From assembly GCA_023267435.1 (NCBI GenBank), contig JAHFNH010000003.1, positions 76,717 to 115,841 on the forward strand: a stretch of DNA of 39,125 bases, read 5' to 3'. A program made the translations under genes and the position numbers. Numbering within the stretch: the stretch's first letter is position 1; each line of letters opens with the position of its first letter. Positions 1-39,125 of the stretch are shown piece after piece. This DNA comes from Candidatus Nomurabacteria bacterium. Its GTDB lineage: Bacteria; Patescibacteriota; Minisyncoccia; Phycocordibacterales; UBA9973. The notes beneath the pieces were generated by a model that worked only from the letters and a program-made list of their open reading frames with translations, had not been told where the DNA came from and searched no databases.

Positions 1-279
1 ACAATTGTCGGAAAAATGATAGGTGAAACGATTGGTATAACGCTTTATGGAACAATTGGCATGATAGTGCATGATGCATCTTTTACCGAACAAACAATTT
101 TTGTCATGGCTCCGGCATATTTTTTAGGATTACTGGCAATCAACATGATGATATTATCCTCCATTCCGATGATGATGGCATTGTGTGAAAGAATTTATTC
201 CAACAACTCTAATAATTTACGTGCAACACAACAAACAAAAAAGAACAAAGTAAACTCTTCGGAGGCTGTAAAAAATTAA
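1..279 (+). CDS. Membrane protein, 3' end (start outside window)
   Basis: The reading frame is open to the left edge of the window, so the gene starts upstream; an in-frame ATG at 16 is only the first Met visible. The visible part has two hydrophobic segments rich in Ile and Met (roughly residues 8-25 and 36-60 of the fragment), then a short polar tail rich in Asn, Lys and Gln. This looks like the C-terminal end of a multi-pass membrane protein with a soluble tail. I do not recognise the family. It is followed after 36 bases by the receiver-like gene on the same strand and probably shares its transcript and terminator. Confidence 0.55.
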   Translation, partial: TIVGKMIGETIGITLYGTIGMIVHDASFTEQTIFVMAPAYFLGLLAINMMILSSIPMMMALCERIYSNNSNNLRATQQTKKNKVNSSEAVKN

Positions 280-315
280 ATCCAACCAAAACAAACAAAC
301 TAAAAAACTGAAAAA

Positions 316-864
316 ATGGCGGAAATATTAAAAGTACACATCATAACAACAAGTGAAAAAAGATTTCATTTGTTCAAATCATTGCTCGGTATTGCCAACA
401 CTCAAACTTGGGAAGATGTGCAAGAAGACCTTAAAAGAATAAAAGATCTGAATGCGCAAATAAATCCAAATGATCCGATTGATGCTTTCGAAAAAAGCTC
501 AATAATGGCACACGAAATACTCAGCCGAGGACCTGCTGTACTCATTATTGATTTTAATCTTGGGTTAAAATACACTGATGGTTATGATATTGTTCGATTT
601 CTAAATTTTAAAATCAAACAAAAGAAACTAACAGATGAATATTTAGGCGTACCAATACCAGCTATTCATGTTTTTGATCGAACAGAAATTAGAGAAAAAA
701 GATGCCTCTTAGGTGAACACACTGACCATATCCGTTTGGGTAAAAAAGATTCCCTTTTTAAGGTATGGGGTGTTTTACAACCCAAAATGATACGGTTAAT
801 AGATGGGGTAGAAAAAGAGTATGAGAGTCTGGATTGTCTTAAAAGCAAAAGAAGTAGATTATAA
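316..864 (+). CDS. Divergent receiver-domain-like protein, unknown role
   Basis: This 182-residue soluble protein has no confident family assignment. Its pattern fits a degenerate CheY-like receiver. There is a hydrophobic strand ending in Asp79 (PAVLIIDFNLG), a later strand ending near Thr123 (AIHVFDRTE), and a Lys pair at 143-144 (LGKKDS). These would sit at the phospho-acceptor, the conserved Thr/Ser and the conserved Lys. The acidic pair expected after the first strand is missing (IITTSEKR), and about 30 extra residues lie before the acceptor strand. Phosphorylation is therefore doubtful. The gene follows the membrane protein fragment and ends at a strong hairpin terminator. No Shine-Dalgarno sequence precedes the ATG. 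Confidence 0.6.
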   Translation: MAEILKVHIITTSEKRFHLFKSLLGIANTQTWEDVQEDLKRIKDLNAQINPNDPIDAFEKSSIMAHEILSRGPAVLIIDFNLGLKYTDGYDIVRFLNFKIKQKKLTDEYLGVPIPAIHVFDRTEIREKRCLLGEHTDHIRLGKKDSLFKVWGVLQPKMIRLIDGVEKEYESLDCLKSKRSRL

Positions 865-870
865 AAAATT

Positions 871-903
871 AACCGGTGAACAAAAAGTTCACCGGTTTTT
901 TTA
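871..903. terminator. Bidirectional intrinsic terminator
   Basis: A perfect 11-bp stem (871-881 with 887-897) encloses a five-base A loop. A T run follows on the plus strand (897-903), and an A run precedes it at 863-868, giving a T run on the minus strand. It separates the convergent receiver-like gene and helicase gene and can serve both. Confidence 0.9.
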
Positions 904-3882
904 TTTGTAAATTTCTGCTCGTTTACAATATTCGCATTCAGTATTTTTACCGAAAGATTTGTAATTGCAAGGCAAATTCACCCATTCACCAGATTTCAAA
1001 AGATTATTATAATCAGAGATATCTTTCGATAAAAGATCTAATTGTTCAGGATTTATATGAGTATTATAGAATGCATTCTTATCACCTTTTGATGCTTCTA
1101 GAAATAAAAGACGTGAACTAAAAACCTCTTTCTTTTCAGAGCCTTGTATTAAATAAGAATACATCGCGAGCTGACGCATAAACGAAGAAAGTCTATTGTC
1201 TTCGTCAATTTTTTCTATAACGCCTTTTGTTTTTGTACTGCCAGTTTTGAAATCTGTAACAATAATATCTCCATTTGGTAATCTTTCTGTTAAGTCTAAT
1301 TTTCCGTACATTAATAATTGTGGGAATTTCGGATCCCGAAACTGCACAGACCTTTCAGAAATATAATCTTTCGCCAGATTTTCATAATAATTGTCCACCC
1401 AATTCATAACTGCATTCTCAGCATCTTTCGCAAGTTTTTTCATTTCCGTTGGATTGTCTATCCCCTCTTTTTCCAATTCTATTTTTATTTTTTCTTTTAT
1501 CTCAGAAATCTTAGGTAAAGATTTATTTTTCAAAATAAATTCTATCGTGCTATGCACCGCAGAACCGAGAGCGAGCGATACCCCTTTTACTTCCGGTAAT
1601 TTCAAGAAATTCCTAAAATACCATTTCCAAGGACACTCGAAAAAATTATTTAAAAGGGTGACGGTCACTTTAGTCTGCTCGTAATTTTCTTTTACGAATT
1701 TTTTTAAATCTTCCAAGATATCACCTTCTATTTTTTCCGAAACACGAGTATATATTTGAGGTCCATGAGATAAAATTTCTTTTTCTGTTTCTTCTTTGTT
1801 TTGCTTAACGAAATGTATTTCTGGTAATTCGCGTATTATATGAGCCAACTCTATTTCATTGCCTGTATAATTTTGATCCGCATAAGAAATATTACAAAAT
1901 TCTTTAGCGCGAGTGATGGCCACATAAAGTTCTCTTTTGGCAGATTCTATATCGCGACCTGCTATATGCATTTTTACTTTTTCCGGCAATGAAAAACTAT
2001 TCTTTTTTTCAGACATTAAAACCTCTTCATTCATATGTGCTATCCAAACAGCCTTATATTCCAAGCCTTTTGATTTATGTAAAGTCATCACCTGCACGCC
2101 AGACTCGCTTCCGAAAGAAGCCAGACTTATATGGCTGCCATAAGATTCAAGCCTTTTAAAATATTCCAGAAAGTCAGCTAGTTTTTTTCCGCCAACTGGC
2201 GGATTCTGTTTCTGTTCAAATAATGTCGCAATATGAATGAAACTTCTAACAACCTCCACGTTGCGAATTAATTCTTCGTGAGTTTTAACTCCATCGATTA
2301 AAAATTCATTTCCAATAGTGCTGACTGCAACAGAAAGTTTTTCATTGGAAAGAGCGTCTATCCAATTTTTTAATTTACTACCCCATTTTGAAATAGCATT
2401 CTCCCCTGCAAAAAGTCCTGCTTCCTTGCCGTGCATTATCAATTCTTCAATTGTTAATCTATCTGGACGAGTAGCTTTTAAAAATTTATGAGCGGAAAAA
2501 GTTTCTATGCCGCTATATTTATCGAGTAACGACTCAGAAAGAGAAACTGTATTAAACGGATGTGAAACAATATTTAAAACATTTAAGAAGCTTTGAGTTT
2601 CTAAAACATCAAACAAAGACAAATTTTTTCCAGCAGCGACTGGCACGCCCATATTGTTCAATATTTCTATCGCGTTTCGCACGTGATAATTTTTCGGCAC
2701 GAGTAATGCGCATTCTTTAGAATCCAAACCTTCCTCGATTTTTTTCTTGAAATACAATCCTGCGCCCAATATCTCATCTCGCGGATAAGCATATTCACTC
2801 AATGATGTTTGATTATTCAATTTTGTATTAGTATGTAATTTTTCTTTAGTAATTTTGCTTTTTAATAAATCATCTGCTAAAGCGAGAATATATTCCGTCG
2901 AACGATAATTTTCCACGAGAGTTATAAGTTTCGCTTTACCGAAAAGATGTTTAAACTCTTCGAAATACGACATCGATGCACCGGAGAAACCATAAATAAG
3001 CTGACGATCATCCCCCACTACGAAAATATTCGGATTCTCCTCTCCTTGCCACACCGCCTTCAAAAAATTATTCTGAACTCCGCTTGAATCCTGATGTTCA
3101 TCCACTAAAACATACTGATAATTCTCATACACATCCGCACGCACATCTTCGTATTCTTCCACTAGTTTTACGGCATATTCTAAGATATCATCATAATCCA
3201 TAAAGCCTAATTCAAGCTTTTTTTCTTCATAAATCCTGTAAAATTCCACAACTTCGCGCGTACGTTCTAAAGATTCTATTTTCTTTTCAATTTCTTTTTT
3301 AAGCTGACCTTTACTTTCACCTCTGGAAGAAATGCTCTCTGGATCATTTTTAAAATTTTCTATATCAGATTCAACATAAGATAAAAATTCTTCGGGAGTT
3401 AATCTTTCTCTTTTTAATATCGAAATCAATTGCTTTAAATCACCGAAATACATCACGGGATTCGTACGTGGACGGATATGTTCCCATTCATTATTTTGCA
3501 AAATATCATCAACCAAAAAAACCGCCTCGTCGTCCGAAAGCAATTTCGGCATCATTTTAAAACCAAGCAATTCATAATTCTTTTCAATCAATTCAATTCC
3601 GAAACTATGGAAAGTAGCAATTCTAACTTTTTCCGCATCATTACCAATATAATCATTCAAGCGATTTTTCATCGCCTTCACTCCAGAATTCGTAAAAGTT
3701 AGACACAAAATGCCATCCGGCTGGATATCAGTCTTTATTCGAATATTCGCAATACGAAGCGCCAAAATCTGTGTCTTCCCTGTACCGGGCCCTGCCACCA
3801 CCATCACTGGACCATCTATAGCATCCACTGCTTCCTTCTGAGCTTTATTTAACTTTTTGTATTCTTCTTGAAAAATTTTCAC
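901..3882 (-). CDS. UvrD-like helicase fused to Fe-S RecB-type nuclease
   Basis: This 993-residue superfamily 1 helicase-nuclease likely processes DNA ends. Helicase motifs occur in order: Walker A GPGTGKT (31-37), DEHQD (261-265), GDDRQLIYGF (290-299), ENYRS (324-328), then TLHKSKGLEYKAVW and LYVAITRAKE for motifs V and VI. The C-terminal third is a PD-(D/E)xK nuclease: His777 in GSAVHSTIE, Asp863 in GKLDLTE, and DFK at 877-879. Cys750 plus Cys972, Cys983 and Cys986 match the spacing of the AddB/Cas4-type iron-sulfur cluster. The start is GTG, four bases after the upstream stop. It is the last gene of the truB operon. Unlike AddAB, helicase and nuclease are in one chain and no partner is visible here. 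Confidence 0.93.
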   Translation of the reverse strand: MKIFQEEYKKLNKAQKEAVDAIDGPVMVVAGPGTGKTQILALRIANIRIKTDIQPDGILCLTFTNSGVKAMKNRLNDYIGNDAEKVRIATFHSFGIELIEKNYELLGFKMMPKLLSDDEAVFLVDDILQNNEWEHIRPRTNPVMYFGDLKQLISILKRERLTPEEFLSYVESDIENFKNDPESISSRGESKGQLKKEIEKKIESLERTREVVEFYRIYEEKKLELGFMDYDDILEYAVKLVEEYEDVRADVYENYQYVLVDEHQDSSGVQNNFLKAVWQGEENPNIFVVGDDRQLIYGFSGASMSYFEEFKHLFGKAKLITLVENYRSTEYILALADDLLKSKITKEKLHTNTKLNNQTSLSEYAYPRDEILGAGLYFKKKIEEGLDSKECALLVPKNYHVRNAIEILNNMGVPVAAGKNLSLFDVLETQSFLNVLNIVSHPFNTVSLSESLLDKYSGIETFSAHKFLKATRPDRLTIEELIMHGKEAGLFAGENAISKWGSKLKNWIDALSNEKLSVAVSTIGNEFLIDGVKTHEELIRNVEVVRSFIHIATLFEQKQNPPVGGKKLADFLEYFKRLESYGSHISLASFGSESGVQVMTLHKSKGLEYKAVWIAHMNEEVLMSEKKNSFSLPEKVKMHIAGRDIESAKRELYVAITRAKEFCNISYADQNYTGNEIELAHIIRELPEIHFVKQNKEETEKEILSHGPQIYTRVSEKIEGDILEDLKKFVKENYEQTKVTVTLLNNFFECPWKWYFRNFLKLPEVKGVSLALGSAVHSTIEFILKNKSLPKISEIKEKIKIELEKEGIDNPTEMKKLAKDAENAVMNWVDNYYENLAKDYISERSVQFRDPKFPQLLMYGKLDLTERLPNGDIIVTDFKTGSTKTKGVIEKIDEDNRLSSFMRQLAMYSYLIQGSEKKEVFSSRLLFLEASKGDKNAFYNTHINPEQLDLLSKDISDYNNLLKSGEWVNLPCNYKSFGKNTECEYCKRAEIYK

Positions 3883-3886
3883 AAAT

Positions 3887-4429
3887 TTATTTTATGATTT
3901 CTTTGCAAACTCGGCGAGCTAGATCAGTAAGAGAATTAACAACTTCTAATCTTTCTTTATCTGAAAGAGAATCATATTTAGGAGTAGGTGGAGTAACTTT
4001 TTCTTTAATTTCTGAAATTTCTTTTATCAAATTAGGATCGATTTTATTTTCCTTAGTCAAAAGCTCATCAAACATGACAAAAAAATTACGTATATTATGA
4101 TGGGCTAGTTTATTTTTATCATAAAGATCAAAAGCTTTATGATTTATCTCAGCCATCGAAACCTTAAAATTTCTACGATCGATTCTGTCTGTAAAATAAT
4201 CCAAGATAACGGGTGCTTTCAAATAACCTGGTACTGCGTTGATTAAAAGATCTTTAAAATCGGCATATTTTGGATCTTTTTTAATAACTTTTTCTGTCTC
4301 ATCTGCAATCTTCACGTCCTCAGAAGAGGCTTCTTCTATGTCCCAAACATTTCCTGTTTTCATAAGAAAATCTTGAGGTGTTGGTTCTTTGTTTAAGTCT
4401 TCTATTTTCATAAGCCAATTATACTCCAT
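3887..4429 (-). CDS. Conserved-looking hypothetical protein
   Basis: This soluble protein of 180 residues is charged and mostly helical by appearance, with no family I recognise. The 5' ATG at 4429 overlaps the stop of the DUF475 gene as TAATG, suggesting translational coupling. A second in-frame ATG at 4411 (giving MKIEDLNKE, 174 residues) has a perfect TATAAT six bases upstream. It could therefore also be read from a leaderless transcript; which start dominates is unclear. The helicase-nuclease gene follows after four bases, so the protein may be co-expressed with a DNA repair enzyme. That link is positional only. Confidence 0.7.
   Translation of the reverse strand: MEYNWLMKIEDLNKEPTPQDFLMKTGNVWDIEEASSEDVKIADETEKVIKKDPKYADFKDLLINAVPGYLKAPVILDYFTDRIDRRNFKVSMAEINHKAFDLYDKNKLAHHNIRNFFVMFDELLTKENKIDPNLIKEISEIKEKVTPPTPKYDSLSDKERLEVVNSLTDLARRVCKEIIK
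4418..4423 (-). promoter_or_regulatory. Possible internal -10 box, leaderless start
   Basis: TATAAT on the minus strand lies six bases before the ATG at 4411, inside the overlap between the DUF475 gene and the next gene. The spacing matches other leaderless-type starts in the window. No clear -35 is visible, so this is tentative. Confidence 0.35.
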
Positions 4430-5325
4430 TAATTCTTTTTAAAAAAGAAAAATCCGATTATTAGAAATGTCGCTAATGGCGAAGTATATTCCGGTATGGA
4501 ATATCCGAAACTTTGCAAAAGCATGATAATACCCAGAACAAGGATAGAATACATAGCGCCATTTTTTAGATAAACGTATTTTTTTATGCGTTCAATATTA
4601 CCGACAGTAAGCTGACGCACCAGTATCGCTCCCAAGCCATTACCGATCAAAATCAAAGGCACCGAGAGAGTGAAAGCGAACGCTCCCAAAACGCCATCAA
4701 TTGAGAAGGTCGCATCAATTATTTCTAAAAATAAAAGCTTGCTCAAATCAGAACGAGTACTATTCATCAATTTCTTTTCGTCTTCTTCAGCACTCTGCTT
4801 GAATCCATGCGTGATAAAAAATAAAGTCGAACCCATCACCGCCCCAAAACCCATCATATTGTTTTCCCTTATGGCAAACCAAGTCACGACTGCGAGAAGG
4901 ATTGAAACAGTGGCATAAAACCAAACGCCATTTTTCATGAAAAATCTTTCAGCTCTAGGCAAGCCAAATTTTTTGTCTTCCAAAAAGAGCCAATGTAAAA
5001 ATAAAAATATTAAAAACATCCCGCCAGCAATCAAAAGTATCGGCGCAGATTTCACTATCGACTCATGTACAGATGGATCACCAGACCAAGCAGCTGTGAA
5101 AGCCTGCACAGGTCCGAGCGAAGGATTAAAACCCCAAATTATAGCCCAAGGTAAAACACCTCTTATCAAGAAAACGGCGATTAAGATACCCCAGAGCAAA
5201 AACCATTTCCTTGCTTTTCGACTCATCGTAGAGAGAACTTCGGCATTGATGATGGCATTATCTATAGAGGAAATAGCCTCGAAAATAGATAAGCCTATTA
5301 TTGTCAGTAAAGCTGAAAGCCACAT
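4429..5325 (-). CDS. DUF475/TerC-superfamily integral membrane protein
   Basis: This 298-residue protein has about eight hydrophobic segments. Two related acidic membrane motifs mark the family: FEAISSIDNAI near residue 15 and LEIIDATFSIDGVLGAF near residue 200. Acidic repeats of this kind, with an Asp-Asn or Asp-Gly turn, are the hallmark of DUF475 and TerC-like proteins, which are implicated in metal ion (for example Mn2+) export. The substrate is not readable from sequence. The gene starts two bases after truB stops and overlaps the next gene by one base, so it is the second gene of a tight operon with truB. Confidence 0.85.
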   Translation of the reverse strand: MWLSALLTIIGLSIFEAISSIDNAIINAEVLSTMSRKARKWFLLWGILIAVFLIRGVLPWAIIWGFNPSLGPVQAFTAAWSGDPSVHESIVKSAPILLIAGGMFLIFLFLHWLFLEDKKFGLPRAERFFMKNGVWFYATVSILLAVVTWFAIRENNMMGFGAVMGSTLFFITHGFKQSAEEDEKKLMNSTRSDLSKLLFLEIIDATFSIDGVLGAFAFTLSVPLILIGNGLGAILVRQLTVGNIERIKKYVYLKNGAMYSILVLGIIMLLQSFGYSIPEYTSPLATFLIIGFFFFKKN

Positions 5326-5327
5326 AT

Positions 5328-6107
5328 TTATATCTTACTCCATTTTCCTATTTTTGTCCTTTTTATGGAAAAAGCCAAAGCTGGAAGATTAATTTTTTCT
5401 CCAAGTGAATTTGCTATCCCCCGCACGTATGTACCACTACCGCATTTTATTTTAAATTTTACCAGCAAGAAACTATCGGGAACTTTTTTATTTTTTACTA
5501 TTTCTTTCTGCCAAATTTTTAAAATTTCTTTTTGTCTAAAATCCCCGCTAACTTTATTAATTCTTTTTTCAATATTTTCTAAAAGTTTTTCTTTTTTTAT
5601 TTTTCTAATTTTTAAAAATTTTAACTGCGATACAAAAACTTCCCTTTCAGGAATTTCCACTTCAGTACCCGCTCGTGAGTGTGCGAACATCGGAACACCG
5701 TTCACAGGTTTTGAAGAATACGCGGGATATTTCTGAATAAATTTTCCAGTAAAATACTTTAAATTTTCTTTGATTTTTTTTACAAATTCAATACTAGACC
5801 CCCTCTCTGCCTCCCCCTTATCAAGGGGGAGGTTTACAAATGTAACTTTTCCTAAAATATCGTAAGTATCCGTAGCAAAACCAAATAAAACTTCAAATTC
5901 ATATTCTTTTGTAAATGCTAAATATTTTTCTTTATTTTTTGTCTCTTTCCCTGCCAAAATCAAAAGCACTCCTGAAGCCATCGGGTCGAGTCGGCCGGCA
6001 TAAGTCATCGGTACATTTTTATATCCTATATTTTTACTGCGAAACTTTTCCAGTGCTTCTAAGGGTGTCTCGCCTTCTTTTTTATTTAAGAGAATAACTT
6101 TTTTCAA
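5328..6107 (-). CDS. truB: tRNA pseudouridine(55) synthase TruB
   Basis: TruB converts U55 in the T-loop of tRNAs to pseudouridine. The catalytic motif YAGRLDPMASGVL places the nucleophile at Asp41. The downstream motifs CGSGTYVRGIANSLG and the terminal lysine/arginine-rich stretch fit the family. The protein has 259 residues, slightly short, and a separate PUA domain is not apparent. The start is TTG at 6107, because an in-frame stop lies a few codons upstream and no in-frame ATG intervenes. An extended -10 box (TGC TATAAT) lies about 45 bases upstream. Residues 92-104 are encoded by an unusual GC-rich palindrome inserted in frame after the TDTYD region. Confidence 0.95.
   Translation of the reverse strand: MKKVILLNKKEGETPLEALEKFRSKNIGYKNVPMTYAGRLDPMASGVLLILAGKETKNKEKYLAFTKEYEFEVLFGFATDTYDILGKVTFVNLPLDKGEAERGSSIEFVKKIKENLKYFTGKFIQKYPAYSSKPVNGVPMFAHSRAGTEVEIPEREVFVSQLKFLKIRKIKKEKLLENIEKRINKVSGDFRQKEILKIWQKEIVKNKKVPDSFLLVKFKIKCGSGTYVRGIANSLGEKINLPALAFSIKRTKIGKWSKI
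5810..5832. repeat. GC-rich palindrome inside truB
   Basis: A perfect 10-bp inverted repeat (5810-5819 with 5823-5832) with a three-base loop is embedded in AT-rich truB. A C/T-rich arm continues at 5799-5809. On the coding strand it gives the peptide NLPLDKGEAERGS, in frame. No T run follows, so it is not a terminator. It looks like a small palindromic element inserted without breaking the gene. Confidence 0.7.
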
Positions 6108-6147
6108 AATATTTGATCTGTAACCATACTAGCTTTTTAATGAAGTG

Positions 6148-6156
6148 ATTATAGCA
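6148..6156 (-). promoter_or_regulatory. truB promoter, extended -10
   Basis: Minus-strand TGC followed by TATAAT (6153-6148) forms an extended -10 element. The predicted start is near 6141, about 34 bases before the TTG. No good -35 is seen. It lies 11 bases from the -10 of the divergent GH3-family gene. Confidence 0.6.
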
Positions 6157-6161
6157 CAATT

Positions 6162-6170
6162 TGGTATACT
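6162..6170 (+). promoter_or_regulatory. GH3-family gene promoter, extended -10
   Basis: TGG followed by TATACT (6165-6170) is an extended -10, with transcription expected near 6177. It lies downstream of the in-frame ATG at 6145 and about 30 bases before the ATG at 6202, which decides the start of the gene. Confidence 0.6.
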
Positions 6171-6201
6171 ATATTCGGCTAAGGCCAAAAACAATAAATT
6201 T

Positions 6202-7710
6202 ATGAACTTTATCCATAGTATTCTAAAATTACCTGTAAAATATAGGCTTAATAAGCTAGAAAAGCTGAGTAAAAACCCTAAGGAAACCCAAGAAAAGGTA
6301 TTATTTAATCTTTTAAATAGAGCTCAAAATACCGAATGGGGTAAAAAATATAAATACAATTCTATTAAAAAAATAGAAGATTTTCAAAAGACCGTGCCAA
6401 TTAATTCATACGAAGATCTTTATCCTTATATCTCGCGCATGATAGCTGGAGAAAAAAATATTCTTTGGCCAGGCACTGTCACCTGGTTTTCCAAATCTTC
6501 CGGCACTACCAATGCTCGAAGCAAATTTATTCCAGTCTCCAAAGAATCGCTGAGAAGTTGTCATTTCAAAGCAGGACACGATGAACTTTGTCTCTATATT
6601 AAAAATAATCCAAAAACTAAAATTTTAAAAGGAAAAAGTATCTGTGTCGGTGGAAGTTTTACTAAAATAAATCAGAATCCAGATATTTTTTGCGGGGACG
6701 TCTCGGCGGTGATGATGAAGAATATGCCTCTCTTGGGAAGATACATCAGAAGACCTAGTTTGGAAACTGCATTGCTAGAAGATTATGAAAAGAAAATAGA
6801 AAAAATAGCAGAAGAAGCTATACCAGAAAATGTCACCAGTATTGCCGGTGTACCGACATGGACTTCCCTACTAATCAGAAAAGTATTAGAAAAAACCGGA
6901 GCTAAAAATATTTTTGAGGTGTGGCCAAATCTAGAAGTATTTTTCCACGGCGCAGTTGCCTTTTCACCTTATAAAAAAACTTTTCATGAATTATTCCCCT
7001 CACCGAATATGCATTATATGGAAGCATATAACGCTTCAGAAGGATTTTTTGGAATTCAAGATGATCCATCTCGCGAAGGAGAAATGATGCTTCTGCCGGA
7101 CAATGGTGTTTTTTATGAATTTATTCCAATAAATGAATTTGGAAATAAGAACCCAAAAATATACATAATGCACGACGTAGAAATTAATAAAAATTATGCA
7201 TTAGTTATTTCCACCAACAGCGGGCTATGGCGTTATGTCATTGGTGATACTGTCGCCTTCACATCTTTATTTCCGCATCGCATAAAAATAACCGGCCGTA
7301 CGAAACATTTCATTAATGTTTTTGGAGAAGAAGTGATGGTACACAACACTGATACAGCCATCAAAGAAGCTTGCGACAAAACAAAATCAAGTATTGTCGA
7401 CTACACCGTCGGTCCGGTTTTTATGGATAATTCAAACAGAGGCGGACACGAATGGATTATTGAATTCGAACAAGTACCAGCTTCTATTAAAGAATTCAGT
7501 GAAATTCTCGATAATTCTTTGCGCAAAATTAACTCTGATTATGATGCTAAAAGATATAAAGACATCGCTCTCGCTCCGCCGGTTATTAACTCAGTTCCAA
7601 AAGGCACATTTTATGAATGGATGAAAAAACGCGGAAAACTCGGCGGTCAAAACAAAGTCCCCCGCTTATCCAATACCCGAGAATATATTGAAGAAATAAA
7701 GGAATTTTAG
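6202..7710 (+). CDS. GH3-family acyl-adenylate-forming enzyme
   Basis: This is a 502-residue member of the GH3 branch of the ANL adenylating superfamily. Plant GH3 proteins adenylate a carboxylic acid and join it to an amino acid; bacterial members are mostly uncharacterised. ATP-binding motifs are visible: SKSSGTTNARSK (97-108), YNASEGFFG, then WRYVIGDTV and the hinge-like GRTKHFINVFGEEV. I start the gene at 6202 rather than at the in-frame ATG at 6145, because the extended -10 box at 6162-6170 lies between them and the first 19 codons would not be transcribed. A major facilitator transporter follows on the same strand, though it has its own -10. The substrate is unknown. Confidence 0.9.
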   Translation: MNFIHSILKLPVKYRLNKLEKLSKNPKETQEKVLFNLLNRAQNTEWGKKYKYNSIKKIEDFQKTVPINSYEDLYPYISRMIAGEKNILWPGTVTWFSKSSGTTNARSKFIPVSKESLRSCHFKAGHDELCLYIKNNPKTKILKGKSICVGGSFTKINQNPDIFCGDVSAVMMKNMPLLGRYIRRPSLETALLEDYEKKIEKIAEEAIPENVTSIAGVPTWTSLLIRKVLEKTGAKNIFEVWPNLEVFFHGAVAFSPYKKTFHELFPSPNMHYMEAYNASEGFFGIQDDPSREGEMMLLPDNGVFYEFIPINEFGNKNPKIYIMHDVEINKNYALVISTNSGLWRYVIGDTVAFTSLFPHRIKITGRTKHFINVFGEEVMVHNTDTAIKEACDKTKSSIVDYTVGPVFMDNSNRGGHEWIIEFEQVPASIKEFSEILDNSLRKINSDYDAKRYKDIALAPPVINSVPKGTFYEWMKKRGKLGGQNKVPRLSNTREYIEEIKEF

Positions 7711-7728
7711 GTTTATAAAAAAATAAGA

Positions 7729-7734
7729 TATAAT
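7729..7734 (+). promoter_or_regulatory. MFS gene -10 box, leaderless-type
   Basis: A perfect TATAAT ends seven bases before the ATG at 7742, so transcription should begin at or within a base or two of the start codon. No clear -35 or extended -10 is present. Confidence 0.55.
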
Positions 7735-7741
7735 TACAGGA

Positions 7742-8998
7742 ATGAACACAAAAAGTCTAAAAAGTAGTTTAATGAAATTCATGCCGTTTTGGCTCTTTTT
7801 GACTTTCTTCAAATTCGGCGGAGGTTTGCATTACACAGTGCTTGCTCCGATCGGAGAAAAATTATTCCCTATCTGGCTGGTGGGTCTCATGGTGGGAATT
7901 TCCGCTTTTGCCCAGCTCTTGCTCGATATCCCTGCAGGCTACCTGCTCGACAAATATGGATACAAGAAACTTTTAACAATTACAACTTTTCTTTTCATTA
8001 TTGCTTCAGCCTGTTTCCTGCTCGGCTTCTCGAAATTCGCTTTTCTTTTGTCTCTCATTATCAGCACATTCGGCTGGCTCTTTTTCGGACCCGGTATTAA
8101 TGCTTATGTGATAAACCAATCTCCGAAAGAATCCATCGGCAGATTTATTTCCGCTCGAGACGTCTTCGCTTCGATCGGTATAGTTTTTTCCAGCGCGCTC
8201 ATACCCTTCGTCGTCATGCTTGATATGAAAATAGTCGGAGCCATACTGCTCGCGATTTTCTCTGTTGCATTCATATTTATACTCTTCGCTCCGAAAGAAA
8301 AAGAAATAAAACATCATGAACCAGCACATCCAGCACGAAACAAAGACAGAATGAAAAAGAATTTTCTCGTCGAAGCATATCGGGCTGTCATGCGCTTGAG
8401 ACCCGCGAGTATCATGCTTCTATCCGTCGGATTGAGCGCTTCGACATTTTATGGAATCATCTGGTTCGTGGTACCTCTTCTCATCGCACATCAAGTGAAC
8501 AATGGAGTGCTAGGACTCGGGCTCGGGGTTTTTGATTTTTCAGTCGTGATTCTCGGCTTTATACTCGGAAAGGTCGTCGACTCTTTCGACAAAAAAATAT
8601 TGATACTTATCGGGCTCGGACTTTTTTCAATCGCAGGAATATTCATAGGATTCAACTTCGGTTTCCTTTTCCTTCTGCTTGGATTCCTAGCAACATCCGG
8701 AGACGAACTTTCCGGCCTTTCTCTCTGGGCCTGGCTCTACAAAATAGATAAAAAACATGAAAGCTACGGGCTTATTTCCGGCACAATCAGCTTATTTGAA
8801 GACCTCGGATGGACGATAGGACCAATACTCGCCGGAGTGCTTTACGGCGTCGTAGGACCGACATGGACCATAGCTATCGGCGGACTGATTATTTTCTTAA
8901 ACCTAATCATCTTCTTGTTACTTGTTAAAAATCCAATCCCCGAAGAATTCCATTTACCTCCACCACTCAAACCTCACAGAAGAAGATATAAGCATTAA
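7742..8998 (+). CDS. Major facilitator superfamily transporter
   Basis: This 418-residue protein has twelve hydrophobic segments in two halves, divided by a charged central loop around residues 180-205 (KEKEIKHHEPAH). The cytoplasmic loop between helices 2 and 3 carries the MFS motif A-like sequence GYLLDKYGYKK, and a weaker counterpart, GKVVDSFDKK, sits in the second half. The C-terminus is basic and Pro-rich. The substrate cannot be predicted. The gene is 31 bases downstream of the GH3-family gene and has its own -10 box, so cotranscription is possible but not required. By eye it uses more C- and G-ending codons than the GH3 gene. Confidence 0.9.
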   Translation: MNTKSLKSSLMKFMPFWLFLTFFKFGGGLHYTVLAPIGEKLFPIWLVGLMVGISAFAQLLLDIPAGYLLDKYGYKKLLTITTFLFIIASACFLLGFSKFAFLLSLIISTFGWLFFGPGINAYVINQSPKESIGRFISARDVFASIGIVFSSALIPFVVMLDMKIVGAILLAIFSVAFIFILFAPKEKEIKHHEPAHPARNKDRMKKNFLVEAYRAVMRLRPASIMLLSVGLSASTFYGIIWFVVPLLIAHQVNNGVLGLGLGVFDFSVVILGFILGKVVDSFDKKILILIGLGLFSIAGIFIGFNFGFLFLLLGFLATSGDELSGLSLWAWLYKIDKKHESYGLISGTISLFEDLGWTIGPILAGVLYGVVGPTWTIAIGGLIIFLNLIIFLLLVKNPIPEEFHLPPPLKPHRRRYKH

Positions 8999-9018
8999 AA
9001 TTTAACTTACAATCACAG

Positions 9019-9103
9019 CGGAGGCGGAGAGATTCGAACTCTCGGTGGGTTTCCCCACACAGACTTTCCAGGTCTGCGCACTAGACCGCTATGCGACGCC
9101 TCC
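9019..9103 (-). tRNA. tRNA-Ser(GGA)
   Basis: The gene is a complete type II tRNA. The 7-bp acceptor stem pairs 9097-9103 with 9020-9026, and the discriminator base is G at 9019. The anticodon loop CTGGAAA gives anticodon GGA (9069-9067). A long variable arm and a TTCGAAT T-loop are present. CCA is not encoded. Leader and trailer bases (9104-9108 and 9015-9019) extend the acceptor stem by five more perfect base pairs, including the discriminator, which is unusual. Confidence 0.96.
9040..9068 (-). promoter_or_regulatory. Probable tRNA-Ser(GGA) promoter
   Basis: On the minus strand TTGCTT (9068-9063) and TATTAT (9045-9040) are separated by 17 bases. They lie between the ligA stop and the tRNA. 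The predicted start leaves a leader of roughly 30 bases. Confidence 0.5.
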
Positions 9104-9176
9104 GCTGTAACAATAAGTTTTATTTACTACTGAATTTTCATAATAATCTTTAAACCAAACAAAAGCAACTTTATAT

Positions 9177-11693
<2,517 letters not shown>

Positions 11694-11694
<1 letters not shown>

Positions 11695-12284
11695 TATTCT
11701 ATCCAATTAAATAAATCTTCTGAAAAAGAAACGTTGTACTTGCCTGAACCTTGCGTCCAAAAAATGGTGGACGTAATTTTTATTTCATCAATGCTAATTT
11801 GGGTTGCAGTAATCTGGCGAATAAAACCTGAATTTATACCTGAATCATATTCATATTTTCCATTAGTATCGTCATACTTAAGAGGCGGACAAGATAATAT
11901 CTTGCAAGGGACAAGCTGGACATCCGCCATCGGCATGGAAAAATTATTAAAAACAAGATCAGCATTATTGAAATAACATCCGCCAGGAGCATTAGGAGAA
12001 GCGCAATTGTTATTTAATGGACCCTTAAATGCATCCCAGCCGTCTTGCGCAGTGCCAGAATAAAGCATATAAGTATCACGCATATTTCGTATTTCTTCGA
12101 TACCTTCCTGAGCTAAATATTCTGCGGTAATTTTCTTTTTAGCATAAGTGGTATTGGCGATACCATTCGATAAAACAACCATCAAAGATAAAACAGACAT
12201 AGTAAAAATAGAAATTGCCACAAGCGTCTCCACTAAAGTGAATCCCCTATTTTTATTATTCTTTTGTTTTAAAAATTTTGTCAT
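11694..12284 (-). CDS. PilV/GspI-like minor prepilin
   Basis: This 196-residue class III prepilin has the leader and helix NRGFTLVETLVAISIF. The predicted PilD cleavage is after Gly, with Glu at position +5. The middle part carries the AEYLAQEGIEEIRNMRD stretch commonly seen in minor prepilins of Patescibacteria and Gram-positives. The C-terminal domain is beta-rich with paired Cys residues. It overlaps the PilX-like gene by one base. As part of the four-gene minor prepilin set it likely helps initiate pilus assembly. Confidence 0.85.
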
Positions 12285-12300
12285 TTAATTTAAAAAAATA

Positions 12301-12894
12301 TTACTGTTGCTTATCTATCAATCTCTGAGAAACGGAAGTCTGAAGGGAAAAAGGAGAAACGACGCCTTTATAGGTTATCGTTCCGACTAGTCTGATAATT
12401 GCGAAAGGTTGCTGTTTATCCCCTGGTGGAGGTTCTGCGCCTAATACTGAAAAACTAGAGACTGGATCTATTTTTACTTCATCGGGAGTCAGTTGAACAG
12501 TCTCGCCGCCAGCTGTTTTAAAAATACTATATGCAGTAGATGAAGTAATATTAGGATTAACACCTATATAATACACCCACTGATCCCCGAGAGAAGTCTT
12601 GAAAGAAATTCCTCCTCCATTGGCACAACTATGCGGATTGATAGTGGTAAGAACGCCATCATCGATGCAATGATAATCATATCCTGTTCTTAAATTTCTA
12701 GAAATATCTTCCGTAACAAAACTTAAATTGTCTACGAGTGAACGCATATCCTGAGATTTTTGGTGAAGCAAATTGGCATTTAATAATGCTCCCATGCCAG
12801 CCATAATAATAATTAAAAAAAGTGAAATGGCGATCATTGTCTCGATAATCGTGAAACCATTTTGCTTATTTTTTTGTTTGATATTTTTTCTCAT
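12301..12894 (-). CDS. PilW/GspJ-like minor prepilin
   Basis: This 197-residue prepilin has the processing site QNGFTIIETMIAISLF (cleavage after Gly, Glu +5). The following region, LVDNLSFVTEDISRNLRTG, matches the pattern of PilW/GspJ-type proteins. Two Cys residues (in YHCIDD and PHSCANG) may form a disulfide. The ATG overlaps the stop of the preceding prepilin gene as TAATG (12894), implying coupled translation. The next gene follows after 16 bases. Confidence 0.83.
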   Translation of the reverse strand: MRKNIKQKNKQNGFTIIETMIAISLFLIIIMAGMGALLNANLLHQKSQDMRSLVDNLSFVTEDISRNLRTGYDYHCIDDGVLTTINPHSCANGGGISFKTSLGDQWVYYIGVNPNITSSTAYSIFKTAGGETVQLTPDEVKIDPVSSFSVLGAEPPPGDKQQPFAIIRLVGTITYKGVVSPFSLQTSVSQRLIDKQQ

Positions 12895-13511
12895 TAATTT
12901 ATCTGAACTCTACCTGAAGGATAAACTTTGATATAAGCTTTGATTCCTTGAGGAGAAGAGACTGTAATCTGTACATGATCAATACCGGTTATTTTCTGTC
13001 CCGCTGAACTTATAACTGCGTTAGAATTGGGTCTGGTAAAATCAATCGTTAAATCATTTATGGTGGGAGGACGAGACGTGTCTGAACTTGGATTGACTAA
13101 ATCTAAACTGGATATAAAATTGCCTTTATTTATAAGAGGATTATCTAAGCATTCTCCAGTACATCCAGGATCTGTGTAAAAATTGTCATTGTTAATATCA
13201 GTAAAATAAATAAAATTTTTCGGATTAGCTGTATTAAAATAAACGCCATAAGAAGGCTTCCAAGACGGATCAAATGAAAGAGCTGGCAATTTACCAGACA
13301 TAGCAGACTTCTGCGCTTCAACAATTTTCAAGGCAATATCATTCGCCAAGTTTTTAATATCAACTTTCGCTTGAAATTTATTGTAGTTAAAAAGAACAAT
13401 CGAAGACATTATCGAAAAAATACTCAAAACAACAATGAGCTCGACATAGGTCATTCCCCTGTTGAACTTAACTTTCTTGTTAATTTTAAATTTTTTAAAA
13501 AATGAAATCAT
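12894..13511 (-). CDS. FimT/GspH-like minor prepilin
   Basis: This 205-residue prepilin starts with a basic leader and NRGMTYVELIVVLSIF (cleavage after Gly, methionine at +1, Glu +5). The segment NDIALKIVEAQKSAMSGK after the helix, and the terminal VYPSGRVQIN strand, are typical of FimT/GspH proteins. It lies nine bases after pilD and is the first of four minor prepilins. A CTGECLD motif in the middle may form a disulfide. Confidence 0.85.
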   Translation of the reverse strand: MISFFKKFKINKKVKFNRGMTYVELIVVLSIFSIMSSIVLFNYNKFQAKVDIKNLANDIALKIVEAQKSAMSGKLPALSFDPSWKPSYGVYFNTANPKNFIYFTDINNDNFYTDPGCTGECLDNPLINKGNFISSLDLVNPSSDTSRPPTINDLTIDFTRPNSNAVISSAGQKITGIDHVQITVSSPQGIKAYIKVYPSGRVQIN

Positions 13512-13520
13512 TTATCAAAA

Positions 13521-14309
13521 TTAAAAAATTGGAAAAAGATGTAACTCAAAAAGAAAAGCTATAATCGCGCCAAAAACCAAGAATGGCGCAAATGGAATTT
13601 CGCTTTTCATTCCATGCTTTTTAGAAAAAGCGATCAACAAAAGTCCGACTATTGCCCCAGACCAGAAAGCTACAACGACACCACTTAGCACTCGAGAAAG
13701 TCCTAAAAGCCAACCTAAACCTAAAGCCAACTTAGCATCCCCTAGCCCCATCCAGGTCCCCCTGGAAATAAGCCAGATCAAAGCGAAAGGCAATGCGATA
13801 AATATTCCAGACAAAAATTCTAAGGCAGATGGAATATGCGGATAAAAACCAGAACTAGAGAAAAGAAACATTCCTAAAAATGCTAATGCTCCAAAAAACA
13901 AAGCAAGAGTGTTGGGAATTATTTTATGCCTTAAATCATATACTGCAATAATTATAAGCAAAGAAAACATCGTGGCATAGAAAGCCATAGTGAAAGAAAA
14001 TACGTAAGTATTCACATAAAAAATATCTCTGAACTTCAAAAACAATCCGGCAAAAATAAGTCCAGTCACAAGCTCGACAAGAGGATACTGAATTGATATT
14101 TTACTCTGACAATGCGCGCATCTGCCCTTGAGAGTAAGATAACTAACTACTGGTATAAGCTCATGCCAAAGCAATTCTTTTTGGCAATTCATACAAGAAC
14201 TACGTCCGCCTAAGTTTCTCTGAGTGTTGTATCGCAAAATCACAACATTTAAAAAACTTCCTATAATAAGACCGAAAACAAAGAAAAAAGTTGTGATGAT
14301 TGATATCAT
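13521..14309 (-). CDS. pilD: Prepilin peptidase PilD (type IV leader peptidase)
   Basis: This membrane aspartyl protease of 262 residues removes the leader of prepilins and can N-methylate the new end. The zinc-binding CxxC pairs are present at Cys39/Cys42 and Cys64/Cys67. The two catalytic aspartates are Asp125 in VYDLRHKIIPN and Asp191 in GLGDAKLAL. About eight membrane segments are visible. An extended -10 box lies just upstream and past the pilA terminator, so pilD begins its own transcription unit with the four minor prepilins and ligA. Confidence 0.96.
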   Translation of the reverse strand: MISIITTFFFVFGLIIGSFLNVVILRYNTQRNLGGRSSCMNCQKELLWHELIPVVSYLTLKGRCAHCQSKISIQYPLVELVTGLIFAGLFLKFRDIFYVNTYVFSFTMAFYATMFSLLIIIAVYDLRHKIIPNTLALFFGALAFLGMFLFSSSGFYPHIPSALEFLSGIFIALPFALIWLISRGTWMGLGDAKLALGLGWLLGLSRVLSGVVVAFWSGAIVGLLLIAFSKKHGMKSEIPFAPFLVFGAIIAFLFELHLFPIF

Positions 14310-14341
14310 TTTTATTGATTTAAATTAATAAAGCTTCCTTT

Positions 14342-14350
14342 ATTATATCA
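14342..14350 (-). promoter_or_regulatory. pilD operon promoter, extended -10
   Basis: Minus-strand TGA followed by TATAAT (14347-14342) lies between the pilA terminator and pilD. The predicted start is near 14335, leaving a leader of about 26 bases. Confidence 0.6.
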
Positions 14351-14363
14351 CAACAACGCAAAA

Positions 14364-14395
14364 CAAAAACCACTCCAAGACTAGAGTGGTTTTTG
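14364..14395 (-). terminator. pilA terminator
   Basis: A perfect 12-bp stem (14364-14375 with 14384-14395) has an eight-base loop and a T-rich tail on the minus strand. It sits directly downstream of pilA and isolates it from pilD. Confidence 0.85.
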
Positions 14396-14412
14396 TTTAA
14401 ATAATTTTTATA

Positions 14413-14916
14413 TTATGGGCAAGCAGTAAAAACAGTATTGAGTGTCAGAGTATCCTCAATTTTAGCAAGTCCGGCAGAATCAACACAATAATAATCAACA
14501 CCAGAAGAAGAATTAACCACATTTTGTGATTTTAATTGAACACCCGCTGCCCAAAGCTGGCCAGTAGAGTCAACATAACCATATGCGATTGTACCAGAAG
14601 CTGCAGCTGTAGCTTTCATTGCTTCTAAAGCGCCAAGGCTTGCAGAAGGACCAAACATATCGGTACAACTACTAGCAACACCAGCACTTGTGACATTACA
14701 AGCAAGGAGTCCGGTAGAATATTTATTGTTAGTATCATAATAAAGCGCTGCTTGAGCTCTCATACCGCTTAAATTTGATTTGATTGCGGCATCTGCACCT
14801 TTTGTTCTTGCAGAGTTTAATGATGCCAAAACAACAGAAGCCAAGATGCCGATGATAGCAACAACGACCAAAAGTTCAATCAATGTGAAACCTTTCTTTG
14901 AATTCATTTTTTTCAT
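14413..14916 (-). CDS. pilA: Major type IV pilin PilA
   Basis: This 167-residue prepilin has a canonical class III leader, KKGFTLIELLVVVAIIGILA, with cleavage after Gly9 and Glu at +5. The globular domain carries four Cys residues, two of them near the C-terminus (YYCVDS and TACP), which suggests a D-region-like disulfide. Its own extended -10 promoter and strong terminator set it apart from the assembly genes on both sides. That fits high-level expression of a structural subunit. An alternative start at Met4 (14907) would shorten the leader to six residues and cannot be excluded. Confidence 0.92.
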   Translation of the reverse strand: MKKMNSKKGFTLIELLVVVAIIGILASVVLASLNSARTKGADAAIKSNLSGMRAQAALYYDTNNKYSTGLLACNVTSAGVASSCTDMFGPSASLGALEAMKATAAASGTIAYGYVDSTGQLWAAGVQLKSQNVVNSSSGVDYYCVDSAGLAKIEDTLTLNTVFTACP

Positions 14917-14955
14917 AAATTATTTTTAATTATTCTTATAATATATAACTGTCCT

Positions 14956-14964
14956 ATTATACCA
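14956..14964 (-). promoter_or_regulatory. pilA promoter, extended -10
   Basis: Minus-strand TGG followed by TATAAT (14961-14956) lies in the 72-base gap after pilC. Transcription is predicted near 14949, giving a leader of about 32 bases. No strong -35 is seen. Confidence 0.65.
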
Positions 14965-14988
14965 CAAATGTAAAAGAGATATCCACTT

Positions 14989-16194
14989 CTAGCTTATTCC
15001 TCCTGCCATATTGTAAATCGGCATCAAAACAGAAACTAGAAGCAGTCCCACACCGAGACCTAAAACCACGATCATAACCGGCTCAATAAGCCCGACAAGT
15101 GTATCAACTGCATCATCCACTTCGCGCTTATAAAAATCAGCCAAAGTTTTTAAAATTGAACCTAAGGCACCTGTCTCCTCTCCGACCTTCACCATCTGCA
15201 CCATAATACCCGGCATTTCCGGATGTTTTTCAAAAGCAGCAGAAAGCGCTAGACCTGACTTCACTCCGTCTGCTGCGTCTTTTAATATTTCCTTATACAC
15301 TCGGCTGCCAACAACAGAAGAAGTGATATCAATAGCTCGCACAATCGGCACACCAGAAGTGAGCATTGTGTCTAAGTTGTCAGCAATACGAGAAAGATAT
15401 AATTTTTTATAAAGATTGCCCACTGCAGGGATAGAGAGACGAGCCTTGTCGAGATATTCTTTTCCTTTTTCAGTACTAGAAAGTCTCCAAAGCCAGACAC
15501 CTAAAAGTGCTACGAAAATGATAGCAAGAAAACCATAGTGAACAGTGAAATCAGAAAGCGCAATAACGACTTTAGTATAAAAAGGAATATCTTGTCCGGA
15601 GTCTAAGAGAATAGCTGACAATTTCGGAATAACCACGACGAACATAAGACCCATCACCACAAAAAATGTAACGATAACGAAAATAGGATAAATAAGAGCG
15701 TTTCTAGTTTTAGAAGTTAGTGCGTATTGGCGATCTAAATAATCAGCCAAATGTGCAAAGGTTTGATTTAATTTTCCTGTTTCTTCTCCAACTTTGACCA
15801 TGTTCACATAAAAATCAGAAAAAACATCCGGATGTTTTGCTAAGGCACCGGAAATGGAAACACCCGCCTGTAAATCATCACTGATTTGATTGAGTTTATG
15901 GCTCAATATTTTATTTTCTGCATTGGCTGCAAGCATTGTGAAAGCTTTAAGGGCTGACACTTGCGCTTCGAATAAAGTCGAGATTTGGCGAGAAAGAATC
16001 ACGACATCTTTCATTGGAATTCTTTGTGTGAAAGAAAATTGAAGAAGAGAAGTTTTAGCGCCTTCTTCTTTTATAGAAATAACAATAAGGCCACGGCGCT
16101 GAAGCCCGCTTATCGCCATATCGCGATTGGTCGCATCGATCGATCCTTCCCTACTTATTCCTTTGTCGTCTACTGATTTATATTTAAATAACAT
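14989..16194 (-). CDS. pilC: Pilus inner-membrane platform protein PilC
   Basis: PilC is the polytopic platform that couples the PilB and PilT motors to pilin insertion or removal. The 401 residues contain two T2SSF repeats: the first from about 60 to 190, with GEETGKLNQTFAHLADYLD, and the second from about 265 to 395, with GEETGALGSILKTLADFY. Each is followed by hydrophobic helices, and a final membrane helix (VMIVVLGLGVGLLLVSVLMPI) lies near the end. The N-terminal domain is GspF-like (FKYKSVDDKGISREG). It is 18 bases downstream of pilT and ends the assembly operon. Confidence 0.96.
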   Translation of the reverse strand: MLFKYKSVDDKGISREGSIDATNRDMAISGLQRRGLIVISIKEEGAKTSLLQFSFTQRIPMKDVVILSRQISTLFEAQVSALKAFTMLAANAENKILSHKLNQISDDLQAGVSISGALAKHPDVFSDFYVNMVKVGEETGKLNQTFAHLADYLDRQYALTSKTRNALIYPIFVIVTFFVVMGLMFVVVIPKLSAILLDSGQDIPFYTKVVIALSDFTVHYGFLAIIFVALLGVWLWRLSSTEKGKEYLDKARLSIPAVGNLYKKLYLSRIADNLDTMLTSGVPIVRAIDITSSVVGSRVYKEILKDAADGVKSGLALSAAFEKHPEMPGIMVQMVKVGEETGALGSILKTLADFYKREVDDAVDTLVGLIEPVMIVVLGLGVGLLLVSVLMPIYNMAGGIS

Positions 16195-16212
16195 ATTTGT
16201 AATTATTAATTA

Positions 16213-17271
16213 TTAAATCATGCGCTCGAGCGCTTTTGGATTTAATGAATATTGATAAGCGTTCTCGATTGAAATTTCTCCTGCGCGCACGAGCTCTATG
16301 AGAGAACGGTTTAAATCAACCATTCCGCTCTCCATCCCCGTTTCTATAACCACATCTATTTCATGAGTGCGCTTTTCGCGAATCAAATTTGAAACAGCGC
16401 TATTATTTAAAAGGAGTTCATAAGCTGGCACAAGTCCGCCAGCAATTCTGGGAACAAGCCTTTGGGAGAAAATACCGAGCAAGCTGGAAGCAAGCTGAAC
16501 TCTGATCTGATCCTGCTGGTTGCCTGGGAAAGAATCGATAATACGATCTATCGTCTGAGAAGCATTATTAGTATGTAAAGTTGAAAGAACGAGATGACCC
16601 GTCTCGGCAGCAGTCACAGCTGTCGAAATAGTATCAGGATTGCGCATTTCACCGATCATTATTACATTTACATCCTCGCGAAAAATAGATTTTAAAGCTA
16701 TATGAAAATCCTCTGTATCAATACCGACTTCACGCTGATCAATGATGGATTTATTTGGAACATACACATGCTCTATTGGATCTTCTACGGTCACAATATG
16801 GCGCGCCTGTTCGTTATTGATCAAATTTATCATAGCCGACAAGGTGGTTGATTTACCTTGACCAACCGGACCGACTACCAAGAAAAATCCTTGTTTCTTA
16901 CGAGCTAAATCAGCAATTATCTGAGGAAGCTTCAAGTCAGCTAAAGGCTTTACTTTTGGAACAAGCCTGAAAGCCAAACTAATTAATCCTTTTTGGAAAA
17001 AAGCGTTTCCTCGAAGTCGAGCTTCTCCTCTAAAATCATAAGAGAAATCCATTTCTTTCTTTTCTAAAAATTTAGTGAGTTTTTCTTTGTCGAGAACTTC
17101 ACCTAATATTCCGATCATGTCTTCTTTAGTGAAAACCGGATGTTTGACTAAAAAAATAAGCTCGCCATTAACGCGAATAGCCGGAACGCGTCCGCCACCT
17201 AAATGCAAATCAGATCCGCCTTCGCGGATAACAGTCAAAATAAGTTCTTCAAGTTCTTTTTTATAATCCAT
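16213..17271 (-). CDS. pilT: Pilus retraction ATPase PilT
   Basis: PilT is a hexameric ATPase that depolymerises the pilus. The 352 residues include a PAS-like N-terminal domain (GGSDLHLGGGRVPAIRVNGEL), a variant Walker A GPVGQGKST (134-142, where GPTGSGKST is usual), an Asp box VEDPIEH, Walker B NVIMIGEMRNP and a His box GHLVLSTLHTNNA. The C-terminal SAVSNLIREKR corresponds to the AIRNLIRE motif required for retraction in studied PilTs, which supports PilT over PilB. It lies between the receiver gene and pilC. Confidence 0.96.
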   Translation of the reverse strand: MDYKKELEELILTVIREGGSDLHLGGGRVPAIRVNGELIFLVKHPVFTKEDMIGILGEVLDKEKLTKFLEKKEMDFSYDFRGEARLRGNAFFQKGLISLAFRLVPKVKPLADLKLPQIIADLARKKQGFFLVVGPVGQGKSTTLSAMINLINNEQARHIVTVEDPIEHVYVPNKSIIDQREVGIDTEDFHIALKSIFREDVNVIMIGEMRNPDTISTAVTAAETGHLVLSTLHTNNASQTIDRIIDSFPGNQQDQIRVQLASSLLGIFSQRLVPRIAGGLVPAYELLLNNSAVSNLIREKRTHEIDVVIETGMESGMVDLNRSLIELVRAGEISIENAYQYSLNPKALERMI

Positions 17272-17304
17272 CCTATATAAAATTAAAAAATAATAATTAA
17301 GTTA

Positions 17305-17706
17305 TTATTTAACAGCACCAGTTTTCTTAGACAAAATTTCTAAAACCTGAGTGATAACTTCTGCTGGAGTTGAGTTTGCTTTAACGATATAACCATCTAC
17401 GCCTAATTCCCTGCCATGATCAACATCTTCCTTTTGTCCCTTGTTGGAAAGAATTATTTTTGCAGAATCAACAGATAATTTTTCTGCATTGATCTTTTCA
17501 AGCATTTCAAAACCATTCATCTCCGGCATAATTATATCTGTCAGGATAATATCGGGCTTTAATCCGGATTGAAGTTTCTCTAAAGCTTGTGCACCACTGC
17601 CTACTGCATGGACATCAAAATTACTCTGGCTGAACTTCAACGCATACATATCCAACAGGAAACTATCATCATCTATTAGTAAAATTTTTCTTTTTCCTTC
17701 ATTCAT
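17305..17706 (-). CDS. Stand-alone response regulator receiver in pil operon
   Basis: This 133-residue protein is a single CheY-like receiver with no output domain. The acidic cluster IDDDS (11-15), phospho-acceptor Asp57 in IILTDIIMPEMNG, and a late Lys in GYIVKANS complete the active site. It sits between pilB and pilT in the same orientation, so it probably regulates pilus motors by protein contact, as PilG- or PilH-like receivers do. No kinase lies within the pilus locus; candidates are the kinases at 28921 and 31476. A tandem TATAAT about 15-25 bases upstream could be an internal promoter. Confidence 0.92.
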   Translation of the reverse strand: MNEGKRKILLIDDDSFLLDMYALKFSQSNFDVHAVGSGAQALEKLQSGLKPDIILTDIIMPEMNGFEMLEKINAEKLSVDSAKIILSNKGQKEDVDHGRELGVDGYIVKANSTPAEVITQVLEILSKKTGAVK

Positions 17707-17766
17707 ATATTTATCTTTTAATTATATTATAAAACGACTTTTAATGATATAAACCGATTAAAGAAC

Positions 17767-19518
17767 CTATTCATTCTCATTAGTGAAATTATACACCTCT
17801 TGGAAAGGAATTACACCATCCACAGCTTTAAGCATAGCATCTTCACGCATCATCAGCATTCCCTTCTTACGGGCAACCTTGTAAATCTCAGAATCTACAG
17901 GGTTTTTGAGTATCACTTCCTGCATTTCCTTGTCTACTTTGAACATTTCATAAATTGCAATACGGCCACGAGTACCGGCAGGACATTCAGGCGAAGGAAC
18001 AGTATCATACATCTCGTTTTTGATTTCAATATCTTTTTTAAATTCTTCCGGCAAATCTTTCATCTGTTCTTCGATCTGCATTCTGATGCTTTTATCCATC
18101 GGTGTAAGTTTTCTGGATGAAGGGCAAGTTAATCTCGTCAAACGTTGCGCCACAGAAAGAATCAAAGTTGGAGCAATAAGATAAGGATCCACTCCCATAT
18201 CTACAAGACGTGGAATAGCGCCAATGGCGGAGTTAGTGTGAAGTGTTGATAAAACAAGGTGTCCAGTTAATGCCGCTTGAATAGCGAGCTGGGCTGTTTC
18301 TTTATCTCGGATTTCTCCAACCATGATTACATCTGGGTCCTGACGAAGAATCGAACGCAAACCTGACGCGAAAGTATATCCAATTTCCGGCATCATTTGC
18401 GACTGGTTTATGTCAGGCATGTGATACTCAACAGGGTCTTCTAATGAAACGATATTACTTTTTTCCTTATCTAACTCATTCATCATAGAATAAAGAGTGG
18501 TGGATTTTCCGGAACCAGTCGGTCCAGTAATAAGAATAAGTCCGTAAGGTTTCTTAATAGCTTCTCTGATCATCTTGAGATTTGTTTTTGATAAGCCAAG
18601 TTGATCTAACGGCTTCACCCCTTTTTCAGAATCCAAGATACGCATCACAACCTTCTCACCATAATAAGCCGGCATTGTTGAGACACGGAAATCAATTTTT
18701 CTGCCATCAATGTTTGTACTAAAAGATCCGTCTTGAGGTTTTCTTTTTTCATCTAGACGCAATTTGGAAAGAATTTTTATGCGCGCAACTATTCCGCTGT
18801 ATACATTTGTCGGCAAAATAATCGTCGTATGAAGAGAGCCGTCCACACGATAACGAACTTTAACCTTTTCTCCAGTATGTTCTATATGTATATCGGACGC
18901 ATTACCTTCTATGGCATTACGCAATATAACTGCGACGATTTTTATAACAGGAGCATCTTCTACAATTTTTTCTTCTTCTCCAGGTTTTACGTCTTTTATG
19001 TCTTTGCTCAATCTCATAGCTTCGCCTGATTTCTTTAAATCAATAGCCTCATCTTCGTCTAATTCACCCAAGGCTTCATCTACTTGGTTTGAAATGCCTT
19101 TGTAGTTTTCCATTACGCCATTGTAATCTGTTTTAGAAATGAGAAAAATTTTGAAAGGAATTCCAAGCTTTGCAGAAATAAATTGCAATGCATCCATCGC
19201 CTGAATATTTTCCGGATCCGTCACACCAACTTCCAATACTTCATCTTGCAAACTGAGTGGAACAAATCCATAATGCATCGCAGAATCTTCCGGAATATAT
19301 TTAAGAGCATCAAAAGAAAGAGCTTTCGGATTTACTTTTTTTGTCGGCATTTGAAAATACTCTCCTTTTATTTCCAAGAGAGTTTCTTCTAAAACGCCCG
19401 ATTCAATCAAAGTATCATCAACATTACCACCGTGCTTTTCTTTGGCACGATTTTTAATTTCCCCTATTTGGCTTTCATTGATTACGCCCTTTTTAGCTAA
19501 TTCTTCTAAAAAACTCAT
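17767..19518 (-). CDS. pilB: Pilus extension ATPase PilB
   Basis: PilB is the hexameric ATPase that drives pilus polymerisation. The 583 residues hold an N-terminal GspE/MshEN-type domain (about 1-140), a linker, Walker A GPTGSGKST (332-340), an Asp box SLEDPVEY, Walker B DVIMVGEIRD (396-405) and a His box GHLVLSTLHTNSA. In most PilB/GspE proteins a tetracysteine zinc module follows. Here only two of the four cysteines remain (TCPSSRK and PECPAGTRGR), so zinc binding is doubtful. The gene follows the PilP-like gene by eight bases and precedes the receiver by 60. Confidence 0.96.
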   Translation of the reverse strand: MSFLEELAKKGVINESQIGEIKNRAKEKHGGNVDDTLIESGVLEETLLEIKGEYFQMPTKKVNPKALSFDALKYIPEDSAMHYGFVPLSLQDEVLEVGVTDPENIQAMDALQFISAKLGIPFKIFLISKTDYNGVMENYKGISNQVDEALGELDEDEAIDLKKSGEAMRLSKDIKDVKPGEEEKIVEDAPVIKIVAVILRNAIEGNASDIHIEHTGEKVKVRYRVDGSLHTTIILPTNVYSGIVARIKILSKLRLDEKRKPQDGSFSTNIDGRKIDFRVSTMPAYYGEKVVMRILDSEKGVKPLDQLGLSKTNLKMIREAIKKPYGLILITGPTGSGKSTTLYSMMNELDKEKSNIVSLEDPVEYHMPDINQSQMMPEIGYTFASGLRSILRQDPDVIMVGEIRDKETAQLAIQAALTGHLVLSTLHTNSAIGAIPRLVDMGVDPYLIAPTLILSVAQRLTRLTCPSSRKLTPMDKSIRMQIEEQMKDLPEEFKKDIEIKNEMYDTVPSPECPAGTRGRIAIYEMFKVDKEMQEVILKNPVDSEIYKVARKKGMLMMREDAMLKAVDGVIPFQEVYNFTNENE

Positions 19519-19526
19519 AATATAGT

Positions 19527-19955
19527 TTAGGGTTTTGGAGTCTGAGTAGTTGGAGTATTTGTCGAACCAGGATTTGTAGTAGCTGGAGAGTTTGTATTAG
19601 GAGTTAAAGCGTTAATGGGAGCTGCGATTACATCTGAACCGATAGGAGCAAATGGGTTTGGTCTTCCTTCTGTTCCATCAGATACAAGTTGAATGCTAGA
19701 ATCACGCAAAGTAGCAAAAGCCGGATCAGAAAAAATAGAATCATCTAATTTTATGCTTTTTACATTAAGAAGGACAGTTAGAAAATCTCCACCGATAGCA
19801 CTAGAACCTGTGCTAGTCGTACTTGTGGTTGATGTGCCAGTGGATGAAGTTAAAGCTGACTGGTCTGGAGCAGGTTTAAGGAAAAAGACATAAGCCAAGA
19901 TAAGGATTATGGCGACGACTGCTAATATTATTATGTTTTTGATTATTGAAGACAT
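19527..19955 (-). CDS. PilP-like membrane-anchored pilus accessory protein
   Basis: This 142-residue protein has an N-terminal membrane helix (NIIILAVVAIILILAYVFF), a Ser/Thr/Gly-rich linker (about 36-53), a small conserved-looking core with DPAFATLRDS, the motif GRPNPFAPIG, and a Thr/Pro-rich tail. Its place immediately after pilO, and the NPFxP motif near the end of the core, resemble PilP, which works with PilN and PilO. There is no lipobox cysteine, so if it is a PilP equivalent it is anchored by a helix rather than lipid. The assignment rests mainly on position and one motif. Confidence 0.6.
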   Translation of the reverse strand: MSSIIKNIIILAVVAIILILAYVFFLKPAPDQSALTSSTGTSTTSTTSTGSSAIGGDFLTVLLNVKSIKLDDSIFSDPAFATLRDSSIQLVSDGTEGRPNPFAPIGSDVIAAPINALTPNTNSPATTNPGSTNTPTTQTPKP

Positions 19956-19958
19956 ATT

Positions 19959-20567
19959 TTAATTTTTCAGCCAATAAGTTTTAATTTTAAATCCATATTT
20001 ATAAGAATTAGAAGAAGTAGCAGCTGCCGCAGCGGAAAGCCCCGCACCAGTATCAGAAGCAAATTGAATTGATGATACGTCGACAATTCTTAGATTACTT
20101 TCCAAATCTTTTACGAAATTAAGAAAATTTAAATAAGTGCCTTGAGTAGAAAACTCCAAATTCCAAGCTCCGTAATTCTTGCGTGAAGCAGTATTGGCGA
20201 CTCCCCCTTGGATTGCACCACTTGGTTGAGCAGTAGCGGATTGGCTGGTTGTGTCATATTTCACATCTTTCAAGACCATACCGTAAGGCGAAGCAACCTT
20301 TTCAATTTCCAAAATTAAACGAATATTATCTACAGTATCAGGTAAGAACTTCTGTAATTTATCCAAATTTCCAGGATCAATCGAATTATATTTTTGAGTC
20401 AATTTGTCTCGCTCAGCTTCAAGCGTCTTGGAATTATTCAATGCTTCATTATAAGAAGCGACTTGAGATCTCAAATCAGAAATATCATTGTAAAGCGGAA
20501 CAGTAAATACAAAAAACCCTGCAGCGGCGACTCCTATTAAAATTGCTGGAAAAGCGAATCGAAACAT
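19959..20567 (-). CDS. pilO: Pilus alignment protein PilO
   Basis: This 202-residue bitopic protein has one N-terminal membrane helix (about 4-27), a coiled-coil region (NDISDLRSQVASYNEALN through LDKLQKFLP) and a ferredoxin-like periplasmic domain containing YLNFLNFVKDLESNLRIVDV. That last stretch is a PilO signature. A low-complexity Ala/Ser loop (about 175-188) is inserted near the C-terminus. PilO pairs with PilN to link PilM to outer components. The gene lies two bases after pilN and three before the PilP-like gene. Confidence 0.9.
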   Translation of the reverse strand: MFRFAFPAILIGVAAAGFFVFTVPLYNDISDLRSQVASYNEALNNSKTLEAERDKLTQKYNSIDPGNLDKLQKFLPDTVDNIRLILEIEKVASPYGMVLKDVKYDTTSQSATAQPSGAIQGGVANTASRKNYGAWNLEFSTQGTYLNFLNFVKDLESNLRIVDVSSIQFASDTGAGLSAAAAATSSNSYKYGFKIKTYWLKN

Positions 20568-20569
20568 AA

Positions 20570-21181
20570 TTATTGAGTATTACTGCTCTGCGTTGCGAGC
20601 ATTTGCTTATAATCTACAAACGATGGATCGACCGAAAATTCTAAATCGAACAAAACATTACCATTATTATCAAGAGAAAGATTGGAAAAAACTGGATCGA
20701 TTAATTCTTTTGCATTTGTAGAAAAAAGCATAGACTGTAACGCAATCGAACGATATCCTATAGCCTGTCCACTCATTTTAACATCTACTTTGGCATTTTT
20801 TTCGCCACTGAAATCATAACTAAATTTTGTATATCTAATATTTTTTAAAGTTTCTCTTGAGAGAACATCGAAAATCGGAGATACGGCAATATGGTTCGCA
20901 AGAATTTCATTAGAAGAACTCAAACGCTTGTCTAATACTTGAAGCTGAGTTATTTTAGAACGTTCAAAACGATTTTGAGCAAGATTTAAATCGTTCTGCA
21001 TTTGAGTAATATTTTTAGCTAAAATTCCTTTATAAAAATATAATCCACCAGAGACAACTACTATGGAAATGAAAATAAAAATTGAAAGAATAGTCAAAAG
21101 ACCGACAGGACGCGAAGCGACTGCTCGCTCTTCGACCATCGGCTTCTTTGGTATGAATGATGTTTGAAAATCTGACTCCAT
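20570..21181 (-). CDS. pilN: Pilus alignment protein PilN
   Basis: This 203-residue bitopic protein has a short cytoplasmic N-terminus (about 1-26), a single membrane helix (about 27-50) and a coiled coil (NITQMQNDLNLAQNRFERS), followed by a periplasmic domain. In studied systems the PilN cytoplasmic tail docks into PilM. Here the tail lacks an obvious INLLP-type motif, so that contact has diverged or cannot be seen. Its position between pilM and pilO, the topology and the coiled coil make the assignment solid although sequence signatures are weak. Confidence 0.85.
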   Translation of the reverse strand: MESDFQTSFIPKKPMVEERAVASRPVGLLTILSIFIFISIVVVSGGLYFYKGILAKNITQMQNDLNLAQNRFERSKITQLQVLDKRLSSSNEILANHIAVSPIFDVLSRETLKNIRYTKFSYDFSGEKNAKVDVKMSGQAIGYRSIALQSMLFSTNAKELIDPVFSNLSLDNNGNVLFDLEFSVDPSFVDYKQMLATQSSNTQ

Positions 21182-21203
21182 ATTGTTTATTATATTATCT
21201 CAC

Positions 21204-22331
21204 TTATTGTAATTTTCGCAAAGCTAAACCTAACGCAATTGCAAACTCGGGACCTGTCGTTTCGAGAACTTTTCCTAAAAATGCCGGTGCGCCGATTTTT
21301 GAAAATGGATTTCCGATTTTTACTTCCGCTCGAAAATTATTTGATGCTGTTTCCGGTAAACCTTTCAAAAGAGAACCTCCGCCTGTGAGTATAACCTTGC
21401 TGATAGTCCGATTGTACTTCTTCTCGTATCCTAATAATACATTATTCGTTTCTGAAAAGATATAGTCGGTGTGGATTTTGATGATGTCGGACAAACTTTT
21501 TTCCGCAGGACTTCCGAAAAGTCCGAATTCTTTTTTCATTTCTTCCGCTTTGGAATATGGAATACTTAAAGATTTGGAAATGGCATCGGTTATATCTGCT
21601 CCCCCGCGGTTTATAATATGAAAACCTCTGACTGATCCGAATTCGACAATAGAAAGCTTAGTATGCGATGCGCCGAAATCCATAAGGAGTACTGGTGAGA
21701 GCTCATGTTCAAAATTTGCGCGAATGGAAGAAAAAATTTCTATCTCAAAAAATCCTGCTTCGAGAGAACATTGAGAAACCAAAGATCGATATTTAGAAAC
21801 TGCATCATTCTGAATTGCCACAACTAATACTTCTGTCTTATCGGCTGGAAGAGATGCTAAATCAGGATTATTCGCTTCTTCAAAGGAAGCTTCTTTTTTA
21901 GGAAGGACAAACCAATCAAGTGAAACTTCTGTAATCGGCACAGGAATATATTTGCGAGCTTCCGTTGGAATAATGGACGCCAATTCACTTTGTTTAACCT
22001 GTGCTGGCAAATCGATGGTAAAAATAAGACTCGACTGTACTGGAACAGAAAGAGCCACGGACGGAGTCGTAACGCCGGATTGTTTTAAAACTTCTTTCAA
22101 TGCCTCGACTATTTTTTCAGCCGGTAAATTGGTAACACGTCCATTATCAAGATCAGCATAAGGACCCAATGCAATGGCTCCGTAAGTTTCAAGTACGGCT
22201 TTTCCGTTTTTTTTCTTTATTTCAACCACTTTAATCGACGAAGAACCGATGTCTATGCCGACAGCGCTATCGCTTCCACCACCTCCGAACAGGTTTCCAC
22301 TTGAGAAAAATTTTTTAAAAGGATTGTCCAT
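21204..22331 (-). CDS. pilM: Pilus assembly actin-like ATPase PilM
   Basis: PilM is the cytoplasmic actin/FtsA-like component that binds PilN. The 375 residues show the nucleotide-binding motifs of the fold: VGIDIGSSSIKVVEI (phosphate 1, about 24-38), VLLMDFGASHTKLSIVE (phosphate 2) and VILTGGGSLLKGLPE (adenosine). An N-terminal Gly/Ser stretch precedes the fold. It is the first gene of the assembly operon, with an extended -10 box about 20 bases before the ATG, and is divergent from comFC across 32 bases. Confidence 0.94.
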   Translation of the reverse strand: MDNPFKKFFSSGNLFGGGGSDSAVGIDIGSSSIKVVEIKKKNGKAVLETYGAIALGPYADLDNGRVTNLPAEKIVEALKEVLKQSGVTTPSVALSVPVQSSLIFTIDLPAQVKQSELASIIPTEARKYIPVPITEVSLDWFVLPKKEASFEEANNPDLASLPADKTEVLVVAIQNDAVSKYRSLVSQCSLEAGFFEIEIFSSIRANFEHELSPVLLMDFGASHTKLSIVEFGSVRGFHIINRGGADITDAISKSLSIPYSKAEEMKKEFGLFGSPAEKSLSDIIKIHTDYIFSETNNVLLGYEKKYNRTISKVILTGGGSLLKGLPETASNNFRAEVKIGNPFSKIGAPAFLGKVLETTGPEFAIALGLALRKLQ

Positions 22332-22353
22332 TTTCTTGAATTACGCTTATAAT
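22324..22353 (+). promoter_or_regulatory. comFC promoter
   Basis: TTGTCC (22324-22329) and TATAAT (22348-22353) are separated by 18 bases. The -10 ends ten bases before the comFC ATG, predicting a leader of only a few bases. The -35 lies inside the start of pilM. Confidence 0.6.
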
Positions 22354-22360
22354 TATATCA
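22352..22360 (-). promoter_or_regulatory. pilM operon promoter, extended -10
   Basis: Minus-strand TGA followed by TATAAT (22357-22352) predicts a start near 22345 and a leader of about 14 bases. It shares two base pairs with the divergent comFC -10 (22348-22353), so the two promoters should exclude one another. Confidence 0.65.
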
Positions 22361-22363
22361 TAT

Positions 22364-23014
22364 ATGAATTTTTTAAACACCATATTAAATATAGCTTTCC
22401 CTGTAAACTGCATTTCCTGTGGCAAAAATGGTTCAGATTTGTGCTTGAAATGCCTCGAAGAATCTCCCGAAGCGGAACGCGAAAGTGCCAAATGGATATT
22501 TCCTATGTATGACTATCGACACCCTCCAGTAAAAAGATCTATCTGGCTTTTAAAATATAAAGGTAAGTTTAATCTGGCTGGCATCTTCGCGGAAGTTTTG
22601 TATGGCAGAATTATCGAAGAACTTTCAGATTTATCAGTAATGGAAAATTTCCGTGAGCCAATATTGATACCCATTCCCCTCGCCGGCAAGCGCAGGCACG
22701 AGCGCGGTTTTAATCAAGCTGAGCTTATTTGTAAAAAATTAATTAAATTAGATAAAAATAAAAATTTTAAACTCGAAACAGACGTCTTGATAAAACCGCA
22801 TGACACTAAACACCAAGCACAAGTTGAAAATAGAAATGAAAGATTAAAAAACATTGTCGGATCTTTCGACATAAAAAATCCAGAAAAAATAAAAGGAAGA
22901 AATATAATATTAATAGATGATGTCACCACCACCGGTGCGACTTTCAATGAAGCCAGAAAAATTTTAAAAAAACACGGCGCGAAAAAGATAATTGCTTTCG
23001 CTATCGCGCATTAA
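22364..23014 (+). CDS. comFC: ComF-family phosphoribosyltransferase-like protein
   Basis: This 216-residue ComFC-type protein has an N-terminal Cys4 zinc site (Cys16, 19, 27, 30) and a type I phosphoribosyltransferase fold. Markers are the RRHERGFNQAE segment (110-120), the QAQVENRNERLKN region, and the PRPP-binding loop IILIDDVTTTGAT (181-193). ComFC is needed for natural transformation in several bacteria and acts in the cytoplasm on incoming single-stranded DNA. Divergent transcription from the pilM operon supports a role in pilus-mediated DNA uptake. The gene ends at a bidirectional terminator. Confidence 0.93.
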   Translation: MNFLNTILNIAFPVNCISCGKNGSDLCLKCLEESPEAERESAKWIFPMYDYRHPPVKRSIWLLKYKGKFNLAGIFAEVLYGRIIEELSDLSVMENFREPILIPIPLAGKRRHERGFNQAELICKKLIKLDKNKNFKLETDVLIKPHDTKHQAQVENRNERLKNIVGSFDIKNPEKIKGRNIILIDDVTTTGATFNEARKILKKHGAKKIIAFAIAH

Positions 23015-23020
23015 AAATAA

Positions 23021-23051
23021 AAAAAGACACTGAAATTTCCAATGTCTTTTT
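23021..23051. terminator. Bidirectional terminator after comFC
   Basis: A 9-bp stem (23021-23029 with 23043-23051) has a 13-base loop, with T and A runs on either side. It separates convergent comFC and the 172-residue unknown protein gene. Confidence 0.75.
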
Positions 23052-23069
23052 ATTTATTACTCTAATCCC

Positions 23070-23588
23070 TTATTTTTGCTCAGTCATTAATTTTGCAATT
23101 ATTGGAATAAATTTATTGTCTGGAGCAACAGATTCACCAATGATACGAGCAGTTTCTAAGAAAACTTCCCAATTATTAAAATTACTCATTGACCCTGAAT
23201 TGTGGATCGCTATTAACCATAATGTGCTAATAGCTTCATCAATCATTGATTCATGTCCGGATACACCAGCACAACCATTTATTAATGTTATTGCGCCAGG
23301 ATACTGTTCTAATGTATCATTTTCAAATTCCTTAGAGCGTATTTTTCCAAATGACAACGTCTGCATTACTTTTTTAACAGCAAATTGAAAATACTTCATT
23401 TGCTTTTCTACAGGAACATCTCCAATTTTTTCAACGGTTAATGTATCCCCGTATTTGTAATAATATGCAAGATAAAATCCTTTACACTGAGGTTTAGGAT
23501 TATCAGGTAAATTTTTAAGAGCTATTTCAAGCCTCATTAAAAATTCGTTCATATCGGAGTGAGCCACCGATTTAAAATGTGTTTCCAA
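23070..23588 (-). CDS. Hypothetical protein, strong promoter
   Basis: I do not recognise this soluble protein of 172 residues. It has an Asn/Pro-rich turn (LPDNPKPQCKGFYLAYYYKYG), a Gly/Cys-rich turn (LINGCAGVSG) and a mostly helical C-terminal half. The frame begins with a TTG at 23588; the first ATG in frame is 12 codons later (MNEFLMRL), so the true start could be either. Upstream is one of the best promoters in the window, with both a -35 and an extended -10. It is therefore a monocistronic, probably well-expressed gene, convergent with comFC. Confidence 0.7.
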   Translation of the reverse strand: METHFKSVAHSDMNEFLMRLEIALKNLPDNPKPQCKGFYLAYYYKYGDTLTVEKIGDVPVEKQMKYFQFAVKKVMQTLSFGKIRSKEFENDTLEQYPGAITLINGCAGVSGHESMIDEAISTLWLIAIHNSGSMSNFNNWEVFLETARIIGESVAPDNKFIPIIAKLMTEQK

Positions 23589-23636
23589 TTTTCAAAGAAT
23601 TTATCCTGACAAGCGGATCGCTTTTGATTCAGATGA

Positions 23637-23666
23637 ATTATAACACAGACCGTACATAAAAGTCAA
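23637..23666 (-). promoter_or_regulatory. Promoter of the 172-residue protein gene
   Basis: TTGACT (23666-23661) and TATAAT (23642-23637) are separated by 18 bases on the minus strand, with TGT just before the -10 making it extended. The predicted start is near 23630, giving a leader of about 40 bases to the TTG. Confidence 0.75.
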
Positions 23667-23679
23667 ACAAATAACTGAC

Positions 23680-23707
23680 TTTACTTTTTTATAAAATGTA
23701 TTACAAT
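23680..23707 (+). promoter_or_regulatory. Possible promoter of the 128-residue protein gene
   Basis: TTTACT (23680-23685) and TACAAT (23702-23707) are spaced by 16 bases, about 28 bases before the ATG at 23736. Both boxes deviate from consensus. Confidence 0.4.
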
Positions 23708-23735
23708 TAGTTAAATCAATCAATTCTTCGTAAAG

Positions 23736-24122
23736 ATGGAAAAAATAAGCGTTTGTATAGAGTTTCTGCGCAAAGGTGCTCACGAAGGCGTTCTTGTCAG
23801 CTACAAAGACTGGTTATCAGATCAAGAGGGGTACTCCTCTCCTTTCATAATAAAATATGACGAAAAGGATGCTTGTTTTAAAATAACTTTTCCCTCAAGA
23901 GAAGTTTCAGAAAAACATGCTTCTTTTTTAGAAAAAGAAAAAACATGCTTCATGGCTATCATCGCATATGATCAATACAATCAGTCTATGACACTAGGAA
24001 GACAGGAAATTAAATTAGGCATAGTCTGTAAATTTAAAAAATTTACAGAAGAAAAAATGGTGATTGAGATCACAAACTTCAATACCGAAGCGATTCCGCC
24101 TGAGGTATCAAAGAGAAAATAA
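23736..24122 (+). CDS. Hypothetical small protein
   Basis: This soluble protein of 128 residues is of unknown family. It looks like a compact alpha/beta or beta-rich fold with alternating hydrophobic strands (FIIKYDEKDACFKITFP, CFMAIIAYDQYNQSMTLG, MVIEITNF). There is no signal peptide or membrane helix. It is monocistronic, with a weak promoter upstream and a hairpin terminator just after the stop. It shares the intergenic region with the divergent 172-residue protein gene, so the two could be co-regulated. No function can be offered. Confidence 0.7.
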   Translation: MEKISVCIEFLRKGAHEGVLVSYKDWLSDQEGYSSPFIIKYDEKDACFKITFPSREVSEKHASFLEKEKTCFMAIIAYDQYNQSMTLGRQEIKLGIVCKFKKFTEEKMVIEITNFNTEAIPPEVSKRK

Positions 24123-24133
24123 AACGCAGAAAC

Positions 24134-24166
24134 AAAAAGGAATGACTTAAAAGTTGTTCCTTTTTT
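24134..24166 (+). terminator. Terminator after the 128-residue protein gene
   Basis: The stem pairs 24134-24142 with 24157-24165 and continues through two G-U wobbles into three more base pairs around a four-base loop. It is followed by T residues to 24166. The in-frame ATG at 24154 for the next gene lies inside it. Confidence 0.75.
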
Positions 24167-24167
24167 A

Positions 24168-24176
24168 TGTTATACT
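24168..24176 (+). promoter_or_regulatory. ATP-grasp gene promoter, extended -10
   Basis: TGT followed by TATACT (24171-24176) ends seven bases before the ATG at 24184. Transcription should begin at the start codon, giving a leaderless message. Confidence 0.65.
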
Positions 24177-24183
24177 CATCTTT

Positions 24184-25371
24184 ATGAAACACTGCAAAGA
24201 TTGCGAACCAGCGCAAACAATACACTGGATAGCTTACACTTCTGTCTTGATAGGCTGGCTAAATCAGCCATTTCTCAATTTCATGGAATATGTTTTTAAA
24301 AATCCAGCTGAAGCTATTTCACGTAAAGTCTCCCTGCCTTTTATAAAAACAATGGTCTTTCTAAAGCTCGGTCATTTGTCAGACAAACCCGATGAAAAAG
24401 ATACTTGGCGTACGAAAGCATTTTGGGATGAAGCAGAAAGGCGCGGAATAAAAGTACGCGAATTTCATCTAGGTCCGATCAGAGATATTTTCATCGCTAA
24501 ATACAATGGCAAGACGATTTCCTTCGACGGATTGCCAAGACCAGAAAAAGAAAATACAAAATCATTGCAGTGGATGGACAATAAAGGAACAATGAAAAAG
24601 AAATTCCAAGCCATCAAATTACCCGTCGCAGATGGCGGAGTGGCTTGGAATCGTTTTCAAGCACTTAATATTTTTGGAAAAATTAGAAAGCCAGTAATTA
24701 CTAAACCAAATTTAGGATCCAGAAGCAGACATACAATGATACATCTAGAAACACCAGAAGATTTAATGATTGGATACAGAAAGGCAAAGAAACTCTCCCC
24801 TTTCGTTATTGTCGAGGAAGAATTAAATGGTTATCTTTTCCGTGGAACACTGATTGACGGAAAACTTGTCGGAGTGGTAAAACGCGACCAGCCGGCAATT
24901 ACAGGCGATGGAGTTCATACTGTGCGCGAACTTTGGGAAGAAGAAAATAAAAGACCGGAACGCAAGGGACCTATCTTTCATCCAATACTGATAGACCACG
25001 AAGCAGAAGTAGAACTTGCTCGACAAGGTGTAACAATGGAAAGTATTCCAGAAAAAGGAAAAGTTATTACCTTCTCTCAAAAGACGAGTCGAGGATGCGG
25101 AGGCACTACCACAGAACTGACAGAATTAACCCACCCAGAAAATATAATCATGCTCGAAAGAATTGGAACTTTTTTGGAAAATCCGATTGTTGGAGTCGAT
25201 TTTATAATAGAAGATATTACCAAACCGTGGTTCGAAGAACAGCACTGCGGAATCATAGAATTAAACAGTCTGCCTTTCATAGATCTTCACCACTACCCTC
25301 TTTTTGGTAAGCCAAATAATGTTGCTGGCAAGCTCTGGGATTTAGTCATACCTGAATCTAAAATAGATTAG
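24184..25371 (+). CDS. Cyanophycin-synthetase-like ATP-grasp protein
   Basis: This 395-residue protein has an ATP-grasp core like that of cyanophycin synthetase and the GshAB ATP-grasp domain. Visible motifs are VITKPNLGSRSRH (nucleotide-binding lysine and glycine-rich loop), VIVEEELNGYLFRGTLIDG, the AITGDGVHTVRELWEEEN stretch typical of CphA-type domains, and metal-binding GVDFIIED with IIELNSLPFIDLHHYP. Such enzymes join a carboxylate to an amine through an acyl phosphate. The Mur-ligase half of cyanophycin synthetase is absent, so it is not a cyanophycin polymerase; the substrate is unknown. The start is placed at 24184 because the in-frame ATG at 24154 lies within the upstream terminator, before the promoter. 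Confidence 0.85.
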   Translation: MKHCKDCEPAQTIHWIAYTSVLIGWLNQPFLNFMEYVFKNPAEAISRKVSLPFIKTMVFLKLGHLSDKPDEKDTWRTKAFWDEAERRGIKVREFHLGPIRDIFIAKYNGKTISFDGLPRPEKENTKSLQWMDNKGTMKKKFQAIKLPVADGGVAWNRFQALNIFGKIRKPVITKPNLGSRSRHTMIHLETPEDLMIGYRKAKKLSPFVIVEEELNGYLFRGTLIDGKLVGVVKRDQPAITGDGVHTVRELWEEENKRPERKGPIFHPILIDHEAEVELARQGVTMESIPEKGKVITFSQKTSRGCGGTTTELTELTHPENIIMLERIGTFLENPIVGVDFIIEDITKPWFEEQHCGIIELNSLPFIDLHHYPLFGKPNNVAGKLWDLVIPESKID

Positions 25372-25390
25372 TTTTTGAAAAAATAAAAGC

Positions 25391-25396
25391 TATAAT
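25391..25396 (+). promoter_or_regulatory. P-type ATPase gene -10 box
   Basis: A perfect TATAAT ends nine bases before the ATG at 25406, predicting a leader of only one or two bases. No convincing -35 is seen. The short leader leaves no room for a metal riboswitch. Confidence 0.55.
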
Positions 25397-25405
25397 GTAA
25401 CTTGT

Positions 25406-27259
25406 ATGATAGCTAAACTAAGAAGTTATTCATTTCCAGCGTGGATCGTACTCGCTAGTTGCGTTGTATTAATCATTTCTGGTTTTTTATTTATTTTCGG
25501 GAAAAAAGAATTAATTTCTGAAATATTTGAAATCAGTATTTTTGTACTCGCTTTGCCTCTTTGGATAAGCATCATCCGCGACATAATAAAAGGGCATTTC
25601 GGAGTCGACATCATTGCCGGCGTGGCAATTTTGGGCGCACTATTGCTTGGACAATTCTTACCTGGGTTAGTAATTATTTTAATGCTCTCCGGCGGACAAA
25701 CACTCGAAGCATATGCGATGCGCCGAGCGAGCCTTGAACTGACAAAACTTTTGGAAAAATCTCCCACGCGCGCGACCAAAAAAGAAAACGGTCTTTATAT
25801 AGAAGTTTCTGTAGATGAAATAAATCCAAACGATGAAATTTTAATAAAGTCGGGAGAAATAATTCCTGTCGATGGAATAGTTATCGAAGGAATTTCTTTA
25901 ATAGATGAATCAAGTCTGACCGGAGAATCAATACCAGTCGAAAAAATTTCCGGAAGTTTCGTATCTTCTGGAACAGAAAACACAACTGGTAATATTTTGA
26001 TTCGTGCGACAAAGATAGCGAAGGAAAGCCGTTATGCCAAAATAGTCTCATTGGTAAAAAGCGCTCAAGAATCTAAAGCTCCGATCGTCCGTCTCGCCGA
26101 TCAATACGCTGTTGTTTTTACTTTTATAACAATTGGAATATCTCTAATTGCCTGGCTTGTATTTCATGACGCAGTGCGAGTTCTGGCTGTGCTTGTAGTC
26201 GCTACGCCCTGCCCTCTGATATTAGCGACGCCGATCGCAATAATTTCCGGAATGAGCCGAGCGGCAAAATCAGGCATTATTGTAAAAAATGGCGGGGCAT
26301 TAGAAAACCTCGCAAACATCAGAAGTATCCTTTTTGATAAAACAGGCACGATCACTTTAGGCGTCCCTGAAATTGTAAAAATAGAAAACACAAAAGGAAA
26401 TCCTAATGAAATTATGAGCATTGCGGCATCTCTTAATCGCGGATCGTCTCATATTCTGGCACGTTCAATGGTAACTTTCGCTAATAAAGAAAAACTATTT
26501 TTCCATGAAACAATTAAATTCAAAGAATATTTCGGAGAAGGAGTCAGTGGTATTATTGAAGGTAAAAATTATTTTCTCGGCAAGCTGTCATTTTTAAAAT
26601 CACAAAATATTTCAATTCCATCCGAAATTGAAAAAGAACATGAAAAAAATAGAGATGATGGGAAGATGTCTGTTTATTTAGCGCGAGAAAAAGAAGTTCT
26701 GGGCGCAATAATATTTTCAGACACAGTAAGAAAAGACGCGGAAGGAATATTCCAAAAACTAACTTCTGAATATAATATTTCCTGCGCGATGGTTACCGGA
26801 GATCATGAAAATGTTGCACAGAGAATAGCTGATAGTATTGGTATAAAAAAAGTCTACGCTGATTGCCTGCCGGAAGAAAAAGTTTCAATTGTTAAAAAAA
26901 CAAATAAAGAAAACGGGCCAGTGGCTATGGTTGGCGACGGTATCAACGATGCTCCAGCGCTTGCGCAAGCAGACGTCGGCATTGCCATGGCGACACACGG
27001 TGATACAGCGACAGTCTACGCTTCTGATATGGTTATCATTCATAGCTCCATCAAACGCGTAGCAGATATATATCAAATCGCGCGAAAAACTATCATCATC
27101 GCCAAACAAGGAATACTTGTCGGCATTGGACTTTCAATCTGCGCTATGATATTGGCAACACTCGGGTTCATCAATCCCCTTTCCGGCGCGCTTCTACAGG
27201 AAGGAATAGATGTCCTCGTTATTCTAAGCGCACTCAGAGTTTCAAGAATAGTTATATAA
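25406..27259 (+). CDS. P1B-type heavy-metal-transporting ATPase
   Basis: This 617-residue cation pump has membrane helices flanking the actuator domain (TGES, 172-175), a membrane metal site TPC (267-269), the phosphorylated Asp311 in DKTGT, and the hinge GDGIND (510-515). The usual cytoplasmic metal-binding domain at the N-terminus is missing. The membrane motif is TPC rather than CPC, placing it away from classic Cu+ and Zn2+/Cd2+ pumps. The SEHP motif of P1B ATPases is changed to SSHIL (347-351). The substrate is therefore uncertain, with a divalent metal likely. The gene is monocistronic and ends at a bidirectional terminator. Confidence 0.93.
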   Translation: MIAKLRSYSFPAWIVLASCVVLIISGFLFIFGKKELISEIFEISIFVLALPLWISIIRDIIKGHFGVDIIAGVAILGALLLGQFLPGLVIILMLSGGQTLEAYAMRRASLELTKLLEKSPTRATKKENGLYIEVSVDEINPNDEILIKSGEIIPVDGIVIEGISLIDESSLTGESIPVEKISGSFVSSGTENTTGNILIRATKIAKESRYAKIVSLVKSAQESKAPIVRLADQYAVVFTFITIGISLIAWLVFHDAVRVLAVLVVATPCPLILATPIAIISGMSRAAKSGIIVKNGGALENLANIRSILFDKTGTITLGVPEIVKIENTKGNPNEIMSIAASLNRGSSHILARSMVTFANKEKLFFHETIKFKEYFGEGVSGIIEGKNYFLGKLSFLKSQNISIPSEIEKEHEKNRDDGKMSVYLAREKEVLGAIIFSDTVRKDAEGIFQKLTSEYNISCAMVTGDHENVAQRIADSIGIKKVYADCLPEEKVSIVKKTNKENGPVAMVGDGINDAPALAQADVGIAMATHGDTATVYASDMVIIHSSIKRVADIYQIARKTIIIAKQGILVGIGLSICAMILATLGFINPLSGALLQEGIDVLVILSALRVSRIVI

Positions 27260-27276
27260 AAAGTAAAATTGCAAAT

Positions 27277-27320
27277 AAAAAAACCATAGAGTCCGGAGAA
27301 CTCATATGGTTTTGATTAAT
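27277..27320. terminator. Bidirectional terminator after the P-type ATPase
   Basis: The stem pairs 27280-27288 with 27105-matching bases on the far side at 27305-27313, then four more base pairs (27289-27292 with 27300-27303) past a one-base bulge. The loop has seven bases. T runs occur on both strands. It separates convergent genes. Confidence 0.75.
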
Positions 27321-27331
27321 TTTTCTACTTT

Positions 27332-28183
27332 TTAGGAAGCATGGCTGGCGTTCAACGCAACAATAGTTCTATCCACCTCACTCAGTTTTACAAGAGTGAA
27401 AGCTGTAAATCCACCCATGATCAAACGGGTGGCAACAGTGTTTATTTTTGGATTATTATTGCTATTGAAATAGGTTTCCTGTTTTTTAAGCTCATTAGCA
27501 AAAGCCACGATGTCTTTCACTGAACAATTTATCTTTTGTGAAATAAAATCTTTCTGCTCGATGACCGCATCGGCAAATTCTATTTTATTTACAAAAGTAG
27601 TGTCATGAGTAAGGCAGGCAATAAATTCTATCAAATCAGTCAAGGTCAGGGTTATTTTTTTCATACCCAACTGTTCTGCCATATACGGATATTGGTCAGA
27701 AATCTCCTTAATCTTAGAATTTATTGTTACTGCAAAAACATTGATCCATTTTACCGATAAACTTTTTAACACCTTGCTGATCGATGATTTTTGGAATTCC
27801 AGGTGTTCAACCGGTGTAGTTGAAACGGTTTCAAAAATAAACTTAAAGGGCGCTGCTGTGCTAATTTTAGCAAGCCATTTAATAACACTGATTCCGTTAG
27901 CTTCATTGTACACCATGTAATAGTAAGCGATTAACTCAGCCTTTTCTTTTGAAAGAGTTGGCGTTTCTCCCTTTTTAAAATAATCAAGCAACGCTTGAAA
28001 CATTCCGGGATCAATACCAAATTTGATCATTTTTTCTCTTTCTTCTTTAAACCGGGCAATTATTTTTTCTGAGGAAAATCCCACCATGATGGCGAAAATA
28101 AAAAGTGCTACTTTTGCAACTGCGGGCTTAATTTCTGTTCTGATTAATGTTCCTGTAGTAGAAACTGATTTTGTTTTGTTCAT
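27332..28183 (-). CDS. Hypothetical protein with N-terminal membrane helix
   Basis: This 283-residue protein is of unknown family. One hydrophobic segment (KVALFIFAIMVGF, about 25-40) follows a polar N-terminus. A long, mostly helical and soluble part comes next, and a weaker hydrophobic segment lies near the C-terminus (RLIMGGFTAFTLV). Repeated Lys-rich amphipathic stretches suggest a helical bundle. It stands alone between the ATPase terminator and a region with a remarkable hairpin 77 bases upstream, so its expression may be controlled through a structured leader. No catalytic motif is seen. Confidence 0.65.
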   Translation of the reverse strand: MNKTKSVSTTGTLIRTEIKPAVAKVALFIFAIMVGFSSEKIIARFKEEREKMIKFGIDPGMFQALLDYFKKGETPTLSKEKAELIAYYYMVYNEANGISVIKWLAKISTAAPFKFIFETVSTTPVEHLEFQKSSISKVLKSLSVKWINVFAVTINSKIKEISDQYPYMAEQLGMKKITLTLTDLIEFIACLTHDTTFVNKIEFADAVIEQKDFISQKINCSVKDIVAFANELKKQETYFNSNNNPKINTVATRLIMGGFTAFTLVKLSEVDRTIVALNASHAS

Positions 28184-28407
28184 AAGATTTGAATTTAAAG
28201 TTTATAGTTTTGAATTGTCGACATACTGTGTCGTCCAGGCAATGCATAACTCCGGATTATGAAAAGCACGCACAGCACCAGAACCTGATGCGATCCGTGC
28301 TTTTCACGATCCAATACAATTTAAATTATTTTTCAAAGAACCACAGAATAACACCTTAGCAAGATTCTAAGATTTTGTAAAGAGTTATCAAGAGAAATAA
28401 GAGAAAT
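28184..28407. other. Longest intergenic region
   Basis: This 224-base gap between two minus-strand genes is the longest in the window. It contains the two-stem hairpin at 28260-28306. Between the hairpin and the ATG at 28183 a weak TTGCCT/GACAAT pair, 17 bases apart, may be a promoter. I saw no other convincing element. Confidence 0.5.
28260..28306 (-). ncRNA. Two-stem hairpin, candidate structured RNA
   Basis: An 11-bp perfect stem (28260-28270 with 28296-28306) and a 6-bp inner stem (28275-28280 with 28286-28291) are separated by a symmetric 4x4 internal loop and capped by a five-base loop. The inner stem contains one G-T pair that is a G-U wobble in minus-strand RNA but an A-C mismatch in plus-strand RNA, so the minus strand is favoured. 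No T run follows. It may be a leader element for the gene at 28183, a small RNA, or a palindromic repeat. Confidence 0.45.
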
Positions 28408-28905
28408 TTATTTTATTTTATCTATAGTGACTTCTGAATCAGGATTGTAAGCATCCGGATCCATCGTAAGATGAGAGATATATTTTTCTTGCACCACAAA
28501 ATCTCCTAAAAATTTAATAAAATCAGCCTTGTGTTCTGTCTCGCCATTTTCAGCAAAATGATCCACAGGGTGTTCCTCGGGAGTAAACTCATAATGCCCT
28601 CTTATTTCCCCGTCTTCAAAAACACGCAAATGATATTGTCTGCTGAAGCTTTCTAGTTTGCGCCACGACAACACCTGGCCCGTATCAGTCCAAGCCACGA
28701 AATGATTTCCGAATCCCCATTTCTCATTCAAATGTTTTTTTAAACCCCCTAATGTTTTGTGCGGAGCCAACCAGCCGAGATGATATTTTTGTCTTTTTTT
28801 CTCATGCCAGACAAGACCCCATTTCAACAAATCTTTCTGAAGCATCGGGAAAAATCTATATATTCCTCGCCATATTTTTTGTTTTAATTTTTCAAAAAAA
28901 GTCAT
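28408..28905 (-). CDS. Hypothetical protein, last gene of kinase unit
   Basis: This 165-residue protein is of unknown family and rich in aromatic residues. The N-terminus is basic and amphipathic (FFEKLKQKIWRGIYRFFP), which could touch a membrane, but no true membrane helix is present. Later parts hold many Trp, His and acidic residues (LGWLAPHKTLGG, VDHFAENGETEHKADFIKFLGDF). It starts 15 bases after the multi-pass histidine kinase gene ends and is likely cotranscribed with it. A regulatory or target role for that kinase is possible but unsupported beyond position. Confidence 0.7.
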   Translation of the reverse strand: MTFFEKLKQKIWRGIYRFFPMLQKDLLKWGLVWHEKKRQKYHLGWLAPHKTLGGLKKHLNEKWGFGNHFVAWTDTGQVLSWRKLESFSRQYHLRVFEDGEIRGHYEFTPEEHPVDHFAENGETEHKADFIKFLGDFVVQEKYISHLTMDPDAYNPDSEVTIDKIK

Positions 28906-28920
28906 AATATAATAAATTAT

Positions 28921-30876
28921 TTAATTGAGTGGCAAAGAGACAAAGAAAATGGTCTTGCCTTTTTCAGAATCAAACCAAATTTTTCCGCCAAGAATATTTA
29001 CATATTCATGGCAAATAAATAATCCCAAACCCGCACCAACAATTTCAGTCGTATCAAAATTATTACCTCTAAAAAACTTGGTAAATATTATGCTTTGCTG
29101 TTCAGGAGGAATGCCAATGCCATTATCCTTAAACGATAAAATAATATTCTTTTTATTTTCATCTATCGAAACTCTAATATCTATCTCTCCTTCGGGTTTA
29201 TTGTAATTAATAGCGTTTTCAATCAATTCAATAAAAACCTGTTCGAGAAGCTTCGGATCTGTCTTGATCTCAGCTAAATATGAAATGCCTTCTGTCTTAA
29301 TGATTATGTTAGATTTGTCTGCTTTTTCTTTTAAAGAACTGACAGCTGTTTCAAACAAATTCGCCAAATTTACATTTTTATAAGACGGCAAAATATTTTT
29401 TTGATCAATTATCGAAACAGTATAAAGCTGAGAAACAAGCTTTTGCGTGCTCTTTATCGACTGGTGGGCAATATTCAGCTTATCCTTAATTTTAACCATA
29501 TCTTTTTCTTCTATCGCCTGATCTATGCTCCATAATGCCTTAGTGACAGGAGTATTTAGTTGATGAGAAGCATAAGCAAAATCAGATTTAAGTGTCCTGC
29601 TTTCTTTCTCTTCGGAAGAATTTCTGAAAACAATTATTGCGCCTGTTACATTTCCAGCATCGTCAAAGACCGGCGCGGCGCTATCACCGACAGGTATGTC
29701 ATTGCCAGCTTTGTCGACAAAAAATGAAGGATTTTTCATAAAAATAACCTTACCAAAAAGCATCGCGTCTTCTATGAAAGAAATATTTTCTGAACGATCT
29801 TTTTCATGCATAAATTTTATGAATTTTCTAAGCGGTTGACCGATCACTTCCTGCTCTTGCCAGCCAGTGAGCAAAGTTGCAGCATTGTTGAATAAAGTAA
29901 CATTCCATTCCCTGTCGATGGCAACAACCCCGTCTCCAATACTAGCTAACAGTATTTCATTTTTTTTCTTTTCTTGAATTAATTTTTCATCAGCTAATTG
30001 ACGCATTTTTTCTAATTCATAAAGCACAGAACCTATCCACCAAATAAATGGGAAAAGTACCATAATGATACCAACAATAGAAAGGGACATTGAAAATTCA
30101 TGCGGAAATATTCCTCTTCTTCTAAGAAGAATATCTAAATATCCAAAAAGGGACGGAAAAAAGAAGGCTGGAGGAATTAATTTACGTGTAACAATTCCAG
30201 CAGTAGTTTCTGTTGATAGAAAAATCATCAATCCTTGATCAGGAAAACTAAACAACATTCCAACAGACAAAAGCATAAAGGAAATTGCGGTGTTTAATGC
30301 CATAGGAATATAATTAACAATTCCAATAAAATTTTTCACGCCATATAAATATCCTAAAAAGGCAAGAAAACCTATAAAAAAAGAAATTACAGAAAATAAT
30401 TGTGCATATTTTTTATCATTTTTTTTATAAAGTAAAATTAACGATATTCCAGCAATTAAAAAACTTAGAGCTGTATTAGGAGCCATACGATTTGTCTGAC
30501 CCGTTACCAGAGCCTCTGCATTTAATTGTTGGCTAAAAAAATAGTTGTCTAAATGAATATCTTTGTTTAATAAGACTCCACTAAATTTTAACAAACCAAT
30601 AAAGAAAACTAATAATGCACAAGTTAACCCAACATAAAAAATAACCTTCTTCCCCTTTTCATTAGTGCAACACATAAGAGATATCCCAGAAAGAATGAAA
30701 GCAATAGCAGTAAGAGGATTCATGGATACTAAACCAGAAAACACAGACTTCATGAATTGGTTATCTAAAAAATAGCCCAAAATAACGGAACTACCCAAAA
30801 AAACAACAACAATACCTAAAAAAAATGAAACTCTTTTAAATAAAGTGACAAAATTTTTGTTGTTTCTTTCAATCAT
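28921..30876 (-). CDS. Multi-pass membrane PAS sensor histidine kinase
   Basis: This 651-residue kinase has about eight membrane helices (residues 12-285), a PAS domain (about 300-425, SIGDGVVAIDREWNVTLFNN), a HisKA domain with phospho-His438 (FAYASHQLNTPV), and a catalytic domain with N box ELIENAINYN, G1 KDNGIGIPP and G2 GAGLGLFICHE. The membrane part repeats a motif of the type NTAxxFxLxGxSLxL three times (about residues 53-67, 133-147, 195-208). The usual Arg after the phospho-His is Asn (HQLNTP). A perfect extended -10 lies six bases before the ATG, indicating a leaderless transcript separate from the upstream cluster. Confidence 0.93.
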   Translation of the reverse strand: MIERNNKNFVTLFKRVSFFLGIVVVFLGSSVILGYFLDNQFMKSVFSGLVSMNPLTAIAFILSGISLMCCTNEKGKKVIFYVGLTCALLVFFIGLLKFSGVLLNKDIHLDNYFFSQQLNAEALVTGQTNRMAPNTALSFLIAGISLILLYKKNDKKYAQLFSVISFFIGFLAFLGYLYGVKNFIGIVNYIPMALNTAISFMLLSVGMLFSFPDQGLMIFLSTETTAGIVTRKLIPPAFFFPSLFGYLDILLRRRGIFPHEFSMSLSIVGIIMVLFPFIWWIGSVLYELEKMRQLADEKLIQEKKKNEILLASIGDGVVAIDREWNVTLFNNAATLLTGWQEQEVIGQPLRKFIKFMHEKDRSENISFIEDAMLFGKVIFMKNPSFFVDKAGNDIPVGDSAAPVFDDAGNVTGAIIVFRNSSEEKESRTLKSDFAYASHQLNTPVTKALWSIDQAIEEKDMVKIKDKLNIAHQSIKSTQKLVSQLYTVSIIDQKNILPSYKNVNLANLFETAVSSLKEKADKSNIIIKTEGISYLAEIKTDPKLLEQVFIELIENAINYNKPEGEIDIRVSIDENKKNIILSFKDNGIGIPPEQQSIIFTKFFRGNNFDTTEIVGAGLGLFICHEYVNILGGKIWFDSEKGKTIFFVSLPLN

Positions 30877-30882
30877 TTTTCT

Positions 30883-30891
30883 ATTATATCA
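30883..30891 (-). promoter_or_regulatory. Histidine kinase gene promoter, leaderless-type
   Basis: Minus-strand TGA followed by TATAAT (30888-30883) leaves only six bases before the ATG at 30876, so transcription should begin at the start codon. Confidence 0.65.
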
Positions 30892-30928
30892 AAAAACGTG
30901 GCAAAAAAGAAAATATATTCAAAAATTG

Positions 30929-31017
30929 CGGAGCCGGGGAGATTCGAACTCCCGAGGGGTTTTGAAGCCCCTGCCTCTTTAGCAAAGAGGTACGTTAGAC
31001 CACTCTGACACGGCTCC
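30929..31017 (-). tRNA. tRNA-Ser(GCT)
   Basis: The gene is a complete type II tRNA. The acceptor stem pairs 31011-31017 with 30930-30936, and the discriminator is G at 30929. The anticodon loop TTGCTAA gives anticodon GCT (30983-30981). A long variable arm and a TTCGAAT T-loop are present, and CCA is not encoded. It lies between a receiver gene and a kinase gene on the same strand. A possible extended -10 (TGA TAAAGT) precedes it. Confidence 0.96.
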
Positions 31018-31062
31018 TGACCCAGATACTTTATCACACTTTCTCAATTTTTATAAATTAGT

Positions 31063-31455
31063 TTATTTTGCACTATTCAAATGCTTTTTAACTCTTTCGA
31101 CAATATGATTCAAATCAGTTTGTCCTTTCATAATGTATTCCAATATATTGTACTCGGAGACTTTTTTAAGCGTATCGACTCCCGCAGAAACAGAGACGAC
31201 AACCACCGGAATATTTTTATAATTCTCGTTGTTTTTAATAATTTCCAAGAATTTCAATCCGCCCATGCCAGGCATAAGCAGATCAAGCCAGATCAAATCA
31301 ATAGGTTTGGTCTTTTCCAAGACTTGCAACGCTTCCTCTCCAGAGCTTGCAGTAATAGTATCAAAACCATCTTTTTCCAGCTTGTGCGTAATCACATGCA
31401 AAAGGCTTGGTTCATCTTCAACAACGAGTATTAATTTTTTTATTTCCTTGGCCAT
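31063..31455 (-). CDS. Stand-alone response regulator receiver
   Basis: This 130-residue protein is a single receiver domain without output. The acidic pair is in VVEDEPS (11-17), the phospho-acceptor is Asp58 in IWLDLLMPGMGG, and the conserved Lys is in YIMKGQT. It starts 20 bases after the PAS histidine kinase at 31476 ends, so that kinase is the likely phosphodonor. With no DNA-binding domain it must act through protein contacts, perhaps relaying to another kinase or to the pilus. Confidence 0.93.
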   Translation of the reverse strand: MAKEIKKLILVVEDEPSLLHVITHKLEKDGFDTITASSGEEALQVLEKTKPIDLIWLDLLMPGMGGLKFLEIIKNNENYKNIPVVVVSVSAGVDTLKKVSEYNILEYIMKGQTDLNHIVERVKKHLNSAK

Positions 31456-31475
31456 ATATTTTTAATTATGAATAA

Positions 31476-33146
31476 TCAAGACAATAATCCCACTTCGCCT
31501 TTTTTCGACTGCATACCAGACAAAGGAATAGTAAAATAAAAAGTTGTTCCTTTTCCCTCTTCTGATTCGAACCATATTTTTCCATTCCACATTTCCACGA
31601 CAGAACGCGCCAAATTGAGACCCAATCCAGTGCCACTGGGAACAGTTGAAACAGCATTATCGGCGCGGTGAAATTTCTCAAAAATTTTACTCTGAGCATT
31701 CTTAGGAATACCAATGCCATTATCTTTAATCATAAAGATTGCTTGTTCTTTATCACCGACTATCTCTTTTTTCAAAGAGATATCAATCTTGCCGCCATCC
31801 GGAGTGTAGTTTAAAGAATTGGAAATCAAATTTAGTATTGCCTGCCTTAAAAATTCAGTACCCAATTTTATTTTCGGCAATTTTGGATCAGCAATAAAAT
31901 TAACTTTTAAGTGTTTTTTATTTGCAAGATTCTTCAATTGCTCCAATATTTCATCAGTTATACTTTTTACATCAGTCATTTCTGTTTCAATATTAACTCT
32001 GCCGGCTTCAAGTCTACTAATAGCAAGTAATGCGCCGATCAAATCAAGTAAGCGAACTGACCCCTTGTGTAAATCTTCCATAAAACCAACTTGCTTATCG
32101 GTCAATTTACCAATGTCACCTGACAGAAATAATTCAGAGACCCAACGGAGTGTTGTAAGAGGTGTACGTAGCTGATGCGAAACTATGGAGATAAAGCTGT
32201 TTTTTGCCTTGTCTAAATCTTTTTCTTCGGTCAAATCCCAGAAAATCACAACTGCGCTGGTAACACCATTTTCTACGAGAGGTGTTATCGCCAAACCGAC
32301 TGGAAATCTTTTATCAGCAGAAGTTTGGAAATAAATATTATCTTCTATGTTTGCATAAATTGTCTGGCCAGTCTCAAACATTTTTACAACTGGAATGTCT
32401 TTTTCATCAAGTAGAATATCTCCTTTTAATGTTGTAATTATGTTTTTTACATTGCGTCCGATAGCGTTATCAACCGAAACACCTAAAAGGTCTTGAGCTT
32501 TGTTGTTTAATAAAGAAATTTTGTAATCTTTGTTAATAATCAAAAGCCCTTCTCCCATTGAAGAAATAATCGCCTTTGAATAATCGCTCTCTTCTTGAGC
32601 TCTTCTTTCCGATTCTTTACTATCTTCTAAGATGTTATAGAGAGCATTTTTGGTATCTTCAATTTTCTTTAGATAATCCTGTCTTTCTCCCTCTTTTGTT
32701 TTTTCATAAGTGACATCACGGGATAAAAACAAAACGTATTCCACTTTTCCTTTTTCATTTTTTACAGGCTCAAAACTGCTCTGACACCATTCACCTTTGG
32801 AAGTGCCGGCAACATGCTCTATTTCAAAACTACTCGACTCTCCTTTTTCTAATGCCAATTTCATGGCATCTTTTATTTTTTGATGGTATCTTTTTTCAAT
32901 GCACTCAAAATAATTCCATTTTTTTATTTCTTCGTCAGTCTTATCAGTTAAAAAATGCTCTTCTCGGCCATTTTTGTTTATCGAGATCAAATCGCCATTT
33001 TTATCGAACCATTTAATACAAAGAGGAGTGGTATCTAAAAGAGTTCGGAACATTTTTTCCCTTTCTTTTAATTCCAAACATATTTTCTCGTTTTCTTCTA
33101 AACGCTTTTCTAGGGAATCCTTGTTTTTATGGAAAAAATTAAACAT
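31476..33146 (-). CDS. Soluble PAS-PAS sensor histidine kinase
   Basis: This 556-residue cytoplasmic kinase has no membrane helix. A short N-terminal coiled coil (about 11-34) leads to one PAS domain (about 33-150), a helical linker, a second PAS domain (about 188-308), then HisKA with His324 (FISIVSHQLRTPL), N box LNLISNSLNYTP, G1 KDNGIGIPK and G2 GTGLGLNLAR. Its start overlaps the preceding sensor gene by eight bases. Membrane sensor and kinase therefore appear to be one signalling protein divided into two chains. It uses the only TGA stop I found in the window. Confidence 0.94.
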   Translation of the reverse strand: MFNFFHKNKDSLEKRLEENEKICLELKEREKMFRTLLDTTPLCIKWFDKNGDLISINKNGREEHFLTDKTDEEIKKWNYFECIEKRYHQKIKDAMKLALEKGESSSFEIEHVAGTSKGEWCQSSFEPVKNEKGKVEYVLFLSRDVTYEKTKEGERQDYLKKIEDTKNALYNILEDSKESERRAQEESDYSKAIISSMGEGLLIINKDYKISLLNNKAQDLLGVSVDNAIGRNVKNIITTLKGDILLDEKDIPVVKMFETGQTIYANIEDNIYFQTSADKRFPVGLAITPLVENGVTSAVVIFWDLTEEKDLDKAKNSFISIVSHQLRTPLTTLRWVSELFLSGDIGKLTDKQVGFMEDLHKGSVRLLDLIGALLAISRLEAGRVNIETEMTDVKSITDEILEQLKNLANKKHLKVNFIADPKLPKIKLGTEFLRQAILNLISNSLNYTPDGGKIDISLKKEIVGDKEQAIFMIKDNGIGIPKNAQSKIFEKFHRADNAVSTVPSGTGLGLNLARSVVEMWNGKIWFESEEGKGTTFYFTIPLSGMQSKKGEVGLLS

Positions 33147-33972
33147 TTATTTTATTTTTCAATTCTTCCAGCTCTTTTTTTAGTTCAATCATTTTATATT
33201 CCCTGTCGACAGTCAATTCATGGAATCTTTCTAATTCTTCTATTTTTCCCTGCAACTCTTTTGTCCTATCAGAAACTTTTTGCTCTAAATTAAATGAATA
33301 ATCTTTAATTTTTTTATTTTGTTTACCGAATGAATAACGCAACAACCAAAATATAATAATAAGAGATCCTAGTATAGTACCCCAAACAAAAACATAAAGC
33401 CTTCTAATGAAAGAAACTATATCTGAAGTATCAAAATAAACTTCCACCACACCTATCTTTTCATTGTTACCACTGATATATACGGGTGTATAAATTTCCA
33501 AAAGATTCTGAGAATTAAATTCTTTGAGAATGTCTGAATCTACCGATTTAACAAGCTGTCCTCCTTTTATGGTTTCCAAAACATCATCAGTCTCGTGTTT
33601 CTTACCTATATCTCCATTCAAAACATTCAAGTCAGTCCAAATTAAAATAGAATCTTTGTCGTAAATGTTAATGGCAGCAGTTTTAGGTATGGTCAGTTTT
33701 ACAGCATCCACAAAAGAACTCAGATGTTTTTGTGAATCATCGCTCTGCCAATCTAAAAAATATTTCAGATCATTAATATACACAGTGCTCTCTGAGTGCA
33801 CTGAAGATGTCACGGGATCAGTTTTAATACTGTAAACAAATCTATCTATGGCATTTGAAAAAAAGAATGTAAAAACAATACCGATAAATATAACAATACC
33901 GAGAATAATAAAAACTATAGTAGTAGAATTCACCCCTTGTTTGGCTTCTTTTTTAAAACTAAAGAAATTCAT
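33139..33972 (-). CDS. Two-helix membrane sensor protein without kinase domain
   Basis: This 277-residue protein has a membrane helix (about 19-38), an extracytoplasmic domain (about 40-190) with a PAS/Cache-like pattern (AAINIYDKDSILIWTDLN), a second membrane helix (191-212) and a cytoplasmic coiled coil (222-274) ending in RFHELTVDREYKMIELKKEL. That ending is a segment I associate with tails of bacterial sensor kinases just before the catalytic part. No HisKA or ATPase follows; the next gene, overlapping by eight bases, supplies them. It is six bases after the receiver gene. The ligand is unknown. Confidence 0.85.
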   Translation of the reverse strand: MNFFSFKKEAKQGVNSTTIVFIILGIVIFIGIVFTFFFSNAIDRFVYSIKTDPVTSSVHSESTVYINDLKYFLDWQSDDSQKHLSSFVDAVKLTIPKTAAINIYDKDSILIWTDLNVLNGDIGKKHETDDVLETIKGGQLVKSVDSDILKEFNSQNLLEIYTPVYISGNNEKIGVVEVYFDTSDIVSFIRRLYVFVWGTILGSLIIIFWLLRYSFGKQNKKIKDYSFNLEQKVSDRTKELQGKIEELERFHELTVDREYKMIELKKELEELKNKINV

Positions 33973-33978
33973 TTTTTC

Positions 33979-34338
33979 TTATTTTCCTTTAAGGATTACC
34001 ATTTTTACCTTGTCTATGATTTCATTGACTGGATGCTCGCTTTTTACAAAATAGTCTACCGCTCCGAGCTTCAAGCCTTTCTTAATGCTCTCATCATCAC
34101 CGAGATTACTGGTAATTATAACCGGCACATTATCCCCCTCTATTCCTTTTAGAACTTCAAAACCATCTTTTTTAGGCAACATCAAATCAAGCAAAATAAC
34201 ATCTGGTTTCCAGTTTTTAATATCATCAAGAGCATCTTCGCCATCAGTCGCAATCTTGGTTGAAAAACCGGCTTTTTTGAATTTTTCTTCAAGCACTTTT
34301 GCTAAAACATCTTCATCTTCTACTATAAGTATTTTCAT
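33979..34338 (-). CDS. Stand-alone response regulator receiver
   Basis: This 119-residue single receiver domain has the acidic cluster VEDED (6-10), phospho-acceptor Asp51 in VILLDLMLPKKDG, and Lys in YFVKSEHP. It lies between the cohesin-like membrane protein gene (11 bases) and the membrane sensor gene (6 bases). This puts it in the same transcript as a surface protein and a sensor. No output domain is present. It is the third stand-alone receiver in the window. Confidence 0.94.
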   Translation of the reverse strand: MKILIVEDEDVLAKVLEEKFKKAGFSTKIATDGEDALDDIKNWKPDVILLDLMLPKKDGFEVLKGIEGDNVPVIITSNLGDDESIKKGLKLGAVDYFVKSEHPVNEIIDKVKMVILKGK

Positions 34339-34349
34339 ATTATTATATA

Positions 34350-36083
34350 TTATCCTATTTCTTCTATATTTTCAAGCACGTAATTCTTTGCTTTCTCAAT
34401 ATTACCATCAATCTTCTTGAGTGTGTAGTTAACATTTATTTCGACATCCTTGCCTGGAGCTTCACCGTTAACTTTATGTTCTTTAATTATAGATGCTATG
34501 TCTTTCTCGATATTAACAAGGATAGCATTCACATCTCTCTCAGCAATTATAATACGGTTATGCCTTTGTTTTTCAGCAAGATTTCTTAAAACCCAACCGG
34601 AAAAGAACGAGATTCCAAAAAACAGAATTAGAATAACCAGAAGGCCTTGATATGTGACATTTAATTTACCCAATACCAAAACAGGCCTTTCGGTAACGCT
34701 AATGCTGTCAGATTTTACTGGAAAGCTCAATGCGCCACGATTATCCTTCGCAGTAATTTCAACAATATAAGAACCTTTTTTAAGAGACTGATCAATGCTG
34801 ACAGACCAAAAGCCTTTTTCATTGGATGATACTTCTCCTTTAAATATACTTTCCCCCGACTCTAATTTAAGATTATAAAGTATCGTTGATGAAGGAAAAG
34901 AAGAACCATTTAAGGACAATCCGCCCTCTCCGATAAATATATTGCGGTTAATAAAAAGTATTTCCGGCGATTGAATTGGCAAAATTTCAAGATCTAATCT
35001 GCCTTCTGTAATATTGCCAGCCTTATCTCTGGCATCAACAACGACCTGATGCTTGCCTGGTGCAACTGGTTTGAACACATAAGAAGTTTTTTGAGTTTTA
35101 ACTTCTTCCTTACCGTCAATTAATATTTGATAATAATCGATACCTGAAAATTGATCACTGGAAGAAAATTTAATCTCAGGTGTTGGATTATCAGAAACAG
35201 GATCACCTGTTATTTCTACTTTAAATGGTAATGGTGGAAGAGCATCAATCAATATCTTGTAATGATTGGTAACACCCCAGCCGATATTATTCTTAAACCT
35301 AACATGCAAGTACCAAACTCCATTTGAAAGAGCCTTGAATGTCTTATTATCGAAAAGCCCTTCTGATTTTGTGGGATCTGTATTTGGAATTTTATCAAGA
35401 GAAGATGCAATATCGGTCACATCTTTAGGCAAATTCCAATTAGCTGAAAAATCTGAAACTGTATCATACCAACTGCCTGAATTGGGATAAAGTAAAACGT
35501 TTAAAACTGGCTTCGTAGGCAATGAAGCAGCAATTTCAGCCGCACGCGTGATCTGAGCCTGCGCCGCTTTATTCACCTCTGATTTACTTAGAACAGAAAA
35601 AGAAACTCCTTTACTGATAGAGAGAACATTCGCACCGGAACCATCAGCTGCACTGATGGCAGTATCGGAGAAAACTAAACTAGCATCACCATTGCCTATC
35701 ACTTTAAATTTAATTCGAAGCACTTGCAGTGATTTACCCGAATAACCGCTGATCGTCGAACCACCAACAAAAGAAACATTTCCTAGAGTATTATCAAAAG
35801 AAGGTTCCGTCAACCAAAAATTAAAAGTGGAATCAGTCTTATCAAGAGTATCAACTTTTAAAATATCAGTTGGAAATTTAATGGTAGCTTGTGCAGCGTT
35901 AATGCTCACGTCTTCACTATCAATCTTAACATCAACAGTCAGAGTATCCCCTACTACCGGATTTGCTTTGTCGGTAAACATTCCTAAACTAGCCGCTTCG
36001 GTAATGGCTGGTCTAAAAAATACAGCAAATATGATGATTGCAACTAATGAGAACTGAACAAAAATTGATTTGTAATTATTCAT
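34350..36083 (-). CDS. Membrane-anchored cohesin-like surface protein
   Basis: This 577-residue exported protein has an N-terminal signal/hydrophobic segment (about 8-31, AVFFRPAITEAAS). A cohesin-like beta domain follows (about 32-172): VVGDTLTVDVKIDSEDV, AQATIKFPTDILKVD, and LQVLRIKFKVIGNGDASLVF are family-like strands. An Ig-like middle follows (about 300-365, PGKHQVVVDARDKAGN), then another beta domain. One membrane helix (478-499) and a charged cytoplasmic tail of nearly 80 residues end the protein. The upstream gene encodes a dockerin-ended adhesin, its natural partner by family logic. The downstream genes are two-component parts. The cohesin call is from sequence pattern. Confidence 0.78.
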   Translation of the reverse strand: MNNYKSIFVQFSLVAIIIFAVFFRPAITEAASLGMFTDKANPVVGDTLTVDVKIDSEDVSINAAQATIKFPTDILKVDTLDKTDSTFNFWLTEPSFDNTLGNVSFVGGSTISGYSGKSLQVLRIKFKVIGNGDASLVFSDTAISAADGSGANVLSISKGVSFSVLSKSEVNKAAQAQITRAAEIAASLPTKPVLNVLLYPNSGSWYDTVSDFSANWNLPKDVTDIASSLDKIPNTDPTKSEGLFDNKTFKALSNGVWYLHVRFKNNIGWGVTNHYKILIDALPPLPFKVEITGDPVSDNPTPEIKFSSSDQFSGIDYYQILIDGKEEVKTQKTSYVFKPVAPGKHQVVVDARDKAGNITEGRLDLEILPIQSPEILFINRNIFIGEGGLSLNGSSFPSSTILYNLKLESGESIFKGEVSSNEKGFWSVSIDQSLKKGSYIVEITAKDNRGALSFPVKSDSISVTERPVLVLGKLNVTYQGLLVILILFFGISFFSGWVLRNLAEKQRHNRIIIAERDVNAILVNIEKDIASIIKEHKVNGEAPGKDVEINVNYTLKKIDGNIEKAKNYVLENIEEIG

Positions 36084-36099
36084 TAATAGATGAATTTAA

Positions 36100-39000
36100 T
36101 TATTTTTTAATTGCTTGCAAAAGCTTACTAAAATCTCCTTGATCTATTGTACCATTTTTATTGAAATCAAATTTCTTTATCTGTGAATCCGATAATTTTC
36201 CACCAGTCTTTTCATATAGAAAAGTTGCATTGAAGGCTGAAACATCTGCAAGATTAACTTTGCCATCTTTATTCGTATCCACCTGCGGTATTCTAGTCTT
36301 CACAATCTGGAAGGATTGTTCAAGTGATTTTCCTTTCAAACCATCTACAACATAGAATGTGTGCTGGCCGTCAGACAGGTCATTGGCAGAAACCTGAATT
36401 TCGTAAGAATCATCTGCTTTTATATTGGTCTTCTTGTACATTTTACCATCAATATATAAGGTTATAGTCTTATCTTTTGCATAACCTCGGATGTAAGTAA
36501 AGAATGCAAAGTGGTCATCAGAAATCGAAACTGTCGGAGGAATGTTGGCGCTTTTTACATTAATATTTCCCTCTTTGTCATTATTGTAAAGCATAAATGG
36601 AGCACTGTTGCCATTTACATCGGTATATTGAATTCCAAAAGCTGGGAAATTAGCTGGTATATTTTCTTTTTTAATTACGAATGATCCATCCTGATTAGGC
36701 TTAACTGCAAGACCCAAGGGGACTAAATTAGTGGTTGAGCTGTCTGAAACATTAACACCGAAAACATTAATTGTTCCTCCTGTAACTGATGCAGATTTAC
36801 CCGCTATAAAGATATCTGCTGTTGAAGTATTTGTTGGTGTTGTTGAAGATTCATTTGAAATTGAACCGCCTCCACCTCCGCAAGTTCGGAAAGTAACTGA
36901 AGCTGAATCAGGCATGATTTTTCCAGTATCTACATCTACTAAAGAAACAGTGATAATTTCAGCGTTAGCATCAGCAATATTTGTCTGATAAAAACCACCA
37001 GAAAGATGTACTGGAAGACTGTTTGGTGTAGCTGAACCAGTGACAGCTAAAGTCACATTTCCATCAAGAAGAGTATCAGCATGTCCGGCATTATCTACCG
37101 CCTGAAGAGTGACTTTCACAACGTTGGTTGTACATACATCATTATTATCCAAGTTCATATCAATACGAGTTGAGATGATAGGGGTAGGGCTCGCGGTAAT
37201 ATTAAAACTACCACTTGAAATTGACGGATCAGAACTTGCAGCGGTAATTACAGAATCTCCTGGCAGAGCATCTGTATATTGAAAACCGACAGACGAAGAT
37301 CCTCCTGGGATTGTTACAGAATTAGGATTGAAAGAAGCGCTACCTGAACTTGAAGACAAATTAACTTGATTTGAACCGGAAGTAATTTCCACATCAGATG
37401 CATTTAATCTTGTAACTATACAATTTACAAAAGTACTGACTGTGAAAGTGGAAGCAACGCAACTGGTTGTGAGTTTAGTTACAGGTTGATTCGAATCAAT
37501 TTCAAAAGAAGGAATTGGAAGGAGTGTACTTGGATTTCCGGCTGTGTCTGTAACTAGGATTGTACAATTTGAATAAGTTCCATTTGGAAGCGCACCGAAA
37601 GTTACAATATTATCCCCTACTATAGCTAGAGCTGGTGAAGCTGTTCCACAAGAACCGCCGTAAGTAATATTTCCTGCTTCGTTTGAATGAAAAGTATAAC
37701 TTGGAGTCGTATCGTTAGATAATACTGAAACAGGTGTAACCCCACTTAGTGTCGGTCCAGTAATATCATAAGTAATATGAAGATTTGTAAGCAAGTTTCC
37801 ATTGTTGGCACTATCGTGTGCAGCATCAGCAGGAATTGTTATCGTGACTGTTCCTTCAGTTGGAGAAGTTATATCAAAAGTATAACTAGATCCGCTGCCG
37901 GCAAAATTGGTCACTGTTCCAGAGTTAAGATTTATATCGCTTGAATCAAAATCAGTAACACTTGCACTTAAATTAACTGTCACTGGTATCGGAGCAGTTT
38001 TTGTAATACTGGATGCAACTATTGCTACTGTTAAGGCTGATTTGTTTATGTCGTAAACATCACCGCCAACGAATGGAATATTGGATATATTATTACCAGT
38101 AGCGTCTGCTATTGTCGCCGTGCCTGAAACATCGAGGCGAATTGTTCCATCACCAGTACCAGTATCCACTGTAACCGTCACTGATGAACCGGAGCTAGCA
38201 CTAACTCCCGTCACAGAAGCACCAGCAAGGGCACCTGTTCCTGTTATAGAAAAATCATCCGTTGCAATACCTGAGACTGATTCAGAAAAAACAACATTGA
38301 AGTTCACACTTTGAGCGTTGGTTGGACTTGAACCTGTTTTGGTAATAGAACTTACTGTTGGTATTACGGTATCGACAGTCCAAGTAAATTCGACTGGTGT
38401 CGGATCAACATTACCTACACCGTCAATCGCTCTAACTAAGAATGTGTGGCTAGTACTGGAAAGAGATGAGTAAGCTTGAGGGCTGGTACAAGGAGCATAA
38501 CTGCCAGCATCTAATTTACACTGGAAAGTTCCAGCTTTACTTGAAGAGAAATCAAAGGACGCACTTGATGAATTGGATATGATTGATGGAGAAGATGTGA
38601 TACTTGTATCTGGTGAAACTGTATCAGTTGTTATAGAAGAAACGTTTGTTGTTGAAACAACTTGAGTTCCAGCGTTTGTTGCGAGATCAGAAAAATCTAT
38701 CGTGAAGGTGACTGCTCCGCTCGTATCAGTGGCATCGACAATATATGAAGCTGTCCAATTATCTCCACTTGGATTATTTATTGAAACACTATTTGATACA
38801 CTTGCTCCGCCTGATTTGAAAATAACAGTTGGAGAATTTATTGCCTCATCCGCAGTAAAGGAAAGAGTTATTCGATCACCGGGTTTAGCCGAAGCGGTAT
38901 TTGCATTGTTTGAAATGATAGTAACTGAAGTTAATGTTGGAGGAGTAGTGTCTAGATTGATTGCAAAACTGGCAGTCACAGAAATGTTTGCAAGAACATT

Positions 39001-39125
39001 TGAATCAGTTCTACCTGCTGTTAGAACTCCATCACTCCATGAAGTGAAGTGATATCCAGAAGCTGGTGTTGCTGTAACTAATGTACCTGAAGCACCACTG
39101 TTCACTGTTTGTGGTGAAGTACCGA
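36100..39125 (-). CDS. Giant Ig-repeat surface protein with C-terminal dockerin (partial)
   Basis: The frame is open at the window's right edge, so the N-terminus is missing; about 1008 residues are visible. From the edge it reads an InlB-B-like repeat (PASGYHFTSWSDG) and several bacterial Ig-like domains with recurring TPPTLTSVT, VIPTVSSITKTG and GPTLSGVTPVS boundaries. A glycine-rich hinge (CGGGGGS) and two more beta domains come next. The last 65 residues are a dockerin-like module with two calcium loops, DTNKDGKVNLADV and DFNKNGTIDQGDF. There is no membrane anchor or sortase motif at the C-terminus. It is 16 bases upstream of the cohesin-like gene and likely docks onto its product. Confidence 0.85.
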   Translation of the reverse strand, partial: GTSPQTVNSGASGTLVTATPASGYHFTSWSDGVLTAGRTDSNVLANISVTASFAINLDTTPPTLTSVTIISNNANTASAKPGDRITLSFTADEAINSPTVIFKSGGASVSNSVSINNPSGDNWTASYIVDATDTSGAVTFTIDFSDLATNAGTQVVSTTNVSSITTDTVSPDTSITSSPSIISNSSSASFDFSSSKAGTFQCKLDAGSYAPCTSPQAYSSLSSTSHTFLVRAIDGVGNVDPTPVEFTWTVDTVIPTVSSITKTGSSPTNAQSVNFNVVFSESVSGIATDDFSITGTGALAGASVTGVSASSGSSVTVTVDTGTGDGTIRLDVSGTATIADATGNNISNIPFVGGDVYDINKSALTVAIVASSITKTAPIPVTVNLSASVTDFDSSDINLNSGTVTNFAGSGSSYTFDITSPTEGTVTITIPADAAHDSANNGNLLTNLHITYDITGPTLSGVTPVSVLSNDTTPSYTFHSNEAGNITYGGSCGTASPALAIVGDNIVTFGALPNGTYSNCTILVTDTAGNPSTLLPIPSFEIDSNQPVTKLTTSCVASTFTVSTFVNCIVTRLNASDVEITSGSNQVNLSSSSGSASFNPNSVTIPGGSSSVGFQYTDALPGDSVITAASSDPSISSGSFNITASPTPIISTRIDMNLDNNDVCTTNVVKVTLQAVDNAGHADTLLDGNVTLAVTGSATPNSLPVHLSGGFYQTNIADANAEIITVSLVDVDTGKIMPDSASVTFRTCGGGGGSISNESSTTPTNTSTADIFIAGKSASVTGGTINVFGVNVSDSSTTNLVPLGLAVKPNQDGSFVIKKENIPANFPAFGIQYTDVNGNSAPFMLYNNDKEGNINVKSANIPPTVSISDDHFAFFTYIRGYAKDKTITLYIDGKMYKKTNIKADDSYEIQVSANDLSDGQHTFYVVDGLKGKSLEQSFQIVKTRIPQVDTNKDGKVNLADVSAFNATFLYEKTGGKLSDSQIKKFDFNKNGTIDQGDFSKLLQAIKK

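Follow-up and report, generated by a model that had tools for sequence, protein, structure and literature searches.

The window analysed here is a stretch of 39,125 nucleotides from a Candidatus Nomurabacteria genome. It contains, on the minus strand, a tightly spaced run of genes that in the order of transcription encode an adhesin, an anchor protein, a response regulator, a sensor-like protein and a histidine kinase (Table 1). The adhesin and anchor genes are separated by 16 bases (36084-36099), the next gaps measure 11 and 6 bases, and the sensor and kinase genes overlap by 8; the run is called an operon because of this spacing alone, and co-transcription is inferred. A kinase with HisKA and HATPase domains and a receiver domain occur in the same gene run, which is the combination that we required of a two-component system. 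Both regulators in the window are stand-alone receivers, and the second is followed downstream by a tRNA-Ser gene and a further kinase. The sensor and kinase of the window are two overlapping genes; in some relatives the sensor part is fused to a kinase, and in others it is a separate protein.

Two other regions of the window deserve mention. A type IV pilus cluster on the minus strand (13521-22331) encodes a prepilin peptidase, a PilC-like protein, two ATPases (PilT- and PilB-like) and a PilM-like protein; it lies 10-20 kb from the adhesin operon, and there may be a functional reason for its closeness to the adhesin operon and to the stand-alone receivers. On the plus strand, positions 6145-7710 encode a GH3-family protein (E 6e-65), a member of a family of acyl-adenylating enzymes known above all for conjugating plant hormones.

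Table 1. Positions of the genes and domains of the adhesin-anchor locus within the window.
Feature	Position	Strand	Basis or remark
Giant secreted adhesin, C-terminal part	36100..39125	-	Ig-like and InlB B-repeat domains; runs past the window end across a 10-N gap to a signal peptide
Ig-like module just before the dockerin, X-module-like, kept in relatives	36304..36540	-	Alignment A4, AF2, Big_13/Big_6 matches in relatives, PDB 7dm0
Dockerin domain, two calcium loops (36244-36279, 36133-36168)	36112..36279	-	PF00404, AF2 three helices
Anchor protein, 577 aa: signal peptide, cohesin, Ig domains, membrane helix, cytoplasmic tail	34350..36083	-	
Cohesin domain of anchor	35556..35981	-	Alignment A1, PF00963 in relatives, AF2, Foldseek
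Big_13 Ig-like domain of anchor	34983..35141	-	Pfam, E 4.1e-10
Anchor membrane helix	34584..34643	-	Hydropathy, from about residue 481
Anchor cytoplasmic tail (about 75 residues), conserved in relatives and probably helical	34353..34577	-	Sequence; topology inferred
Stand-alone response regulator, 11 bases past anchor	33979..34338	-	PF00072 3e-23
Sensor-like protein, 277 residues, two membrane helices	33139..33972	-	Homologous to sensor parts beside relatives' anchors
Histidine kinase (PAS, PAS, HisKA, HATPase), 8-base overlap with sensor gene	31476..33146	-	
Second stand-alone response regulator, 20 bases past kinase gene	31063..31455	-	PF00072 1.5e-21

A dockerin on the adhesin and a cohesin on the anchor

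The adhesin extends beyond the window, which corrects a previous, sequence-only reading of this DNA. Only its C-terminal part lies there; a 10-N scaffold gap follows directly after the window (contig position 115842), and the frame resumes past this gap in an ORF of 1175 residues (L033:6819-10346) with a signal peptide, Big_13 / Ig repeats and three more InlB-type B-repeats; the adhesin is thus at least about 2,150 residues long. The gap (G000:C19:115842-115851, or L033:6843-6852) sits inside nearly identical InlB-type B-repeats, and the repeat number is unreliable there. The same reading was right that the adhesin lacks an anchor of its own, no hydrophobic anchor being found in its sequence, and that the gene 16 bases further on encodes a protein with a C-terminal membrane helix, which is apparent from its sequence.

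The adhesin had also been said to end in two calcium loops of the dockerin type, and both are present (DTNKDGKVNLAD and DFNKNGTIDQGD). Pfam family PF00404 (Dockerin_1) matches the adhesin at 7.5e-7 with 29.7 bits, above the curated cut-off of 22.9, and matches the tail alone at 5e-8 with 33.5 bits. An alignment of the tails of the window adhesin and 27 relatives (A4) consists of an Ig-like module followed by the dockerin, and its profile retrieves cellulosomal dockerins and X-module-dockerin chains from the PDB, including 4wi0 and 4u3s across both modules. It also matches the terminal Ig module to a biofilm-associated protein (PDB 7dm0) at 1.8e-13. In the AF2 model of the Ig-dockerin tail, an Ig sandwich precedes helices at 101-115, 122-128 and 138-149, and this predicted loop-helix-helix-loop-helix pattern, together with the two calcium loops in the sequence, is what a dockerin fold requires and bears out the earlier expectation that the loops would form one. 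It is important to point out that the Foldseek search with this model retrieved mainly Ig domains and is no separate test of the dockerin part; dockerin membership therefore rests on the profiles and the helix pattern of the model.

These data bear on the possibility that the EF-hand pair is merely a calcium stabiliser or a secretion signal that does not bind the cohesin, in which case the two genes would simply be co-expressed surface proteins. EF-hand models match the adhesin tail too, PDB EF-hand proteins outscore dockerins when the window sequence is used alone, and there are no binding data for dockerin and cohesin. Against this, Dockerin_1 is the best among the Pfam families, scores above its cut-off and matches 27 of the 28 aligned tails. 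The window dockerin has kept the calcium ligands of both loops; the SIF-type helix motif found in its relatives has been lost and six residues are inserted (A4), so that its affinity could differ from theirs.

The cohesin of the anchor is less easily recognised. Taken alone, the window domain has no Pfam match and fails the PF00963 cut-off, searches of the window proteins with Pfam and NCBIfam miss it, and phmmer against PDB sequences gives 0.08 at best, with scaffoldin cohesins already in the first two places. The domain is too diverged for Pfam alone, and the case needs relatives and the predicted fold. An alignment of 36 cohesin domains (A1) contains 17 that match PF00963, the best at 8.2e-10, and the A1 profile reaches scaffoldin cohesins in the PDB at 1.1e-3. 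AF2 models the window domain with a pLDDT of 95.3, and the leading Foldseek matches of the model (best 50) are cohesin crystal structures, with TM up to 0.74; among them are the non-cellulosomal cohesins of Archaeoglobus fulgidus (2xdh, TM 0.71) and Clostridium perfringens (2vo8, TM 0.72; also 2jh2). The description of this domain as cohesin-like is thus upheld by the predicted cohesin fold and by homology to PF00963 through relatives, and not by a Pfam match of the domain itself.

The genome holds one clear cohesin of the anchor family, and a PF00963 profile search of the same genome gave nothing beyond one weak match to an unrelated stretch of contig C11. Contig C11 also encodes secreted Ig-like proteins (L034, 7588-9408 and 13612-15333) whose C-terminal tails, judged by eye, resemble type IX sorting signals; because such tails are unusual for Patescibacteria, this contig possibly contaminates the bin.

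Co-occurrence, gene order and payload in relatives

Among 297 genomes of the order, the cohesin is present in 112 and a dockerin in 125, and 95 genomes have the two together (odds ratio 29 with P 9e-33 by Fisher's test, without correction for phylogeny). A cohesin without a detected dockerin occurs in 17 of the 112 genomes and a dockerin without a detected cohesin in 30 of the 125, and draft genomes and the shortness of the domains may explain part of these unpaired cases. The matches listed comprise at least 136 dockerin places, at least 63 of which have a listed cohesin on their own strand no more than 5 kb away; the dockerin comes first in 61 of these 63 linked pairs, and no opposite-strand pairs are found among the matches listed. 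A further set of 25 named loci was collected on anchor similarity only, and in all 25 the gene directly before the anchor encodes a protein that ends in a dockerin; about seven of them repeat loci collected earlier. Where the records give a group, these relatives are Patescibacteria (Nomura-, Yonath-, Wolfe-, Niyogi-, Colwell- and Magasanikbacteria, Parcubacteria and Paceibacterota), and across the phylum the cohesin is present in 67 of 240 genomes. The largest payload seen is a 5198-aa open frame that ends in a dockerin (G077:C10, 205108-205248) directly before a cohesin gene. As judged from gene content and order, cohesin-dockerin pairing is conserved in Patescibacteria, and many relatives keep the arrangement with different adhesins. 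Genome-wide co-occurrence with cohesins and a constant gene order are hard to explain without an interaction, and we give the view that the EF-hand pair does not bind the cohesin only a slim chance.

The two proteins differ in how they vary between species, the median aligned fraction being 93% for the anchor versus 15% for the adhesin body (without its last 150 residues). Because the dockerin tail and its socket are conserved and the adhesin body varies, the anchor can be seen as a mount that stays the same while the surface proteins on it change. The divergence of the cohesin follows that of the dockerin more closely than the divergence of the anchor's Ig region does (partial r 0.43, P 0.0005, against 0.15), which suggests from the sequences, and does not prove, that the two domains co-evolve; shared ancestry was corrected for only roughly.

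The payloads also inform the question of whether the assembly is cellulosome-like, with the cohesin protein acting as a minimal scaffoldin for degradative enzymes. The domain pair is the same as in cellulosomes, and in the CPR lineage Shapirobacterales, where one genome carries both domains and both were reported to be expressed, it has been interpreted as cellulosomal (PMC9123182). The present locus speaks otherwise: the only dockerin found in the whole genome (797 kb, 22 contigs) is on the Ig-repeat adhesin, the dockerin proteins examined in relatives carry YDG, fn3, Ig or InlB-type repeats with no glycoside hydrolase or other catalytic domain among them, each anchor has one cohesin, and no carbohydrate-binding module was found in the anchor or the adhesin. 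A cellulosome proper, with dockerin-tagged plant-polysaccharide enzymes on a multi-cohesin scaffoldin, was considered as a candidate and rejected because no enzymes were seen among the dockerin proteins examined, and an assembly of a cellulosome-like kind appears hardly tenable. The sequence-only reading had seen no sugar-degrading domain, which holds for all adhesins examined, and the count of further dockerin proteins that it called for has come out at none in this genome.

The pair could in principle act between cells or with other partners, the adhesin binding the anchors of a neighbour and mediating cell-cell contact instead of being displayed by the cell that makes it. Contact or adhesive roles have been suggested for non-cellulosomal pairs (PMC5244752, PMC10066038), and a secreted adhesin could diffuse; one-to-one pairing in an operon with a single cohesin fits self-display better, and we rate the chance of action between cells as very small. 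The two modes are not mutually exclusive. Display of the adhesin on the anchor is well supported, with binding inferred.

Two subtypes and linkage to two-component genes

Three features go beyond what had been noticed in the window: the system occurs widely, a second subtype carries two or more cohesin anchors, and the window subtype is embedded in a two-component operon. In the multi-cohesin subtype, a dockerin protein (often short, about 300-470 residues, with the tail LVDFSIxAYWY) comes first and is followed by a 300-residue cohesin-membrane protein and then by a longer cohesin-Ig-membrane protein. In the single-cohesin subtype, to which the window belongs, one anchor stands right after a mostly long adhesin with the tail DWSIFLSRW, and two-component genes are usual: kinase or regulator genes accompany 12 of 15 single-cohesin loci versus 2 of 22 multi-cohesin loci (P 2e-5), and two-component genes are present in 20 of the 25 named loci. 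Of 12 genomes with the single-cohesin subtype, 11 have a response regulator no more than 11 kb from the anchor, where 1.8 would be expected (P 3e-9); these loci were gathered before the two-component link was noticed, and the genomes are related and not independent. In two genomes (G221 and G253) the only two regulators found both flank the cohesin-dockerin locus. Proteins and kinases encoded next to other anchors contain sensor parts that are homologous to the 277-residue sensor of the window.

Signalling through the anchor is an inference from this linkage to kinases and regulators and from the conserved cytoplasmic tail. An exchangeable adhesin held on a membrane-spanning cohesin might serve surface-contact sensing, with tail, sensor, kinase and receiver reporting attachment to a host cell or surface; this extension is tentative, and at present the doubts somewhat outweigh the grounds for it. 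If true, it would make the cohesin-dockerin pair a receptor, more than a mount, and would give Paceibacteria a general module for attachment.

Proposed display mechanism and comparison with known systems

The reading that we prefer, and consider highly probable, is a non-cellulosomal plug-and-socket display of a giant adhesin on a membrane anchor. The anchor would be secreted and held in the cytoplasmic membrane by its C-terminal helix, exposing one cohesin on the outside; the giant Ig-repeat adhesin would be secreted free and then dock on the cohesin through its C-terminal Ig-dockerin module, with calcium keeping the dockerin fold together. The likely role would be adhesion to cells or surfaces, and the two-component genes would control, or be informed by, attachment. 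While the domains, gene order, conservation and linkage can be read from the genomes themselves, binding, its calcium dependence, the surface location and adhesion are inferred, and there are no binding data and no model of the complex. A non-cellulosomal display system in a small-genome bacterium, as first proposed from the window alone, is nonetheless supported by fold, profile, one-to-one gene content, gene order and the contrast between conserved anchor and varying adhesin body. It offers a concrete and widely conserved candidate mechanism by which uncultured Patescibacteria could display large adhesins that have no anchor themselves, and it connects this display with sensory genes in cells whose entire set of response regulators may number just two.

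Our literature search, which did not extend to preprints and most subscription papers, recognised no description of an operon of adhesin, anchor and two-component genes, and its absence from the literature is unproven. According to a review (PMC5244752, citing Peer 2009), cohesins and dockerins are found in every domain of life, and their function outside cellulosomes is not known; that role is directly testable here, because the system comes down to a single cohesin and a single dockerin in one gene run.

Several known systems share individual features with the arrangement. Long secreted Ig-repeat proteins are likewise represented by SiiE and the Bap family, which the terminal Ig module of the adhesin matches by fold and profile. 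SiiE is a type I secreted adhesin of a Gram-negative bacterium; in contrast, retention here would be by a separate cohesin anchor. Cohesin folds outside cellulosomes are likewise known from A. fulgidus and C. perfringens, but the C. perfringens domains sit on glycoside hydrolases (PDB titles) and not in an adhesin-anchor operon. TMEM132 and related eukaryotic adhesion proteins are also membrane proteins that combine a cohesin with Ig domains and have a predicted adhesive role (PMC6030884), albeit in a distant eukaryotic family, and no dockerin homologue is detectable in vertebrates (PMC6030884). Closer in lineage is SEML1_0315 of a Saccharibacterium, likewise a patescibacterial dockerin protein, which is essential and envelope-associated and has a proposed role in adhesion or degradation; a cohesin is not mentioned in that study (PMC10633639). 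In the type II cohesin and X-module-dockerin pairs of C. thermocellum and A. cellulolyticus, a surface cohesin binds a dockerin that follows an X-module, as is inferred here. Display by cohesin and dockerin is an established feature of cellulosomes, which are generally anchored to the surface by cohesin proteins bearing SLH domains (PMC5817068), whereas the anchor here has a membrane helix, a single cohesin, adjacent two-component genes and, as its payload, a giant adhesin and not an enzyme scaffold.
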